A DNA stretch of 64,000 bases, taken from positions 4,402,001-4,466,000 of the forward strand of contig NC_010175.1 in the NCBI RefSeq assembly GCF_000018865.1, given 5' to 3'. The number at the start of each line of letters is the position of its first letter. Within the stretch, counting starts at the first letter, position 1. The position numbers and the translations under genes were made by a program. The DNA comes from Chloroflexus aurantiacus J-10-fl. GTDB lineage: Bacteria > Chloroflexota > Chloroflexia > Chloroflexales > Chloroflexaceae. The notes beneath the pieces were generated by a model. The model made no database searches, was not told the DNA's origin, and saw only the letters and a program-made list of their open reading frames with translations. This document shows positions 1 through 64,000 of this stretch, one piece after another.

Positions 1-1
1 C

Positions 2-1186
2 CCCCAGGTTGATCTTGATCCACTCCAACCGGCGCATGTAGCGCAATGGGCATTTAACGAACAGATTGATCTCATCGTTCCTGCCGGAAGTGAACCGCTC
101 TGGGCCGGTTTGGTTGATGAGGTCGTGAGTATGCATATTGGCGTATGTGGTGCTTCACAGCGCAGCACACGCATCGAATGGAGTCGCTGTTACGCCAAGG
201 AATTGCTCTTGCGCTATCAGCTCCCAACACCGAACGGACGCTGTTTTGCTAGCTTACCGATGGCGGAAAAATATCTGGCTGCTCAGCAATTACCGGTGGT
301 GCTGCGTGGCGATCACCCGGCTACCGGTGAAGGTGTCTACTTCGACCGCTACACAGCCCTTGAGGCGTTGCGGTCATTCTTTGTTACCCGCCCGGTGGAA
401 GGGAGCAGTCACGGGGTTGTGATTGAAGAATATGTGGCAGGGCCACTGGTCAGCTTTTCGGCTATTACCGATGGCAGTCATCTGGTATCGCTGTTACCGG
501 CTCGTATCTACGAAGGGATGGGACCACAGCCAGATAGCCCGCCCGCACCCGGTATGGGGGCAATTACTGGTAATTCAACCTATGCCCAGCGCTTGACGAG
601 CTATCTTGAACGACACATCATGCAGCCCCTTATCGCGGCAATTGCGCGCGAACAATTGCCCTACTGGGGGATTATCGGCGTTGATTGCATTATTGGTGAT
701 CACGGCCCACGCATCGTTGGCCTGCGTTGCAGTCTTCGCGATATGGAGGCACAGGCTGTTTTGCCACGCCTGATTGATGATCTGGTGCCATACTACGAAG
801 CCGCCATTGCCCGTAGTTTACAGCGTCTACCGCCACTGCGTTGGCGCGATGAGGCGAGTGTAGCGCTGGCCCTGGTTACGCAAGGCTACCCTCATCATTA
901 TCCGATCAATGCAGCAGTTGAGGGTATTGGCGATGTGGACGAAGGTGTACTGGTCTTTCACGACCAGACCGAGTCGCCGTTTATCTTGCGCTACGATCCG
1001 TCTCGTCGTGAGCGCCTGTTGGGTAGTCAGAGCGGTAGTCTCTACTTGACCGGTGGTCATGTGGTAACCGTAGTAGCATTGGGGGCAACGCTGGCCGGTG
1101 CACGAGGTCGTGCACTCATTAACGCCGAACGCATTCGCTTTCCCGGTCGGACGTATCGCGACGATGTAGGGGCTGGTGAGCGTTGA
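2..1186 (+). CDS. PurD-like ATP-grasp protein (GAR synthetase family), 5' truncated by window edge
   Basis: The reading frame is open from base 2, so the true start lies before the window. An apparent TTG start at 110 is internal. Upstream residues read DLIVPAGSEPLWAGLVDEV, followed by GASQRSTRIEWSRCYAKELL, which match the PurD stretch that ends in the conserved S-K-x-F-x-K region. The C-terminal part (EASVALALVTQGYP, then GHVVTVVALGATLAGARGRAL) matches the PurD C domain. PurD normally joins phosphoribosylamine to glycine in purine synthesis. Here the hallmark motifs are altered. The usual GKGV loop reads GEGV, the DHKR segment reads ARIYEG, and the metal-binding N-x-RFGDPE-x-Q reads LRCSLRDMEAQ. 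It may be a non-catalytic or repurposed paralog. Family assignment is firm, activity is doubtful. Confidence 0.8.
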   Translation, partial: PQVDLDPLQPAHVAQWAFNEQIDLIVPAGSEPLWAGLVDEVVSMHIGVCGASQRSTRIEWSRCYAKELLLRYQLPTPNGRCFASLPMAEKYLAAQQLPVVLRGDHPATGEGVYFDRYTALEALRSFFVTRPVEGSSHGVVIEEYVAGPLVSFSAITDGSHLVSLLPARIYEGMGPQPDSPPAPGMGAITGNSTYAQRLTSYLERHIMQPLIAAIAREQLPYWGIIGVDCIIGDHGPRIVGLRCSLRDMEAQAVLPRLIDDLVPYYEAAIARSLQRLPPLRWRDEASVALALVTQGYPHHYPINAAVEGIGDVDEGVLVFHDQTESPFILRYDPSRRERLLGSQSGSLYLTGGHVVTVVALGATLAGARGRALINAERIRFPGRTYRDDVGAGER

Positions 1187-1229
1187 TCGCACTAAGGGTT
1201 CCTGCTTTGATCTATGAGGATAATTGTCG

Positions 1230-1658
1230 ATGAACATCTCGATTGCTGCTACTGATGACGAAATTGCCGCCTGCTATCCGATCATGCACCAGTTGCGACC
1301 GCATCTTACTCAATCTGAATTTGTTCCACGGATTCGTCGGTTGATGGAAATGGGCTACCGTTTGGCAGCACTTACTGACGAGGGTGAAGTTGTCGCGGTC
1401 GCCGGCTTTCGGTTCGGCGAGAATCTGGCCTGGGGCCGCTTTCTTTACGTTGACGATCTGGTGACCGATGCCAATCGGCGTTCACGTGGCTACGGATCCG
1501 CACTCCTGAACTGGTTGAAACAGCACGCTGCGGCTGCCGGCTGTGATCAGCTACACCTTGATTCCGGTACCTGGCGTAAAGATGCTCACCGGTTCTACGA
1601 GCGGGAAGGCATGCGGTTGAGCAGCTTTCATTTTGTGAGTGCGGTGCGGGCGGAGTGA
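1230..1658 (+). CDS. GNAT-family N-acetyltransferase
   Basis: A protein of about 142 residues with a GNAT fold. The segment FLYVDDLVTDANRRSRGYGSALL contains the acetyl-CoA pyrophosphate-binding R/Q-x-x-G-x-G/A motif (RRSRGYGSA). The end (FYEREGMRLSSFHF) is the usual last GNAT strand. ATG 1230 is preferred because GAGGA at 1216-1220 sits about 9 nt upstream; an in-frame TTG at 1224 is an alternative. It lies 43 bp behind the purD-like gene on the same strand and is probably co-transcribed with it. The acceptor substrate cannot be read from sequence. Confidence 0.85.
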   Translation: MNISIAATDDEIAACYPIMHQLRPHLTQSEFVPRIRRLMEMGYRLAALTDEGEVVAVAGFRFGENLAWGRFLYVDDLVTDANRRSRGYGSALLNWLKQHAAAAGCDQLHLDSGTWRKDAHRFYEREGMRLSSFHFVSAVRAE

Positions 1659-1661
1659 TTG

Positions 1662-1715
1662 GGAATGAGAAAGAAGAGAGGAAATAGGAGAGAGAAAAGA
1701 GGAGAGAAAGGTGGA
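1662..1715 (+). other. Purine-rich tract in an otherwise gene-free stretch
   Basis: Just after the acetyltransferase stop codon the + strand is almost pure A/G for about 50 bases. The rest of 1716-2190 shows no convincing gene. The open frames on the minus strand there have no ribosome site and no recognisable domain. Confidence 0.5.
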
Positions 1716-2193
1716 TATTGAGGGTAGGAGTTATTTTGTTAATCTACGCAAATACGTGCTGGATGTAATGACTATGCGCAGTGATTCACGTGTTGCCTGA
1801 GTGTGCGGAAGTCGTAGTTTCGCGCTCATTGTGGCCTGTGTCATATCAAGTCTTATTGCATAAAAGCTGTGCGGTCGTGCTATCCGACCATCGCACAGGT
1901 TTATGAACGCTCTCTCCTTCGCCAGAGTCGCGTACTGGATGGGTGCGCCCCGCGTCTGCCGGTACGCACGATGGATGTTTCCGCATTCTGAACGATACGC
2001 CACGGGCAACCGTATCCACTCGGTGTAATACCGTGGACAGCCGAAGTACCGTTCTTCGTCTCCCTGATCAGGTTGCCGCCGGGGTGATGGAGAAATGACC
2101 AGTGATGACTTCGTGCTTGTGAGCGCGTGGACACAGGTCATCATCACATATAATCCATCCAGGTCTGATAACAAATTGATATAACCTCGTTGA

Positions 2194-2222
2194 TTGACTT
2201 TCATGACGCAGTGTGTTATACT
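2194..2222 (+). promoter_or_regulatory. Sigma70-type promoter of the phasin gene
   Basis: TTGACT (2194-2199) and TATACT (2217-2222) are separated by exactly 17 bp. This is the best -35/-10 pair seen in the window, about 105 bp ahead of the phasin start. A second, extended -10 candidate (TGC-TATGAT) lies at 2273-2281. Confidence 0.7.
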
Positions 2223-2247
2223 CGAATCGGATAACGCAATGCGTTAT
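2203..2247. promoter_or_regulatory. Two 17-bp palindromic operators over the phasin promoter
   Basis: ATAACGCAATGCGTTAT (2231-2247) is a perfect palindrome with 8-bp arms around one base. A variant, ATGACGCAGTGTGTTAT (2203-2219), differs at three positions and starts 28 bp upstream. The first copy fills the spacer between -35 and -10; the second covers the expected start of transcription. This is a repressor-type layout. The neighbouring PhaR-like protein is the obvious candidate ligand (inference). Confidence 0.65.
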
Positions 2248-2328
2248 GTGACTACCGAAATCGCTCAGACTATGCTATGATACAGACAGTCTGAACACCA
2301 GTTACTCGCACAAAGCAGGAGGTTACTC

Positions 2329-2808
2329 ATGACAACCGTAGAAGAGATTGAAGTTAACGTGCGCCAGATCGACGAGACGCCACCGCAGGTCAATCCGAGC
2401 GTTCAGGTATTTGAGGTCGTTCGCAAGTTGATGCTGGCCGGGATCGGCGCTTTCGCGCTCAGCCGCGAAGAGGCCGAGGCTTTCCTCAACCGGCTGGTTG
2501 AGCGTGGTGAGCTGGCGCAGAAGGATGCGCAGAAGCTGTTTGATGAGGCGATGGAGCGCTTCCGCAAGACGGCGCTGCCGCAGACAGATCAGGTACAGAC
2601 CAATCTCAACAACCTCACAGCCCAGGTCGAGACCAGCTTCGAGCAGTTCCTCAATCGGCTTAATATTCCATCGAAGCGGGATATTGATGAGCTGAGCGCC
2701 AAGATTGCGCAACTGGCCGTGCGCGTCGAAGAGCTGCGCCGTGCACAGGAGGCGCCGGCCCGTACCCGTGGCCGCAGCGAGGCTAAGGAAGAGAGCAGCG
2801 AGAAGTAA
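2329..2808 (+). CDS. Phasin-family polyhydroxyalkanoate granule-associated protein
   Basis: 159 residues, acidic and helical. It starts with EVVRKLMLAGIGAFALSREEAEAFLNRLVERGELAQ, the typical opening of PhaF/PhaI-type phasins. A long amphipathic, partly coiled-coil region follows (roughly residues 75-145, ending in AKIAQLAVRVEELRRAQEA), then a charged tail. Phasins coat polyhydroxyalkanoate granules and control their size. GCAGGAGG lies just before the ATG. The PhaR-type regulator follows after a terminator hairpin, and twin operators overlap the promoter, which supports a role in storage-polymer homeostasis. It could also be a structural phasin-like protein unrelated to PHA. Confidence 0.8.
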   Translation: MTTVEEIEVNVRQIDETPPQVNPSVQVFEVVRKLMLAGIGAFALSREEAEAFLNRLVERGELAQKDAQKLFDEAMERFRKTALPQTDQVQTNLNNLTAQVETSFEQFLNRLNIPSKRDIDELSAKIAQLAVRVEELRRAQEAPARTRGRSEAKEESSEK

Positions 2809-2826
2809 TTCTTCTGATATTCACTG

Positions 2827-2867
2827 AACGCCGGCGCTACGGTGATGCCCGTAGTTGCCGGCGTTTT
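2827..2867 (+). terminator. Rho-independent-like terminator after the phasin gene
   Basis: AACGCCGGC (2827-2835) pairs perfectly with GCCGGCGTT (2857-2865). An inner CTACGG/CCGTAG stem extends the hairpin. Only a short T run follows. Confidence 0.65.
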
Positions 2868-2876
2868 GGCGCAGCG

Positions 2877-2885
2877 TGTTATAAT
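2877..2885 (+). promoter_or_regulatory. Extended -10 promoter for the PhaR-type gene
   Basis: TGTTATAAT matches the TGn-TATAAT consensus and lies about 100 bp before the ATG at 2984. No convincing -35 is present. Confidence 0.5.
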
Positions 2886-2983
2886 TGCCGCTGAGACTAT
2901 CAGGTTCGTCTGGAGTAATGGATAGTGTAGCCGGAACGCTCTCAGTTTCACACCAGCAACGTCTGGCACAAGGCGGCAATTCT

Positions 2984-3511
2984 ATGCATCTGATCAAGAA
3001 ATACGCGAATCGCAAACTGTATCATACGAATCAGAAACGTTACATTACCCTCGATGGTATTGCCCGATTGGTGCAGGAGGGTGAAACTGTTCAGGTACTC
3101 GACAACGAGACCGGCGACGATATTACCGCTAACATTCTGGCCCAGGTCGTGTTGCATGCCCGCGGTCGTCAATCGCCGTTACCAACCAATTTGCTGACCG
3201 ATCTGATTCAGGTGGGTGGTGACACGATTGCCAATTTGCGCCGTGCCCTCTTCAGTTCGCTTGGGGGCGACGATTTGATCGAAGCCGAAATTGGGCGGCG
3301 GATCGATGTGCTGGTGGATGAGGGTGAACTCTCACCGGAGGAAGCTGATCGCTGGCGCAAACTGCTATTGCGGCAGGAGTTTGCGCACGACGCCCGTAAC
3401 CGGCTGGCCGACCGGATTGCTGATGTTCCCACTCGTAACGATGTCGAACGGCTGCATGCGCAAATCGATGCGCTGGCCAGTACGGTCGAACAATTATTGC
3501 GGCGGCGCTAA
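2984..3511 (+). CDS. PhaR-type polyhydroxyalkanoate synthesis regulator
   Basis: 175 residues starting MHLIKKYANRKLYHTNQKRY, the diagnostic start of the PHB/PHA accumulation regulator DNA-binding domain (residues about 1-60). Next come LDGIARLVQEGETVQVLDNETGDDIT and a helical C-terminal part ending DVERLHAQIDALASTVEQLL, which resembles a coiled coil. PhaR proteins bind both DNA and PHA and repress phasin genes until granules form. ATG 2984 is chosen because the family begins at this methionine and AAGGCGG lies just upstream; a longer frame from 2885 is unlikely. Position next to the phasin with twin operators supports autogenous or phasin regulation. Confidence 0.88.
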   Translation: MHLIKKYANRKLYHTNQKRYITLDGIARLVQEGETVQVLDNETGDDITANILAQVVLHARGRQSPLPTNLLTDLIQVGGDTIANLRRALFSSLGGDDLIEAEIGRRIDVLVDEGELSPEEADRWRKLLLRQEFAHDARNRLADRIADVPTRNDVERLHAQIDALASTVEQLLRRR

Positions 3512-3699
3512 AGGGTTCATTTTGGTATTAAACGCAATTGTATAGCGGTTCGGCTGGTTTACGTGGTGCAATGACAGATAGGGCCAGACAGGTTACAACG
3601 AGCCTGATGTACCCTTGTGGGTCAGCAGGTTGTTTACTCTTCTAAACACTCCACGTCATTCCTGTGCGCCGGGTGCGCGTTAGTGCAGAGAGGCATGGT

Positions 3700-4917
3700 A
3701 TGCATCGTAGCAAGGCTGCTCTGGTCCTCGCCGGCGGAGGTGTTGCTGGCGCCGCTTACGAAATTGGAGCGCTCTGTGCCATTGATCAAGTGCTCGAACA
3801 TCTTTCTGTTAATGAATTTGATGTCTACGTCGGCACCAGTGCCGGAGCGTTGATCAGTGCCTGTCTGGCGAACAATATGTCACCACGCACGTTAATTAGC
3901 GTGCTTGAAAGCTCGCTGCTCGGGATTGATCAGCTTGAGCCACACCATCTCTATCAGTTGAATATCACCGATCTTCTGTATCGGGCTGCTCATCTACCCG
4001 GTGCCCTGGTACAGGCGATACAGCGTTGGGTCCGTGAGGGTGGTGAAGTTTCGTTACTCGATCTGATTGAAACTGTGGCGGTAGGCTTGCCGACCGGCCT
4101 CTACGACTCGCGATCCCTTGAGCAGTACTTGCGCGCAGCCCTTGAGCAGCCCGGTCGCTCGAATCGTTTCGCCGATCTTGATCATGAGTTAATGATTGTC
4201 GCTACCGATCTTGATACGGGTGAACGGGCGATTTTCGGTTTGCCACCTCTTGATAATGTGCCAATCTCGCTCGCAGTGTGTGCTTCGGCAGCTATCCCCA
4301 TTTTTTATCGACCGGTACGAATTGGAGATCACGACTATATCGACGGCGGTCTGCGAGGTACAGCCAGTCTCGATGTGGCAATTGAGCGCGGTGCAGAATT
4401 GATCGTCTGTATCAACCCGATGGTGCCTTTCGATAATCGTCGGCATCCACCCGGTGCGGCCATTAGTGATCAGGGAATCCAGCGTATTGGCAATCAGGTG
4501 TTTCGTACTTTTATCCATGCCGGCCTGCATTACCATATCAAACAGGTGCGCCGACGCCATCCTGAAGTTGATATTATCTTGATTGAGCCGTCCCGTCAGG
4601 ATCGGACGATGTTTGCCGAGAATACGATGCGCTTTCATACCCGGATGACGATTGCCCGGCATGGCTTTGAGAGTGTGGCCCGCCAGTTGTGCGAACATTA
4701 TCCTTACTATCGTGCAATGCTGGCTCGTCACGGTATTACCATCAGCGATGAGCGCATCCGCCAGGATCTCCGCAATTTGCAAATGGCCGGCGATAATCCA
4801 CATCTGGTACGTGCAGCCCTGGTGACAGGTGGTTCACTGCATACAGCGCCAGCCGGCCTGGCCTCGACCCTGGCTGAACTCGACCGTTTACTGTCGCGCC
4901 TTGAGGTAACCCGCTGA
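3700..4917 (+). CDS. Patatin-like phospholipase
   Basis: 405 residues. The N-terminus carries LVLAGGGVAGAAYEIG, the glycine-rich oxyanion-hole loop. The nucleophile elbow is GTSAG (Ser47) and the second catalytic residue is Asp215 in YIDGGLRG, giving the Ser-Asp dyad of patatins. Such enzymes release fatty acids from membrane or storage lipids; some patatin homologues act on PHA granules, which is notable this close to a phasin and PhaR. ATG 3700 is preferred with AGAGAGG upstream; GTG 3664 would add 12 residues. No signal peptide is visible, so it should be cytoplasmic or peripheral to membranes. Confidence 0.88.
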   Translation: MHRSKAALVLAGGGVAGAAYEIGALCAIDQVLEHLSVNEFDVYVGTSAGALISACLANNMSPRTLISVLESSLLGIDQLEPHHLYQLNITDLLYRAAHLPGALVQAIQRWVREGGEVSLLDLIETVAVGLPTGLYDSRSLEQYLRAALEQPGRSNRFADLDHELMIVATDLDTGERAIFGLPPLDNVPISLAVCASAAIPIFYRPVRIGDHDYIDGGLRGTASLDVAIERGAELIVCINPMVPFDNRRHPPGAAISDQGIQRIGNQVFRTFIHAGLHYHIKQVRRRHPEVDIILIEPSRQDRTMFAENTMRFHTRMTIARHGFESVARQLCEHYPYYRAMLARHGITISDERIRQDLRNLQMAGDNPHLVRAALVTGGSLHTAPAGLASTLAELDRLLSRLEVTR

Positions 4918-4918
4918 G

Positions 4919-6127
4919 ATGATAGTCTATATTGCCTACCCAACCAGCCTGAATTTGCAATCGGCGAATGCGCTGCAAACCTTTACGACGCTCCGTGAAT
5001 TGCGCGCCCGTCGTCCTGATACACTGGCACTCATTCCAAGATGGGGATTTGAACCGAGTCGATTTCAAGAATTGAATGTCGTCCATTTACCGCGACCGGC
5101 CATTGGTAAGCTGTCACGATTGTATAAGAGCACGCTGTTGTATTATCTCGAACATTCGGTATTTGCGGCGATGACCGCAGCCTTTGTTGCTCCACAGCGT
5201 CGTCAGGTTGAAGCAGTCTATATTCGTCAACCGATCATTGCTGCGTGGTGGGCCGGCTGCTTTGGTCCACAATTGGGCATACCGGTGATTTACGAGGCTC
5301 ACGATCTCGAATCACGTAATCCCTCACGCGCAAAAGAACGTTGGGCACGAGGTTTACTCGACTTGATCGACCGTACTGCGCTGTGTCGGGCAACTGCTGT
5401 GGCTTCGCTTACCAATGATTTTCGCTGTCTGCTCTCCCAGATCGGCTGGCGCGATCCCGCAGATGTCGCTGTCATTCCCGATGCCTACGATGAGCAGATC
5501 TTTACGCCGCAGGATCGTGCGCAGTGTCGGGCCGAACTCGGCTTACCTCCAGATCTGCCAATCGTTGCGTATGCCGGTATGACTTTTGCCCATCGCTGGC
5601 TCGATGGTCTTTTGAGCGCCCTTCGTTCACTCAAGACAACCTACCCCACCCTCACGGGGCTGATTCTTGGAGGCCGTCCTGGTGAACGGGCTGCGCTGAC
5701 TGCCCACGCAGTGAGTGAGGGCTTTCGCGTGGCCGACACAACAACGACACCGGCTGATCTCTACATCCTGCCACCCCGTCCACAAGTCGACGTGGTACGT
5801 TGCCTGGGTGCGGCTGATGTGCTGGTTATTCCTGATACCGTCACCGATGTTACTGCGTCGCCTTTGAAGCTGTTTGAGTATCTGGCCCTGGGTTTGCCGC
5901 TTGTGTTGCCGGCGATTCCAGCTCTACACGAGATCGTTCCGCCTCATCTGGCGTACAGTTTCCCTCGGCGCAACCTGACCGGCTTACAGGAAGCACTGTC
6001 CGCAGCCCTCAATGAACGTGATCCGGCACTGGCAACCGCCCGCCGGGTAGTTGCCGCCGACCATACGTATGGCCGGCGAGCTGAGCGGATTCTGGCCCTG
6101 GTGGATCGGGTACGGGCAACGGCATGA
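4919..6127 (+). CDS. Glycosyltransferase family 4 (GT-B) protein
   Basis: 402 residues, one base after the patatin stop, so probably translated from the same message. The C-terminal half has GT-B features: VIPDAYDEQIFTP, then LPIVAYAGMTFAHRWLDGLLSA, then a donor-site segment VLVIPDTVTDVTASPLKLFEYLALGLPLVLP with the usual K-x-x-E-x-x-A-x-G-x-P pattern. The N-terminal half contains YIRQPIIAAWWAG and YEAHDLES. It should transfer a sugar from a nucleotide donor to a lipid, polysaccharide or carotenoid acceptor; the acceptor is unknown. Confidence 0.85.
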   Translation: MIVYIAYPTSLNLQSANALQTFTTLRELRARRPDTLALIPRWGFEPSRFQELNVVHLPRPAIGKLSRLYKSTLLYYLEHSVFAAMTAAFVAPQRRQVEAVYIRQPIIAAWWAGCFGPQLGIPVIYEAHDLESRNPSRAKERWARGLLDLIDRTALCRATAVASLTNDFRCLLSQIGWRDPADVAVIPDAYDEQIFTPQDRAQCRAELGLPPDLPIVAYAGMTFAHRWLDGLLSALRSLKTTYPTLTGLILGGRPGERAALTAHAVSEGFRVADTTTTPADLYILPPRPQVDVVRCLGAADVLVIPDTVTDVTASPLKLFEYLALGLPLVLPAIPALHEIVPPHLAYSFPRRNLTGLQEALSAALNERDPALATARRVVAADHTYGRRAERILALVDRVRATA

Positions 6128-6239
6128 GCGTGGATGTGCGGCTATGTCTGCACGGCAAGGTACTGCTAACCGGCGAGTTCAAACCCTGCCTCAATTCGTG
6201 GAAGGCTGGCGGGGCTGGTCCGGTGAGCGTACTTGATCG

Positions 6240-6300
6240 CAGCCCCTGTGGGGCTGGCACGTGGTGAGGGAGAGTTTCAACCCGCACGATCCGGCGGGTT
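6240..6300 (+). terminator. Hairpins downstream of the glycosyltransferase
   Basis: CAGCCCC-TGT-GGGGCTG (6240-6256) and AACCCGC/GCGGGTT (6279-6285 with 6294-6300) are perfect stems about 110-170 bp after the stop codon. No T tract follows, so terminator function is only plausible. Confidence 0.35.
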
Positions 6301-6440
6301 AGGCTTGCGGGCGCGCTCTTGTTTAGCCCCATACTTGCACACCGCGATGGAGCGCTCAATACCGCTGCGTCAAGGTGCCGGGAGAGAGCGTACCTTGACA
6401 GTTATTAAACCAGATATAAGTGACTTATGAAGCACGATCA

Positions 6441-6466
6441 GTAGGGGTGCACAGCTGCGCCCCTAC
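6441..6466. repeat. GTAGGGG-type palindromic repeat, copy 1 (imperfect)
   Basis: GTAGGGG and CCCCTAC flank a short mismatched stem. It belongs to the same dispersed palindrome family as the copies at 6708, 23150, 31277, 31471 and 63624. Confidence 0.6.
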
Positions 6467-6623
6467 TGTGTCTATGCCAGGCTGTCGGCATCGCTCATAG
6501 CAAATCTTGAGTGATACGGTGCATTACCGGACATCACCAGATATGCGATGTTCTGTGATGATCCGTCCCATTCGCGACGATCCGTGGTATCACCTGCAGG
6601 ATTACGGATGGTGGGCAGAGACG

Positions 6624-6733
6624 GGTTCTGGAGGGGCGGGTTCTGGAGGGGCGGGTTCTGGAGGGGCGGGTTCTGGAGGGGCGGGTTCTGGAGGGGCGGG
6701 TTCTGGAGGGGCGGGTTATGAACCCGCCCCTAC
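6624..6733. repeat. Six 15-bp tandem repeats fused to a palindromic repeat
   Basis: Six exact copies of GGTTCTGGAGGGGCG run from 6624 to 6713. The last runs into GGGGCGGGTT-ATG-AACCCGCCCC (6708-6730), a perfect palindrome of the GTAGGGG family. The tandem unit looks like a multiplied left arm of that palindrome. The rest of 6128-6816 holds no convincing gene. Confidence 0.85.
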
Positions 6734-6816
6734 TACGAGGGATGCGGCGAACGAGGGGTGGCGAAAGGGTGCGTCTTGGATTGCGCGCCATGCGTTGGCC
6801 TGTACCAGATTTGGCA

Positions 6817-8709
6817 TCAGATTGCAACCGGTGCCTGCCAGAGGCAAATGCGACCGTCGTGGGCGCCGGTAGCCAGTAATTGCCCATCGGGACTAAAGCT
6901 CAGACAACTGACACCAGCGCTATGTTCGAGGATCGGCGGGTGAGGTTGGCCCTGTTCGGCCAGCCAGAAGCGAGCACTACGATCTTCACTGGCTGAGGCA
7001 AGCAATGGTACACAAGGACTGAAGGCCAGACCGCGTACCGGTGCCGTATGGCCGTGTAATGTGTCAAGGGCGTGAAAATCTTTTACGCGCCAAAGGCGGA
7101 TAGTGGTACCACTGCATGCGGCCAGGATCGTACCGGCTGGATTAAAGGCGACGCTGTAGATAAAGGTATTGAATCCTTCGATTGGTTTCAGGGGTTGGTG
7201 ATCGGCAATCTGCCAGAGGTAGATCGCGCCATCGTAACAACCGGCAGCTAACATCGATCCATCAGGCGAAAAGCTCAACGAGTGTACGAATGGACAGGTG
7301 AACAAACCAATTGGTTCTATCTTTCCTTTCCGAATTTCGTAGAGGGTGATCGCTTCTCCCCAACCGCCAACCGCCAGATAACGACCATCAGGACTGAAAC
7401 AGACACTCTCGACAGGGCAACCGGTCTGGTGAATGAGTTGCACCATCTGCCAGTTGTCTGTTGTCCAGAGTCGTATCGTTTCATCATCGCTGCCGGTTGC
7501 AGCCAGTGTGCTATCAGGGCTGACAGCAACAGCGCGGATGGTGCTCTCGTGACCGCGCAGCGTGTGGATTTGCTCGCCGCTGCTCAGGTTCCACACCCCA
7601 ACCGTATAATCGTCGTAGCCGGCCAGTAACCAGCGACTGTTTGGGTCAAAGGATAGGCTGCGTACCTGTGAACCGGTGATCATACGACGGAGCAGGGTGC
7701 CAACCGGTGTTGGTGATGAGGTCTGCGGTTGGGAAACAGGTGCAGCCTGGGTGGGAGTGGCCGGCTTTGATGAGGCGGGTGTTGCGGTCGTGTCGTTAGA
7801 TGAAGAAGATGCTGTCTGGGCAATAGGCCGGATTGCAGCGGGTGAACCACTCGTGGTTGGTCGGCCACGCAGCCGGTGTAGTGCCTCGCGCATTTCGCGC
7901 GCTGATTGTGGTCGCTGATTGATCAGCGTCGCCATTCCCTGCTCAATCAATTGGGCTAACCCTTCGGGCACATGGGGAGCCAGGCTCCGAATTGGGCGGA
8001 GTGGATCGGGTTGACCATTGACCAGGCTGGCCATGCGGGTCATTGCATCAGGGGGTAAAACGCCGGTGAGCAAGTGATACAGCGTTGCTGATAGCGAGTA
8101 AATATCACTCCGCGGATCGGGTTCACCATCACGCATTTGTTCGTATGGTGCGTAGGGAGGGGTAAAACCGTAGACTTTGCGGGTGCCTGAACCATCAATA
8201 TCAGCGACAACCGTCATACCGCCGCGCGCCAGGCCAAAATCGAGCAGGATAATATCATGATTTGGCGTTAACTTCAGGTTTTTCGGCTTAATGTCACGAT
8301 GAATGACAGGCACTGGACGGGTATGCAGGTAGTGTAATACATCAAGTAGTTGATCGGTCCACTTCACAACCAGCGGCAACACTTGCGGCGATGCAAAGCG
8401 CCGTCCCAGGCGAGCCAGTTGATTGCCCAGGTCTTCGCCGTGGATGAATTCCATCACCAGAAACTGGCCCTGTGGCTCGATGAAATGGTCAATAACTCGG
8501 GGTAGCGCCTGATGGCGCAGCCGGGCCAGAATTTGCGCTTCCCGTTCAAATGCCTGCCGGTACGCATCGTCGTTGAACAGGGTCTGTTTGAGGGCAACAT
8601 CGATGCGCAGGCGCAGATCGCGGGCGTGGTAGACAGCACCCATCCCACCTTTTGCGATCTGAGAGATGACACGATACCGACCCTGTAAGACTGTTTCCGG
8701 CGTAAGCAT
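6817..8709 (-). CDS. Serine/threonine protein kinase with C-terminal WD40 repeats
   Basis: 630 residues. The kinase domain (about 10-275) has the glycine loop AKGGMGAVY (19-27), VALK with Lys41, Glu57, the catalytic loop HRDIKPKN (137-144) and DFG (157-159), so it should be active. A Pro/Thr/Ser-rich linker (about 285-335) follows. The rest is WD40 repeats with recognisable units such as LRGHESTIRAVAVSPDSTLAATGSDDETIRLW, probably six or seven blades. No membrane segment is seen, so it is probably cytosolic. Kinase-WD40 fusions are common in Chloroflexota and cyanobacteria and are thought to phosphorylate partners held by the propeller. It stands alone on the minus strand. Confidence 0.93.
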   Translation of the reverse strand: MLTPETVLQGRYRVISQIAKGGMGAVYHARDLRLRIDVALKQTLFNDDAYRQAFEREAQILARLRHQALPRVIDHFIEPQGQFLVMEFIHGEDLGNQLARLGRRFASPQVLPLVVKWTDQLLDVLHYLHTRPVPVIHRDIKPKNLKLTPNHDIILLDFGLARGGMTVVADIDGSGTRKVYGFTPPYAPYEQMRDGEPDPRSDIYSLSATLYHLLTGVLPPDAMTRMASLVNGQPDPLRPIRSLAPHVPEGLAQLIEQGMATLINQRPQSAREMREALHRLRGRPTTSGSPAAIRPIAQTASSSSNDTTATPASSKPATPTQAAPVSQPQTSSPTPVGTLLRRMITGSQVRSLSFDPNSRWLLAGYDDYTVGVWNLSSGEQIHTLRGHESTIRAVAVSPDSTLAATGSDDETIRLWTTDNWQMVQLIHQTGCPVESVCFSPDGRYLAVGGWGEAITLYEIRKGKIEPIGLFTCPFVHSLSFSPDGSMLAAGCYDGAIYLWQIADHQPLKPIEGFNTFIYSVAFNPAGTILAACSGTTIRLWRVKDFHALDTLHGHTAPVRGLAFSPCVPLLASASEDRSARFWLAEQGQPHPPILEHSAGVSCLSFSPDGQLLATGAHDGRICLWQAPVAI

Positions 8710-8748
8710 CCACTAACCCTTGCTCTGTTTTAAACCAAACTATCCCTT

Positions 8749-8757
8749 ATTATAACA
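8749..8757 (-). promoter_or_regulatory. Extended -10 promoter of the kinase gene
   Basis: On the minus strand TGTTATAAT matches the extended -10 consensus about 40 bp ahead of the kinase ATG. A hairpin (GGAGCAG/CTGCTCC, about 8764-8791) lies directly upstream where a -35 would be. Confidence 0.55.
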
Positions 8758-8937
8758 AAATGTCGGAGCAGCGGTACGTATACCACTGCTCCAGATAAAA
8801 GTAAAATACTATGTACGAGTCTACTATAAAAGACCGTATACTCCAGTCAGGATGTTGATCACTATCTCATAGTGCGTCAGTCCCAAAGATTGCAACGCTC
8901 ACGCACGTTAAGCCCAATGTCCGGCAGTAAATGCGGT

Positions 8938-8964
8938 AGGTGCGGAAGCGTGGACTCCGCACCT
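8938..8964 (-). terminator. Hairpin downstream of the glycerol operon
   Basis: AGGTGCGGA (8938-8946) pairs perfectly with TCCGCACCT (8956-8964), about 40 bp after the glpC stop on the minus strand. There is no T tract. It is the best terminator candidate for the operon. Confidence 0.4.
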
Positions 8965-9001
8965 CAAACCAGGCGATAGTTCGTGATACGGCTTTACGGC
9001 T

Positions 9002-10228
9002 CTACATAAGGCCGTATGCTTCGGCCAGAATCTCGATTGGATGGCGGGTGGTAACGCCGGTAGCGCCGCTAATTTGCCAGCGACAGGTCTCGCTATCGCA
9101 AAGCGCAAGCTGTTGACCGCTTGAACGCACAAACTCGAACAGCGGCTTGCCAACATCCATTGCGATCTGGTACTTCTCGCGTTTCAACCCATACGTTCCG
9201 GCAATACCGCAGCACTCGGCGCGGCTTTCGTGCAGGCGCAGACCAGGAACCAGACTCAACACGTCGAGTACCGGGCGTCCGATCCGGTGCGCACGTAACT
9301 GGCACGGTGGATGGTAGGGCAGGCTGCGTTCCAGCGGGCGAAAATCGGTACGCAACCGACCCTGTTCGTGCAGATCGCGCAGAAATTCAAAGATGTCGTA
9401 GGTGCCGGCAGCTACTGCTCGCACATCATCACCGTGTAATCCGAGCAGTTCTGGCGCTTCTTCTTTCAGGGTGAGCGTGCAACTGGTGCTGGTGCCAACA
9501 ATCGGAATACCGGCACGTGCATACGGTAAGAGTTGCGCAACATTGTATTCGTGATGCTTCTGCGCCGCCGGAAAATCGCCGTTGGAGAGTAACGGCAAAC
9601 CACAACAGCGTTGGGATGGAATGATCACCTCGAAGCCAAGGTGTTCGAGGACGGCGATGGCAGCTTTGCCAACGTGTGGTTCGTAAAAGTTGGTGCTGCA
9701 ACCGTGGAAGTAGACCACCTGTGGACGGCGACCGGCCGCTGTCGCTTTGCGACGTTGGAACCAGCGCCGAAACGTGTAGGTGCTGGCTTTAGGCAGTGGC
9801 GCATGGCGGTGAATACCCATCACCTGCTCGATGAGCCAGCGGGCCGGGGCGAACTGAAGCGTGAAATTCACCAGTGGGGCGTGCGGGCCGCAGCTCAGCC
9901 GTCCAACCAGGCCAGAGCGGGCAATGATTCGATTGCGGAGCGGCATACCGCGTTCGGCCACGATCTGGGCGCGGGCACGGGCATTTAATTCGGCAATGCG
10001 CACCCCGGTTGGGCAGACCTGGTTACATACCCGGCAACCTGAGCAATAATCAACCGAGGCGTCGGGAACGGGCTGTGCAGCATGGCGAAAACGTTGCGCT
10101 TGTGGCCCAACGTATTTCGGGCCAGGAAAGGCATCGGTCACTGCTGCCACCGGACAGGCGGACGTGCAGATGTTGCACTTGATGCAGTGATCAAGCGATT
10201 GCGTGAGCGATAGCTCGATGTGATCCAT
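9002..10228 (-). CDS. glpC: Anaerobic glycerol-3-phosphate dehydrogenase subunit C (iron-sulfur)
   Basis: 408 residues. It has two 4Fe-4S ferredoxin motifs, CIKCNICTSACP (Cys15, 18, 21, 25) and CSGCRVCNQVCP. Two CCG-type heterodisulfide-reductase motifs follow in the C-terminal half (QRCCGLP and AECCGIAGTYG). This is the membrane-associated electron-transfer subunit that passes electrons from GlpAB to quinone. ATG 10228 is chosen because GAGGAA lies just upstream and the ferredoxin motif follows at the expected distance; a longer frame to 10345 would overlap glpB. It is the last gene of the glycerol operon, 22 bp after glpB. Confidence 0.93.
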   Translation of the reverse strand: MDHIELSLTQSLDHCIKCNICTSACPVAAVTDAFPGPKYVGPQAQRFRHAAQPVPDASVDYCSGCRVCNQVCPTGVRIAELNARARAQIVAERGMPLRNRIIARSGLVGRLSCGPHAPLVNFTLQFAPARWLIEQVMGIHRHAPLPKASTYTFRRWFQRRKATAAGRRPQVVYFHGCSTNFYEPHVGKAAIAVLEHLGFEVIIPSQRCCGLPLLSNGDFPAAQKHHEYNVAQLLPYARAGIPIVGTSTSCTLTLKEEAPELLGLHGDDVRAVAAGTYDIFEFLRDLHEQGRLRTDFRPLERSLPYHPPCQLRAHRIGRPVLDVLSLVPGLRLHESRAECCGIAGTYGLKREKYQIAMDVGKPLFEFVRSSGQQLALCDSETCRWQISGATGVTTRHPIEILAEAYGLM

Positions 10229-10250
10229 AGCGTTTATTCCTCTTGGCCGA

Positions 10251-11489
10251 CTACTGCTGCCCGGCTTTCCAGCCGGTGGCAATAGCGACACCCTCAAGGC
10301 ATCCTTCCCGAATCGGGTCAAAACCGGCAAGTGCACTGCCGGCAACCATCACATTGTCGTAGACCAGTTGACCACCGGCGTCGAGGGGGCGCAGATCACG
10401 ATCAACGCGCACTCCGCTCTGGAAGACAGGATGACCGTCTTCAGCAAGGAAACGGGGCGCAAACCAGCCCGCTCTCCCGGCGGGAGTCTGGAGGGGAAGG
10501 TCAAGCGCAGTTTCCCGGAGCTGACCTTCCGGTGTTGCCCGCACCCCACCACCGAGGATGCCACCGGTAGCCAGTACCCAACGGCGGGCAGTGTGCCGTT
10601 GCTCACGAGCAGCTGCCTCACTGAAAACAGCAACCAGTGTCTGCTGAATATGCTCACCGCGTTGGACAAAACCGCCTAACTGCACCCTGCCGCCCAGGCG
10701 GATCAATTCGTCTTCCAGCATATGATAGAGCCGCATCCCGGCCACAGAGGTGGGAAGCGTAGGAATTTCAAAGATCAGTGCGCCAGACCGATTCTGCAAA
10801 TCACGTACTACCTCGGTCGCATGTTTCAAACCGAGAATAGCCGGCATCCCAATGCGTGCATACCCTCCCTTGCGCACCAGACCTGCGAGCTGGTCGCCGA
10901 CACTGGCCCGAAAAGCGGGCTGATCGAACAGGCGCGCCAGCGTCACCGGGTTAAAGTCACGCTGACGACCGGTTGGAGGAAGGGTAAGCTGCGCTGCTTC
11001 AGCATGAATGCCCTGCGCACGCAGGTTGGCCGCGATCAGGGGCGGGAAGAAGTCACGCAGTTCGCCGAAGCTGGCGATCAGGGTAGGCCGTCCATCACGC
11101 AACTGGCGGGCGTCGCCGGCGATCATCGTTGCCGGGGCAAAGGCGGTAGGGCGCAATGCTCCCAGTGCGGTGGGGAGAAAGACGTTACGGTTGAGATTGC
11201 CGGCAAGCGGATAGCCAGCAGCCTCGCAGATTGCCCGCAGCCGGGCAATTCCCTGCTCGATCATAGTCGGCCCGCTCAGCGCGTAGGGATGGTGAGGGTG
11301 TTCTACTGCCAGTTGGGTAATCCCGGCCAAAGGATCATCTGCCGCTGCCAGCAGATCGATACAGCCGCTGGCCCAGTGGGTCGTTCCGTGGCCCTTCGCC
11401 AGCACCAGAACTTTTTCCCCCCGTTCGGCACGCCCGATGGCGGCCATCATGCCGGCCAGGCCGGCACCAATGACAATCGTATCGTACAT
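10251..11489 (-). CDS. glpB: Anaerobic glycerol-3-phosphate dehydrogenase subunit B
   Basis: 412 residues with an N-terminal Rossmann FAD motif, DTIVIGAGLAGMMAAI, then GEKVLVLAKGHGTTHWASGCIDLL. The sequence QSGVRVDRDLRPLDAGGQLVYDNVMVAGSALAGFDPIREGCLEGVAIATG closes the flavin domain. GlpB bridges the GlpA catalytic subunit and the GlpC iron-sulfur subunit. GGGAGAG lies before the ATG. It is 17 bp from glpA and 22 bp from glpC, so the three subunits are made from one message. Confidence 0.93.
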   Translation of the reverse strand: MYDTIVIGAGLAGMMAAIGRAERGEKVLVLAKGHGTTHWASGCIDLLAAADDPLAGITQLAVEHPHHPYALSGPTMIEQGIARLRAICEAAGYPLAGNLNRNVFLPTALGALRPTAFAPATMIAGDARQLRDGRPTLIASFGELRDFFPPLIAANLRAQGIHAEAAQLTLPPTGRQRDFNPVTLARLFDQPAFRASVGDQLAGLVRKGGYARIGMPAILGLKHATEVVRDLQNRSGALIFEIPTLPTSVAGMRLYHMLEDELIRLGGRVQLGGFVQRGEHIQQTLVAVFSEAAAREQRHTARRWVLATGGILGGGVRATPEGQLRETALDLPLQTPAGRAGWFAPRFLAEDGHPVFQSGVRVDRDLRPLDAGGQLVYDNVMVAGSALAGFDPIREGCLEGVAIATGWKAGQQ

Positions 11490-11506
11490 ATCACTCTCCC
11501 GGCAAC

Positions 11507-13177
11507 CTATGCCTGCACATACTCAGTTGCAATTGCCGGGTGTTGCGTCACCAATCCACCACCCGGTTCGGCCAGTGTACGCAGGCGATCAATGCCCAGC
11601 ACACCCACGTAGATCAGTTCATCGAGGCGTGCCTGTCGCAACTGGTCGCCCCACAATACCGGCGTCAGACCTTTCCAGCGTTCCTGGAGGAAGTGCATGA
11701 TCGCTTCGTTGGTATGAACATGGCTGAGACCTGCTGCACAGCGTTGTTCATAGAGCAGGTTGGCAGTGCGGTAGATACACCAGCCGCCCTGACACGGCCC
11801 CATGCCCATACGTACATCGCGGCGAATATCGTCAAGATTATGCGCACCAGCATCAATTGCAGCCTGAATCCGGTCGCGTGTTACCAGCTCGCATTCACAG
11901 ATCAGATCACCAGCCGCGTGGTGACTCTCAACGAGCGCCAATGGTTTCCCCAACCAGTAGTGAGGAGTTTGCGCAGCCGGATTGGGTGAAACAGTGACCG
12001 TCGCGCGGCTACTGTGCTCGAAACGGGGCACCGGCAAGACCTCGCTTGCCGTGCGACAGGGTTGAGTATTACCCAGGCGGCGAGCAATCTCATTGACTGT
12101 TTGTTCGGCCATCAGCCGATAGGTTGTCCATTTACCGCCAACAATCGAGAAGATACCACTCACGCCATCACGTTCTTCGTGGTCAAGTAATTTGAACGTG
12201 CGGGGAATATCGCGGTCGCTAGCCACATCTTTATCTTTGTAGAGCGGGCGCACGCCAGCCCAGGCTCGTAAAGCACGATACTGACGGAAGCCGGGAATGA
12301 GCTTCTCGCCTTCGTCGAGCATAAACTGTATCTCTTCGGGTTCGATCCCAAAGACATCGGGATCGGGAACGTGCACATCGGTCGTACCGATCACAGCAAC
12401 CGTGTGAATTGGCACGATAATGTCACCATCAGACGGCAGCTTACAGCGATTGACCACAGTATTCACCATACGGTGGTTCATCGCAACCATGGTACCTTTA
12501 CCGGGCACGACATTCACCGTTAGACCGGCCAGGGCGGCAATCTTCCCGGCCCAGGCACCTGCCGCGTTGAGCACATACGCGCAGTCGATCCGCACCCGTT
12601 CACCGCTACGTAAATCCTCGGCGATTGCGCCTACGACGCGATCCCCGACCCGAATGAGTTCGACAACATGATGGTAGGTGCGAATATCAGCACCATATTC
12701 ACGTGCCGCCAGTGCGACCGAATGGGTAGCAAGGAACGAGTCGGCAGAGCCGTCGGGAACTTCAAAGACGCGGGAAATACGGGGGTTAAGGAGTGGTTCA
12801 CGACGCAGCATCTCGGCGACGCTGATCTCCTGGACCGGTACACCGGTACGATGGCAGTTGGCGACGAAGACATCGCCATAGCTCTCATCGTCCCACGGTG
12901 TAATCACAAAGAAGCCAGAGGTTTGCTCGATACAATGCGGCATGATCCGCCGCAAAATCGCATTTTCGTGGGCGCATTCGCTGGCTGACTGGGGGTCTTT
13001 GGTTACGTAGCGCCCACCTGAGTGGAGCAGGCCATGATAGCGACCGGTGGTACCGTGTGTCAAATCGCCCTTTTCTACCAGCACACAACGGATACCGCGC
13101 ATTGCCAGATCGAGTGCGCAACCGGTGCCGGTAGCGCCGCCACCAATAACCAGCACATCGGTGGAGATAGTCTGCAT
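11507..13177 (-). CDS. glpA: Anaerobic glycerol-3-phosphate dehydrogenase subunit A
   Basis: 556 residues. It has the FAD-binding motif VLVIGGGATGTGCALDLAMRG (residues about 7-27), the G3P dehydrogenase signature HSGGRYVTKDP, and a C-terminal BFD-like [2Fe-2S] domain (ICECELVTRDRIQAAIDAG, then GMGPCQGGWC). It oxidises glycerol-3-phosphate to dihydroxyacetone phosphate. The C-terminal iron-sulfur domain marks the GlpABC type rather than aerobic GlpD. ATG 13177 has AGGAG just upstream; a longer frame from 13276 would run back towards glpK and is rejected. Confidence 0.95.
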   Translation of the reverse strand: MQTISTDVLVIGGGATGTGCALDLAMRGIRCVLVEKGDLTHGTTGRYHGLLHSGGRYVTKDPQSASECAHENAILRRIMPHCIEQTSGFFVITPWDDESYGDVFVANCHRTGVPVQEISVAEMLRREPLLNPRISRVFEVPDGSADSFLATHSVALAAREYGADIRTYHHVVELIRVGDRVVGAIAEDLRSGERVRIDCAYVLNAAGAWAGKIAALAGLTVNVVPGKGTMVAMNHRMVNTVVNRCKLPSDGDIIVPIHTVAVIGTTDVHVPDPDVFGIEPEEIQFMLDEGEKLIPGFRQYRALRAWAGVRPLYKDKDVASDRDIPRTFKLLDHEERDGVSGIFSIVGGKWTTYRLMAEQTVNEIARRLGNTQPCRTASEVLPVPRFEHSSRATVTVSPNPAAQTPHYWLGKPLALVESHHAAGDLICECELVTRDRIQAAIDAGAHNLDDIRRDVRMGMGPCQGGWCIYRTANLLYEQRCAAGLSHVHTNEAIMHFLQERWKGLTPVLWGDQLRQARLDELIYVGVLGIDRLRTLAEPGGGLVTQHPAIATEYVQA

Positions 13178-13263
13178 AATGAACTCCTGACGGGCAGCAA
13201 GACCGGCAGGAGATGTCCCGCCGGTCTTGCCACAATGGTCTGTTCGGGTGCGGTGAGGGTGGT

Positions 13264-14760
13264 TTACTCCACCCAATCGAAGGTACGGGTAACTGCCTTC
13301 TTCCAGCCCCGATAGAGCCGCTCGCGGGTTGCTTCATCCATCTGTGGTGTCCAGGTGTGATCAACACCCCAGTTGGCCCGCATCTCATCGGTATTTGACC
13401 AGAAGCCGACTGCTAAACCGGCTGCATAGGCAGCACCGAGCGATGTGGTCTCTGCAACCTTGGGCCGAATAACGGGCACACCCAAAATATCGGCCTGGAA
13501 TTGCATCAGGGTATTATTGTACACCATACCACCGTCGACCTTCAAGGCGGTCAGCTTGACGCCTGAGTCCTGCTCCATCGCGTCGAGCACCTCGCGCGTC
13601 TGGTAGGCAGTGGCTTCGAGCACGGCGCGGGCGAGGTGGTCTTTGTTGACATAACGAGTCAGGCCGACAATCACACCACGGGCGTCCGAGCGCCAGTAGG
13701 GTGCGAAGAGTCCAGAGAAGGCCGGCACGAAGTAGATACCGCCGTTATCTTCGACCAGATTTGCCAGCGCCTCGACTTCTGCCGAGGATGTAATCAGACC
13801 GAGGTTATCGCGGAGCCACTGCACCAGAGCACCGGTGATAGCGATTGAGCCTTCGAGGGCGTAGACGGCGGGTTGATCGCCGAACTTGTAACAGACGGTG
13901 GTCAGCAGGCCACTCTTGGATGGAACCAGTTTCGTGCCGGTGTTGAGCAGCATAAACGAACCGGTACCGTAGGTATTTTTGGCCTCACCGACATCGAAGC
14001 AGGTTTGTCCGACCATAGCCGCCTGCTGATCGCCCAGGATACCGGCCACCGGCACACCGGCCAGTTCACCTGTTGCCGTACCGTAAACCATGCTGGAGGG
14101 TACGATCTTGGGCAGCATCTGGCGCGGAATCCCCATAATGCCGAGAATCTCATCATCCCAATCAAGGGTTTCGAGATTCATCAACATCGTGCGTGAGGCG
14201 TTGGTCACATCGGTAACGTGGACACCACCGTTGGGCCCACCGGTGAGCCACCAGGTCAGGAAGGTATCGATGTTACCAAACACCACATCACCGGCCTCCG
14301 CCGCCTCACGGGCGCCGGGCACATTGTCGAGAATCCAGCGAATCTTGGGACCGGAGAAGTAGGTTGCCAGTGGCAAGCCAACCTTGGGGCGGAACCGATC
14401 CTGACCGCCGTCGGCGGCAAGTTCATTACAAATCTGGTCGGTGCGGGTGTCTTGCCAGACTATCGCATTGTACACCGGTCGGCCTGTTTTGCGATTCCAG
14501 ACCACCGTTGTCTCGCGCTGATTGGTAATGCCGACGGCGACAATATCGCTTGCGCTCAGGCCGCCTTTGCTTAGTGCCCCACGAATCACACTTTGGGTAC
14601 GCTCCCAAATCTCATCAGGGCTGTGTTCTACCCAGCCGGGGCGGGGATAAATCTGCTCGTGTTCTTTCTGATCGTAGCAAATGACATTCCCGCTATGGTC
14701 GAAGATCATACAGCGGGTACTGGTTGTGCCCTGGTCGATAGCAGCGGCGTACTTTGCCAT
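13264..14760 (-). CDS. glpK: Glycerol kinase
   Basis: 498 residues, the normal length for GlpK. The N-terminus [19 protein letters not shown] is the FGGY phosphate-binding loop. Further family marks are [38 protein letters not shown] and the C-terminal [21 protein letters not shown]. It phosphorylates glycerol to glycerol-3-phosphate, the substrate of the GlpABC encoded immediately downstream. AAGGAG lies upstream of the ATG. Confidence 0.97.
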
Positions 14761-14808
14761 AATTGAAGACTCCTTTGTCTACGCTCACACGATCCGGTTG
14801 GAACGACA

Positions 14809-15453
14809 TCACCCTTTGGCAGCCTGTTCGACTACCTCAAGCAGCGCCTGCGCCATCAGATAAGCAGATGCTGCACCGGGATCGCGATGACCAATCGAAC
14901 GTTCACCAAGATAGGATGCGCGGCCTTTAGTTGCCAGCATCGGTTCGGTTGCGATCATGCCCTGCTCGCAGGCGGCAACTGCGGCGCGCATTGCTGCCAG
15001 CAGATCACCGCTTGCTGCATACTGTTCTTTCAACGTATCAATTGCAGGCGCGATCGCATCGATCATCGTCTTTTCGCCACGAGTCGCTTTGCCACGGGTC
15101 TGAATACCTTCCAGGGCAGCGCTCAGTGCGGCGATCAATTCTTCTGCGCCGATGGTTGTGCGATCACCAATCGCCGTGCTGGCCCGCAGAAATGCTGTGC
15201 CGTACAACGGCCCGCTGGCACCACCAACCGTAGAGATCAGCGTCATCCCGGTCAGTTTCAGCAAACCGCTGATGCTACGGTCGTTCGCGGTTGGCAGCTT
15301 ACTCATCACCGTACTGAAGCCACGATCCAGGTTGACACCGTGATCCGCATCACCGATTGCGGCATCGAGCCTGGTCAGATATTCGCGCTGCTCTTTGACC
15401 CGTTCGGCAACCAACTGGAGAAAACTTGTGACATGATCGGCGGTGATCTGCAT
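14809..15453 (-). CDS. dhaL: Dihydroxyacetone kinase, nucleotide-binding subunit DhaL
   Basis: 214 residues. LDAAIGDADHGVNLDRGF carries the three Mg-coordinating aspartates at 30, 35 and 37, the same numbers as in E. coli DhaL. In the PTS-type system DhaL holds ADP permanently and is rephosphorylated by DhaM; in other systems DhaKL use ATP directly. No dhaM is present in this operon. An AGAGG site precedes the ATG. It lies 62 bp after dhaK. Confidence 0.93.
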   Translation of the reverse strand: MQITADHVTSFLQLVAERVKEQREYLTRLDAAIGDADHGVNLDRGFSTVMSKLPTANDRSISGLLKLTGMTLISTVGGASGPLYGTAFLRASTAIGDRTTIGAEELIAALSAALEGIQTRGKATRGEKTMIDAIAPAIDTLKEQYAASGDLLAAMRAAVAACEQGMIATEPMLATKGRASYLGERSIGHRDPGAASAYLMAQALLEVVEQAAKG

Positions 15454-15515
15454 GGCCCCTCTTTGTCCAATCTGGTGGCGGGGTAATCACCCCGCCACAA
15501 TACCGCTAATTGCCC

Positions 15516-16514
15516 TTACATGCCCCAACGTAACGCCGGTGTATGCACCGGTGCATCCCAAAGTTTGATCATCTCATCGTCCAGGCGGAGAAGCGTAAAG
15601 CTGACACCGGCCATCTCAAGCGATGTGATATAGCTTCCCACCAGTGAACGAGCAATCGTAATATTGCGATCCTTCAGGATACGTGCCAATTCATTGTACA
15701 TCACGTACAGCTCAATCAGCGGTGTGCCACCCATACCGTTGACAAACGCCAGCACCGCATCACCGCTCTTGAAGGGCAGGTCTTCCAGGATCGGGCCAGC
15801 CAGCATCTCAGCAATATCCCGTGCTGGAGCCAACTTCTCGCGGCGCCGGCCTGGTTCGCCGTGAATGCCGATACCAACTTCCATCTCATCATCGGCCAGC
15901 TCGAAACCCGGCTTCCCGGCCTGGGGTACGGTACAGGGTGTTAGCGCCATCCCCATGCTGCGGCCACTGGCATTGACTCGCTCGGCAATTGCCTTACAGG
16001 TCGCCAGATCGGCACCGGCCTCAGCCGCAGCCCCAACGATCTTCTCGAGCAGAACAGTCACACCCACGCCACGACGACCTGCCGTCCAGGTGCTGTTTTC
16101 GACCGCCACGTCATCGTTTGTCACCACACTGGCAACTTCAATGCCCTCGGCAGCGGCCAGTTCAGCCGCCATCTCGAAGTTCATCACGTCACCGGTGTAG
16201 TTTTTGACGATGTGCAAAACACCCTTCCCGCCGTTCACCGCCTTGGTTGCCGCCAGCATCTGATCCGGCACCGGCGAGGTAAAGACGGCACCGGGACAGG
16301 CAGCATCGAGCATACCGTAGCCGACAAAACCACCGTGCATCGGTTCGTGGCCTGAGCCGCCACCGGAGATGACACCGACCTTGTTGTGTGGTGCGCCGAC
16401 GCGCACGATGTAATCAGGATCGTAGTGAACCTGAATCAGGTCGGCATGGGCAATTGCCATTCCGGCTAATGCCTCTTTTACGACATTCTCCGGTGCGTTG
16501 ATCAACTTCTTCAC
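15516..16514 (-). CDS. dhaK: Dihydroxyacetone kinase, substrate-binding subunit DhaK
   Basis: 332 residues starting with a GTG behind GGGAGGAA. Key residues fall at the same numbers as in E. coli DhaK: His56 in [12 protein letters not shown], Asp109 in YTGDVMNF and His218 in GIGIHGEPG, the histidine that forms a covalent hemiaminal with dihydroxyacetone. The enzyme therefore looks competent. It should convert dihydroxyacetone to DHAP together with DhaL. It lies between glpF and dhaL in the same operon. Confidence 0.95.
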
Positions 16515-16569
16515 AGGCTTCCTCCCTTGAAGCGATGACTGCTAACCGTTCGCAACGATGCGTAGCACA

Positions 16570-17304
16570 TCACATACCTAACGCATTCGCCAATAGAGCT
16601 GCAATGGAACCGCCAATGATTGGACCAACAACCGGTACCCACGAGTAACCCCAGTTGCTGTCGCCCTTGCCGGCGATAGGCAACACAAAGTGGGCAATGC
16701 GCGGGCCAAGATCGCGGGCCGGGTTAATTGCGTAGCCGGTTGGTCCACCGAGTGAGAGACCAATGCCCCACACCAGTGCCGCAACCAGGTACGGGCCGAG
16801 ACCACTGGCCGGGCTACCACCCGTAGCGCCATCGCCGCTGAAGATGGCGAAGATGATAAAGACCAGAGCGAAGGTGCCAATCACTTCGGTGATGATGTTG
16901 TTGACCGGATTGTTGATTGCCGGGCCGGTGCTGAAACAGGCCAGCTTCAGACCGGGGTCTTTGGTAACTTCCCAGTGCGAGAGGTAGGTCAGCCAGACCA
17001 GGGTTGCCCCAATGAAGGCACCGATGAACTGGGCAATAATGTGCATCACCGCAGTACCAACATCGTAGCCACCGCGGATCATCACGGCAATCGTGACTGC
17101 CGGATTGAGATCGGCTCCTGGGCTACCCAACGCGGCTGCGGTAAACACACCACTCATCACGGCAAAGGCCCAGCCCGTGGTAATCACGATCCAGCCACCA
17201 CCATTCCCCTTCGATTGCGTCAGCAGAACGTTGGCAACAACACCATTGCCAAACAGGATCAGCACCATTGTGCCGAAAACTTCGCCCAGAAAGGACGCAG
17301 GCAT
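16570..17304 (-). CDS. glpF: Glycerol uptake facilitator (aquaglyceroporin)
   Basis: 244 residues with six predicted membrane spans. The two half-helix motifs are NPA in GADLNPAVTIAV and NPAR in GYAINPARDLGPR; the Asp after the second motif is characteristic of glycerol-conducting aquaporins. It lets glycerol diffuse across the inner membrane. ATG 17304 follows a strong AAGGAGGAG. A longer frame to 17415 would add 37 residues of non-family sequence and is rejected. It is the first gene of the glycerol operon, and a long leader precedes it. Confidence 0.95.
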   Translation of the reverse strand: MPASFLGEVFGTMVLILFGNGVVANVLLTQSKGNGGGWIVITTGWAFAVMSGVFTAAALGSPGADLNPAVTIAVMIRGGYDVGTAVMHIIAQFIGAFIGATLVWLTYLSHWEVTKDPGLKLACFSTGPAINNPVNNIITEVIGTFALVFIIFAIFSGDGATGGSPASGLGPYLVAALVWGIGLSLGGPTGYAINPARDLGPRIAHFVLPIAGKGDSNWGYSWVPVVGPIIGGSIAALLANALGM

Positions 17305-17546
17305 AGAGGGTCTCCTCCTTGCAACACAAAACAGGCGGAACCAGTTCCTACGAATCACCCTTGATCCAGCGTTCAAACAGAGAACGTGATGCGCGCCGAT
17401 TCTTACCCGCAACATAGCACGTTGCGATGCACGCGCTGCGTGGCGTGCCGGCGCATCTGAACTGGGCGTGCGCGCCGTCTACATCGCAGCACCCGGCGAC
17501 CCGCCCTGCGCACCTCCTTTCTCACCGAACTATGCGGTAACACGAT

Positions 17547-17565
17547 GCATTGCACCGTGCAATGC
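17547..17565. promoter_or_regulatory. 19-bp palindrome in the glp leader
   Basis: GCATTGCACCGTGCAATGC has perfect 9-bp arms around one base. It lies inside the transcribed leader predicted for the glycerol operon, about 110 bp after the start site. It could be an operator or an RNA stem. Confidence 0.5.
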
Positions 17566-17671
17566 GCAAACAATGGCCTGTCCCATTTGTTGGGCGTATA
17601 AGATATTGATGTGTCCGTTTGGTGGGGCATTAATTCGTTGTTGGGAAGTTGCCCCTCTTCATTGAGTTGCT

Positions 17672-17709
17672 GCGCAATTATCGTAACAAATTGCGCTGAG
17701 GGGCGTCAA
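17672..17709 (-). promoter_or_regulatory. Promoter of the glycerol operon with overlapping operator
   Basis: On the minus strand TTGACG (17709-17704) and TACGAT (17685-17680) are 18 bp apart. A palindrome with 8-bp arms, GCGCAATT/AATTGCGC (17672-17679 with 17689-17696), brackets the -10 box, as a repressor site would. Transcription from here would give a leader of roughly 370 nt before glpF. Confidence 0.6.
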
Positions 17710-17739
17710 GCTGTGAAAAAGCCGTGCAGTGTGCAAAAG

Positions 17740-17757
17740 TGTTTCAATATTGAAACA
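17740..17757. promoter_or_regulatory. Perfect 18-bp palindrome upstream of the glp promoter
   Basis: TGTTTCAATATTGAAACA is fully symmetric. Its centre lies about 76 bp upstream of the predicted glp start site, a usual activator position. It lies 26 bp downstream of the end of the macroglobulin gene. The protein that binds it is unknown. Confidence 0.6.
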
Positions 17758-17782
17758 TCGAACCGTTTCGCACCCGACGCGA

Positions 17783-19678
17783 TTACTGTTCAATGTCCAA
17801 TACCTGATCAACACTCTGTTCAACGAGGAGTGGTAGACCACTACCGGGGGTTGCAATCAGAATCGGCGGGATATAGAAGCGCCCGGCAGTCGTGCTTTGG
17901 GCAGTCACAGTGAAGCGGTAGACACCGGGTGGCAGATTGACGCCGCTGAGGCGCACACGTCGCCGTTCACGATCTATCTGAACATAGGAGAATTCGGCCA
18001 GGTTGCCGACGCGCACCGGTGTCAGCCCCGCCGGCAGCGGGACGGTGACATCACAGCGGATCAGGGATGTTCTGACCAGCAACAATACCTCAATCTGCAC
18101 CGGTTGATTTACCGCCAGGGGGATGCTGGACGGACGATAGCTCAGGCGGACGCGCAGGTCTTCAATCGGTGATCGTTCAATCTTTTGGCTACGGATTGCA
18201 ATGAGTGCCGGGCCACGCAGGGGTTCGATCCGTACCACCCCGCCACGTACTTGCCAGCGTGCTACGTCGTTTGGTGAGGTTGTCGTCAGCAGGTCATTGT
18301 TGTACCAGACCCGAACGCCGGCATTGTCGTTCTTAAGCGTATCACCCAGCGCAAGCGCGACACGGGCAGCTTCGTAAGGTGTCGGCCAGCCATCAATATC
18401 CCAACGCCGTAAGAGAGCAGTGCGCCAGGTGGTCAGACGGGGATCGGTGGGGCGATCACTACTGAGCGCCTGCACGACGCTGGCACTTACTGCCAGGGCG
18501 CTCGATGGCATGCCTTCGGCACCGGCCCAGGGCAGACCACCGCCGGCAGTTGACCAGAACTGTGCCAGTAGTGTGCTGCGGTCTTGGGTACGGTGCAACG
18601 CACTGAACGCCCGCCCGGTCGGGCCTGGAGGATCAGTCAGGCCGGCTGACCCATCGGTAACCCCATGCAGCGACAAGACGTAATCAATGTACGCCTGCAA
18701 ATCGGGTGTTGCGGTCGTTCGGGTGCGGCGCAGATAGAGGATTCCCGGATCACTCAGTGGGTTCGTCTGATTGGAAGGATTATCGATCCGGGCAATCGCT
18801 TCAAGGACAAAGGCAGTGATGAATGGATCAGATGGCTGATTCGGCCACCATCCCCAACCACCATCGGGATTGCGCAGGGCACGCAACTGGCCGGGTATGC
18901 TCTCTACTGCTGCCTGCCAGCGTTCGGCGTCGGTGGCTGTGGGAGCGGTACGCTGCAATTCGTGTCCGATAATGAGGGCCGCAGCCAGCATGTCAGCCGT
19001 AGGTGTAGGTGATTGAAGCAGGCGTTGCGCCTGATCTGCCAGCGCTGAACGTGCGTTAGGGGCAACGGCAATCTCAGTATCACCGTCGGGGATGGTCAGT
19101 TCCAGGGGGTCGCTTACCAGCCGGGTTTGTGAGCTAGTGGCAATACGCTCGTCACGCACAACCGGTACGGCATATTCGATGGGTGGTAATGGGATACTAT
19201 CGATCACTTCATAACGTAAACCCACGATAGACACGTCTGCCTGGGTCTGCAATCGCCAGGATGCATTAACGGTTGTACTGGCCGGGATGGTTATCGTCTG
19301 CTCAGGCGGATCAAGCAGGGTACCGCCGCTGGTCAACAGGCGCACCCGTACTGTACGCGCCTGCGCGTCGATGTTGCGCAAGATAAGCGTGGCAACGGCG
19401 GTGTCATTGTTCCGGAGTGGTGGTAAAGGAATGGCAATAGCTTCAACCGGTTGGAATGTGTCAAGGAGTATGCCGGTCGCTGTAGCAGTTCCAGAGTCGG
19501 CGATGGCAATCACGTCGAGGCGCCAGCGCCCTGATTGTTGTGGTAGGCGGAGCGAGATTTGATGCTGATCGCCGGTTGATTGCACGGTTGAGGGTACAAC
19601 AATGCCGGGTAGACCGCTCAGTTGTTCGCCTGGCAACCAGTGGCTGATTCCAGGGATCAAGGTTGATCGCCGGGGCAT
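17783..19678 (-). CDS. Alpha-2-macroglobulin family protein, C-terminal part (separated by frameshift)
   Basis: About 630 residues that continue the upstream macroglobulin frame shifted by +1. It holds macroglobulin-type beta domains (NDTAVATLILRNIDAQARTVRVRLL), an alpha/alpha toroid region (RNPDGGWGWWPNQPSDPFITAFVLEAIARI) and a receptor-binding-like C-terminus. No CxEQ thioester motif is seen where it would be expected, just before the toroid. The apparent ATG at 19678 has no ribosome site and falls inside a continuous domain, so this is probably not an independent gene. Bacterial macroglobulins trap proteases in the periplasm or at the surface. Confidence 0.75.
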   Translation of the reverse strand: MPRRSTLIPGISHWLPGEQLSGLPGIVVPSTVQSTGDQHQISLRLPQQSGRWRLDVIAIADSGTATATGILLDTFQPVEAIAIPLPPLRNNDTAVATLILRNIDAQARTVRVRLLTSGGTLLDPPEQTITIPASTTVNASWRLQTQADVSIVGLRYEVIDSIPLPPIEYAVPVVRDERIATSSQTRLVSDPLELTIPDGDTEIAVAPNARSALADQAQRLLQSPTPTADMLAAALIIGHELQRTAPTATDAERWQAAVESIPGQLRALRNPDGGWGWWPNQPSDPFITAFVLEAIARIDNPSNQTNPLSDPGILYLRRTRTTATPDLQAYIDYVLSLHGVTDGSAGLTDPPGPTGRAFSALHRTQDRSTLLAQFWSTAGGGLPWAGAEGMPSSALAVSASVVQALSSDRPTDPRLTTWRTALLRRWDIDGWPTPYEAARVALALGDTLKNDNAGVRVWYNNDLLTTTSPNDVARWQVRGGVVRIEPLRGPALIAIRSQKIERSPIEDLRVRLSYRPSSIPLAVNQPVQIEVLLLVRTSLIRCDVTVPLPAGLTPVRVGNLAEFSYVQIDRERRRVRLSGVNLPPGVYRFTVTAQSTTAGRFYIPPILIATPGSGLPLLVEQSVDQVLDIEQ

Positions 19679-22600
19679 GGATAGGAGTTAGCGTTGTCAG
19701 GAATGTACTCATCGGCGCGGTAACGGTTAGCGTGATGGTCGTTCCCGGCACGACCTCGGTTTGTGGTAGGGAAAGTAATGGCGACGCCGGTGGATCGATC
19801 TGGAGCACCGCTGTATGTACCCAAAGCCGGGTGCCATCGTCGATCAAGGCTGTGATGAGCGTCGTTGGTGGTAAGTCGTTGGTGATGGGAAATGGAATAA
19901 TCGTACCGGGCTGCAACGTTGTCAGGATAGTACGGGCTGTGTCACCCTGCCCTGCAATCAGCAAGAGAGTGCCACCGCCGGTTGGACCACTGATCAACAG
20001 CCGTGCTGTCTCACCAACAGTGTAGGCAGTGCGATCAGTAACCAGCATTGGTTCAGCGGTGGCAATACCGGACCCTGCGACCCATAATTGGCGACGACTC
20101 ACACTTAACCCAGAGCGCACGGTGACTTCGTAGCGACCGGGGGCGAGCGGAACCAGTTCGGTGTTGGCTGTGCCACCGGCGTTGGTACGCACTCGCCGTA
20201 CCAGCAACGGCGGATCGTTACTGGTGCGCCGTACTTCCAGTTCTACCAGGCTGTTGGGGATGGGTGGACCGTCCACCTGTTGCAGCGAGATAGTTACTCT
20301 GGCCCGTTCATCGCGTTCAATAACCCCTGGTGCCTCGATAGTGAGCCGTGGGCTGCGTGGCGCGATGATCCCTTCCGCGCTATACGGTAATTGTTCGCCG
20401 TCGGGTAACTGTGCAGTCAGCTCTAGGCGGTAGCGAAGCGGGCGAATCAGGGCTTCGGCTGCCGGCAGTGTAATCTGCACCCGCCCGCTCTGATCGGTAA
20501 TAGCACTCGCCAGCGTTTCAGCGGCTGAACCCAACACGTCGCCGCTTGTCCCATCAAGCTCAGGTGTCGATAGTGTTTCGAGCCGGAGCGTCCAGCTCAC
20601 CGCGACACCAGCGACCGGTAAGCCGGCGCGAACCACATCGATGGCGAGACTGTTGGTGAGGGTCGGTGTCACGCGAATAGTTGTGGTGGTCGTCGGCACA
20701 AAGACCTGAATCGGCACTGCATACGTTGTCTCACCGATACTTACCTGCACCGTGTAGGTGCCGGGTGCTGTACGGGCATCGAGGCGCAGGCTTCCGTCAA
20801 GTTGGCCGGTATCGTTGATTGTGCAGGTAACGGCAGTTGGTTCACCGGCGAGTTTTGGACCCTCCAGCTTGAGCCGACAGGAGTTGATAGTGGGTAGCGT
20901 CACCCGGCCATCAGGCTGACGTTCACGGACGATGCCGCTGATACGCACAATCCCGCCTGGGCGATAACTCAGGCGATCAGGTGCCAGCAGGGCAAGAGTT
21001 TCCGAGCCGGTTGATCGCGCAAGCACAGTACGGGCCAGCGCAATACCTTCCCCTTCAGCAATAGCGATGATCGTCCGATTGGCGATACTGCCAACCAGAG
21101 TGCCCAATCCGGCAAGTGGCACGCGCCACACCCCCTGCTCGTTGCTGGTACCGCGACTGATCAGAGCTTCATCGAGGTAGATCGTGAGCGGGATGTCGGC
21201 GAGCGGTTTTCCGTTGCCGTTGCTGGTAACCCACAACAGCAACTCATCACCGTTGGGGACGACTGTCAGACGGATTGCGGAGACGAGTAATAATTGATCA
21301 ACGCGCAAACCATTGTCGGCTGTTAGCCGTAGATAGTAGGCACCGGGGGGGAGCAATGCTCCTTCACTATTGCTGGTAAGGGAAAAGACGCTACGCACCA
21401 ATTCATCAGGCGGATCGTTGAGTATTTCGCGCCAGGCCCGGACTAATGGCTGCCCGTACCGTTCCGGGATAAATCCTGGCCATTCGTCAGAGCGCAATGA
21501 GATGGCACGGATCAGAGTTGTGGCATCGAGCTGGTACAGTTGTGCATTCAGGGCATTGAGGTTCATTCGCTCGATGGTAATAGCCGGCGTTGCATTGGCC
21601 GGGAAGCGTTGCAGCAGATCGCCGACAACCCGTAGTGTCGGTGGGGAGCTGGCGGTGCGAATCGTCAGTGAAATATCGTTTTGGAGTGGTACCCCGCTGC
21701 GGTCGCGGGTGCCGGCGGCAATGGTGATGGTGTAGGTCGTTGCTGCCTGCACAACCGGGCGGAGACTGACCCGATTGTCATCAACGGTCAGATGAACGTC
21801 GTTCACCGGAGGATCAAAACGCAATCCGGCTCGCAGTTCAGTCTCGTCCATTGGTGTACTGAAGATCAGGCGAATCTCTTGATCAGGTAGAAGCGATTGA
21901 CCCTGGCCGGGGAAAGAGGCAATTAATGCCGGTTCCGGCTCAACATAAAATCGCCAACTGGACAACGCTGCTCCGGTTTCGCCGGTACGGAGACGTACCT
22001 GATAGGTTTGACCAGGTACCCAACCGGTGTAGGGGGTAAACGATACGACGTAGCGTCCATCATCCATGACGCCGGTCATATCGCCGCTAATCGGCGGCGT
22101 AATGTCGAGCACACTGCTGAGCAAGCGCGTATCAATTGGCGCATCGAAGACCAGAACCAGGGGTTGTTGCGGGTTTACCCATCGCGCTTCTGGCGGTGGG
22201 GTCTGGTCAATGAGCTGCGGCCAGGGTGTGCTGAACTGCCAGCGAAACGGTTGCCCTAATTCAATGCCCCTTGCATCGCGGAGCGTGGCATCAATGGTCA
22301 ACGTGTAGGTGGTTGCCGCAGTAAACGCCATCATCGGTTGTAGCAGCAGGGTCTGTGGATCGAGCCACTCGCCGTTAAGTGGCCAGGGCGGAGAGAGGCG
22401 TATCTGCGCGAGAGACACCAGTTGACCAATTGCATCCTCAGCCACCATAGGCTGGCTAAAGATGAGCGCAATCGGTGCATCGAGCCGGCGTGGGGCCAGG
22501 GCCGTGCGAATCGTTGGTTGGGCTGCCGTGACAAACGTGACATCCAGCGGCTGCGACAATGGCCGCCACCACCGACTCTGCGCGTTCGTTGCCACGTGAA

Positions 22601-22952
22601 TGCGATACACAGTTGCCGGTTGTAAGGGTTGGGCAGGCACTATCTGCAACACGCGCATATCGTCCGACCACTGATAAGTAGCGGCCAGCGGCGGATCGAT
22701 GCGGAGAGCGCGTATCACCGTAAATGGATTCATCGGCGTACTGAAGGCGAGCGTGATGGAGCTGCGTGGTGGTACAGTTCGGCTTTGGGGCAATGGATCG
22801 CGGAGTTGAACCGTAGGTGTCTCTACCCACGGCGACAACGGTACCAGCCAGCGCATTGCCAGCCCACATAGTAAGCTCGCAACTACTCCGACCAACAGAA
22901 TTGTCCAGAGGCGGGCCAGTCTCTGTATCCCGCGCTGCATGCTCACGTTCAT
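19461..22952 (-). CDS. Alpha-2-macroglobulin family protein, N-terminal part (frameshifted)
   Basis: Roughly the first 1,090 residues are convincing. The last 70 (after about TLTPIHAP) are out-of-frame sequence caused by the frameshift near 19,640-19,690. An N-terminal membrane anchor (WTILLVGVVASLLCGLAMRWLV) is followed by several Ig-like SbsA/Big_5-type domains that repeat the pattern STPMDETELRAGLRFDPP, then MG domains. Together with the C-terminal part the intact protein would have about 1,720 residues, a normal size for bacterial alpha-2-macroglobulins. The shift is +1, consistent with one extra base or loss of two. It may be a real mutation or a sequencing error. Confidence 0.8.
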   Translation of the reverse strand: MNVSMQRGIQRLARLWTILLVGVVASLLCGLAMRWLVPLSPWVETPTVQLRDPLPQSRTVPPRSSITLAFSTPMNPFTVIRALRIDPPLAATYQWSDDMRVLQIVPAQPLQPATVYRIHVATNAQSRWWRPLSQPLDVTFVTAAQPTIRTALAPRRLDAPIALIFSQPMVAEDAIGQLVSLAQIRLSPPWPLNGEWLDPQTLLLQPMMAFTAATTYTLTIDATLRDARGIELGQPFRWQFSTPWPQLIDQTPPPEARWVNPQQPLVLVFDAPIDTRLLSSVLDITPPISGDMTGVMDDGRYVVSFTPYTGWVPGQTYQVRLRTGETGAALSSWRFYVEPEPALIASFPGQGQSLLPDQEIRLIFSTPMDETELRAGLRFDPPVNDVHLTVDDNRVSLRPVVQAATTYTITIAAGTRDRSGVPLQNDISLTIRTASSPPTLRVVGDLLQRFPANATPAITIERMNLNALNAQLYQLDATTLIRAISLRSDEWPGFIPERYGQPLVRAWREILNDPPDELVRSVFSLTSNSEGALLPPGAYYLRLTADNGLRVDQLLLVSAIRLTVVPNGDELLLWVTSNGNGKPLADIPLTIYLDEALISRGTSNEQGVWRVPLAGLGTLVGSIANRTIIAIAEGEGIALARTVLARSTGSETLALLAPDRLSYRPGGIVRISGIVRERQPDGRVTLPTINSCRLKLEGPKLAGEPTAVTCTINDTGQLDGSLRLDARTAPGTYTVQVSIGETTYAVPIQVFVPTTTTTIRVTPTLTNSLAIDVVRAGLPVAGVAVSWTLRLETLSTPELDGTSGDVLGSAAETLASAITDQSGRVQITLPAAEALIRPLRYRLELTAQLPDGEQLPYSAEGIIAPRSPRLTIEAPGVIERDERARVTISLQQVDGPPIPNSLVELEVRRTSNDPPLLVRRVRTNAGGTANTELVPLAPGRYEVTVRSGLSVSRRQLWVAGSGIATAEPMLVTDRTAYTVGETARLLISGPTGGGTLLLIAGQGDTARTILTTLQPGTIIPFPITNDLPPTTLITALIDDGTRLWVHTAVLQIDPPASPLLSLPQTEVVPGTTITLTVTAPMSTFLTTLTPIHAPAINLDPWNQPLVARRTTERSTRHCCTLNRAINRRSASNLAPPTTTIRALAPRRDCHRRLWNCYSDRHTP

Positions 22953-23396
22953 GCTGGCTTCGACCGACGCTGCACGCTGATCGCGTGTCGTGAATGCTTC
23001 AGAACACCTATTAGTATACCATTGTCATCCAAGGGGGGAGCGGATGCTATCCGACGTAGTCAATGGGCTGGTGTGTTTGTGAGTGCCGGCATTACGTGTT
23101 CATAATTCATATTCCACGCCCAGGCTACCCGTGCCGACTGTTCGGAAGAGGGTAGGGGCGGGTTCTAAACCCGCCCCTACCCGCCTGCCGAACGAATCTG
23201 TCTCGATAGCATCCGCCCCGATACGATAGACATTGTATGTTCCCGTTCAAATTGCCATTGCGATGGATGATTGACGATGTATTCACGTCAGAGCAAGCAG
23301 TGGTAACGAAAGGGTTCGTCTTGAATCGCGGGCCATGCTTTGGATTGTATCAGATTTAATATGCGAAGGTTTTCCGTCAGCGCGTATTGGTTGTGC
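22953..23396. other. Intergenic stretch with one palindromic repeat
   Basis: No gene is seen. The only structured element is the palindromic repeat at 23150-23182. Confidence 0.5.
23150..23182. repeat. GTAGGGGCGGGTT palindromic repeat (best-formed copy)
   Basis: Arms of 15 bp (GGGTAGGGGCGGGTT and its complement) are separated by three bases. Arms are perfect. It sits between two genes transcribed on the minus strand and could fold in RNA or act as a terminator. Confidence 0.8.
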
Positions 23397-24401
23397 TCAC
23401 GTTGCTAAACCTGCCGACAGCACCTGATCGCGATGACGATCCATCCATTCCGAAAACCATTGTCCCTGTCCCAACAGTTCCAAATGGTACTCAGGTTCAG
23501 CATCTGGTGTGCTGAGGGTACGCCGCAGGTTCCCCTGGAGCCAGACGACTTCGAGCATGACCGTGAGTGCGGCAGCTTCCTGGTGTGACAGGGGCGTGAT
23601 TGCATTGTACGCATGGAGCAGCAGTCGAACCCGTTCGAGATCAAGTGGTGCGCGATATACCCCCCACGTTGACCAGCCTGGGGGTGGTGAGCCAATCGCC
23701 ATATCTACCAGGGCATCAGCGACATCGACCAGGCGGGCATCGACACAGACCTGATCGTAGTCGATCAGCGCCGCTACTGCATCACCACGAAAGATAAGGT
23801 TGTCGCGATGCACATCACCGTGGATAAGCAGATGTGGGAGAGCGGTATAGGCTTCGTCACTCAGTTTATGGCACAAATCGGCGATCCGTCGTTCGTACCA
23901 GTGTAACGGGATGGTCAACTCACCCAGGATGTCACGCGTGATCAGGCGTTCGGTCAGACTACGTAGACTGGAAGGCAGGTAACGGGGCGTTAATGCAGGG
24001 GGGAGATCGGGAAAACCGGCAACCGCCCGGTGATAACTGGCCAGCACACGGCCAATATCGCTCAACTGTTGAGGGCGGGCAGGATTAAATTCGTCGCCGA
24101 TGATAAAGATGCTCAGCTCGTAGACTCGGTCATTAACGATAACCATCGTCTCGCCATTGCGGGCCGGCAGGATACGTGGCGCCGGGAAACCGCGCTGGCG
24201 AAGCCAATCGAGCAACCGATGGCGAAATGTAATCGATTGAAGACCACTGACACGACGATTGCGACGGATCACAAAGCGGCCAACACTGGTTTCGATAAAC
24301 GCTGTTTCATTGATCATCCCCCGGCCGGCAGCCCGTACCGACCGTAGCTCACCTACATCATAGTGGGCCAATACACGGGAAATCTCGTCGTGTGTCAGCA
24401 T
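23397..24401 (-). CDS. APH-fold small-molecule kinase (homoserine kinase / aminoglycoside phosphotransferase superfamily)
   Basis: 334 residues. The catalytic loop HGDVHRDNLIF and the Mg-binding segment ALIDYDQVCVDARLVDVADAL are typical of the phosphotransferase enzyme family (APH). The N-terminal lobe has a nucleotide-binding strand region (AGRGMINETAFIETSVGRFVIRRNRR). Relatives phosphorylate homoserine, choline, methylthioribose or sugars; the substrate cannot be assigned. The gene is alone on the minus strand, divergent from sfsA. Confidence 0.85.
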   Translation of the reverse strand: MLTHDEISRVLAHYDVGELRSVRAAGRGMINETAFIETSVGRFVIRRNRRVSGLQSITFRHRLLDWLRQRGFPAPRILPARNGETMVIVNDRVYELSIFIIGDEFNPARPQQLSDIGRVLASYHRAVAGFPDLPPALTPRYLPSSLRSLTERLITRDILGELTIPLHWYERRIADLCHKLSDEAYTALPHLLIHGDVHRDNLIFRGDAVAALIDYDQVCVDARLVDVADALVDMAIGSPPPGWSTWGVYRAPLDLERVRLLLHAYNAITPLSHQEAAALTVMLEVVWLQGNLRRTLSTPDAEPEYHLELLGQGQWFSEWMDRHRDQVLSAGLAT

Positions 24402-24520
24402 GGAGTAACCTCATCATAGTACACCGTTTCTATTCTACCATTGCGAGGAACGATCCTCGATGACTGCGTTGCATATTGTGATAGCATTCACTGGGAATGT
24501 GCATGATTTGATACAAGCCG

Positions 24521-24529
24521 TGTTATACT
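24521..24529 (+). promoter_or_regulatory. Extended -10 promoter of sfsA, suggesting a leaderless message
   Basis: TGTTATACT ends only six bases before the ATG at 24536, so the expected first transcribed base is at or next to the start codon. Confidence 0.5.
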
Positions 24530-24535
24530 TAGGAT

Positions 24536-25315
24536 ATGGTGACAGGGCACGGAACAGGACATCACGGACAATCGCCAGTACGGGTTCCGCTTTCCAGTGG
24601 AGCGCCACTGGTTGAGGCGACGTTTGCCAGTCGTCCGAGCCAGTTTCTGGTCGAAGCCCAGATGGGTGGGCGAATGGTGCGTGCGCATCTCGCCGACCGG
24701 GGGCGATTAACCGATTTGCTAACACCAGGAGCGCGCCTGTTGCTCGCCTCACGCGAGGAAATTGGGCGGAAGACGGCATTTCAGGTGGTAGCAGTCTATC
24801 AGGATGGCGACCTGGTCTCGCTTGACACCCAATTACCCAATCGCCTGGTGGCGGCAGCATTGTCGCTCGGTGCGCTTCCCCAATTCGCGCGTTATTCGCG
24901 GGTACAGCGAGAAGTACAGCTTGGCCCGCATCGCATCGATTTTCGCTTAAGTGAAGGACTGGATACCTGTCTGCTGGAGGTCAAGTCGGTGACCCGGCTG
25001 GTTGATGGGATTGCCGTCTTTCCCGACGCACCGACTGAGCGTGGGGGGCGCCATCTGGAGCTACTGATCAATGCTGCCCGGAATGGTCAGCGGGCGGCTG
25101 TAGTGTTCATCATTCAACGCTCGCGTGGTTGCGCATTTGCCCCCGATGTGACCGTTGATCCGGCGTTCAGCCGGTCGTTACGAGAAGCACGCTCGGTTGG
25201 TGTTGAGATATACGCCTACCGTTGCCCGGTCGATCCGTCTGGTATCACGCTGGGCCAGGAGGTGCCGGTCTTCGCCTCGTTTGCAGCCGTACCGTTCGAG
25301 CTGCGGCAACACTGA
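24536..25315 (+). CDS. sfsA: SfsA family DNA/RNA nuclease-like protein
   Basis: 259 residues. The family core is clear: [23 protein letters not shown] at the N-terminus, and [32 protein letters not shown], where Glu and Lys of the EVKS motif and the Asp/Glu residues form the PD-(D/E)xK-like site. SfsA was named for sugar fermentation stimulation; its biochemical role is poorly settled. The assigned start is ATG 24536, but an unusual Gly/His-rich stretch follows before the family homology, so a downstream start is possible. It converges on the SGNH hydrolase gene with a 16-bp gap. Confidence 0.92.
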
Positions 25316-25331
25316 TGAAGCCGTGTTGCAC

Positions 25332-26054
25332 TCACTCCAGTTCGCGCAAGAGCGTGACCAACCGCTCATTCAACAACCTGTACCCCGCTGCATTGATGTG
25401 AAGCAGATCATCACGAAACGGCTCAGCCACATACCCCGTTTCATCGGCCAGGATCGCTGCACTGTCGAAGATAATGACATCTGGGGCTGCCATAGCATGG
25501 ATTGCCTGATTGACGCGGGTAATCGCCGCCGTGATCCGACTGGTTGATGGATCGAGCCGTTCAAGCGCATTTGGGCCAAGGGGAAAGATGGTGGTCAGGA
25601 TAACCCGACTGCCATCATTGCGGGCGAGGGTCAGCATCTCGCGCAGATTGGCAATAGTTGCCTGCGTAATCGCCTCGCTGTCATCGTCGTCGTCCAGAAT
25701 TGCCAGCGCCGCCAGATCATTGACACCGACCTGCATAATCACCAGTTCTGGCTTGAGCGGACTAACATGGAGCCGGTAGCGCAGGCGCGCCTGGGCGCTA
25801 GTATGGCCGGGAACACCGCGGTTGACCATCGTAAAGCCGTCCGGTGGTGGCCATGCTGCGGCTCGCGAGTCACCGAACATCACGATACGCGCTGATGGCG
25901 AGCGATCATTGCTGATAGCGGTCAAACCCAGCGGATCAAGCCGAGTCAGATGAAACAGCCGTTCAAAATGACGGGCGCGCTGCCAGGCCAGCAATCCCCC
26001 TAGACAGACTACCCCCAGCACAGCGAGCCAGATAAGCCAGAGCCAACGTGTCAA
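25332..26054 (-). CDS. Membrane-anchored SGNH/GDSL hydrolase
   Basis: About 240 residues. A single N-terminal membrane helix (WLWLIWLAVLGVVCLGGLLAW) is followed by an SGNH esterase domain: block I GDSR with the nucleophile Ser, block III GVNDL, and block V DLLHINAAGY with the catalytic Asp and His. It would face the periplasm or surface and hydrolyse an ester, possibly of lipids or acylated glycans. TTG 26054 is preferred because a strong GGAGG lies 7 nt upstream; the frame is open to 26135. An unusual run of five aspartates (LDDDDDSEA) lies mid-domain. Confidence 0.85.
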   Translation of the reverse strand: MTRWLWLIWLAVLGVVCLGGLLAWQRARHFERLFHLTRLDPLGLTAISNDRSPSARIVMFGDSRAAAWPPPDGFTMVNRGVPGHTSAQARLRYRLHVSPLKPELVIMQVGVNDLAALAILDDDDDSEAITQATIANLREMLTLARNDGSRVILTTIFPLGPNALERLDPSTSRITAAITRVNQAIHAMAAPDVIIFDSAAILADETGYVAEPFRDDLLHINAAGYRLLNERLVTLLRELE

Positions 26055-26172
26055 TTGCGAGCCTCCGAAGTCGTCATCATCTTTGCGTACTGCACAATCT
26101 TTTTTACCACAACAAATACTGAAACGCACGTGCAAGAACCGGAGGTTGGGAAATGCACCGTAGAGTGGGGAG

Positions 26173-26450
26173 TGGTGATGGGCGTTCTCGATACTGGTTC
26201 CCGCTCACCGCAATCCCGCCCCCCTCCCGACCTCCCCTGCTGGGGGGAGGCAAACTCCCGCCCCCAGCGGGGGCGGGCCGGGGTGGGAGTGTGTCTCCTT
26301 ACCTCACCCCCCAGCCCCCGCTCCTCTCCCTTGGCAGGAGAGGAGCGGGGGAGTAGTGATGGGCGTGCTCGATACTGGTTCCCGATCACCTTAATCCCGC
26401 CCCCCTCCCGACCTCCCCCCGCTGGGGGGAGGCAAACTCCCGCCCCCGGA
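26173..26450. repeat. Two ~90-bp direct repeats, C-rich
   Basis: Two copies start at about 26173 and 26353, 180 bp apart. Both run from GATGGGCG through CTCGATACTGGTTCCCG to a C-rich inverted repeat around CTGGGGGGAGG and CTCCCGCCCCC. They differ at only a few positions. Open frames crossing this region are low-complexity and unlikely to be real. Confidence 0.75.
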
Positions 26451-26494
26451 CACGCGCCTGCACACGGGCTATGCAGTATCCAAGGTATGGGTAA

Positions 26495-26584
26495 TGTGCG
26501 CCGGAGGCGCGCGCTCCCAGCTCCCGGATGGGGAGCACGCTCCCCCCACTCCCCACTCCCCACTCCCCACTCCCCACTCCCCAC
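26495..26584. repeat. GCGCGCC/GGCGCGC element and 7-bp tandem repeat
   Basis: The stretch 26495-26520 matches the start of the 138-bp repeats at 35.3 kb (GCCGGAGGCGCGCGCTCCCA). It is followed by five copies of the 7-bp unit CCCCACT (26544-26578) plus a partial one. Confidence 0.75.
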
Positions 26585-26614
26585 GCCACCAATGCTTGCC
26601 GCGACGTTACCTGC

Positions 26615-27817
26615 TCAGCGGGGTGCCACCACCAGTGCAGGTAGCCGGGCGGCACCTGCGGCGATGATCAGGCAGGCACAGCCGCTTATGAAGAAGGCAC
26701 TCCCCAGCCCAAAAGGAGTAACCACCATGGCACCGATGAGGGGAGCGACGGCGCGGGCTGCTGAGACAATTGAGCTGTCGAGGCCGTATACTGCGCCTTC
26801 ATTCCCTTCGGCGGTGTAACGACCGAGGAGTGCGCTGAGCGAGGGGGTGATACCGCCGATTGCCGCACCACTCAGGGCTTGCAGGATCAGGAGCTGCCAG
26901 ATATTGGTGACGATGCCTTGCGGCAGAAGTGCGATTCCCGCCACCAGGGCGCTGACCATTAACACCTGCTGATGCCCGATGCGATCACCGAGGCGCCCCA
27001 GCCAGATGGCGGTCGCTGTGCCGGCGGCTGATGAAATGCCAACTATCAGGCCGGTGTAGGCGCTTACCGGATCGGTTGGGGAGAGCAGGCTGGCAATGAA
27101 TAGCGGTGCGAACGGCAGCAGGATCGTTTGGGACAGGCTGCTGAGGAAGCGCATGCTGTAGGCCGGTCTGATGCCGGGTGTGCGTAAGATGCTCAACCAG
27201 CTTTGCCACATGCTCAACGACGGCCGTTTGGTGGCAGAGGCCGTCTGGCGCACGCCGCGCACCCCAACCGTGACCAGGATGCCGGAGATGAGCAGGAGTG
27301 CTGCGGTGGTGATGAAGGTCGCCCGAAAGCCGAGGGTTTCGGCCATGATGCCGCCGATTAGCGGGCCGGCTGCGGTGCCACTCCATAAGCCCATCTGGAG
27401 CGTCCCCATCGCGAAGCCCATGCGTTCGCGGGGGGTGACGGTTGCTACCAGGGCATTGGCAGCCGAGATGGTGCCGGTGATCATGCCCTGGATGGTGCGT
27501 AGCAGGGTTAATTCTTCGGCGGAACGGGCAAAACCCATGAGCAGCAGGATAATGGCACCGCCGTACATGGCCCGTTCGACCATCAGTTTGTAGCCGAGCC
27601 GGTCGGCCAGTGATCCCCAGATCGGTGCGGCAATTGCCATGGTCAGGGCTTGCAGTGAGAAGACCAGACCTGACCAGAGGGCAACGTCGCCGATGGTCAC
27701 CACGCCCAGATAGGCGACGTACAACGGCAGAAATGGAAAGATGATCGAAAACCCGATTGCCGAAAGAAACTGGGCGACGAACATGATCCAGAGGGTTGTT
27801 TGCCAGCGTGTTTGCAT
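26615..27817 (-). CDS. Major facilitator superfamily transporter
   Basis: 400 residues with about 12 membrane helices. The MFS loop motif GSLADRLGYKLMVERAMYGGA follows the second helix and the second half repeats it in degenerate form (GRLGDRIGHQQVLMVSALVAG). Helix-rich glycine segments (MGFAMGTLQMGLWSGTAAGPLIGGIMAETLGFRATF) resemble drug-proton antiporters of the MdtG type. Direction is probably efflux; the substrate is unknown. It lies 50 bp downstream of the LLM oxidoreductase on the same strand and may share its message. Confidence 0.88.
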   Translation of the reverse strand: MQTRWQTTLWIMFVAQFLSAIGFSIIFPFLPLYVAYLGVVTIGDVALWSGLVFSLQALTMAIAAPIWGSLADRLGYKLMVERAMYGGAIILLLMGFARSAEELTLLRTIQGMITGTISAANALVATVTPRERMGFAMGTLQMGLWSGTAAGPLIGGIMAETLGFRATFITTAALLLISGILVTVGVRGVRQTASATKRPSLSMWQSWLSILRTPGIRPAYSMRFLSSLSQTILLPFAPLFIASLLSPTDPVSAYTGLIVGISSAAGTATAIWLGRLGDRIGHQQVLMVSALVAGIALLPQGIVTNIWQLLILQALSGAAIGGITPSLSALLGRYTAEGNEGAVYGLDSSIVSAARAVAPLIGAMVVTPFGLGSAFFISGCACLIIAAGAARLPALVVAPR

Positions 27818-27867
27818 GATCGTATTCAGGGAATATCTCTCTCGTTATAACGGCAGGGCTGATGCGG

Positions 27868-28797
27868 TCAAGCCTGTCCCAGGCTGGGCAATACGCTGGT
27901 GGCAAAGGATTCCAGTCGATCCAAATCATCAAGATCAAGCCATTGCACCATGATCCGTTGCACGCCGACAGCGGCAAATGCCTGAATCTGTTCGACAATC
28001 TCGTCGGCGACGCCGACCAGGATGCCGCGGGCACGCAATTGCTGGCGGTCGCGTCCGGCCAGCAGCCGCTCCACTTCGTGTTTGTCGCGCCCAAACACCG
28101 ACCCGATCATTAGTGTGCGCCGTACCGCCTCGCGTGGCCGACCGGCTGCGTCCAGCAGGTTGTCGAGTTTGGCGTTGAGTTCGGCAAAGCGGGCCGGCGG
28201 TACGAAGACGGCATTCCATTCGTCGGCGTAGCGGGCGATGAGGGGTAATGTGCGCTGCTCTCCATTGCCGCCGATCACAATCGGCGGGCCGCCCGGTCGC
28301 TGGGGGCGGGGCAATAGAATGGCTTCGCGCAACTGGTAGTACTCGCCGATCCAGGTGACCGGTGTGTCACTGCGCAGGAGGCGGGTCACGACTTCGAGAC
28401 CTTCGCGGAAGCGTTGAAAGCGCGGCGCTACTTCCAGCAGGTCAAAGCCGAACATTGTATGTTCGCGTTCCTGCCAGCCCGCACCCAGGCCGAGCTGTAA
28501 CCGTCCACCGGACAGGTCGTCGACGGCGGCGGCCATTCTGGCGGTCATGGCCGGATGGCGGAATGAGACCGGTGAGACCAACGGCCCGAATTCGATCCGT
28601 TTGGTATGCGAGGCCAGCCAGGTCAGGGAAACCCACAATTCGAGCGATTCCTTCTCTGGGGGATTGGCGTTGGTGAAGTGATCGGAGCGGTAGAGACCGG
28701 CAAACCCTAAATCTTCAGCCGCCTGCGCCAGCCGCTGCCAGCGCGACCAGGTCAGTCCATTCTGGCCTTCAATCATCAAGGCTACGTCAATTGTCAT
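27868..28797 (-). CDS. LLM-class flavin-dependent oxidoreductase
   Basis: 309 residues of the luciferase-like monooxygenase TIM-barrel family. Typical segments are GLYRSDHF, FGPLVSPVSFRHPAMTARMAAAVDDLSGGRLQLGLGAGWQEREH and PIVIGGNGEQRTLPLIARYADEWN, close to the F420- or FMN-dependent branch that annotates as TIGR03560-like. ATG 28797 follows AGGAG; the frame continues to 28929 but without family sequence. It is divergent from the GGCT-like gene with only 86 bp between the starts, so regulation may be shared. Confidence 0.88.
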   Translation of the reverse strand: MTIDVALMIEGQNGLTWSRWQRLAQAAEDLGFAGLYRSDHFTNANPPEKESLELWVSLTWLASHTKRIEFGPLVSPVSFRHPAMTARMAAAVDDLSGGRLQLGLGAGWQEREHTMFGFDLLEVAPRFQRFREGLEVVTRLLRSDTPVTWIGEYYQLREAILLPRPQRPGGPPIVIGGNGEQRTLPLIARYADEWNAVFVPPARFAELNAKLDNLLDAAGRPREAVRRTLMIGSVFGRDKHEVERLLAGRDRQQLRARGILVGVADEIVEQIQAFAAVGVQRIMVQWLDLDDLDRLESFATSVLPSLGQA

Positions 28798-28823
28798 CTT
28801 CAGTACTCCTGATCGGCGAAACC

Positions 28824-28832
28824 TGCTATAGT
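28824..28832 (+). promoter_or_regulatory. Extended -10 promoter for the GGCT-aguB-aguA unit
   Basis: TGCTATAGT lies about 50 bp before the ATG at 28884 in the short divergent gap. Confidence 0.45.
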
Positions 28833-28883
28833 ATGAACGGGCCGCGTTGCGGCGTGTGGATAGTATACCGCGAAAAATAGTTG

Positions 28884-29294
28884 ATGCGTCCATTTTTTGT
28901 CTACGGAACGTTAAAACGGGGACAATCAAACTATGCCCGGCTGTTGGCCGGCTATACGCTGCGCGAGGTACGGGCCTGGTTGCCGGCGGCGGCGATCTAC
29001 ACTGCCGGGCCGTACCCGTTTCTGGTGCAGGCTGCCGATCTGGTGCCCGCTGGTGCGATTGTGTTTGGCGAACTGATCGAGGTGCAGCCTGACCACTACC
29101 AGCGGTTGTTGCAGTTGCTCGATGGATTGGAAGATTATGTTCCCGGGCGGGCCGGTAATCTGTACGAACGGATTGTGGTGACGGTGCAGACGGCTGACGG
29201 TGCGCGGGAAGCGTGGGTGTACGTCGCCGGTCGAGCTGCGGAAGCAGCGATCCGACGTGGCGAATTGCGCTGGATTAGTAATGGTGAGTGGTGA
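28884..29294 (+). CDS. Gamma-glutamylcyclotransferase-like (AIG2/GGCT fold) protein
   Basis: 136 residues. FFVYGTLKRGQSNYARLL is the family's YGSL/YGTL substrate-binding loop, and GELIEVQPDHYQRLLQLLDGLEDY contains the acidic stretch that carries the catalytic glutamate. Members release 5-oxoproline from gamma-glutamyl amines; a link to gamma-glutamyl-polyamine turnover is plausible here because agmatine/putrescine genes follow directly. ATG 28884 is preferred over the TTG at 28881. Confidence 0.85.
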   Translation: MRPFFVYGTLKRGQSNYARLLAGYTLREVRAWLPAAAIYTAGPYPFLVQAADLVPAGAIVFGELIEVQPDHYQRLLQLLDGLEDYVPGRAGNLYERIVVTVQTADGAREAWVYVAGRAAEAAIRRGELRWISNGEW

Positions 29295-29318
29295 TACCAC
29301 ATGACCCTGGAGAAGACC

Positions 29319-30206
29319 ATGACGCAACGAATTGTCAATATCGGTCTGGTGCAGATGCGCTGTACCGCCGATCCTGACTTCAATATGGCGACGGCGGAAG
29401 CCGGGATTCGGGCTGCGGCGGCGCAGGGGGCGCAGATTGTGTGTCTGCCGGAGCTGTTTCGTTCGCTCTATTTCTGTCAGAGCGAGAATCATGTTTTCTT
29501 CGCTCTGGCCGAGCCGGTGCCCGGCCCCAGTACCGAGCGGCTCAGTAAATTGGCTGCTGAGTTGCAGGTGGTGATTGTGGCCAGTCTGTTCGAGAAACGG
29601 GCGGAAGGTCTCTACCACAATACGGCGGCGGTGATCGATGCTGATGGCCGGTATCTGGGGAAGTACCGTAAGATGCACATTCCCGATGATCCGCTCTTCT
29701 ACGAGAAGTTTTATTTCACGCCGGGTGATCTGGGGTTCAAGGTGTTCAAAACACGCTACGCCCGGATCGGGGTGCTAATCTGCTGGGATCAGTGGTACCC
29801 CGAAGCGGCCCGGCTCACGGCGCTGCGCGGAGCCGATGTGCTCTGTTATCCGACGGCAATTGGCTGGCATCCCGCCGAGAAGGCTGAGTACGGTGTAGCG
29901 CAACATCAGAGCTGGGAGATTATCCAGCGCTCACACGGGATTGCCAACGGTTGTTACGTCGTGAGCATCAATCGTACCGGTCACGAAGGTGATCCTGCCG
30001 GTGGGATCGAGTTCTGGGGGCAGAGCTTTATCTCCGATCCTTCGGGAACGGTGATCGTGCGGGCGCCGGTTGATGAGCCGGCGGTGCTGGTCGCCCCCAT
30101 CGATCTGGCAAAGATTGATGTGCAGCGTACTCACTGGCCATTTCTGCGCGACCGCCGGATTGATGCCTACGGTGAGATTACGCGCCGTTATCTTGATGAG
30201 GAGTAA
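29319..30206 (+). CDS. aguB: N-carbamoylputrescine amidase
   Basis: 295 residues of the nitrilase superfamily. The catalytic triad is visible: Glu45 in CLPELF, Lys118 in KYRKMHIPD and Cys155 in ICWDQWYPEA. The stretch HIPDDPLFYEKFYFTPGD is characteristic of the N-carbamoylputrescine branch. It releases putrescine, CO2 and ammonia. ATG 29319 follows GGAGAAG; ATG 29301 upstream would place that site inside the gene. It lies five bases before aguA, the enzyme that makes its substrate. Confidence 0.93.
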   Translation: MTQRIVNIGLVQMRCTADPDFNMATAEAGIRAAAAQGAQIVCLPELFRSLYFCQSENHVFFALAEPVPGPSTERLSKLAAELQVVIVASLFEKRAEGLYHNTAAVIDADGRYLGKYRKMHIPDDPLFYEKFYFTPGDLGFKVFKTRYARIGVLICWDQWYPEAARLTALRGADVLCYPTAIGWHPAEKAEYGVAQHQSWEIIQRSHGIANGCYVVSINRTGHEGDPAGGIEFWGQSFISDPSGTVIVRAPVDEPAVLVAPIDLAKIDVQRTHWPFLRDRRIDAYGEITRRYLDEE

Positions 30207-30211
30207 GCGTT

Positions 30212-31267
30212 ATGGCAACCCCTGCCGAACTGGGTTACCGGATGCCCGCCGAATGGGAACCGCATCAGGCTACGTGGCTTTCGTGGCCGCATAAAGAGGA
30301 GAGCTGGCCGGGTATTATTGACCGTATCTGGCCGGTGTACGCCCGTTTTGTCGCCGAACTGGCGCGTGGCGAGACGGTGCATATCAATGTGAACGATGCT
30401 GCCATGGCCGATCAGGCGCGCTTCTTCCTGGCCGAAGCAGGAGCTGTCGGCGATATTCGCTTGCACGAATTTCCAACCAACGATGCCTGGTGCCGCGATC
30501 ACGGTGCTATTTTCGTGGTGCGTGATACGCCTGCCGGGCGCGAGCTGGCCGCCACCGATTGGGAGTTTAATGCCTGGGGCGGGAAGTATCCTCCTTACGA
30601 TCTCGACAACCAGATTCCGGCGCGGATGGCCGCGTATCTGGGAGTGCCACGGTTCTGTGGCGGGATGGTGCTGGAGGGTGGTTCGATTGATGTGGATGGG
30701 AACGGCTTATTGCTGACCTCCGAGCAGTGCCTGCTCAACCCCAACCGTAATCCGCACCTGGATCGGGCGGCTATCGAGCAGCGTCTGCGCGAGATGCTCG
30801 GTGTTCACACCATTCTCTGGCTGGGTGAAGGGATTGTCGGTGATGATACCGATGGTCATATTGATGATCTGGCCCGCTTTGTTGCGCCTGGAGTGGTGGT
30901 GACCGTTGTCGAGGACGATCCACTTGACGAGAATTATCACGTGCTCCAGGACAATCTCCGCCGGCTGCAACTGATGCGGGATGCTGCCGGCAGGCCGCTC
31001 ACGGTGCTGACCATTCCGATGCCGCCGCCGGTGGTGTTTCAGGGTCAGCGCTTACCAGCCTCGTATGCCAATTTTTACATCGCCAACCACGCGGTGATCG
31101 TACCTACGTTCAATCATCCCAACGATCAGCGGGCATGTGCCGTCTTACAGCAGTGTTTTCCTGATCGGCGCGTGGTGGGGATCGAAGCGACCGATGTTAT
31201 CTGGGGCCTGGGATCGTGGCATTGTCTCAGTCAGCAGGTGCCGGCGGGATTGATCAATGTTGGATGA
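30212..31267 (+). CDS. aguA: Agmatine deiminase
   Basis: 351 residues, normal for the peptidyl-arginine-deiminase-like family. Signature segments are RMPAEWEPHQATWLSWPH, NDAWCRDHGAIF, EGGSIDVDGNG, DDTDGHIDDLARF and the catalytic Cys338 in GLGSWHCLSQQ. It converts agmatine to N-carbamoylputrescine. With aguB it forms the two-step route to putrescine. The last 37 codons are duplicated in tandem downstream, but the gene itself is intact. Confidence 0.95.
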   Translation: MATPAELGYRMPAEWEPHQATWLSWPHKEESWPGIIDRIWPVYARFVAELARGETVHINVNDAAMADQARFFLAEAGAVGDIRLHEFPTNDAWCRDHGAIFVVRDTPAGRELAATDWEFNAWGGKYPPYDLDNQIPARMAAYLGVPRFCGGMVLEGGSIDVDGNGLLLTSEQCLLNPNRNPHLDRAAIEQRLREMLGVHTILWLGEGIVGDDTDGHIDDLARFVAPGVVVTVVEDDPLDENYHVLQDNLRRLQLMRDAAGRPLTVLTIPMPPPVVFQGQRLPASYANFYIANHAVIVPTFNHPNDQRACAVLQQCFPDRRVVGIEATDVIWGLGSWHCLSQQVPAGLINVG

Positions 31268-31276
31268 TAAGCATCA

Positions 31277-31304
31277 GTAGGGGCGACGCATGCGTCGCCC
31301 CTAC
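31277..31304. repeat. GTAGGGGCG palindromic repeat (28 bp, perfect)
   Basis: Arms GTAGGGGCGACGCA and complement with no loop. It lies 9 bp after the aguA stop. A copy with one mismatch is at 31471-31498 in the duplicated unit, overlapping the lipoprotein stop codon. Either could terminate transcription in both directions. Confidence 0.8.
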
Positions 31305-31350
31305 CGACCCTGCTCTAAAATCTCGCGGATGCGGTTGTGCGGTTCGATGT

Positions 31351-31461
31351 TTTCCTGATCGGCGCGTGGTAGGGATCGAAGCGACCGATGTCATCTGGGG
31401 CCTGGGATCGTGGCATTGTCTCAGCCAGCAGGTGCCGGCGGGATTGATCAATGTTGGATGA
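31351..31461 (+). pseudogene. Duplicated 3' fragment of aguA
   Basis: The sequence repeats the last 37 codons of aguA (FPDRRVVGIEATDVIWGLGSWHC and onward) without the rest of the gene. It is a by-product of the 194-bp tandem duplication and not expressed as an enzyme. Confidence 0.85.
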
Positions 31462-31494
31462 TAAGCATCAGTAGGGGCGACGCATGTGTCGCCC

Positions 31495-31920
31495 CTACCG
31501 GCCCTGCTCTAAAACCTCGCGGATGCGGTTGTGCGGTTCGATGTGCAAGACACCGGCTGAACGGGCCACCGGCACCAGTTCAGCCGGTTCGAGGACACAC
31601 AGGAACGGATTATCGCCTCCCAGCGCACGATGATCGGCAGCACTGAGACAGAACAGATCGAATGTCCCCATGATGTAGCGCGGCAATTCAAAAATGTCAT
31701 CGCTACCGGGTGCCAGCTCAATCCAGCGATCCATCGTTGGAATGCTGACGACCATTGCCTCATCAGCGATATTCCGCACTTTCAGCACCGGTTCATGTTC
31801 CGGCGGCAGGGTCAGGCTCACCGGTGAGCAGCCTTGACCGGTAACCGTGAGGTCAACCGTCGGTGTTGGGGCTGCGCAGGCACTGCATAGCAACACGAAA
31901 AGGATCAGCCATCTGCTCAT
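31495..31920 (-). CDS. Small exported lipoprotein, function unknown
   Basis: 141 residues. The N-terminus MSRWLILFVLLCSACAAPTPTVDLTVTG is a lipoprotein signal peptide with the lipobox LCSAC. The mature part looks like a small beta domain and keeps three further cysteines (GCSPV, LFCLS, FLCVL). A cupredoxin-like fold is conceivable, but no complete copper site is recognised. ATG 31920 is preferred; GTG 31926 is possible. It follows the DUF1501 gene closely (16 bp) and is probably co-transcribed. Its 3' end was copied in the tandem duplication. Confidence 0.7.
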   Translation of the reverse strand: MSRWLILFVLLCSACAAPTPTVDLTVTGQGCSPVSLTLPPEHEPVLKVRNIADEAMVVSIPTMDRWIELAPGSDDIFELPRYIMGTFDLFCLSAADHRALGGDNPFLCVLEPAELVPVARSAGVLHIEPHNRIREVLEQGR

Positions 31921-31936
31921 AGTCACAATTGACCGG

Positions 31937-33304
31937 CTAGCGACACTGGTGAATCACCGGTACGAAGACCTGATACCCGGTGTCGGTCGGCGTAGCGTTG
32001 GCCGACAGATCGGGTGGCAGATCGGGGCCGCGCACAATTCCCAGTGGATTATATGCCGACAGGCCGGGGAAGATGGTACCGAGCTTCGGGTTACCGAGCC
32101 GACGCACCAGAATCTCGCTCAGCACCTGACGATAATCGGTCGTGATTTGCAGGTCTTGCCGTTTATCGAGCTGATCGGGATGCAATCCCGGCCAGGTACC
32201 GTAGATGCGACGGCCATTCACGTTACCGCCCAATACCATCATCACATTGCCGTGACCGTGATCGGTACCATTCGACTGATTGCGTCCCAGGCGACGGCCA
32301 AACTCGCTGAGCACGACAATGGTTAACCGGCTGTGATAGGCAGCGAGGTCGTTGTAGAAGGCATGGAGACCCTGTGAAAGAATGCCTAACCGGTCGGGGA
32401 GATAGCCGGTTCCGTCACTGTTGGCCTGCGCTTCGTGCGTATCCCAGCCACCGAAGTCAATCGTTGCGACTTGCAGCCCAAGATCAGCTTTGATCAATTG
32501 CGCCACCGTCTTCAAGGCATCGCCAAACGATCCCGAAGGATATGTGGTACCAGTGGCCGGGGTATAGCTGCCCAGGCTCCGCATCACATCAATCACCTGC
32601 GTAACCCGGCGGCCAGCCGGTGCCAGTGGGTTAATCGAACTCCGGTTGTAGATTTCGCGGAGCGTGCTGAGAAAGGGGTAGTTCTCTTGGGAGCGGTTGT
32701 AGCGCCAGCCGGTGCTGATATTGAAGCTACTGGGTGAGGTGACGGCAACCGCGCCTGCATAGTTCAACAGCGAAGCAGGTGGTGCGCTATTGGCAGCGAT
32801 TGCCGGCAACAGCGTGCTGACCCCACCCTGGCTTTGTAAATGACGGGTGAGCCAGCCGCTGCTGGTTGTTTTGTTCCCCGGCGTCCCGCGTTCGATATAG
32901 TCCATGGCGTCAAAATGGCTGCGCGTATCATCATCGAGGCCACAGGCGTGGATGAACGCAAGGTGACCACTGTTGTACAGATCGCGCAGATGGGGCATTC
33001 TGCTGTTTAGCCCAAAGCTGGACGTATTGAATGACGGGTTGTTCTGATCAATACGCAACGGCGCATTCGCTCCGCTCAAAGGTAATGCCAGCGTTCCGCG
33101 GGCGTTCCGATAATGCGGATCATCGTATGGACTGAGCAGACTCAGCCCATCGCAGCCACCGCGCAGAAAAATCTGCACGAAAATCTCATTCGTTGCCTGG
33201 GGTTGGGCCGGCTCGGCGAAGGCCAGTTGGCCGACGCGAGCCGCAGCCATCGCTGCAATTGCAGCGCTACATCCCATCAGAAATTCGCGACGAGTCCATT
33301 GCAT
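31937..33304 (-). CDS. DUF1501 family Tat-exported protein
   Basis: 455 residues. WTRREFLMGCSAAIAAMAAARVG is a twin-arginine signal. The body is a DUF1501 sulfatase/phosphatase-like domain (QIFLRGGCDGLSLLSPYDDPHY, HACGLDDDTRSHFDAMDYIERG, TIVVLSEFGRRLGRNQSNGTDHGHGNVMMVLGG). The last segment has the metal-binding-like Asp-His-Gly-His pattern of alkaline-phosphatase-superfamily proteins. It acts outside the cytoplasm. It follows the DUF1800 gene by 29 bp; the two families are regular operon partners in many phyla, but their joint role is not established. Confidence 0.92.
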   Translation of the reverse strand: MQWTRREFLMGCSAAIAAMAAARVGQLAFAEPAQPQATNEIFVQIFLRGGCDGLSLLSPYDDPHYRNARGTLALPLSGANAPLRIDQNNPSFNTSSFGLNSRMPHLRDLYNSGHLAFIHACGLDDDTRSHFDAMDYIERGTPGNKTTSSGWLTRHLQSQGGVSTLLPAIAANSAPPASLLNYAGAVAVTSPSSFNISTGWRYNRSQENYPFLSTLREIYNRSSINPLAPAGRRVTQVIDVMRSLGSYTPATGTTYPSGSFGDALKTVAQLIKADLGLQVATIDFGGWDTHEAQANSDGTGYLPDRLGILSQGLHAFYNDLAAYHSRLTIVVLSEFGRRLGRNQSNGTDHGHGNVMMVLGGNVNGRRIYGTWPGLHPDQLDKRQDLQITTDYRQVLSEILVRRLGNPKLGTIFPGLSAYNPLGIVRGPDLPPDLSANATPTDTGYQVFVPVIHQCR

Positions 33305-33333
33305 TGGTGTATTCTCCTCTGGTGTGGCGCTGA

Positions 33334-35133
33334 TTATCGCAGCCAGAATTCAGGACTGGTAGCCAGTAACTGTACCATGGCAACTATCCGGTCATTAACG
33401 GCGTCCGCTGATCCCCAATCTGGAGCACCGCGCAGCGGCTGAGGTGGCTGGTTCGGATCGCCACCTTGTGCCAGAAAGTTAATGAGCAGGGTACGGAGAT
33501 CTCCGGTGGGAATGTAGGTCAGCATGCGCTGGAGCCAAAAGTCAACGATCCCTGCACATGAGAGGCCAGGCGGCGTTTGACCAACAATATCAATTGTTAC
33601 ATTACCACCCCAGGATTGAGCCATGGTGTAAAAGATGTTCCATGTTCTAAGCAAGGCGTTCGTATTCGCCCAGTAATCGGCTCGGTCAGGATGGCCGGTA
33701 GGCGTGTCCCAGCCGAAGAGGCGATGACCGGTCTGATCCGCGCTCCAGAACAAACTTGACCAATAACCACCCTGCGTTGCATCGCCGTTCACGGCTGGAA
33801 CGTCGTTGGGCAAGGCAGCGTTGGTGGCGCGCAAAAATGCCCACATTGCCTCAAGGGGGCGACATATCTTGGCACCAAAGGCACTTTTTGCCTCTGGGGA
33901 AAGCAGAATAGCTTCAACGACGCGCCGAATCTGATCGGGCGAATCACGATGCTGCATCCAGACGCTCCACGCCGTGTTGATGAGTGACTCCGGTGGATTG
34001 TCGGCTACCAGCCGTCGGCACAGTTTAGTGCAGAGATGGCGGGCTGTACCCGGGTGACGGGCTGCGAGGCGTAGAGCTTCCATACCGTCACGTTCTGCAC
34101 CGTTGTTGAAGGGAAAGTTGGGGGCAGGTTCGATGCCGGGCAGGGGGGCTGGTGCCAGCACAGTCTTGGGATAGTTATCGTGCCAGGACTCCATGAGGTA
34201 GAAAGCACCGGTATTAGGTCGCCCATCACGGCCATTGGCAATTGTCCAGCCGGTCAGGCAGCGTGAGGCATCGTAGACATCGTAGTCAATATAAGCAGAT
34301 GCATAGCGCTCGCTGCCGTACTCTACAACCGGAATATTGCCGCGTTGACTGTAGAACTTAAGGTAGTTGTCGCTTCCCAGTGTATGCAACTCGAAGAGTT
34401 CACGGGCAAAATTCTCGTTGCCGCCTTCGCCGCCGCCGGCTTTATTACTCACGTTGTTGAGGTAGTACATCATGGCAACGCTTTTGGTGACCTCAACCAG
34501 CATGGTGTAAAAATTACCCAGGGCATGCGTGCGAATAATGCGGTCGTAGTCGGGCCAGGTTGCAGCGATCCGCTGATCGGCAGTAGCCCGCACATTGAAA
34601 TGGTTGTGCCAGAAATCAACCATCACCTCGAAGAGCTGACGGCGACTGTACACAGCCCGCAGCCACGTCGCCACTCGTACCTCTTCGTAAGGCCGGATGC
34701 GCTCCGCCCAGGGCAGATCAGGCACTACCCGCTGTTGCCAGAGGGTTTCTCGCGAGGCTGATAACCAGCTTAGTGGCCGAACTTCATTGATGGTACTGCT
34801 GTTGTGGGTGTAGCGAATCTTGAGCTGGGCGGACAGAATGCGATTAGCGCAAGGGGTGTTGTCAATTGCAGTGTAGTTCAGTTGCTGCCGAACCCAATTG
34901 TTGAACCGTTCTTCATCACTCGCGCCAGGAGTGGCATCGTACATCGCCATCAATTCAGGGCTGGGGCCGAAAGCCAGCCGACGCATCGCAATCGTGCGTA
35001 GCGAAGCCGGCTGAGTGTACGAACAGGCGGCAACCGGTGCAGGTGAGGTGCCTACGGCTGCCAGTCCGGCAGCGGCTAGCCCGGCAATCAGGGCAACACC
35101 GCCTTCGAGCACGTCACGTCGAGTTAGTTCCAT
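33334..35133 (-). CDS. DUF1800 family Tat-exported protein
   Basis: 599 residues. ELTRRDVLEGGVALIAGLAAAGLA is a twin-arginine signal peptide. The mature protein matches DUF1800: AMRRLAFGPSPELM, ERIRPYEEVRVATWLRAVYSRRQLFEVMVDFWHNHFNV, NFARELFELHTLG and RHLCTKLCRRLVADNPP. It is the first gene of a three-gene exported unit with DUF1501 and the lipoprotein. Function is unknown. Confidence 0.92.
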   Translation of the reverse strand: MELTRRDVLEGGVALIAGLAAAGLAAVGTSPAPVAACSYTQPASLRTIAMRRLAFGPSPELMAMYDATPGASDEERFNNWVRQQLNYTAIDNTPCANRILSAQLKIRYTHNSSTINEVRPLSWLSASRETLWQQRVVPDLPWAERIRPYEEVRVATWLRAVYSRRQLFEVMVDFWHNHFNVRATADQRIAATWPDYDRIIRTHALGNFYTMLVEVTKSVAMMYYLNNVSNKAGGGEGGNENFARELFELHTLGSDNYLKFYSQRGNIPVVEYGSERYASAYIDYDVYDASRCLTGWTIANGRDGRPNTGAFYLMESWHDNYPKTVLAPAPLPGIEPAPNFPFNNGAERDGMEALRLAARHPGTARHLCTKLCRRLVADNPPESLINTAWSVWMQHRDSPDQIRRVVEAILLSPEAKSAFGAKICRPLEAMWAFLRATNAALPNDVPAVNGDATQGGYWSSLFWSADQTGHRLFGWDTPTGHPDRADYWANTNALLRTWNIFYTMAQSWGGNVTIDIVGQTPPGLSCAGIVDFWLQRMLTYIPTGDLRTLLINFLAQGGDPNQPPQPLRGAPDWGSADAVNDRIVAMVQLLATSPEFWLR

Positions 35134-35293
35134 ATGCTTTTGATCTGATATGTTGTTGCTTCCGATCTACCTGAGAAAATTGTAATCTTTACCAAAAAAC
35201 TACTACCATCACCAGAAGGTACTATCTTTAGCCGGCAACAGGTACGTTGTTTCAGTAGGACGCTGGCCCGGATAGAGAGATGTTGCTGGAGGT

Positions 35294-35930
35294 GCGGTGC
35301 GCGCCGGAGGCGCGCGCTCCCAGTGCTTTGCCCAGGGGCGGCGGGAGGTACGCGCCGGATGTGTGCGCGCCCAGGGTACCGTGGTGCAGGATCAGACCGA
35401 CGGTATGACCTGTGTCCCTTTTGCCACATCAGCGGTGCGCGCCGGAGGCGCGCGCTCCCAGTGCTTTGCCCAGGGGCGGCGGGAGGTACGCGCCGGATGT
35501 GTGCGCGCCCAGGGTACCGTGGTGCAGGATCAGACCGACGGTATGACCTGTGTCCCTTTTGCCACATCAGCGGTGCGCGCCAGAGGCGCGCGCTCCCAGT
35601 GCTTTGCCCAGGGGCGGCGGGAGGTGCGCGCCGGATGTGCGCACTCCCAGGGTAGCGTGGGACAGGTTCAGCCCGACGGTATGACCTGTGTCCCTTTTGC
35701 CACATCAGCGGTGCGCGCCAGAGGCGCGCGCTCCCAGTGCTTTGCCCAGGGGCGGCGGGAGGTGTGCGCCGGATATGTGCGTTCCCTGGGTACCGTGGTG
35801 CAGGATCAGACCGACGGTATGACCTGTGTCCCTTTTGCCACATTAGCGGTGCGCGCCAGAGGCGCGCGCTCCCAGTGCTTTGCCCAGGGGCGGCGGGAGG
35901 TGCGCGCCGGATGTGTGCGCTCCCAGGGAA
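35294..35930. repeat. Five 138-bp tandem repeats
   Basis: Unit starts are at 35294, 35432, 35570, 35708 and 35846, a strict 138-bp period; the fifth is cut short at about 35930. Each begins with GCGCGCC-GGA/AGA-GGCGCGC, a palindrome, and contains GACCTGTGTCCCTTTTGCCA. Because 138 is a multiple of three, long frames stay open on both strands; both are low-complexity, Arg/Gly-rich and lack a recognisable domain. The rest of 35134-36031 holds no gene. Confidence 0.93.
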
Positions 35931-35996
35931 GACGGCATTGCGGGTGTAGAGATCACAACGCCATCACGCGATTCTGAACGCCGGGCCGTGACAATC

Positions 35997-36005
35997 TGGT
36001 ATACT
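35997..36005 (+). promoter_or_regulatory. Extended -10 promoter of the reductase-like gene
   Basis: TGGTATACT lies about 27 bp ahead of the ATG at 36032, directly after the repeat array. Confidence 0.55.
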
Positions 36006-36031
36006 GACGCCAATAGCGCGAGGAGGCGGTT

Positions 36032-38086
36032 ATGAAGCGAGTTGTCAGTATCAGTCTTGGCTCGTCACTCCGTGATTATCAGATCACGGTGAAGGTTTTG
36101 GGGCAGCATGTCGAGGTGCGTCGCATCGGTACGAACGGCGATGTTGCGCAAGCCATGGCGCTGGTACGCGAGTTTGATGGCAAGGTGGACGCTATCGGAC
36201 TCGGTGGTTTAACACCGGTTTTTCGCATCGGTCGGGCACGCTATCCCCATCAGGAAGCCATCCATATCGCAGCTCAGGCCCAGCGAACACCGGTCGTTGA
36301 TGGGGGTGTGGTCAAGGCGACGCTTGAGCGCTGGGCGATTGCGCAGGCAGTGCGCCAGCTTCCTTCATTGTTGCGTTACAAGCGGGTGCTGATTACCAGC
36401 GGCGTTGAACGTTATCAATTGGCTGCTGCTATCAGTCAGTACGAACCGGAGTTGCGCTTCGCCGATCCGATCATTCACGCCGGGATTCCTTTCCTGCCAC
36501 CACCACGCTCGCTCGAACAGCTTGAACTCTACGCGGCAACCGCGTTACCGATCCTCGCCCTTCTCCCCTATCGCTTTATCCATCCGGTGGCGCTCGGCCA
36601 GGAAGGTTTTGACAGCCGTGCAGTTGAACTATTCCGCTGGGCGGATGTGATTGCCGGCGATTTTGCCTTCATTCGGCGCTTTGCCCCCAATGATCTGACG
36701 CGCAAGACGATTATCACCGATGACCCCTCACCTGCCGAGATCGAAGATCTGCGGCGACGCGGCGTAACGACGCTGGTGACGATGACGCCACCTCTCAGTA
36801 ATGAGCGGCCCTTCCTCGCCGCCGATGCGCTGGAGGCGGTGATTACGGCGATTACCGAGAGCACGCGCCAACCGGGAGACGCTGAGGTGATCGACTTTAT
36901 TACGGCAGCCGGTTGGGGGCCGACGGTGCAAGACCTGAACCCGCGCCCCAAGCCGCGCTTCGCATTTGTCATTCACCCGCTGCGTACCGAACTGATCGCC
37001 AATCACAAATGGTTCCGCTGGACACGCTATATGCCACAGCGCCTGGTGGAGCTGGTGGCGGCTCATTTCCCGCCCCTTTACCTCTCGCGCATCCGTGGCA
37101 TTCGCTCGAAGGCCACCGGTGAAGAGGTTGAGGGGATTCTGTTGACGCTGGGAACGACACCGCGCGAGATGATGCGCCGTCCGCCCGGTTTTACCTACCG
37201 CCGCCTGATCAAAGCCGCCCGAATGGCCGAACGGATGGGAGCGCAGATTATGGGGTTGGGAGCCTTCACGTCGGTTGTCGGTGATGCCGGTATTACGGTG
37301 GCGCAGAAGGTGGATATTGGCATTACATCGGGCAACTCGCTGACGGTAGCCGCGACGCTGGAAGCGGCCAAGCAGGCGGTAGTGCTGATGAAGGGAGGAC
37401 GCCCTGAGCGGGTACGGGCAGTCGTGATTGGCGCCACGGGTTCGATTGGCGCAGTCTGTGCCCGCTTGCTGGCCCAGGCCGTCCACGATGTAGTCCTGGT
37501 GGCACCACGCGCCGAACGTCTGATCGCGCTCAAGAAGCAGATCGAGGCCGAGACGCCGGGCGCACGGGTGGTGGCCGCGACCTACGCCGATGCCTACATT
37601 GGTGATGCCGATCTGATCATCACAACCACCAGCGCCCTGACCGGTAAAGTGATCAACATCGACAAACTCAAACCTGGTGCAGTGGTCTGTGATGTGGCCC
37701 GTCCGCCAGACGTGAAGGAGGAAGACGCCCGGCGGCGCCCTGATGTGCTGGTGATTGAAAGTGGTGAGATTGTATTGCCGGGCGAACCGGATTTTGGCTT
37801 CGATATAGATATGCCGCCTGGTACAGCCTACGCCTGTTTGTCAGAGACGGCGCTGCTGGCGATGGAAGGTAAATTTGAAGACTACACGCTAGGCCGTAAT
37901 ATCGAGATCGAACGGGTTAAGGAGGTCTATCGGCTGTGGAAGAAGCATGGCCTTGAACTAGCCCGCCTGCGCTCGTTTGGGGTCTACGTTACCGATGAGA
38001 TGATCGCCGAAAAGCGCCGCCTGGCCGAAGAGCGTCGTCGCCAGTTGGGCTTGCCTGCCGAGAAGGTGCTGGATCAATCATCGTGA
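36032..38086 (+). CDS. Two-domain protein: uncharacterised N domain fused to an acyl-ACP-reductase-like domain
   Basis: 684 residues behind GAGGAGGCGG. Residues about 1-300 (starting KRVVSISLGSSLRDYQITVKVLG) form a domain that also occurs in other bacteria but that I cannot assign. Residues about 330-660 align end to end with cyanobacterial long-chain acyl-ACP reductase (AAR): RRLIKAARMAERMGAQIMGLGAFTSVV (compare ALGGFSS), TSGNSLTVA (compare TGNTHTA), a nucleotide-binding GATGSIG at 467-473, and YACLSETALLAMEG with Cys602 where AAR has its acyl-thioester cysteine (Cys294). Motif spacing is similar. AAR makes fatty aldehydes with NADPH. Activity on acyl-ACP or acyl-CoA is an inference; a different dehydrogenase role remains possible. 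The alpha/beta hydrolase gene overlaps its stop codon. Confidence 0.75.
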   Translation: MKRVVSISLGSSLRDYQITVKVLGQHVEVRRIGTNGDVAQAMALVREFDGKVDAIGLGGLTPVFRIGRARYPHQEAIHIAAQAQRTPVVDGGVVKATLERWAIAQAVRQLPSLLRYKRVLITSGVERYQLAAAISQYEPELRFADPIIHAGIPFLPPPRSLEQLELYAATALPILALLPYRFIHPVALGQEGFDSRAVELFRWADVIAGDFAFIRRFAPNDLTRKTIITDDPSPAEIEDLRRRGVTTLVTMTPPLSNERPFLAADALEAVITAITESTRQPGDAEVIDFITAAGWGPTVQDLNPRPKPRFAFVIHPLRTELIANHKWFRWTRYMPQRLVELVAAHFPPLYLSRIRGIRSKATGEEVEGILLTLGTTPREMMRRPPGFTYRRLIKAARMAERMGAQIMGLGAFTSVVGDAGITVAQKVDIGITSGNSLTVAATLEAAKQAVVLMKGGRPERVRAVVIGATGSIGAVCARLLAQAVHDVVLVAPRAERLIALKKQIEAETPGARVVAATYADAYIGDADLIITTTSALTGKVINIDKLKPGAVVCDVARPPDVKEEDARRRPDVLVIESGEIVLPGEPDFGFDIDMPPGTAYACLSETALLAMEGKFEDYTLGRNIEIERVKEVYRLWKKHGLELARLRSFGVYVTDEMIAEKRRLAEERRRQLGLPAEKVLDQSS

Positions 38087-38886
38087 GCACTGTACAACTT
38101 GAATGGATTACGACACAGCCATCATCGCCACGACCAGCACCACCTGTCGTGCTGGTCCACGGTGCCTGGCATGGGGCCTGGTGCTGGACCGAACAAGCCA
38201 TCCCTGATCTGGTAGCACGTGGCCTGACGGTACACGCGATCAGTCTTCGTGGGCATGGCCGTAGTGCGCCTGCCGGCCCGTTGACGACGATCTGTGATTA
38301 TGTGCGCGATGTGCAAACGGTGGTGCGCAAACTCCCTCAACCACCGCTTGTTGTCGGCCATAGCTCTGGTGGATATGTTGTGCAATTGCTAATGAGTGGG
38401 CGTTGTGGAACAGCGCCGCCGTTGGCCGGGGCTGTGCTGCTATGCAGCTCGCCGGTGTCGAGTCCCACCTACTTTTTGCGCCGTCTGCGTGAGCGAGCAC
38501 CAATGGTTGACATTCGCGCCTTGCTACGCCGGGAAGCAGAGGCGGTACGGGCTGCGCTGTTTCGAGCGGATATTGCGCCAGCCGATCTCGAACGTTACCG
38601 CCGGCAATTGGTGCGCGAACCGCCACTTGTAACCTTAACCAGCATGGTTATTCGCCCCCGCCCGCTGCGAGTGCAGGTACCGGTGTTGGTGATTGCTGCC
38701 GGGTGTGATGCCATCTTCGATGTGCCTGCTCAGCAGGAGCTGGCGGCGGCGTATCGCGCCGAACTCATCGTGATCCCTGAAGCTGCGCATGACCTGATGC
38801 TTGACCCGGCCTGGCCGCTGGCAGGTGCCGCGATTGCGCATTTTGCCGCTACCCTTCACCGATCCGTACCCTCAACTGCAAGGTAA
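38083..38886 (+). CDS. Alpha/beta-fold hydrolase
   Basis: 267 residues starting at a GTG that overlaps the upstream stop codon (GTGA), so translation is coupled to the reductase-like gene. VVLVHGAWHGAWCW is the oxyanion region, GHSSGG the nucleophile elbow, GCDAIFDVPAQQEL holds the acid and EAAHDLMLDP the catalytic His. It resembles esterases and lactonases with the HGAWHG motif. The strict coupling suggests it acts on the same pathway, for example hydrolysis of an acyl thioester or ester. Confidence 0.88.
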   Translation: MSTVQLEWITTQPSSPRPAPPVVLVHGAWHGAWCWTEQAIPDLVARGLTVHAISLRGHGRSAPAGPLTTICDYVRDVQTVVRKLPQPPLVVGHSSGGYVVQLLMSGRCGTAPPLAGAVLLCSSPVSSPTYFLRRLRERAPMVDIRALLRREAEAVRAALFRADIAPADLERYRRQLVREPPLVTLTSMVIRPRPLRVQVPVLVIAAGCDAIFDVPAQQELAAAYRAELIVIPEAAHDLMLDPAWPLAGAAIAHFAATLHRSVPSTAR

Positions 38887-38921
38887 AAGACGATACCCAA
38901 TCAGGCATCGGGAGATATTGT

Positions 38922-39914
38922 ATGAACGTAGCCACCGAACCGGCCATTGTTGTCCATCAATTGAGCAAAATCTACGAGGTTCCTGAGCGTGATCCGGGTT
39001 TACTGGCCGCAGTGCGTAGCCTGTTTCGGCGACGGGTGCGTGCCATCCCGGCGGTGTCCGCTGTCAGTTTCACCATTCAACCGGGTGAAGTGGTTGGATT
39101 TCTCGGTCCGAATGGGGCCGGGAAAACTACCACCCTCAAGATGCTGACCGGCCTGCTCCATCCAACCGCCGGTGATGTGCGTGTCTTCGGCTACATTCCG
39201 TCTCGCCGCGAACCGGCTTTCTTGCGCCGGATTACGCTGGTGATGGGTAATCGCAATCAGTTACAGTGGGACCTTCCGGCACTCGATTCGTTTGAGCTAC
39301 TGCGGGCAATCTATCGCTTACCACCGGCAGCATTTCGGGCGACTCGTGATGAATTGATTGAGTTGCTCGAAGTTGGCCATCTGGTGCGCAAACCGGTGCG
39401 TAATCTTTCGCTCGGTGAGCGTATGAAGATGGAGATTATCGGCGCGCTGCTGCACCGTCCACAGGCATTGTTTCTCGATGAACCGACCCTCGGCCTCGAC
39501 GTAACAATGCAGCGGCGGATTCGGGCGTTTGTGGCCGAATACAATCGGCGTACCGGAGCAACAGTATTGCTCACCAGTCACTATATGGCGGATGTCGAGG
39601 CTCTCTGTCGGCGGGTAATTGTGATCCATCACGGGCAAGTCCTCTTCGACGGGCCACTGCACAATCTGGTCGATCAGTTTGCTGCCTATCGCAAACTGAT
39701 TGTGACCCTCAGCGAAAGTGGGAGCGATCTATCCCGCTTCGGTGAGGTGATCGATCAGGATGGCCTGCGGTACACCTTGCGCATCCCGAAAGCGACAGCT
39801 CCGGCGGTGACGGCCCGGATTCTGGCTGAAGTACCCGTTGCTGATGTGACGGTTGAGGAACCGCCGATTGATGATGTTATTGAGCAGGTGTTTGCGGTAG
39901 GTGCGAGTCATTAA
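38922..39914 (+). CDS. ABC-2 type exporter ATP-binding protein
   Basis: 330 residues. Walker A is GFLGPNGAGKTTTLKML, the signature is LSLGERMKMEIIGALLH, Walker B is ALFLDEPTLGLD and the switch His lies in LLTSHYMADVE. The domain order and the C-terminal extension (about residues 240-330) match ATPases of the ABC-2 exporters that pair with two DUF990-type permeases. The next two genes encode such permeases. Confidence 0.92.
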   Translation: MNVATEPAIVVHQLSKIYEVPERDPGLLAAVRSLFRRRVRAIPAVSAVSFTIQPGEVVGFLGPNGAGKTTTLKMLTGLLHPTAGDVRVFGYIPSRREPAFLRRITLVMGNRNQLQWDLPALDSFELLRAIYRLPPAAFRATRDELIELLEVGHLVRKPVRNLSLGERMKMEIIGALLHRPQALFLDEPTLGLDVTMQRRIRAFVAEYNRRTGATVLLTSHYMADVEALCRRVIVIHHGQVLFDGPLHNLVDQFAAYRKLIVTLSESGSDLSRFGEVIDQDGLRYTLRIPKATAPAVTARILAEVPVADVTVEEPPIDDVIEQVFAVGASH

Positions 39915-39932
39915 GACCGGCAAAGGCGACAT

Positions 39933-40736
39933 ATGTCTGGAATTATTGATTTTTATCGGGCCGCGATGAAACAGGCAATCCTGGTGCAATTTCAGTATCG
40001 GGCGGCCAACTATTTCTACATAATCGGCATGATCAGCGAGCCGATCATCTATCTGGTGGTCTGGAGTGTGGTTGCGGCTGCGCAGGGTGGGACGGTCGGC
40101 GGGTACGATGCCGGTGCTTTCGCCGCCTACTATATCGTCTGGACGCTGGTACGCAATATGAATATCGTCTTTACGCCATACGGTTGGGAGCAGCGGATTC
40201 GCACCGGTGAGTTGTCGGCAGTGCTCTTGCGTCCACTGCATCCATTGCACTACGACATCGCCTTTTTTGCCGGCTGGAAGGTGGTCGTCATTCTGTTCTG
40301 GTTGCCGATTGCCGCAGTGCTGGCGTGGCTCTTCCGGCCAACCCTTGCCCCAACCTGGCTTGAGATCGCAGTATTTGCCGTCGCCATCTGGGGTGCATTT
40401 CTCATCCGTATGATGTTTCTCTGGTTGCTGGGCCTGATTTCCTTCTGGACGACCCGCGTGGCGGCGATCTACGAACTCTTCTTTGCCTTTGAATTGTTTC
40501 TTTCCGGGCGCATCGCACCGCTGGCGCTCTTCCCTGAGTGGGCGCGCACACTGGCCGATTGGCTGCCATTTCGCTGGACGTTTGGTTTTCCCATCGAGGC
40601 TCTGATTGGGCAATTAAGTGTCGCCGGCTTGATCGGTGGCCTGGCGATGCAGGCATTCTGGATACTCCTCGGTTTGGGACTGGTGCTACTGGTCTGGCGT
40701 CGTGCTGTGCAACGCTACACGGCGGTTGGTGGTTAA
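39933..40736 (+). CDS. ABC-2 type exporter permease (DUF990-like), first subunit
   Basis: 267 residues, about six membrane helices. YRAAMKQAILVQFQYRAANYFYIIGMISEPIIYLVVWSVVA and MNIVFTPYGWEQRIRTGELSAVLLRPLHPLHYDIAFF are characteristic: the R-x-G-x-L-x-x-x-L-L-R-P-x-x-P motif marks this permease family. It lies 18 bp after the ATPase gene. Substrate is unknown. Confidence 0.9.
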   Translation: MSGIIDFYRAAMKQAILVQFQYRAANYFYIIGMISEPIIYLVVWSVVAAAQGGTVGGYDAGAFAAYYIVWTLVRNMNIVFTPYGWEQRIRTGELSAVLLRPLHPLHYDIAFFAGWKVVVILFWLPIAAVLAWLFRPTLAPTWLEIAVFAVAIWGAFLIRMMFLWLLGLISFWTTRVAAIYELFFAFELFLSGRIAPLALFPEWARTLADWLPFRWTFGFPIEALIGQLSVAGLIGGLAMQAFWILLGLGLVLLVWRRAVQRYTAVGG

Positions 40737-40773
40737 GCAAGGTGTTGTATAGCAGAGAGATGAAGGGCGTGGT

Positions 40774-41559
40774 ATGGAGCTGGTGCGCTTAATTGCCATC
40801 TTTGCCCGGGTTGGCATCCTCAACGAGATGCAATACCGGGTTAATTTCTTCTTCCAGATGCTGGAGTCGGCGATTAGTCTGGCGACCGGACTGATCGGTC
40901 TGGGGCTGGTCTTTCAACACACCACCATTCTGGCCGGTTGGCAACCGGCGGAATTGCTGGTCGTGATGGGGATTTACGTGCTGATGAGTGGCATCGTGCA
41001 GGCGGTGATTCAGCCGAATATGTTGCGGCTGGCGCAGGATGTGCTTGAGGGCAAGCTCGATTATGCCCTCACGAAACCGGTCGATAGCCAGTTGCTGGTG
41101 AGTATTCGGGAATGGCAGGCGTGGCGCTTTACCAATGTCGTATTGGGCTTGCTGGTCGTCGGATGGGCGCTCGTCTCTTTGCAGGCAAGTGTCAGTTTAG
41201 GGCAGATCGTGCTCTTTGTCCTTATGCTGGGCTGTGGGGTAGTGGCGCTCTATGCTTTCTGGCTGATTCTGGCCACGACCAGTTTTTGGGTCATTCAGAT
41301 CGAAAGTTTGATCAATTTGTTTGAAGGTATTTTTGCCGCCGGACGCTGGCCGACCAGTATCTACCCTGGCTGGTTGCGCGCAATCCTGACCTTTCTGGTG
41401 CCGGTTGCGTTTGCAGTCACCGTTCCGGCAGAAGCGCTTACCGCTCGTTTGAACAGTTCAACGCTGGCGTTAGCGGTTGGCGTGAGTTTCACCCTCTTCT
41501 TGCTGGCGCGTCTGCTATGGCGATGGGGTGTCCGTCGCTATAGTGGTGCCAGTGCCTGA
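40774..41559 (+). CDS. ABC-2 type exporter permease (DUF990-like), second subunit
   Basis: 261 residues with about six membrane helices. AIFARVGILNEMQYRVNFFFQMLESAIS and RLAQDVLEGKLDYALTKPVDSQLLVSIREW correspond to the same conserved regions as its partner, with the G-x-L-D-x-x-L-x-K-P version of the motif. The two permeases probably form a heterodimer with the ATPase two copies. Confidence 0.9.
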   Translation: MELVRLIAIFARVGILNEMQYRVNFFFQMLESAISLATGLIGLGLVFQHTTILAGWQPAELLVVMGIYVLMSGIVQAVIQPNMLRLAQDVLEGKLDYALTKPVDSQLLVSIREWQAWRFTNVVLGLLVVGWALVSLQASVSLGQIVLFVLMLGCGVVALYAFWLILATTSFWVIQIESLINLFEGIFAAGRWPTSIYPGWLRAILTFLVPVAFAVTVPAEALTARLNSSTLALAVGVSFTLFLLARLLWRWGVRRYSGASA

Positions 41560-41567
41560 AGCCATCA

Positions 41568-41623
41568 CCAGTGTGATACGGTTGCCGGCAATAATGCCCG
41601 TGTGGACAACGGTATCACGCTGG
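41568..41623. terminator. Long hairpin between convergent genes
   Basis: CCAGTGTGATACGGTTG (41568-41584) pairs with CAACGGTATCACGCTGG (41607-41623) in 15 of 17 positions. It lies in the 75-bp gap between the ABC permease and the thioesterase, so it can serve both strands. Confidence 0.65.
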
Positions 41624-41634
41624 TTTGTAATGGT

Positions 41635-42127
41635 CTACCTGTTGTGCTGATCGCGCAGGTCGGCAAGCATACGTTCAGGTACCTGCACGGCAACCACTTC
41701 ACCCTGCACCGTCGTTTCGCCATCAACCTCGATCCAGGCTTCGATCACCACCTTGCGTCCCGCCATCTCTTTCACGCGCCCGTGAATGATCAGCTCAGGG
41801 CCGAGCGGGGTGGGTCGCAGAAAATTCACCCGTAACGATGCGGTTACGAAGCGCAGATATGGCGCGGTTCCCGGTTCACGTCCGGCGGCAGCGTAGGCCG
41901 CGGCGGCTGCGGTGCCGGTGCCGTGGCAGTCGATCAGCGAGGCGAGCAGCCCGCCGTAGACATAACCGGGTATTGCCGTATGGTATGAACGGGGCGTGAA
42001 ACGGGCGATGGCTTCGTTGCCGTTCCATACACTCTTGATATGTGATATGCAACCCATCGGGGTTGAGACGACCACAACCGTAGCAGTGGCTCAATTCATC
42101 GGGGTAGGTGTCTTGAATAGCTTGCAT
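41635..42127 (-). pseudogene. PaaI-type hotdog thioesterase, frameshifted by a 7-bp tandem duplication
   Basis: The gene starts at ATG 42127: MQAIQDTYPDELSHCYGCGRLNPDGLHI, the usual N-terminus with CYGCG. Then the frame is lost. It resumes as HIKSVWNGNEAIARFTPRSYHTAIPGYVYGGLLASLIDCHGTGTA, the hotdog core with its catalytic Asp region. At the break the sequence TGATATG occurs twice in a row (42036-42049). Removing one copy restores a continuous 161-residue protein. Family members hydrolyse acyl-CoA thioesters. A shorter in-frame product from 42075 would lack the N-terminus. It is the last gene of the glpX cluster. Confidence 0.85.
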
Positions 42128-42152
42128 GACCTGTCCTGTACAACATCGTAGA

Positions 42153-42752
42153 TTACGGTCGGCGGAGATAGATCCAGGCTGAGGGGCCGCGTTGCCCCAT
42201 GACGACAGTTTCACCGGGGACAAACTGCTCGATAATAAACCGCTCCTGGAGCGCTGTCATGAGCAGGTTTTGATCGACTCTGGTTTTCAGCATCTGTGCA
42301 TCAGGCTTTGTCGCGTCGCTGAGATGAACGAAGAACACGAACAGGCCGCCGGGCTTGAGGAGGCGGCGCACTTCATCGAGATAAGCGTACAATTCCGGTT
42401 CGCTAAAGCCATGGCCGCAGCCGACATCAATCGCCAGATCGTAGGGTTCGTTCAGAAATGCCAGATTGGTGGCATCAGCCACGAAGAGACGTACCCGGTC
42501 ACCAACACCGGCAGCCGCTACGCGCTCTTGCGCCATGGCGATGGCTTCAGGGACAAAATCGACCCCATCAACCTGCCAGCCTGCGCGAGCCAGCCAGACA
42601 CAAGCGCGCCCGGTGCCACAGCCGAGGTCTATAGCCCGGCTTGGTGGTAACTCCTGACTGAGCGCAATGATCTCAGGCGGTGGATCGGGGTGATCCCACG
42701 GAATCTCACCGGTCAGATAACGCTCACGCATGCGCTGAAAACGGTCAGACAT
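42153..42752 (-). CDS. Class I SAM-dependent methyltransferase
   Basis: 199 residues. Motif I is AIDLGCGTGRACVWLARAGWQVDGVDF, motif II VRLFVADATNL, and motif IV region YDLAIDVGCGHGFSEPEL. The N-terminal RYLTGEIPWDHPDPPPEI is typical of the TehB-like/thiopurine-type group. The substrate is unknown. It sits between smpB and the thioesterase, 15 bp downstream of smpB. Confidence 0.88.
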   Translation of the reverse strand: MSDRFQRMRERYLTGEIPWDHPDPPPEIIALSQELPPSRAIDLGCGTGRACVWLARAGWQVDGVDFVPEAIAMAQERVAAAGVGDRVRLFVADATNLAFLNEPYDLAIDVGCGHGFSEPELYAYLDEVRRLLKPGGLFVFFVHLSDATKPDAQMLKTRVDQNLLMTALQERFIIEQFVPGETVVMGQRGPSAWIYLRRP

Positions 42753-42767
42753 AGTACAAAACCTCTG

Positions 42768-43250
42768 TTACAGATCGTGTCTTGCCCGTTTCAAGGCCCG
42801 ATCAATATCACGGGCCGCATCGCGCCGGGCAATATCCTCGCGCTTATCGTAGATCTTCTTCCCACGTGCTACACCAAGCTCAACTTTAGCCCGGCGTCCT
42901 TTGAAATAGACCTTCAGCGGCACCAGGGTCATCCCCTTCATGCGCACCAGGCCATTGAGGCGGTTGATTTCACGTCGGTGCAGCAGCAGTTTGCGCGGAC
43001 GCATCGGATCGTGGTTGAAGTATTTGCCCGACTGCTCGTAAGGCGCAATGTGGGCATCATACAGGAACACTTCATCATCGATCACACGGGCAAAACTGCC
43101 GCGCAAGTTGACCCGTCCGGCGCGCACCGATTTAATTTCGCTGCCGGAGAGGACAATGCCCGCTTCAATCGTCTCTTCAATATCGTAATCGTGGCGCGCC
43201 TTACGGTTCTCGGCGACCACACCAGGGTGTTTGTGTTTTGTTGCTGTCAC
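42768..43250 (-). CDS. smpB: SsrA-binding protein
   Basis: 160 residues, the normal length. [41 protein letters not shown] is the SmpB OB-fold core, and the basic tail [27 protein letters not shown] is the part that enters the decoding centre. It delivers tmRNA to stalled ribosomes. Three bases separate its start from the O-antigen-ligase-like gene. No tmRNA gene was found in the window. Confidence 0.97.
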
Positions 43251-43253
43251 GTC

Positions 43254-44732
43254 TCACTCACTCAGAACAGAAACTGACGACGGTACCGGTTGGGGATCGT
43301 TGATCAGCCATTCAATCGCACTTCCCAGGCCAATCGTAGCCCAGAAGAGAGCCGCCATGTGGCTAAACTCAATATTGAAAAAGTAGTGGTCGGCCAGCCC
43401 GACGGCCAGTGCGGCGACGATGGCCCCCTGGCAGCCCAACAACCAGCTCGATGCTTCCTCATCGAGGGCCGGCAGAATGCGCAGACTACGGGTAAACCAG
43501 AGCGCGACCAGGCCAAGAAACACTGCCAGTCCAACCAGACCCATCCGTTGACCAATCGCCAGGTAGATGCTACTCACCCCGGCGGAGAGGTCAAGATCGG
43601 GAGCCTGACCGAAGCCAATGCCAAACACCGGATAACGCTGAATGATCGCAATCGCATTGGCGTATTCGTCGAGCCGCATCTGTTGTGCCTGATCGCGGAA
43701 CTGGACGCCGGAGAGTACCCGGTTGATAAACTCATCGGCATAACCCAGCCCAAAGAGCAGCACGGCACCGAGAATACTGACTGCCAGCATATGACGCCAG
43801 AGCTGTCGGTAGCGCACAGTGGCCAGAAAGGCGGCGGCAATGATCAGGCCGAAGAGGGCTGCCCGCGAAAACGTTAACAGGAGAGTCAGCACCTGCACGC
43901 CACCAAGCATTGCCAGCATCCAGCGCGGCAAGATGGGGCGCGGCGCTGCCAGTTGGGTGAGGGTGAGCACTGCTACCAGGGCCAGCATCCCACCAAAGCT
44001 GTTCGGATCGACGCCGAAACCGATGGCCCGCTCCAGCCCATTCGGATCATCTTCCACATACCGCAACACACGGCCACTGGTCGGATACCCGATCCGCCCT
44101 AGCGCAACCAGCAGTTGGAGGGCCATCGCGTCGGGCAACACCCACAGGATCAATCCGATCAGTGCCGAAATACCGCCCACAATGATGAGGGTACGGACGA
44201 TCAACCGGGCAGTAGCGCGGTCGCGCACACAATTGATCACGGTGAAGTAGCAGATCACACCAAGGACAAATTTTGCATAATTGTGAAGTGTTTGCGGGTC
44301 TGGTAAGCCACGAGCACCGAGCACCAGTGAAAAGAGCGTCAGGCCAAGAAAGCCAATCAGGGACAGGCCGAGCGAACCGAAGCGTACATCATAGGCATCG
44401 GAACGGGCCAGGCTACGTAAAAACCAGACCGCATTCAGGGCCACCAACACCAGGGTCAGAAAGTTGGGTGTAATGATCGCCTTAAACGGCAGCGTACCGA
44501 ACGGAATGATCGTCGCCACTGCCAGCGCTGCAATCAGCCCGGCCTGGACACTGACCAGCAGGGCTGTGGCAACAAAAAGTGCCAGCAGACCGGCGATGGC
44601 GTAGAGCGGTCCGAAGGCCGTGACACCACCAATAATACCGCCGGTGACCAGGGCCAGACCGGCGGTGAGCAGAGGCGATTGAACAATACGGTCGCGCAAC
44701 GATACGGGTTGCGCAGAAGGATTAACGAGCAT
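43254..44732 (-). CDS. O-antigen ligase/polymerase-like membrane protein
   Basis: 492 residues with roughly 11-12 membrane helices. The large loop and following segment (RLDEYANAIAIIQRYPVFGIGFGQAP) match the Wzy_C/O-antigen ligase family (typical P-x-x-G-x-G-x motif before the periplasmic loop). Such proteins transfer or polymerise glycans at the outer face of the membrane. Its start overlaps the glpX stop by 11 bp, so translation is probably coupled. Chloroflexus lacks classic LPS, so an exopolysaccharide role is more likely. Confidence 0.8.
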   Translation of the reverse strand: MLVNPSAQPVSLRDRIVQSPLLTAGLALVTGGIIGGVTAFGPLYAIAGLLALFVATALLVSVQAGLIAALAVATIIPFGTLPFKAIITPNFLTLVLVALNAVWFLRSLARSDAYDVRFGSLGLSLIGFLGLTLFSLVLGARGLPDPQTLHNYAKFVLGVICYFTVINCVRDRATARLIVRTLIIVGGISALIGLILWVLPDAMALQLLVALGRIGYPTSGRVLRYVEDDPNGLERAIGFGVDPNSFGGMLALVAVLTLTQLAAPRPILPRWMLAMLGGVQVLTLLLTFSRAALFGLIIAAAFLATVRYRQLWRHMLAVSILGAVLLFGLGYADEFINRVLSGVQFRDQAQQMRLDEYANAIAIIQRYPVFGIGFGQAPDLDLSAGVSSIYLAIGQRMGLVGLAVFLGLVALWFTRSLRILPALDEEASSWLLGCQGAIVAALAVGLADHYFFNIEFSHMAALFWATIGLGSAIEWLINDPQPVPSSVSVLSE

Positions 44733-45699
44733 ACGGCATATCAGAGATGCGCATCAGCTTATCCCAGCGGTGGGTTGCCTCGATATAGCGTACCGTTCCC
44801 GAACGAGAACGCATAACCACGCTGTGCGTGCGGGCACCGCCACCAAAATATTCTACACCACGCAGAAACTCTCCCGACGTGATACCGGTTGCCGCGACAA
44901 CCACATTTTCGCCGCGCACCAGATCGCGGGTTGTCAGCACCTGTTTCGGGTCAAGACCCAGTTCAGCAAGACGCGCCCGCTCTTCATCGTTGCGGGGCCA
45001 GACCTTGCACTGAATCTCGCCACCCAGACATTTCAGCGCGGCGGCAGTCAACACCGCTTCGGGAGCACCACCGATTCCCATCAGAATATCTGCGGGCGGA
45101 TTTTCAATACTTGTCATAATACCGGCACTCACATCGCCGTGGGGAATTAACTTAATGCGAGCACCGATCTCACGAATTTGACGGATCAAATCCTTATGAC
45201 GTGGACGGTCGAGCACGACTACCGTCACATCTTCCACCTGTTTATTGAGGGTACGGGCAACGGCGCGGATATTGTAGGCAACCGGAGCATTGATGTCAAT
45301 CACTCCCTTTGCCCGTTCGCCAACGGCCAGCTTATCCATATACGGGATACCGCGCCAGTTATAGAACGAATGGCGTTCAGCGACGGCAACAATCGCGATA
45401 GCGCCGGGCATACCCTCAGCCAGCAGGGTCGTACCCTCGACCGGATCAACCGCTACATCAATCTCTTCCCCTTCGCCGTTTCCTACCCGCTCACCGATAT
45501 ACAACATCGGTGCCTCGTCCTTCTCCCCCTCGCCGATGACCACAATCCCGTTCATTGGCACGCTATTCAGCGCCATGCGCATGGCATCAACCGCGGCCTG
45601 ATCGGCGCTGTTTTTATCACCGCGACCCATCCAGCGTCCGGAGCGCAGAGCAGCAGCTTCAGTTGCGCGCACCAGATCCATCCCAAGGTTACGCTCCAT
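44722..45699 (-). CDS. glpX: Class II fructose-1,6-bisphosphatase
   Basis: 325 residues starting MERNLGMDLVRATEAAALRSGRWMGRGDKNSADQAAVDAMR, the GlpX signature. Metal-site residues lie in IGEGEKDEAPMLY and DVAVDPVEGTTLLAEG; the substrate-binding YIEATH lies at the C-terminus. It hydrolyses fructose-1,6-bisphosphate in gluconeogenesis, and also acts on sedoheptulose-bisphosphate in some phototrophs. It is the first gene of a five-gene minus-strand cluster. Confidence 0.96.
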   Translation of the reverse strand: MERNLGMDLVRATEAAALRSGRWMGRGDKNSADQAAVDAMRMALNSVPMNGIVVIGEGEKDEAPMLYIGERVGNGEGEEIDVAVDPVEGTTLLAEGMPGAIAIVAVAERHSFYNWRGIPYMDKLAVGERAKGVIDINAPVAYNIRAVARTLNKQVEDVTVVVLDRPRHKDLIRQIREIGARIKLIPHGDVSAGIMTSIENPPADILMGIGGAPEAVLTAAALKCLGGEIQCKVWPRNDEERARLAELGLDPKQVLTTRDLVRGENVVVAATGITSGEFLRGVEYFGGGARTHSVVMRSRSGTVRYIEATHRWDKLMRISDMPYAR

Positions 45700-45773
45700 C
45701 GCGCACCTCCATCCTCACACACCGGCAATCCCCTCGCAAAGGCGCGCCGGCTTGCGCCTTCCTGTTGTCCTGC

Positions 45774-45782
45774 ATTGTAGCA
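45774..45782 (-). promoter_or_regulatory. Extended -10 promoter of the glpX cluster
   Basis: On the minus strand TGCTACAAT lies about 75 bp ahead of the glpX ATG. Confidence 0.5.
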
Positions 45783-45819
45783 TAGAAGAACTGGTGACCT
45801 GCGAAGCGTAGAGCCTCTG

Positions 45820-46239
45820 CTATTTCTGGTTTTGATCACCGGTGATGATTGTGCTGCCACTGACATTCCCGCCAATCGCAACCGAACGGTTGCCGGAGGC
45901 GATGACGTTCACCCCGGCAGGCCGAATCTGACCCAACAGGCTTGTCAGTTCCGCCGCTAATGTAGGGTCGTCGGCTAGTAGTTTCTTGAGTTGTTGTCGG
46001 AATGTAGCCTGCGCATCAGGATCATTGGGTGTTTTGGCAACATCTTCTGCTGCTTCCTGGGCAGCAGCTTTACCGGCGATCTTCGGTTGCAGCTTCTGCC
46101 ATAACGCTTTCGCCCAGTTCCATCCCTCGGTACCCAGGTTCTTACCCGCCTCTTCGGCGGCAGTTTCACCGGCTTTGAGTAAATAGGGGAGAAAAGGGGC
46201 TAGAAAGGCGACCAGTTGTTGCAGCGCTTGTGGATCCAC
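45820..46239 (-). CDS. Small helical protein with Gly/Asn-rich repeat-like tail
   Basis: 139 residues. GTG 46239 is chosen because AGGAG lies 7 nt upstream; the frame is open to 46419. Residues 1-105 are helical (DPQALQQLVAFLAPFLPYLLKAGETAAEEAG, then QATFRQQLKKLLADDPTLAAELTSLL). The end, VNVIASGNRSVAIGGNVSGSTIITGDQNQK, is a short beta-like tail with the spaced GN motif seen at the termini of NTPase, TIR and WD40 proteins in Chloroflexota and cyanobacteria. In those families such tails may act as recruitment or amyloid-type signalling motifs (inference). No partner is adjacent. Confidence 0.7.
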   Translation of the reverse strand: MDPQALQQLVAFLAPFLPYLLKAGETAAEEAGKNLGTEGWNWAKALWQKLQPKIAGKAAAQEAAEDVAKTPNDPDAQATFRQQLKKLLADDPTLAAELTSLLGQIRPAGVNVIASGNRSVAIGGNVSGSTIITGDQNQK

Positions 46240-46360
46240 GGACGACTCCTGTGCTTCCTTCAGTTGGCAGATACGATGATGATTCATTATAGCTACTTTT
46301 ATCGCGGCTTGCGGCAAGAAAAACCGTGATCTTGTCCGATAGAGGTAGAACTTCTTTCCG

Positions 46361-46767
46361 ATCGATTGCCTTGCCCGCACGTCATGCGCGTGTTGTGGCG
46401 TTTGGAGTGCGGCAGCCATGCTGCCGCACCAGCCGTGCTTCGGGCCGGGCGCTTGTCACGCGGTTGACCGTGCTAGTCACGGGTATGCGGTGTGTGCTCG
46501 TCACGACTATAGAGTCCGTCAGTAAACGTGAGATAACGTCTAAGCAAGGGGGCTGACAACCATCTTCGCTGCCATCACACGCTGGATTGATTGCCTTGCT
46601 CGCTCATCATGCACGTGTCGCAGCGTTTGGAGTGCAGCAGCCATGCTGCCGCACCAGCCGTGCTTCGGGCCGGGCGCTTGTCACACTATTGACCGTGCTG
46701 GTCACGGGTATGCGGTGTGTGCTCGTCACGACCATAGAGTCCGTCAGTAGCATGAGATAACTTTTAG
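46361..46767. repeat. Two ~180-bp direct repeats with palindromic core
   Basis: Two copies lie 225 bp apart (about 46361-46540 and 46586-46767). Both run from GATTGCCTTG through GTTTGGAGTGC and the palindrome GGCAGCCATGCTGCC to GACCGTGCTNGTCACGGGTA and TAGAGTCCGTCAGTA. Further copies of the core lie near 50522 (inverted), 50835 and 63939 (inverted). The gene-free stretch 46240-46944 contains little else. Confidence 0.85.
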
Positions 46768-46888
46768 CATACACCCGCCACGTCGGTTGCGACCCGCCGT
46801 CGTGTCCTCTGTGGCCTGGTGGTTTTCATGTCGCCACCAGGTTCCAGCGAACGCTGCCTGCATCCAGTCACCGTGTGATTATTTTACA

Positions 46889-46897
46889 TGTTATAAT
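46889..46897 (+). promoter_or_regulatory. Extended -10 promoter of the ppa-nudix-ybeY unit
   Basis: TGTTATAAT lies 48 bp ahead of the ppa ATG. Confidence 0.6.
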
Positions 46898-46944
46898 CTT
46901 GCGGTAATAGGGCTTAAGATGCTGATGTACAAGTGAGGCTACCG

Positions 46945-47496
46945 ATGCAGAACCTATGGCACGATCTGGAACCCGGTCCAGACGTTCCGAATGTCATTCA
47001 TGTTGTAGTTGAAATTCCAAAGGGATCACGCAACAAATATGAATTTGACAAGCGGATTGGGGCATTCCGCCTTGATCGCGTGCTCTACTCTGCCGTGCAA
47101 TACCCCGGCGATTACGGCTTTATGCCGCAGACGTACTACGATGATGGCGATCCGCTCGACGTGCTGGTGATGACCAACCTGCCCACCTTCCCCGGTTGTA
47201 TTGTCGAAGCACGGCCACTGGGGTTGTTCCGTATGCTCGATAAGGGTGAGCCGGATGACAAAGTGCTCGCCGTGCTACAGTACGATCCCTTCTTCGCCGA
47301 CTACCACAACTACACGGCACTGCCGGCGCACTATCTGCGCGAAGTCGAGCACTTCTTTACCGTTTACAAAGACCTGGAGGGCTCACGGGTCGAACCGGTC
47401 GGCTGGGAGTCGGCGGATGTGGCTCGCGAGCGGATTCAGTACTCGATAGATCGCTACTGGGATATGCGCGCCGGTCGCGTGCTCAAACGTGCCTGA
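46945..47496 (+). CDS. ppa: Inorganic pyrophosphatase (family I)
   Basis: 183 residues. VVVEIPKGSRNKYEFDK, then YPGDYGFMPQTYYDDGDPLDVLVMTN, holds the aspartates that bind the metal ions of family I soluble pyrophosphatase. KVLAVLQYDPFFADYHN and HFFTVYKDLEG complete the family pattern. It hydrolyses pyrophosphate and drives biosynthetic reactions forward. ATG 46945 follows GTGAGG; GTG 46933 is less likely. It is the first gene of a three-gene unit with a nudix hydrolase and YbeY. Confidence 0.96.
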   Translation: MQNLWHDLEPGPDVPNVIHVVVEIPKGSRNKYEFDKRIGAFRLDRVLYSAVQYPGDYGFMPQTYYDDGDPLDVLVMTNLPTFPGCIVEARPLGLFRMLDKGEPDDKVLAVLQYDPFFADYHNYTALPAHYLREVEHFFTVYKDLEGSRVEPVGWESADVARERIQYSIDRYWDMRAGRVLKRA

Positions 47497-47500
47497 TCGG

Positions 47501-47965
47501 ATGGTCATGACTTCACGCCGTTCACTTTCGCATCGCACAGCCTATTCGGCGGGCGGTGTTATTTATCGGATTGTTGCCACGCAGATCGAAGTGGCACTGA
47601 TTGCAACCGATCGTGGTGAGCGTTGGGGGCTGCCCAAAGGGCACGTAAACCGGGGCGAAACCGCGGAGGCTGCGGCTGTGCGCGAAATAGCCGAAGAGAC
47701 CGGGCTTGAGGGCGTTGTGGAGCGGCATCTGGCGACAATTGAGTACTGGTTTCGCTCCGGTCATGGCCGGGTCCACAAGTATGTCGATCTGTTTCTGCTC
47801 CGCTATGAACGGGGTGAGGTGCGACCACAGATCGGCGAAGTTGACGATGCTCGCTGGTTCCCGCTCGATGAAGCGCTCCAGCGGGTTTCATTCGAGCGGG
47901 AACGTGATGTGCTGTTGTTGGCCCGGCAGGCACTCTGTGATGCGAGCGGTAATGCAAAGGTATGA
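47501..47965 (+). CDS. Nudix hydrolase
   Basis: 154 residues. The nudix box GHVNRGETAEAAAVREIAEETGLEG is complete (GX5EX7REUXEEXGU). SAGGVIYRI and RWGLPKGHV are typical of the Ap4A/MutT-like group. It cleaves a nucleoside diphosphate linked to another group; the substrate is not defined. The start is uncertain: GTG 47489 overlaps ppa, ATG 47501 and ATG 47507 are both possible. Its stop overlaps the ybeY start (ATGA). Confidence 0.9.
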   Translation: MVMTSRRSLSHRTAYSAGGVIYRIVATQIEVALIATDRGERWGLPKGHVNRGETAEAAAVREIAEETGLEGVVERHLATIEYWFRSGHGRVHKYVDLFLLRYERGEVRPQIGEVDDARWFPLDEALQRVSFERERDVLLLARQALCDASGNAKV

Positions 47966-48426
47966 TCTACACTATCGAAGTGCAACTGGATGAAGGTATC
48001 ACCGCCGATAGCGAGCTGGTTGAACGCGCTGCGGCGGCAGTGCTGGCCGCCGAGCAGATGCCGGAAGGCTGTGAGGTTGGAATTCGCATCACCACCGATG
48101 ATGAGCTTCACCGTCTGAATCGCGATTTTCGCGGGGTTGATGCGCCAACCGATGTTCTTTCGTTTGCCGATGATGGGCACGATAGCCGCTTTGTGGTCGC
48201 ACCGGATCAGCCACGCTACCTCGGCGATATTGCGATCTCGTACCAGCGGGTCCTGGCCCAGGCCGCCGAGTACGGCCACAGTCCGGCTCGCGAACTGGCG
48301 TATCTGACAGTGCATGGCGTTCTGCACCTGCTCGGCTACGACCACGAGCAAGGCCCCGCTGAAGCGGCACGCATGCGTACCCGCGAAGAAGAGATCATGA
48401 CTATCCTTGGTCTGCCACGCGAGTAG
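47962..48426 (+). CDS. ybeY: Endoribonuclease YbeY (rRNA maturation factor)
   Basis: 154 residues. HGVLHLLGYDHE is the zinc-binding motif (HxxxHxxGxxH). RDFRGVDAPTDVLSFADD is the second conserved region. YbeY acts in 16S rRNA 3' processing and ribosome quality control. It overlaps the nudix gene by four bases. Confidence 0.95.
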   Translation: MIYTIEVQLDEGITADSELVERAAAAVLAAEQMPEGCEVGIRITTDDELHRLNRDFRGVDAPTDVLSFADDGHDSRFVVAPDQPRYLGDIAISYQRVLAQAAEYGHSPARELAYLTVHGVLHLLGYDHEQGPAEAARMRTREEEIMTILGLPRE

Positions 48427-48553
48427 TATCTGTTTCACGGATGATATTTGTGTTGGAATGGGGGTGGAAGGCATTCCTTCCGCCCTCATTGCATGTCACT
48501 CGCCTATCGCTGATTGCGGTTCGCTGACCGATCAAACCCGCCAATTCACCTGC

Positions 48554-48742
48554 CTAGCGCCGGTGTCGGCCAAAGATCATGTCAACGCCGTAGTCGATTA
48601 CCAGATAGAGACCAACCGCCAGCAGCAGTAATCCCCACCACGGCATCTGCAAAAAGATCACAATATGCAGGCGCGACCAGATCAACCAAAAGACGAACAA
48701 GATGATCAACGTACTGATGAGTGAACGAATCTGACGTGTCAT
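48554..48742 (-). CDS. Small membrane protein
   Basis: 62 residues: MTRQIRSLISTLIILFVFWLIWSRLHIVIFLQMPWWGLLLLAVGLYLVIDYGVDMIFGRHRR. Two membrane helices are visible, with a basic C-terminus. CGGAGC lies upstream of the ATG at 48742; a longer frame to 48889 is less likely. I do not recognise the family. Confidence 0.6.
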   Translation of the reverse strand: MTRQIRSLISTLIILFVFWLIWSRLHIVIFLQMPWWGLLLLAVGLYLVIDYGVDMIFGRHRR

Positions 48743-48861
48743 AAGCTCCGATCCTGCTCTGGTGCCACTACCGTGGCAGTGCTTGCCGTTTGCCGCCGAA
48801 ACCTGGTGTACCTCATTCAACCTGCTGGCGTATGTCACATGATCTGTACATGCGTTTTCAA

Positions 48862-48952
48862 GGGAATTATTCCCCATCTTTTGCATCATGTAGTACTACG
48901 CTATTTTGATACTAATAGCCTATTGCTAACCATCCTTTCAGGCAGATACATT
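48862..48952 (+). promoter_or_regulatory. Palindrome and possible promoter before the coiled-coil gene
   Basis: GGGAAT-T-ATTCCC (48862-48874) is a perfect 13-bp palindrome. Downstream, TTGCTA (48923-48928) and TACATT (48947-48952) are 18 bp apart and could be the promoter, about 40 bp ahead of the ATG at 48996. Confidence 0.4.
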
Positions 48953-48995
48953 ATGACCAGTATTCGTTCAGTTTTCATTGTTGCGGAGGAGACCA

Positions 48996-49886
48996 ATGCC
49001 ACTGCCTTTCATCCCTCTCATTTTGTTGGGTGGCTCGGTAATTGCCGGCATCAAGGGCGCCGTTGATACTTTCTCTGCCATTCAACAGATCAACGAACTA
49101 CAAGAGGCGTACAACGAGCGACGAGCTGAATACGAAGAACGTAGAGCAGAGTACGAAAAAGCTCACAATCGCCTTGTTGTTCGTATGAATGAACTCAACG
49201 ATCTGCGCCTGCGTGCATATGATACGATCAAAGAAGCTGCTGAGTTTCTGAAACGGGCAAAAGTCAAGAAGCGACATCTTGCTGAACGAATTGCCAGGCC
49301 GCGTCTGGAACAACCCGACAATTGGCAAGGTGCCCACGTTGATCCCATCGAGGCATTTCAGGCTGTGCTTAAAGCGGGTGGGGCCGGCACAGCAACAGCC
49401 GCAACGGTCTACAGCACTGTTGGCACTTTGGGTGTCGCCTCAACCGGTACAGCGATCAGCACGTTGAGTGGAGCCGCTGCCACCAATGCGACACTGGCCT
49501 GGCTGGGTGGAGGTGCGCTGGCTGCCGGTGGTGGCGGGATGGCACTCGGTACGGCTGTGCTCGGCGGATTGGTTGCCGGTCCGGCCCTGTTGACTGCCGG
49601 TTTCTTCGCCCAGGGAACAGTTGCTCAGATTAAAACTAAAGTCGAACGACAGATCGCAGAGATGGGAGCCGCTGAAGAGGAGATGCAAAATCGCATTGCT
49701 GAATACAAGGTTATTCAAGACCGTATCGAAGAGCTGGAGATGACGATCAAGCAGATGAACGCTACCCTGACCGACATGCTCGCCACTGCCGATCCGAACC
49801 GTGATCAAGACCTGTTTGAGATAGCAAGGGTTGCGAAGGGGCTGGCTGAGGCCATTGATGTGAAGACATTACCACAGGCAGCCTGA
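48996..49886 (+). CDS. Coiled-coil protein with central glycine-rich membrane region, unknown family
   Basis: 296 residues behind GGAGGAG. The N-terminus is hydrophobic (PLPFIPLILLGGSVIAGIKGAVDTF). Residues about 28-95 form a charged coiled coil with a repeated ERRAEYE heptad. Residues about 120-205 are an Ala/Gly/Thr-rich hydrophobic stretch (LAWLGGGALAAGGGGMALGTAVLGGLVAGPALLTAG) with glycine-zipper spacing. Residues about 208-262 are a second coiled coil. The coil-hydrophobic hairpin-coil layout resembles alpha-helical pore-forming proteins, but I see no sequence match to a named toxin. It is followed after 15 bp by a small helical protein gene. Confidence 0.75.
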   Translation: MPLPFIPLILLGGSVIAGIKGAVDTFSAIQQINELQEAYNERRAEYEERRAEYEKAHNRLVVRMNELNDLRLRAYDTIKEAAEFLKRAKVKKRHLAERIARPRLEQPDNWQGAHVDPIEAFQAVLKAGGAGTATAATVYSTVGTLGVASTGTAISTLSGAAATNATLAWLGGGALAAGGGGMALGTAVLGGLVAGPALLTAGFFAQGTVAQIKTKVERQIAEMGAAEEEMQNRIAEYKVIQDRIEELEMTIKQMNATLTDMLATADPNRDQDLFEIARVAKGLAEAIDVKTLPQAA

Positions 49887-49901
49887 GACAGAGGAATAAC
49901 T

Positions 49902-50300
49902 ATGAGCAATCCTGCACAGCATATTATTCGATACGCCGCTCGCCAGGTGCCCGCGCTCGACGCCATCTCGGTCATTACCGCCTTTACCGAGACACTTAAG
50001 ATTATCCAGGCCGAAGAGACAAAGCGTGCGCAGATTGCGGCGCAGCGCGATGTGTTGATCGAGGCGCTTGAGATCGAGCGCGAGGTTATGCTGGCCTACT
50101 TTGAGCAGCGCTTCGCCGAGCGCCGGCAAGCCCTTGACCGCTTCTTTCTCCTGCTGGATTACGGTGTCACCCACCACGATACGGCGAGTATCGATGCTGC
50201 GCTCACCGGTATTCTTGGCATTATTCAAGACAATCCGCTACGTGATTTTGAGACGTTCAAAAAGTGTATGGCGCGCCCGGATTTTATAATTGAATTGTGA
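49902..50300 (+). CDS. Small helical protein, partner of the coiled-coil protein
   Basis: 132 residues, no signal peptide. The middle (TLKIIQAEETKRAQIAAQRDVLIEALEIEREVMLAYFEQRFAERRQALDRFFLLLDYGV) is a long charged helix, followed by DTASIDAALTGILGIIQDNPLRDFETFKKCM. I do not recognise a named family. The 15-bp gap and shared terminator hairpin show it is one unit with the upstream gene; it may be a chaperone, immunity or regulatory partner (inference). Confidence 0.75.
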   Translation: MSNPAQHIIRYAARQVPALDAISVITAFTETLKIIQAEETKRAQIAAQRDVLIEALEIEREVMLAYFEQRFAERRQALDRFFLLLDYGVTHHDTASIDAALTGILGIIQDNPLRDFETFKKCMARPDFIIEL

Positions 50301-50344
50301 TTGTGTTTCCGGCGAGCGACCGGCAGCGGAGAGATGAATGTATG

Positions 50345-50378
50345 ACGCCAGGGGACATTAGCCATTGCCCCCTGGCGT
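50345..50378 (+). terminator. Hairpin terminator after the two-gene unit
   Basis: ACGCCAGGGG (50345-50354) pairs perfectly with CCCCTGGCGT (50369-50378), 45 bp after the stop codon. Confidence 0.55.
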
Positions 50379-50497
50379 CGTTCATGCTGCTCGTGAGGTA
50401 GAACCGGTTTCAAAAACATCTACCATTGCCGGCAGATTCTACGATTGTAACGAGCACAGCCGGCATCCTCGTGACCAAATCGGTTCAACAGCGGGCC

Positions 50498-50560
50498 ACG
50501 CGCCGGATTGTGAGCACGGCTGGCGCGGTAGCACGGCTGCCGCACTCCATACGCTGCGCC
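50498..50560 (-). repeat. Dispersed GGCAGC palindrome repeat, inverted copy
   Basis: The reverse complement reads GGAGTGCGGCAGCCGTGC and CAGCCGTGCTCAC, matching the repeats at 46.4 and 46.6 kb. A near-identical inverted copy lies at 63908-63965, sharing CGCGCCGGAT and GTGAGCACGGCTGG. Confidence 0.75.
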
Positions 50561-50618
50561 ACATCCTCTGTGGTGACCAACGCACCTCAACCCCCGTTAT
50601 CATCCCCGCTCACTTCCG

Positions 50619-50807
50619 CTACAGTTCCATCCTTTCCGTGCGCTCCCCCGCCAGCCGCACCACCTCGCCCCAGCTCTGCACCAGCGCATTGTACGACAGC
50701 GCCTCATCAGCCCACTTCTTGCGCTCGCAGATGCTGTACAGGCGGTAGGCCAGCTCACGGGCCACCGCGGTGCCATCACGTGCTGGATTGATTGCCTTTT
50801 CCGCCCA
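50619..50807 (-). pseudogene. Remnant of a DUF1156-type DNA methylase (C-terminal end)
   Basis: On the minus strand the frame starting after a stop at 50808 reads WAEKAINPARDGTAVARELA and then YRLYSICERKKWADEALSYN, ending ALVQSWGEVVRLAGERTERMEL and a TAG at 50619-50621. The LAYRLY-CERK-W-EA-YN-LV-SW pattern is the C-terminus of DUF1156 adenine-specific DNA methylases as I recall them. Nothing else of the gene is present. The fragment borders a dispersed repeat at its 5' side, which suggests a deletion or rearrangement there. Confidence 0.65.
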
Positions 50808-50870
50808 TTATGGGCCTGTCGCGTCGTTTGGCGTGCGGCAGCCACGCTGCCGCACCAGTCGTGCGAATGC
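50772..50870. repeat. Dispersed GGCAGC palindrome repeat, direct copy
   Basis: Shares GCCATCAC, GCTGGATTGATTGCCTT and GTGCGGCAGCCACGCTGCC with the repeat at 46570-46655. Its start touches the DUF1156 remnant. Confidence 0.75.
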
Positions 50871-50916
50871 AGGTTCCCTGCAGTGGTCAGGTCATTCGCC
50901 CACGTAAACTGCGCGC

Positions 50917-52053
50917 CTACTCCCAATCATCTTCTTCTGCCGGTAGCGGTGGATGTGTCGCCGGGCCGGCAACCCGGATATGCTCGCAAATGGTTGCCCG
51001 TTGGCCGAGGACAAAGACGCGGTGCCGGGCGGTGGCGCGTAGGGTCGGGGCAGCGTGGGCACGTGCCCGATCAAGCAGGTGCTGATCCGCAACGAGAGTA
51101 ACGAGACGGCCACCGGGTTTGAGCACGCGGGCAATCTGTTGCAAGACATCGCGGTACAGTTCGGCCAGGTCGTCGCCTTCGTTGATCTGGTTGCCAAACG
51201 GCAAATTGACGGCTACTTTGTTGACGCTGGCATCGGGCAATGGCAGTCTGGCGGCGTTCCAGCGCCGAATTTGGATCTGGCCGCGTATCTGGCGCAGGTT
51301 GGTGTTCATTGCCGAGACCGCCGCCGGGCTGATGTCACCACCGTAGAGCGCAGTAAATGGCCCGGCTGCCGCTCGTTCGAGGAGCAGTGTGCCGGCACCG
51401 GCCATCGGATCGAGAAAAATATCATCAGCCTGCGGATAGGTGAGCATCACCATTGCGGCTGCCAGCGCCGGGCGCAGCGAGGCCGGCAGGTGTGCAGCCT
51501 TGTCGCGCAGACGCATTGAAGCGTCTGAAAGGCGAATCGCGACGATCAACTCCTGCTCGAACAGCGTCGCCCAGACTTCCAGATCGGCGTCTTCATCAAC
51601 CGGCTGCCAGCGTCCGGGCCAGCCATCGCGGATAGCGTCGGCGACAGCCCTACCCACATCGCGGCGGTGGAAGCTGTGTTTTCCGACCATACGGGTCACA
51701 ACCCGAAAACTGCCGTTTCGTTTGCCGCCGTTGAAACGTCGCCATAGCTCTAGCGCCGGCTTAATCGCTTCTTCGTTGCGGGTGGCGGCGTGAATCTGGC
51801 GTAGTCCCCGTTCGTCGGGAGCAATTTTGAAGCCGCGTGCAGCGACCACGAAGACATCCTCGATGGTACGCAGCGCTAGCAACGAGCGGGGTGAGCCACG
51901 ATAGTCGGTTAAGATCAGGTCGTTGCGCGCCGGCACCGCACGCACGCCGATCTGACGTGGTGCGGGACGGTCTGTCTCCGGGCGAATGGTCTGTTCGACT
52001 TCGCGCCAGGTCAGCGCAGCCAGGCCGGGAATGGTTTGTAATACGTAGAGCAT
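50917..52053 (-). CDS. THUMP-domain class I RNA methyltransferase (Trm14/RlmL-like)
   Basis: 378 residues. The N-terminal half is a THUMP-type RNA-binding region (about residues 60-180, with FRVVTRMVGKHSFHRRDVGRAVADAI). The methyltransferase domain has DPMAGAGTLLLERAAA as motif I and VNLPFGNQ as the N-L/P-P-F/Y-G catalytic motif for N2-guanine methylation. It probably makes m2G in tRNA or rRNA. Lies upstream of nothing on its strand; the M20 peptidase gene precedes it by 15 bp. Confidence 0.88.
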   Translation of the reverse strand: MLYVLQTIPGLAALTWREVEQTIRPETDRPAPRQIGVRAVPARNDLILTDYRGSPRSLLALRTIEDVFVVAARGFKIAPDERGLRQIHAATRNEEAIKPALELWRRFNGGKRNGSFRVVTRMVGKHSFHRRDVGRAVADAIRDGWPGRWQPVDEDADLEVWATLFEQELIVAIRLSDASMRLRDKAAHLPASLRPALAAAMVMLTYPQADDIFLDPMAGAGTLLLERAAAGPFTALYGGDISPAAVSAMNTNLRQIRGQIQIRRWNAARLPLPDASVNKVAVNLPFGNQINEGDDLAELYRDVLQQIARVLKPGGRLVTLVADQHLLDRARAHAAPTLRATARHRVFVLGQRATICEHIRVAGPATHPPLPAEEDDWE

Positions 52054-52068
52054 ATGAAGGTCGTCATC

Positions 52069-53157
52069 CTACATGGTGTCGATATAATCGAGAATAATCT
52101 GGTACAGGCTCGTCAGACTGGCAATCTCTACCCACTCCTCTGCCGAATGCAGGCCGGCCCCAACCGGGCCGAGGCAGATGGCAGGGATGCCAATGTGCGA
52201 ATAGTAACGGGCATCGGTCGCAAAATGTTCGCGGTAGAAACGGGGGGTGTGGCCGATATGCCGTTCGACGATGTCGGCAATGCGCCCGACTTCCTGGTGT
52301 TCGGGATCGGTGCGCAGGCCGGCACTGGCCATGACACTGATGAATTCGGCGTCGGGAAACGCTGCCGCCAGATCGGCTTGAATCGTCTCCGGTGTGGTGT
52401 CAGCCGTCCAGCGAATATCAAACGTAACCAGCGCCTCTGCCGGCACCTGATTCCGCGAACCTGCCCCCATGCGAATCTCGGTTGGTGTTACCGACGTTCG
52501 CCAATCGTGAGGGCCAGTTGGTGGTGGGTAGCGCTCGCTTATCGCTTGAATGCCCTGCATCAGTCGGTAGACAGGGTTATCGCCTTCCCAGGGCCGTGAT
52601 CCATGAGCAGCTCGACCGGGAATGCGCAACTGTGCCCACATCCCGCCTTTGTGCTCGAACATAATCCCCAGGTCGGTTGGTTCCAGGCAGAGCATAAAGT
52701 CGCAGTGCCATCCTTCATCGCGCAACCGACCGGTGCCGTGGCGTCCACCAATCTCTTCGTCGGTGACGAATTGAAAACCGACATCCGGCGGATTGGGCCG
52801 TTGAGCCAGATCGCGGATCAGGCGCATCATCACGGCAATGCTGCCCTTCATATCCTGACTGCCACGGCCATAGATGCGGCCATCACGCACCTCTGGTACG
52901 AACTGTGCCGGCTGTCCAACCACGACATCCAGATGTCCGTTGAGCATCAGACGCGGCGAGCGCGTGGGTTGCAGCGTAACGACCAGCGCCGGCTTGTCGG
53001 CTACACAGCTCTTTTCGATCTGGATGCCCGGAACGTCGGCAAGATAATCGGCGACATAATCTATCGCCGCCTGTAACTGATCGGGACGGTCGGCAATCGT
53101 CTCAAAACGGATCAGGTCGCAGGTGAGACGAATCAATTCATCACGAAGTTCAGTCAT
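52069..53157 (-). CDS. M20-family metallopeptidase (ArgE/DapE-like)
   Basis: 362 residues. LMLNGHLDVV and FVTDEEIGGRHGTG hold the metal ligands and the catalytic Glu; GRAAHGSRPWEGDNP begins the dimerisation domain. The family removes acyl groups or cleaves dipeptides: acetylornithine deacetylase, succinyl-diaminopimelate desuccinylase or carboxypeptidase. The exact substrate cannot be told. Probably co-transcribed with the THUMP methyltransferase. Confidence 0.88.
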   Translation of the reverse strand: MTELRDELIRLTCDLIRFETIADRPDQLQAAIDYVADYLADVPGIQIEKSCVADKPALVVTLQPTRSPRLMLNGHLDVVVGQPAQFVPEVRDGRIYGRGSQDMKGSIAVMMRLIRDLAQRPNPPDVGFQFVTDEEIGGRHGTGRLRDEGWHCDFMLCLEPTDLGIMFEHKGGMWAQLRIPGRAAHGSRPWEGDNPVYRLMQGIQAISERYPPPTGPHDWRTSVTPTEIRMGAGSRNQVPAEALVTFDIRWTADTTPETIQADLAAAFPDAEFISVMASAGLRTDPEHQEVGRIADIVERHIGHTPRFYREHFATDARYYSHIGIPAICLGPVGAGLHSAEEWVEIASLTSLYQIILDYIDTM

Positions 53158-53178
53158 ACGCTTGCTCTCGGTGTGATG

Positions 53179-53199
53179 GCGATTGCTACAGGCAATCGC
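53179..53199. terminator. Small perfect hairpin between the SDR and M20 genes
   Basis: GCGATTGC and GCAATCGC pair perfectly around five bases. It lies 120 bp after the SDR stop and 20 bp before the M20 ATG. A role as terminator is possible, no T tract. Confidence 0.35.
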
Positions 53200-53319
53200 T
53201 ACTAACTGCTTCCTAGTGTACCACGTTGTGAAACATCGCGAGTCTGGCGAGAGAGACGGCAGAGCGCTCTATTCGCCAGTTCTGCGCTTGAGGTAGATTG
53301 CCTTCGTCTGGTTGCTCCG

Positions 53320-54105
53320 TTATCCTGCAACCAGACGGCTGAATGGCGGTAAGACACTGGGGGCAACGACAGCGGTAACGGCGTAGAGGCGAGCCTTCCA
53401 ACTGGGATAGATGTGGTGACGGCGAGCGGCGATGCCGGCAAGACTGGCTCTCACCACCGGTCGTGGCCGGTCGATCATCCAGCCCGGCACCCGGCGTTGG
53501 GTCGTGGTGCCGTATTGCGGTGATTCGAGAATGTCGGTTTGGGTGAAAAATGGGTAGACGGTACTGACACAATAGCCGTCGGCGGCGAGACCATCGGCAA
53601 AGCCCCGCAGCGCAAATTTGGTTGCGCTGTAGACACTGATGTTGGGCAAGGCCGCCCAGCCAAGGATAGAAGAGATAAAAACGATCTGACTGCGGGGCCG
53701 GTTGCGCAAGGCAGGGAGCAGCCTGGCGGTCAGTCGAATCGGGGCGTGCAGGTTAATGCGCAGCAGGCGTTCAGCCGCCTCGACCGGTAGTGCTTCGAGG
53801 GGGCCATACAACCCGACCCCCGCATTGTGAATGACCAGATCGAGGTCAGGGGCAATCCGTAACACCTGTTCGGCCAGGTGGTCACAGCTCGCCGGGTCGC
53901 TCAGATCAGCCGGCAGCAGCGATCTGATCCGACCGAACCGGTTGGGCGACTGGGCGGCAAATTCGGCAGCGGCTTTCAGCCGCTGCGGATTATGGCTGCT
54001 GAGGATAAGGTCGGCTCCTGCGGCCAGTAACTGGCGGGCAAACTCTCGCCCCAATCCGCCACCCGCACCGGTGAGCAGCACGACCCGACCGGCAAAGGCA
54101 TTCAT
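53320..54105 (-). CDS. Short-chain dehydrogenase/reductase
   Basis: 261 residues. The cofactor motif is TGAGGGLGREFA, then NAGVG, the catalytic Ser lies in FISSILG and the Tyr-Lys pair in SVYSATKFAL, so it is a complete classical SDR. LSSHNPQRL after the second strand suggests NADP preference (Ser/His rather than Asp). Its start overlaps the stop of the R2lox-type gene (ATGA), so the two are translated together and may act on the same substrate. Confidence 0.9.
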   Translation of the reverse strand: MNAFAGRVVLLTGAGGGLGREFARQLLAAGADLILSSHNPQRLKAAAEFAAQSPNRFGRIRSLLPADLSDPASCDHLAEQVLRIAPDLDLVIHNAGVGLYGPLEALPVEAAERLLRINLHAPIRLTARLLPALRNRPRSQIVFISSILGWAALPNISVYSATKFALRGFADGLAADGYCVSTVYPFFTQTDILESPQYGTTTQRRVPGWMIDRPRPVVRASLAGIAARRHHIYPSWKARLYAVTAVVAPSVLPPFSRLVAG

Positions 54106-54995
54106 ACGCTTTCCTCATCGTCGGTTGCCAGGTTATCGATCTCGTTCATGCTCTGCCGGCTGGCTAATTCGAGCCGGTTGAGACGACGCTGAAACTGGTT
54201 CAGAGCAAATGTACTGAACGTCTCGATCTGCAAATTAAACGGCATCGGATCATAGCAGGCAAAGATTTCGTCGATGACCCCCATCGCATACAGTACCAGC
54301 TCATTCATCCGCTCGACAATGTGATCCCAGACCTGTGGATCGGTGGCAATGAGGCGCGAGAGCAGGTAGACGCCGTAGGCAATATGGCGCGACTCATCCT
54401 GTTTGAGCAGGCGAATCCCCTCGCGCGTGCCCGGCATGATGTCCTGGCTATCGAGGATGGTGAAATAGGCGTGATAGCCGGTCTCGGCCAGCACACCCTC
54501 GACAATCATATTGTAGGTAAGCGATGCTTCGGCGAGATTGAGCGGCGATGGATCGTGATCGAGGCGATGCAGGGCAGCCGGTAGAGCTTCGTAAATCAAC
54601 GCCCGATAACTGGCCGTGTGGTACCGGCTCAGATCGGGATCGACACGGGCGACTTCACTGATAAAGCGAGCGAAGAAGTCGGTATGTTTGGCTTCTTCAA
54701 AGAGGAAGGTGGTGAGATACAGCTCCTCCTCTAACCGACCTTCCCTGGCAATCGTGCGGATCAGCGGAAGCAGATCGAGCGTCACCGCCTCTTCACCGGC
54801 CTGAAACAGCGCAGTGAGGCGCAACAACAGATCGCGTTCCTCGTCGCGGAGCTGTTCCCAATCACGAATATCACGGCTCAGATCGATGAGCGAGGGATTC
54901 CAGATGCCAAACCGCTTGGCCTTCTCGAAGAGTCGCATTGGCGGACTGTTGCGATTCAGGCCACGGCTGGTGGTAACAAAATCGGTGTGGGACAT
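54102..54995 (-). CDS. R2-like ligand-binding oxidase (R2lox) family protein
   Basis: 297 residues from ATG 54995 behind AGGAG. LFEKAKRFGIWNPSLIDLSRD is the R2lox start. Metal ligands are Glu68, Glu101, His104, Glu166, Glu201 and His204. The residues that form the Val-Tyr ether cross-link in R2lox are present as Val71 (EEAVTLD) and Tyr161 (LTYNMIVEG). It is not a class I ribonucleotide reductase small subunit, since no R1 gene is near and the cross-link pair is intact. R2lox proteins hold a Mn/Fe centre and a long-chain fatty acid ligand; the physiological reaction is unknown. It forms an overlapping pair with an SDR. Confidence 0.9.
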   Translation of the reverse strand: MSHTDFVTTSRGLNRNSPPMRLFEKAKRFGIWNPSLIDLSRDIRDWEQLRDEERDLLLRLTALFQAGEEAVTLDLLPLIRTIAREGRLEEELYLTTFLFEEAKHTDFFARFISEVARVDPDLSRYHTASYRALIYEALPAALHRLDHDPSPLNLAEASLTYNMIVEGVLAETGYHAYFTILDSQDIMPGTREGIRLLKQDESRHIAYGVYLLSRLIATDPQVWDHIVERMNELVLYAMGVIDEIFACYDPMPFNLQIETFSTFALNQFQRRLNRLELASRQSMNEIDNLATDDEESV

Positions 54996-55015
54996 ACATA
55001 AACTCCTGCAAACCT

Positions 55016-58000
55016 TCAACCTTGCAACCTATCCTTCGCATCAACACTGATCGGCAACGTCAGACAATCGAGCAGCGCAGTACCGGCCCACAGCGCAACT
55101 TCGGGGATGGGGGAAGTGGCTAGTGTTGTGAGTGCGCTACGTGCACAGGTGTTGAAATCCTGGCATTGTTGGGTAAGCGCCGTAATCGCCGCGTAGCGGA
55201 TGGCCAATGATTGCTCACCAGGCTCGTTTGCCAACTGAGCCAGACACGCTATAGTCTCTTTATCGGTTTGTTGCGCGAGCGCCCTGATGGCAAAGCAGCG
55301 CAATCGTTCAGAGGTGCTGGTATCGCAGGCGATCTCGCGGATCATGGCATCGGTCGGAGCTACGGTACAAAGATGCTGCAATGCCAGCAGTCTCAGAATG
55401 TCAGGCATCTTTGGATCGATAATAAGTTGTCGTAAGAGCGGATGTTGCGGATCGGCTGCGGCCAGCAGGGCAAATGCCTGTGTTTGCAATGCCGGGTAGG
55501 GCGAGAGCAGTCCTTCAACAAACACGGTAACTGCTTCAGGGCCGGCCATATCGCGCAACGCTGCTGCCGCGGCCAGTCGAATCGTCAGATCGGGATGGCT
55601 GCGAATAATCCGCATGAGGATCGGTGCAGCAGTATCGATCTGGGTGGCGAGTGCATTCACGGCGGCCAATCCACAAGCCCGGTCAGCATCAAATGCCATG
55701 CGATGCAGAAGATTGATCGGCGCGGGGCGATCACTGCGACTCAGGGCGCGCAATGCGGCACTCCGCAGTGGATCAGGCTGGGTGGTCATCAGTTCGATCA
55801 CCCGATCAATGGGTGCGCTGGCAACCGCGTCAAGCGCTGCGGCCCGGAGTGCGGGTGACTCCTGATCGTTGTTGACAATATTCATCAATTGCGGGGTTGT
55901 TGAAGGATCAGCACCACGCCCCAACACGTGCAGGGCCATAAAACGAATCGGCTCAGAATGTTCTGCGCCGGCCATAGTCAATAGGATTTCGATGGTCTCT
56001 GCCGAAAATGGTGGCCGTACCTGATCGAGTGCCGCACACGCCAGGTTTGTATCGGCCTGGCTGGCCAGTTGGATGAGAGCTTGCGTACCGTCTGGACGTT
56101 CGGCAATCGTATTCAGGGCAGCGCTCCGGAGTAGCGGATCATCAGCCGCATTGCGGGCAATGTGCACAAGATCGTTGGTTGCATAGATACCGAGCAGATC
56201 GGCGAACGGGCGCGGTGCGCTACTATCCAGCAGGGTAACGTCGAACAAAGCGCGCACGGCCGGTTCAAGGGCGGGTTGTTGCCTGCCAATCAGATTAATC
56301 GCTCGTACTGCCGCGCTCCTGATCTGCAATACCTGCAAGGCAATCAGTGCTGAAGGTCGATCTAGCAGGTTGTTACCGTTATCGATAGTTGTACCTGATG
56401 TGATAAAGAGATCGGCCAGTACAGCACGGCGTATATCGTCGGCTTCCTGGAACCACTGTTCGACAGGGCCGATCAACGCCGGTAGAGCACTGAGCCAGGC
56501 ATCCAGCAATTGAACACCAAAGGTTGGGGTTATCAGGTGACCGAGTGCCGATAACGCCTGACGGCTCCCGCACAGGCCAGGCGCAGTGATGATGGTGATG
56601 GTAAAGCCGGTATCGATGTCGGGTTGATGCAGGTGTTGGATCAGAGCGGTACGTGCTGCCACTGCTGCGGGATGGTTCTGCGCAGCGATCTGACCGAGGG
56701 CGTATCCTGCGGCGCGCCGCAGGAGCGGTGGGTGATGAGGACTGAGAAACGGTGTCAGAACCGATACTGCCTGTGGGTAGTGGGTAAGTTGATAGGCCGC
56801 TGCTGCACGCACGATCACCGGCTCTGTTTCGGTTTGCAACAACCGCTTGAGCAGGGAGAGACCATTGCTCAGGCGGTGGAGTAACCGGATTGCCCGAAGT
56901 CTGAGATCAAGCGTCAATCGCTGACTCAACGCAAAACCGGCAAGAAAGGTAGCGCCGGCAGGATGGGCTGCCAGATCGGTCAATGCTTCATCACGAGCCA
57001 CCCATGGCTGATGGGGTTGTGTTACGAAACGAGCCAGTTGATCCACGTGCCCCGACCTTAGCCAGACGGAACGGGCCGCCTGTCGGACTTCGGCCATAGG
57101 GTCGGCAGCGGCTTGCACCAGATCGGCAAGGGGCAGCGCAGCCGGTGCCAGGGCGCGAACTGATGGTGGTAGATCGAGGTGGTGGAGCAGATGATGAGCG
57201 ATAGTCTGCTGACGCTCTTCACCTGCGGCGCCACTGAGCAGCAGACGCAGGCCAAGCTGTAGCGACGGATGTGCCAGCCAGGAGAGGGTATCGTTATGCA
57301 CCACAGCCAGTAAACAGCGTCCGGCCTGACCTATCAGGTCGGTGTGTGGCGGTAACGGTGGTGGTAGCGTCCGTCGTTGACAGAGCAAATCTATCGCTTG
57401 CCAGCGAAGCGCGGGTGGGGCGTCGCCGGCATCGAGCAGGTCGGTTAGCAATGTGATAGCGGCAGTCGGTGCCAGTTGACCGACAATTCGTTCCAGCAAG
57501 GTGTTTACCTGAGCCGGCTGGGTGCGACCGATGTCGATCAAAATGATGGGTAGTGCCGGTACGAGGGTATTGAGTGCTTCTCCTCCGTACTGACAAAGCT
57601 CTTCCAGAATTGGGCGACTCAGGGCCGGATCAAGCCGAGGTCGTTCCCGTAGCGCACGGGCGATCAGAAACAGTCGTTCGCCGGTTGGGATATTGGCTTC
57701 GGCGAGGGCAGTGATCAGCGGTTGGGGATCGGGAATGATCCCAAAGGTTAAGGGCAGGCATAGGGCACGCCATTGCGTACCGGCATTGCGAATACTCGTG
57801 GCGTCGAGTTGCGGTTGGGCTGCCAGTGTCAGTGCCTGCTGATACGCACGATAGGCACTGTATCCAATCCGCCAGCCGGCCTGATCATTACTTGTCGCCA
57901 GAATTGGTGCCGCGAAAGCGGCTATCCGCTCGTAGAGTGCTGCACGAGAGACCGGCCAGCCGCTCAGTGGCTGCGTTAACGCCAGCATGATAAGCTCTGC

Positions 58001-58699
58001 CGGACGTTCGCGTAGCAAAATCAGCGGATCGCGCTCAAACAGTGGTAGCAGGGTTTGGGTGTCGGTATGTGGAAAGAGTGCCTGAAGCCATGAACTGAGC
58101 AGTTCCGATGGCAATGGTGTGAGAGCATGGTGGCGGAAGCCAGGCCACAACTCTCCCGGTGGGAGCGTAATGACGGCTCGCGCCTGCGGCCAGCGTTCAG
58201 AAAGACTCGTTAGAAACCGTTGCCAGATAGAACGACGAGCCAGCGGCAGGTCTTCCCAATCATCGACAAGGAGGAGACAGGGCAGGTTGTGTTCTAACGG
58301 ATTTGGGGCCAGATTCCGTCGGGCCAGCGTGCGGACAACAATAGCCCGCGGGGTCAGACTCGGTGTATCAATCTCGCTGAGGAGTAGACGTATCAGCGGC
58401 ACCGTGGTCTGACCGGCAAGCCAGCGGTGAGCAATTTGAGCCAGGGCCAGACTCCGTCCACTGGCCGGTGGTCCCAGCAGCGCCAGATGGCGGGTGTCGG
58501 CCAGGATAGAAGCCGGCTCAAGATCGATGGCAAACGGCAAATCGAGTGCCCCCGGCAACACCCGATGCAGCGGTTCTGCATCCAGCCACTGCTCGATTGT
58601 GCTGCGTACTTCACGGGGTAGTCGGCGCGGCAAGAAAATATCACGGAGCGCACGCGGCACGAAATGAAGTTCAGGACGTTTGGCGCTCCGTTCACTCAT
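55016..58699 (-). CDS. P-loop NTPase with long HEAT-repeat array
   Basis: 1,227 residues. The N-terminal NTPase region has LLGPPASGRSLALAQIAHRW (residues 73-92), where the Walker A lysine is replaced by Arg82, and a NACHT-type Walker B, PCLLLVDDWEDL (Asp146, Asp147). Residues about 470-1190 are HEAT/armadillo-like repeats (ADPMAEVRQAARSVWLRSG, MRIIRSHPDLTIRLAAAAALRDM, GLLSPYPALQTQAFALLAAADPQHPLL). The layout resembles STAND-type signalling proteins. No membrane helix or effector domain is recognised. It sits 20 bp upstream of the R2lox-type gene. Confidence 0.8.
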   Translation of the reverse strand: MSERSAKRPELHFVPRALRDIFLPRRLPREVRSTIEQWLDAEPLHRVLPGALDLPFAIDLEPASILADTRHLALLGPPASGRSLALAQIAHRWLAGQTTVPLIRLLLSEIDTPSLTPRAIVVRTLARRNLAPNPLEHNLPCLLLVDDWEDLPLARRSIWQRFLTSLSERWPQARAVITLPPGELWPGFRHHALTPLPSELLSSWLQALFPHTDTQTLLPLFERDPLILLRERPAELIMLALTQPLSGWPVSRAALYERIAAFAAPILATSNDQAGWRIGYSAYRAYQQALTLAAQPQLDATSIRNAGTQWRALCLPLTFGIIPDPQPLITALAEANIPTGERLFLIARALRERPRLDPALSRPILEELCQYGGEALNTLVPALPIILIDIGRTQPAQVNTLLERIVGQLAPTAAITLLTDLLDAGDAPPALRWQAIDLLCQRRTLPPPLPPHTDLIGQAGRCLLAVVHNDTLSWLAHPSLQLGLRLLLSGAAGEERQQTIAHHLLHHLDLPPSVRALAPAALPLADLVQAAADPMAEVRQAARSVWLRSGHVDQLARFVTQPHQPWVARDEALTDLAAHPAGATFLAGFALSQRLTLDLRLRAIRLLHRLSNGLSLLKRLLQTETEPVIVRAAAAYQLTHYPQAVSVLTPFLSPHHPPLLRRAAGYALGQIAAQNHPAAVAARTALIQHLHQPDIDTGFTITIITAPGLCGSRQALSALGHLITPTFGVQLLDAWLSALPALIGPVEQWFQEADDIRRAVLADLFITSGTTIDNGNNLLDRPSALIALQVLQIRSAAVRAINLIGRQQPALEPAVRALFDVTLLDSSAPRPFADLLGIYATNDLVHIARNAADDPLLRSAALNTIAERPDGTQALIQLASQADTNLACAALDQVRPPFSAETIEILLTMAGAEHSEPIRFMALHVLGRGADPSTTPQLMNIVNNDQESPALRAAALDAVASAPIDRVIELMTTQPDPLRSAALRALSRSDRPAPINLLHRMAFDADRACGLAAVNALATQIDTAAPILMRIIRSHPDLTIRLAAAAALRDMAGPEAVTVFVEGLLSPYPALQTQAFALLAAADPQHPLLRQLIIDPKMPDILRLLALQHLCTVAPTDAMIREIACDTSTSERLRCFAIRALAQQTDKETIACLAQLANEPGEQSLAIRYAAITALTQQCQDFNTCARSALTTLATSPIPEVALWAGTALLDCLTLPISVDAKDRLQG

Positions 58700-58782
58700 A
58701 TTCGTTTCCCAACTACCGGTAGACGCATCACGATAGACTACTATTCTTCAAGATGAGTGCCGGCTTACTGTGAGACTCTGGT

Positions 58783-59001
58783 TTAGAAGAAGCCGCGTCC
58801 GGCACTCTTCGTCAGGCGTGGATCGAGCTTGCCGGCGAAGGATTGCAGACTCTCGGCATCTAAACGCTCAAGGGCCTCCAGCTCTTCATCGGTCAGATCG
58901 TAGCCGGCGCAGGCGGCGCGAGCATCAGCGATCAGCTTTTCACGAAACTCCGCATCAATAACGGCACGACCAATAATCTGTTCGACGGCTGACTGTGACA
59001 T
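58783..59001 (-). CDS. Os1348-type NHLP-clan small protein
   Basis: 72 residues: VEQIIGRAVIDAEFREKLIADARAACAGYDLTDEELEALERLDAESLQSFAGKLDPRL, then a short tail KSAGRGFF. This is the nitrile-hydratase-leader-peptide-like (NHLP) fold used as leader in some RiPP precursors, in the Os1348 subfamily found mostly as stand-alone proteins in Chloroflexota. No modifying enzyme is adjacent and the tail lacks Cys, Ser or Thr beyond one Ser, so a RiPP core is doubtful. Its ATG lies one base after the cyclase stop, behind GGAGGGG, so it is translationally coupled to the cyclase. Confidence 0.85.
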   Translation of the reverse strand: MSQSAVEQIIGRAVIDAEFREKLIADARAACAGYDLTDEELEALERLDAESLQSFAGKLDPRLTKSAGRGFF

Positions 59002-59002
59002 G

Positions 59003-62000
59003 TTACCCCTCCTTCATAGCTGTCGTCAATCGAGACAACTCACCTTGTGCACCGATAGCAGCCAGTTCCTGCCTGGCATATTCTAAATACGTTGTAGCTT
59101 CGGGAAGGTTACACCGATACAACGCTCGTCCAAAACGGGCTGCGGTGCATGCGTGTTCAAACCGACAATTGATCTTGTTGAAGATGGTGATAGCCTGCGT
59201 AAAGTACTCGGCAAACGGCTCACCGCGCTCGGCGGCGATCTCACCGGCCAGTCGTAGCGCCATTGCCCGATCAAACTGGCTCCCTATATGTTCGGCCAGA
59301 TCGGCTGCCTGCCTGGCGTTTGTCGCTGCGGCTTCAAGTAATGCAGAACGTTGTGCCATGTCGGTCAATTGCGTACTTTGGGCAAGGAGTGCCTCGGCTG
59401 CCGCCCACAAAGCTTCGACCGTCAATTGCGGCACCTGAAGCTGCTCGCCGATCTGGCGGGCTTCTTCGGCGTAGGCGAGTGCAGTCGAGGGATCACCATC
59501 CGCGGTGGTTGCTAACGCCATCAGCGCTAGCGTATTGCCATACTGGTATCTGTTGGCCTGTTCGGTGTAAATCGGCAATGCCTGCTGATAGGCTTGCAAC
59601 GCTTGCTGGTATGCGCCACGGGCATAGGCGATGATCCCTAGCATATCGTCGGCCTGAGCTACACCAAGGCGATCTCCCATCTCTTCGCACAAGGCCAGGG
59701 CATCACGACAGGCCACTTCGGCCTCGTCGTAATGCGCTAATCGGTAATGAGCATACGCTGCATTGAGTAGAACGCTCGATAGCGCATATTTTGCACTGAC
59801 TTTACGGGCTAATGTTTCGGCCTGAGTGTAGTGTTCAACCGCAACAGCATAATCACTCTGCAATTGGGCCAGATAACCGAGATTGTTGTGCGTGCGGGCC
59901 TGAGCGTAGAGATCATCAATCGCTTCCTGGGCACTCAAGGCATTCAGGAAGTGATAGCGTGCACGATCATAGTGGCCGCGCATGCCGTAAATCATCCCCA
60001 ATTGCTGCTGAAGTTCAGCCGCGATCCGCTCATCTTCAATGCTACGCTGATCATTGCGAATGCGGGCCAATCCCGACTCGCACATTGCCAGTGCTTCATC
60101 GAAGGCGCCAAGACGGGTAAGGGTTTGGGCAAGGTCGGCAGCAATTGCGGCCAGCAACAACGGGGGCGTATGATACATATCCGTGGTGGCGATTGCTTCG
60201 GCCTGGCGAAGTTGAGTCAGTGCATCCTGATAACGCCCTTGCTTTTCGAGCGCGGCTCCCCACGAGCGTAGCACCTCTGCCTGTACGACCGGTGGCAGGT
60301 CGCTTCCACCCAGGGCAAGCATCCGCTGATAGGTTGCCTGCGCCTCATCGTACTGGCCGATGGCAGCCAGGGTTTCGCCCAACCCTTCCATCGCTTCCCA
60401 CAGCCGCGGATCGTTGCCCCGCTCGCCGATGATGTCAATCGCCCAACGGTAATAGGTGATTGCCTGCTGATTGGCATACTCATCACGGGCCAGATGACCG
60501 GACAGCAGCAAATACTGGATAGCGCGCTCTGAGGCATCACTCAGGCGATAGTGATGGGCCAGCAGAAAGATGGGGGTGGCCAGTGATCGCACGGCACGGT
60601 TGGTCAGCGGGCCATTACGCCCAATCTGCACGATCTGGTGCTGGCGCGCAGCCGTGTATTCCCGGCGGAGACGGACAAGCTCGCCGGCATAGCGTTGTTC
60701 GAGATATTCGCCGATCCGTCGATGCAGTTCGCGTCGGCGGGCAAAGAGGGTACTTTGGTAGACAACTTCATGCAGTAAGGCGTGACGGAAGATATGAACC
60801 CGTTCAGGAGCTTCGCGTTCGAGTAACGTCAACTCTTGATGGTCGAGCTGAGCAATGGTCTGAATGAGGCGAGTCGTATCTTCACCGTATACCGCCTGCA
60901 ACACAGGGACGGGAAAACGCTGACCGACTACCGCTGCCACTCGTAACATAGCCCGCGAACGCTCGTCAAGCTGGTCGAGTCGTGTCAAGAGGAGACCACT
61001 CAGGCTGTCCGGTAGTTCAGCGAGCGAGGTGTTACCCGCCTGGACGACTCGCACCAGTTCCTCAATGAAGAGGGGATTGCCCGCTGCGCGTTCAATAATC
61101 TGCGCTTTTACCTCCGGCGAAAGCCGTGATCCGGCAGGGATGGCAGCAATCAGATCGGCACTGTCGCTTGCCGGCAATTCGGTTAGCGTCAGCAATTCAG
61201 CACCATCGCCGAGTGGATCACCGTTCCAGTCCAGCACGTTTCGGTGCAGGCCAAGCAGAAAGATTGGCTTACTGGCAATCGATCCGGCAATGTAGCGCCA
61301 GAGATCGAGTGAAATGTGATCGGCCCATTGCAGATTATCGAAAATCATGACCAGGCCGTGACCGAGGGCGGCGGTATGGATAAGAGCACGGATAATCTCG
61401 AAGCGGCGTTTCTGGCGTTGCTGCGGATCAAGTACGCGAGTAACAGGGTTATCGTCGAGATCGAGCTTCACCAGATCGGCGATAATTGGCGCCCAGTCGT
61501 CACTGATCGCCGCTGCATCCAGCATCTGGCGTAATCTGGCAGCCCGGGTCGCGTGATCGTCATGACTCGACATACCACACAGCGCCTGCAAGGCATCGCT
61601 CCAGGGGGCATAGGGGGTGCTTTGCTGGTAGGCGAGGCAACGAACACTCACGATCCGGGTCTGACGGGGAACAGAGGTAATCAATAACTCGGCAGCCAGA
61701 CGGGTCTTGCCAATCCCGGCTTCGCCATTCATGCGGACAACACGCCCATACCCACTCAACGCAATGGCCAGCCGTTCTTGCAGCCAGCCTAGCTCGTACC
61801 GGCGCCCCACAATCGCGTGTTGGGCAACCGGTGACGATGCTTCCCGCAACCCTACCACTCGCAGCAGTTCGAGTGGCTCACGTTTCCCGCGAGCAGTAAC
61901 GGTACGCGAGTCGGCGAAGGCAATGGTCGTACCAACGGAAACCGCAAAGGTCGTGGTTGCCCGAATCTCGCCCCAATCGCTGTGGCTCATGACCCGCGCC

Positions 62001-63331
62001 GCCACATTGACGGCGTCTCCCATAACGGTGTACTCTTTGCGTTCGGCATCACCGACGTTGCCGGCAAAGACATTGCCACTGTTTAGCCCGATGCGGAGCC
62101 GCAGTTGGGCAAGGCTGATCCCTGCCGGTTGGGACGTGATGAGCGAATGAAACGCACGTTGAAGATCGAGCGCTGCGCGTGCCGCCCGCTCGGCGTGATC
62201 CTCTTGCGCGATAGGGGCACCAAAGATCGCCAGGATTTTGCTACCCTCTGCCGCGAGGTCGATTTTGTTGACGTACCCGCCGTAATGCTCAATTGCGGTA
62301 AAACAGACCCGCCATACGGCATCAATGATCTGGGCGGCGCGTTCGGGTGGCAAATCCTCGACTAGCGGTGCCAGTCCTTCGATTTGGGCAAACAGGACTG
62401 ATACGGGACGCAGGTCAGCTTCCAGGCGTGGCCGCTGCGGGTCGCTCATGATCCGGTCGACCAGCGTTGCCGGCAGGTAGGGACTGAGCCGTTCCAGAGT
62501 CCAGATCAGGTGAAATGCGGTGTCGCGACCGGGTGGTGGTGTCTTGAACGGAGCGGCCGGACTCGTCGCTAGAGTCTGGCCTTCTATCGTTTGTAACTTT
62601 ACATAACCGTCGGTTAGTAATTCACCCTGGGCACGCCCGGCCAGGGCAGACCAGGCGTATGGCCCCAGCACAATCTCACCACGTCCCCCCAGCTCCTCTG
62701 CCCGTGCTACCCGCTCGACGCAGGAACCCATGGCGCTGTAGCGCAACGACTCGGAGCGTCCGGCACTGACCATAGCGATGCGCCCGCTTTCAACGCCGAT
62801 GTGCATAGTCAACGGGAACGAACCGATCCCCGGCACGTCACGTACAAAATTGGCCTGACGTTGTAGCAGGTCACGGGCAACCACCGTGGCAGTGTAAGCG
62901 TGATCGGGATCGGTAAACAAGACCAGCAGGGCATCGCCGCCAAAGGTGATCAGATCACCGCCGGCTTCCTGGATGCGGCGAATGAGCGCACCGAAGTACG
63001 TGTTCAGCGTATCGGTAACAATCTCGATGCCTTCCCGACCAATACTGCTCAAGCGTTCGGCCAGCGCCGTCGAGCCGCTAATGTCGGCAAATAGTAACGA
63101 GCCGTCAACCCATTCCACCCATGGTTGATTGTCGGTTGTACGCAGGCGATGGTTCACCAGACGGCGTGGCAGGTATGTCGAGAGCGTATACTGAGCACTG
63201 GCAAGAAGGGCGCATAGTTGATAGAGTTCGTGCGGTCGTAGACGATCAAGCCAGAGCGCGTTAGCCTGCTCGTTGCCAAGATAGCGTGCAATGCGCTGCT
63301 GATCAATCTGGTAAGCACTATATTCAGACAT
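59003..63331 (-). CDS. Soluble adenylyl cyclase-like protein: tandem class III cyclase domains, STAND NTPase, TPR repeats
   Basis: 1,442 residues. Cyclase domain C1 (about 75-235) has both metal aspartates, Asp83 in LLFADISGST and Asp133 in GGDALLVLF. C2 (about 308-480) has lost them (Gln316, and EGSK in place of GDG) but keeps Lys356 in YVNKID, Thr435 in EYTVMGD, and Asn442/Arg446 in VNVAARV. One catalytic site formed by C1+C2 is expected, as in mammalian soluble adenylyl cyclase; Lys and Thr predict ATP as substrate, and the Thr marks the bicarbonate-responsive class IIIb. Then come a Walker A GEAGIGKT (535-542), Walker B MIFDNLQWADH and TPR repeats to the end. Confidence 0.93.
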   Translation of the reverse strand: MSEYSAYQIDQQRIARYLGNEQANALWLDRLRPHELYQLCALLASAQYTLSTYLPRRLVNHRLRTTDNQPWVEWVDGSLLFADISGSTALAERLSSIGREGIEIVTDTLNTYFGALIRRIQEAGGDLITFGGDALLVLFTDPDHAYTATVVARDLLQRQANFVRDVPGIGSFPLTMHIGVESGRIAMVSAGRSESLRYSAMGSCVERVARAEELGGRGEIVLGPYAWSALAGRAQGELLTDGYVKLQTIEGQTLATSPAAPFKTPPPGRDTAFHLIWTLERLSPYLPATLVDRIMSDPQRPRLEADLRPVSVLFAQIEGLAPLVEDLPPERAAQIIDAVWRVCFTAIEHYGGYVNKIDLAAEGSKILAIFGAPIAQEDHAERAARAALDLQRAFHSLITSQPAGISLAQLRLRIGLNSGNVFAGNVGDAERKEYTVMGDAVNVAARVMSHSDWGEIRATTTFAVSVGTTIAFADSRTVTARGKREPLELLRVVGLREASSPVAQHAIVGRRYELGWLQERLAIALSGYGRVVRMNGEAGIGKTRLAAELLITSVPRQTRIVSVRCLAYQQSTPYAPWSDALQALCGMSSHDDHATRAARLRQMLDAAAISDDWAPIIADLVKLDLDDNPVTRVLDPQQRQKRRFEIIRALIHTAALGHGLVMIFDNLQWADHISLDLWRYIAGSIASKPIFLLGLHRNVLDWNGDPLGDGAELLTLTELPASDSADLIAAIPAGSRLSPEVKAQIIERAAGNPLFIEELVRVVQAGNTSLAELPDSLSGLLLTRLDQLDERSRAMLRVAAVVGQRFPVPVLQAVYGEDTTRLIQTIAQLDHQELTLLEREAPERVHIFRHALLHEVVYQSTLFARRRELHRRIGEYLEQRYAGELVRLRREYTAARQHQIVQIGRNGPLTNRAVRSLATPIFLLAHHYRLSDASERAIQYLLLSGHLARDEYANQQAITYYRWAIDIIGERGNDPRLWEAMEGLGETLAAIGQYDEAQATYQRMLALGGSDLPPVVQAEVLRSWGAALEKQGRYQDALTQLRQAEAIATTDMYHTPPLLLAAIAADLAQTLTRLGAFDEALAMCESGLARIRNDQRSIEDERIAAELQQQLGMIYGMRGHYDRARYHFLNALSAQEAIDDLYAQARTHNNLGYLAQLQSDYAVAVEHYTQAETLARKVSAKYALSSVLLNAAYAHYRLAHYDEAEVACRDALALCEEMGDRLGVAQADDMLGIIAYARGAYQQALQAYQQALPIYTEQANRYQYGNTLALMALATTADGDPSTALAYAEEARQIGEQLQVPQLTVEALWAAAEALLAQSTQLTDMAQRSALLEAAATNARQAADLAEHIGSQFDRAMALRLAGEIAAERGEPFAEYFTQAITIFNKINCRFEHACTAARFGRALYRCNLPEATTYLEYARQELAAIGAQGELSRLTTAMKEG

Positions 63332-63449
63332 TGGCTGATCGTTCCTGTACGCTGAATGGTGAGATTGCAGTCTTACACCATGAGCCGGTACTGTTGTGCA
63401 GGAGTAACTGACACTTCATACATTGTTGTTGGAGACATACATCGCTTCC

Positions 63450-63458
63450 ATTATAGCA
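63450..63458 (-). promoter_or_regulatory. Extended -10 promoter of the cyclase gene
   Basis: On the minus strand TGCTATAAT matches the extended -10 consensus, about 120 bp ahead of the cyclase ATG. Confidence 0.6.
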
Positions 63459-63623
63459 GAGGAGGGAAGGGTGTAGGGGGGTTGGGGATGATAGTTTTGT
63501 AAGGCGTTGTCTTGTGCGTCGTTGAAAAGCGGTGGCCCAGGTGTTACATAGCCGAACGCAGGCCGGCAGCCTGCCCCACAGCGTGCTGGTGGTACGTAAG
63601 GGTAGATTCCGCAGGGGCGGGTT

Positions 63624-63656
63624 CCGTAGGGGCGGGTTTAGAACCCGCCCCTACGG
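63624..63656. repeat. GTAGGGGCGGGTT palindromic repeat
   Basis: CCGTAGGGGCGGGTT and its complement flank three bases. An extra left-arm fragment (CAGGGGCGGGTTCC) lies directly upstream, like the first step of the tandem multiplication at 6624. Confidence 0.8.
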
Positions 63657-63907
63657 ACCTATGCATTACCCATATGTCGCGCTGCGTTAGGCTGGGCTGC
63701 AAGTGCTCCCCGTGGCGCAGGCTTCCAGCCTGCGTGGAGGCATTCCTCTCCACCGCTGTCAGGTGCTGGCCGTGACCGCTGGTGCGCAGGCACGAATCTC
63801 TTACAACATAACCGTCTACACGCAGGGGTATCGCATGCATGCCGGACCGACTCGATGATCGGTATGAGCACATTCAGCACCCCCGTGACCAGGATGGGGA
63901 ACGGTAT

Positions 63908-63965
63908 GCCACGCGCCGGATCGTGAGCACGGCTGGCGCGGCAGCATGGCTGCCGCACTCCAAAC
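63908..63965 (-). repeat. Dispersed GGCAGC palindrome repeat, inverted copy
   Basis: Reverse complement reads GTTTGGAGTGCGGCAGCCAT and GCTGCCGCGCCAGCCGTGCT, matching the repeats at 46.4-46.7 kb and 50.5-50.8 kb. Its palindromic core GCGGCAGC-CAT-GCTGCCGC is perfect. Confidence 0.75.
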
Positions 63966-64000
63966 TGCGAGACACGCGCATGCCGAGCGGGTACAGCAAT

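Follow-up and report, generated by a model that had tools for sequence, protein, structure and literature searches.

We propose that a gene of Chloroflexus aurantiacus J-10-fl probably encodes a fatty-acyl thioester reductase that is fused to a partner domain of the same fold lacking the catalytic cysteine, and that the protein supplies long-chain aldehyde or alcohol. (The window is the whole stretch of 64,000 nucleotides that we analysed, and positions are counted from its first letter.) In this reading, an acyl group carried by ACP or CoA would be transferred to Cys602 of the C-terminal domain (C domain), which would then use NAD(P)H to reduce the thioester, yielding a long-chain aldehyde. 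A further reduction would give a long-chain alcohol that enters wax esters and that in Chloroflexus probably also provides bacteriochlorophyll c with its stearyl tail. The N-terminal domain (N domain) would most likely be a structural, docking or acyl-binding partner of the active domain, making the protein a covalent pseudo-heterodimer. We infer the class of substrate, the use of the cofactor, the alcohol step, and the roles of the N domain and of an adjoining hydrolase.

The gene (36032..38086, forward strand; 684 amino acids) starts with ATG, and a Shine-Dalgarno-like GAGGAGG can be read directly upstream (36020..36026, +). It appears to encode two domains with the fold of acyl-ACP reductase (AAR) in tandem, the C domain by sequence and the N domain by predicted fold. 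The N domain covers residues 1-305 (36032..36946, +), and the C domain, a putative acyl thioester reductase of the AAR/PigE type, covers residues 306-684 (36947..38083, +). As a sequence-only reading of this DNA had noted, an alpha/beta hydrolase gene overlaps the stop codon: its GTG start sits inside a 4-bp GTGA at the reductase stop (38083..38086, +). The hydrolase (38083..38886, +; 267 amino acids) has a GHSSGG nucleophile elbow from residue 92 and matches Abhydrolase_6 (3.3e-30). A hydrolase lies beside the fusion at 7 or more of the 14 loci with this type of fusion (type I), which is a lower bound, as are our neighbor counts for N genes and for C genes that lack an N domain, because the greedy gene caller kept the longer of two overlapping ORFs. 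An adjoining hydrolase is not a marker specific to lipids. Nothing in Rfam reached its gathering score over positions 34000-42000. A scan for promoters and terminators gave counts close to those for shuffled sequence.

In a phmmer search against the PDB, the C domain matched PigE (4ppm, 1.1e-28, residues 359-663 of the fused protein) and AAR (6jzq, 3.8e-13, residues 347-646). With a profile from 13 relatives in the Chloroflexota, the scores were 6.3e-54 for PigE and 6.7e-39 for the AAR structure, and the match to AAR is near full length (profile positions 37-336 against 34-338 of 6jzq). The alignment with AAR that the sequence-only reading had claimed is thus borne out. Among family models, NF053554 (PigE) had the top score (8.3e-56, residues 353-671), at 189.8 bits against a cut-off of 850 bits; the equivalog for cyanobacterial AAR (TIGR04058) gave 65.0-66.1 bits, below its cut-off of 449.7 bits. 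These matches place the C domain in the AAR superfamily and, going by profile score, nearer to PigE than to AAR. A scan of viral sequences yielded no relatives of the C domain. A single-sequence AF2 model of the C domain, for which no alignment was used, had a pLDDT of 38.

The Rossmann domain PF01488 also scores just above its cut-off (25.5 bits against 24.3, residues 459-564), as would be expected if the C domain were a relative of glutamyl-tRNA reductase or of shikimate/quinate dehydrogenase. But the matches of the 13-relative profile to glutamyl-tRNA reductase (3.4e-6) and shikimate dehydrogenase (4.1e-6) are both confined to the Rossmann stretch, and we found no full-length match to the models specific to these families (glutamyl-tRNA reductase, 27.1 of 429 bits; shikimate dehydrogenase, 23.5 of 295 bits; both within the Rossmann part). 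A closer kinship with these enzymes, which had been raised earlier and which we checked by sequence rather than by structure, is contradicted by the far stronger and near-full-length matches to AAR and PigE, and we give it almost no credence.

Because PigE is the best family score, the protein might instead be a reductase like PigE or TamH that releases a secondary-metabolite thioester, or some other non-lipid thioester, as an aldehyde. The best relatives on plasmids are mostly annotated as fusions with class III aminotransferases, and in 3 of the 5 plasmid regions inspected, the neighbors include an acyl carrier protein along with other biosynthetic genes. However, the 684-residue protein has no match to an aminotransferase domain; the ORFs at positions 30000-45000 of the window include no carrier protein or biosynthetic cluster; and the neighbor of a paralogous fusion in one genus (described below) is a wax synthase, not a biosynthetic cluster. 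We consider this explanation quite improbable.

The residues expected of an AAR-type reductase fit the preferred reading. The dinucleotide loop GATGSIG (residues 467-473; 37430..37450, +) and Cys602 (37835..37837, +), the counterpart of Cys294 of AAR, are present as claimed by the sequence-only reading, with Cys602 lying within TAYACLSET (residues 598-606). Cys602, Glu605, Gly467, Ala468 and Gly470 are kept in all 33 distinct fused sequences and in all 25 distinct relatives that have no N domain; Gly467 and Gly470 are invariant in those 58 sequences, and Gly473 was read in the window's protein only. According to an excerpt of the published work on AAR, three arginines hold the phosphate of NADPH, R193 and R314 among them. 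These two align with R496 and R622 of the window's protein, whose columns hold arginine in 26 and 33 of the 33 fused sequences, respectively, and often lysine in the others. Less in favor of this reading, the window's protein has Pro492 and Arg557 at the places aligned with Arg189 and Tyr247 of AAR.

The N-terminal 300 residues or so had no significant match in Pfam, NCBIfam or the sequences of the PDB. Their structure model (pLDDT 91) resembles AAR 6jzy (VIA Z 14.9, rmsd 4.3, 247 residues aligned). AAR ranks first among 1000 re-aligned PDB candidates, and the first unrelated fold has a Z of 10.4; Foldseek's own order puts AAR third (TMq 0.48, TM-scores of about 0.5 or less). The second group of best folds is the carmabin domain TAD (Z 14.0). 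Going by this model, the N domain probably has the AAR fold. A comparison of the N-family and C-family profiles (hhalign) shows no similarity (probability 0.3%, E 0.22), so the relation between the two domains is one of predicted fold only.

The sequence-only reading was right that the N domain is separate, but it is not an orphan: judging from its homologs, it is drawn from a widespread, unnamed family of stand-alone proteins, which are 31-38% identical to the window's N domain (63 aligned members, out of 66 usable N genes, with L092, L103 and L127 omitted). "Quinate 5-dehydrogenase" may be a database label of this family. In Anaerolineae, the stand-alone genes mostly adjoin a MobA-like NTP transferase and PAP2 (12 of 80 loci, plus L042-L043, fell out of these counts). 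On plasmids, the N domain had no match at E 1e-3.

Neither a GxxGxxG loop nor a catalytic cysteine is found in the N domain. Where the dinucleotide loop would lie, judging by the order of secondary structures, the window's protein has GVERYQL (residues 124-130; 36401..36421, +), most type I proteins have G-x-E-R-Y-Q, and stand-alone members have mostly G-x-D-R-x-G. The likely counterpart of the catalytic cysteine is Asp265 (36824..36826, +), in a register set by a shared glutamate three residues on. This position is Asp in all 25 type I sequences, Ala in all 8 of the paralogous fusions (type II), and Asn in all 94 distinct stand-alone sequences.

With two AAR-fold domains in tandem, the protein could be a bifunctional, alcohol-forming reductase, in which the C domain would make the aldehyde and the N domain, with the same fold, would reduce it to the alcohol. 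Fatty acyl reductases with two Rossmann domains are a model for such an enzyme. In the stand-alone family, 75 columns show conservation of 95% or more, and at 54 of these the conserved residue is also the commonest one in type I N domains; R14, R31, D49, R127, D210 and E268 are among them and are present in all 25 type I sequences. Against this, besides the missing GxxGxxG loop, type II N domains keep only 39 of the 75 columns and have His in place of R127 (8 of 8). Also, the N domain diverges faster than the C domain (between L149 and the window's protein, 36% identity for N against 64% for C), and in one genome of the Chloroflexaceae the C domain occurs with no N domain (L028/L148). We therefore think that two activities are unlikely. 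In a wider version of this proposal, the N domain represents an undescribed family of enzymes on the AAR scaffold, with Asn or Asp in place of the cysteine, that handles the aldehyde or alcohol. A two-step, single-chain reductase would then provide the stearyl tail of bacteriochlorophyll c in Chloroflexus and the wax-ester alcohols of filamentous phototrophic Chloroflexota. This version seems to us equally doubtful.

For the reading that we prefer, a reductase with a cysteine-less partner, the link to lipids comes from the type II fusion, which is 50-55% identical over both domains. In one sister genus, in 3 of 3 genomes searched, the type II gene shares an ATGA with the start of the gene for a wax-ester synthase, WS/DGAT (TIGR02946, 389 bits; cut-off 310). 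Of 41 genomes of the order, 9 encode WS/DGAT, and all of these also have the type II fusion; a tenth has the fusion but not the synthase. This correlation reflects few independent lineages. The gene neighbors of type II in relatives suggest that the fused protein feeds the synthesis of wax and long-chain alcohols. The idea of an aldehyde- or alcohol-forming enzyme outside cyanobacteria thereby gains indirect support as to its supply role, via the wax synthase of the paralogue, but not as to its novelty (see PigE and TamH, below). On the other side, no wax synthase adjoins the type I fusion of the window itself, and WS/DGAT was not found in the window's genome or in the 4 congeners searched. 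We considered whether a membrane anchor at the C terminus sets type II apart and dropped the idea, as only 2 of 8 distinct tails were strongly hydrophobic (19-residue mean hydropathy >1.6).

An excerpt of one paper reports that both Roseiflexus and Chloroflexus contain wax esters (PMC4400912), in Chloroflexus even though WS/DGAT was not found in the genomes searched. Excerpts of two others describe the bacteriochlorophyll c of Chloroflexus as mainly esterified with stearyl alcohol (PMC9066304, PMC3150298), and the first of these two also cites the incorporation of externally supplied alcohols into this pigment. LuxC was not found in the window's genome. PF07993 has 10 matches there that exceed the family cut-off (the best is only 5e-14), so another reductase in this genome is possible. 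In an incomplete search of the open-access literature, we found nothing that joins acyl-ACP reductase with Chloroflexus, and the matches for Chloroflexi were unrelated by title. Homology to AAR would also fit the synthesis of alkanes as in cyanobacteria, by AAR and aldehyde-deformylating oxygenase (ADO). But none of the 41 genomes searched in the order, among them the window's own, matched the ADO family (PF11266), while the control, Synechococcus elongatus, was positive. We reject this pathway as very improbable.

Genes for the C domain without the N domain sit among signaling genes, not lipid genes: their neighbors encode DUF4388, Ras-like GTPase, alpha/beta hydrolase, V4R, hexapeptide, response regulator-GGDEF and GAF proteins (25 loci, with both L028 and L148 counted and L030, a shorter stretch from the genome of L048, omitted). 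The loci are not all independent, as L031 and L051 share a contig and L028 and L148 are one gene. Among the matches listed for 301 genomes, 56 genomes have the hexapeptide partner or the C domain, and 48 of these have both. In the survey for the C domain, 73 genomes matched, and at least 52 were counted once 19 with weak Rossmann matches and 2 with the N domain only were left out; in most genomes the scoring took in the first three candidates, so there may be further N or C copies. In the survey for the hexapeptide partner, 138 genomes matched, and 52 were counted once the 86 with only weak matches (best 3e-9, mostly to the hexapeptide part) were left out. These associations would fit a lipid-signal or surface-sensing module, with a fatty aldehyde as the signal or with the protein in a regulatory role. 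In keeping with such a module, the hexapeptide gene still adjoins the response regulator-GGDEF gene in the window's genome. The fused gene, however, lies outside that run there; furthermore, in one genus a wax synthase accompanies the type II copy. We see only a slim chance that the fused protein is part of such a module.

If the reductase with a cysteine-less partner is correct, then this gene is a candidate for the fatty aldehyde or alcohol step behind the wax esters of Chloroflexus and the stearyl tail of its bacteriochlorophyll c. In its N domain, it also brings to light a probable AAR fold that lacks the catalytic cysteine and serves as a fusion partner; the family from which this domain comes had no match among Pfam and NCBIfam models. 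One paper describes the AAR and ADO of cyanobacteria as slow (PMC7089970), and an AAR-like enzyme from a thermophile with a fused helper domain could be of practical interest, if it is active.

Cyanobacterial AAR (TIGR04058; PDB 6JZQ, 6JZU, 6JZY and 6JZZ) shares homology with the C domain over nearly its full length, its Cys294 and GATGxIG have counterparts there, 2 of its 3 NADPH-phosphate arginines are matched in the window's protein, and the predicted fold of the N domain is alike. The two are far apart in the tree, however; Tyr247 of AAR is Arg557 here, a second AAR-like fold is fused here, and the order lacks ADO in the genomes searched. The carmabin domain TAD (PDB 9E50 and others) is AAR-like by profile (9e-11) and, going by its PDB name, is part of an adenylation-domain protein. 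Because PigE (PMC8341465) and TamH (PMC9594044) have been published, as excerpts of those papers indicate, an AAR-like domain outside cyanobacteria is not new. Both have an AAR-type thioester reductase domain fused to another domain, as here, but their partner is a class III aminotransferase, whereas here it is a cysteine-less AAR-like fold. The N family of Anaerolineae is stand-alone there and fused here, with Asn rather than Asp or Ala at the presumed cysteine position. Finally, the type II fusion of sister genera is coupled to the wax synthase WS/DGAT (in one genus), and its N domain is more eroded than that of the window's protein.

The fused reductase gene (36032-38086, plus strand) encodes a protein of 684 amino acids, with an N domain (residues 1-305) and a C domain (residues 306-684). 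The sequence-only reading had aligned the C-terminal part with the cyanobacterial acyl-ACP reductase (AAR), and this was borne out: the alignment of residues 347-646 spans almost the full length of AAR. A phmmer comparison of the protein to PDB sequences found both PigE (E = 1.1e-28), which combines an AAR-type thioester reductase domain with an aminotransferase, and AAR (E = 3.8e-13). We also built a profile from 13 Chloroflexota relatives of the C domain, and it matched PigE (E = 6.3e-54), AAR (E = 6.7e-39), and carmabin TAD (E = 9e-11). The same profile search, which had been proposed as a check, gave just 3.4e-6 for glutamyl-tRNA reductase, confined to the Rossmann part. Because the NCBIfam scores for PigE (190 bits) and AAR (65 bits) are both far below the equivalog cut-offs, we assign the C domain, by homology, to the AAR superfamily, as an equivalog of neither protein.

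Cys602, Glu605, Gly467, Ala468, and Gly470 are invariant in all 33 distinct fused sequences and in all 25 distinct relatives that lack the N domain (including L146, an aminotransferase fusion), while Thr469 is retained in 33/33 and 19/25, respectively. In AAR, Cys294 is reported to be the attachment site of the acyl chain, with R189, R193, and R314 holding the phosphate of NADPH (PMC7089970). The aligned residues in our protein are P492 (with R493 next to it), R496, and R622; the places of R496 and R622 are often lysine in the relatives without the N domain.

The C domain, with or without the N domain, is present in 52 of 301 Chloroflexota genomes. In a tree with 13 of the 33 distinct fused C domains, these and L028 (from genome G206, family f1) formed one group (100/100), and AAR and PigE were placed elsewhere, on very long branches. 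L028/L148 encodes a C domain, and nothing in its genome matches N. Two adjoining genes resemble, by reading, two genes that lie about 5-8 kb from our fusion, in another relative order. The place inside the fused group and these shared-looking neighbors suggest that L028/L148 lost its N domain; its branch is long. The fusions themselves are of two types, type I (ours) and the paralogous type II of sister genera, which are 50-55% identical to each other. Two type II proteins (L026 and L150) have a strongly hydrophobic C-terminal stretch, flanked by Arg/Lys, that may be a membrane anchor.

In genus g3, the stop codon of the type II gene overlaps the start codon of a wax-ester synthase (WS/DGAT) gene as ATGA in all three genomes searched. 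Among the 41 genomes of the order covered by our search (the type II genomes G144, G184, G253, and G260 lie outside it), 9 encode WS/DGAT, and type II is found in those 9 and in G214 (Fisher p = 3e-8, ignoring kinship). The two genes are not adjacent in the other 6 WS/DGAT genomes: they are about 29-34 kb apart in G158 and G305 and on different contigs in the remaining 4. We found no WS/DGAT in the window's own genome or in the 4 congeners searched.

By homology, an acyl group would be transferred onto Cys602, and the bound acyl would then be reduced by a hydride to an aldehyde. We propose a role in lipid metabolism because of the homology to AAR, the coupling of the paralogue to wax synthase, the wax esters reported for Roseiflexus and Chloroflexus (PMC4400912), and the bacteriochlorophyll c (BChl c) of Chloroflexus, which is described as mainly stearyl-esterified (PMC9066304, PMC3150298). 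Alternatively, another reductase, such as one of the SDR type, might do this job. The window's own genome has no matches to LuxC and 10 to PF07993 (best E = 5e-14), which was also found in all 14 control genomes, and these known alternatives look weak. If the fused reductase acts in BChl c synthesis, this use would be special to some Chloroflexaceae, because fusions are also present in genomes that we take to be Roseiflexus and Herpetosiphon, which are not known to make BChl c.

As had been claimed, an alpha/beta hydrolase gene (38083-38886, plus strand) overlaps the stop codon of the reductase gene: its GTG start forms a GTGA overlap. Of the 14 type I loci that were fetched with long flanks, 7 (L151-L153, L155, and L167-L169) have a relative of this hydrolase as the immediate neighbor of the fusion; such a neighbor was absent from all 8 type II loci. 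Just upstream of the fusion gene is a tandem array (35294-35928), in which a 138-bp unit is repeated 4.6 times with 94% matches, and ORFs that read through it on either strand are probably artefacts.

C genes without the N domain lie in a conserved run: DUF4388, a Ras-like GTPase, an alpha/beta hydrolase, V4R, a hexapeptide protein (LbH), the C gene, a response regulator-GGDEF protein, and a GAF protein. LbH is directly upstream of C in 17 of 25 loci. LbH and C occur together in 48 genomes, with C alone in 4, LbH alone in 4, and neither in 245. In the window's genome, the genes for LbH and the response regulator-GGDEF protein (L174, 8085-9623 and 9650-10594) have stayed side by side with no C gene in between, some 0.9 Mb away from the fusion; ahead of residue 275, this LbH protein matches no Pfam family at E 0.01. 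The run from DUF4388 to a multi-GAF protein, seen at L045-L050 and L131-L145 and mainly in one Anaerolineae-type family (f13), mixes small-GTPase signalling with acyl reductase.

The N-terminal part had been described as a separate domain, and this stands; comparisons with Pfam, NCBIfam, and PDB sequences gave nothing significant for it. We can add that it is related to stand-alone proteins of about 300 amino acids, with which it forms a family, and that its predicted fold is AAR-like. The genome collection holds at least 594 stretches with the family's pattern, at least 510 of them confirmed. Of the best 80 of these, 79 are under Chloroflexota-type names and 1 is labelled Omnitrophota; the latter protein (L093) is 57% identical to an Anaerolineae-type member, which points to transfer or mis-binning. 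Downstream of the stand-alone genes, a MobA-like NTP transferase is encoded in 57 of the 80 loci examined and a PAP2 phosphatase in 51, an apparent three-gene unit (L031-L044, L051-L130). At L101, two N genes are in tandem (6193-7086 and 7124-8017).

An AlphaFold2 model of the N domain from 64 sequences had a pLDDT of 91 and a pTM of 0.89. In Foldseek's own order, a sugar-binding protein (6hb0) was first (E = 1.2e-6) and AAR was third (E = 2.6e-6, TMq 0.48). When 1000 Foldseek candidates were re-aligned to the model, four AAR entries were at the top (Z of 14.9 to 14.5), followed by five TAD entries (14.0 to 13.0) and then by unrelated sugar-binding proteins at 10.4. Because re-alignment places AAR and then TAD above unrelated folds, the modelled N domain probably shares the fold of AAR. 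No sequence similarity between the N and C domains was detectable. If, as we infer, the invariant Glu268 corresponds to the Glu of C-x-x-E, then the Cys position is Asn in all 94 stand-alone proteins, Asp in 25/25 type I fusions, and Ala in 8/8 type II fusions. A GVDRWG-like sequence replaces the dinucleotide loop. The N domain also diverges faster than the C domain (identity to our protein of 36% vs. 64% for L149 and 54% vs. 74% for L019).

Our literature searches, mostly of open-access papers, turned up no account of this fusion in Chloroflexota or of the N family, nor any report that the family has an AAR fold. AAR-type domains that are fused to other domains outside of cyanobacteria are already known, as reported for PigE (PMC8341465) and TamH (PMC9594044). 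L146 (5518-8067) encodes a Chloroflexota protein of 849 amino acids with an aminotransferase (about 30-430) ahead of the AAR-type domain (about 467-844), which is the domain order of TamH.
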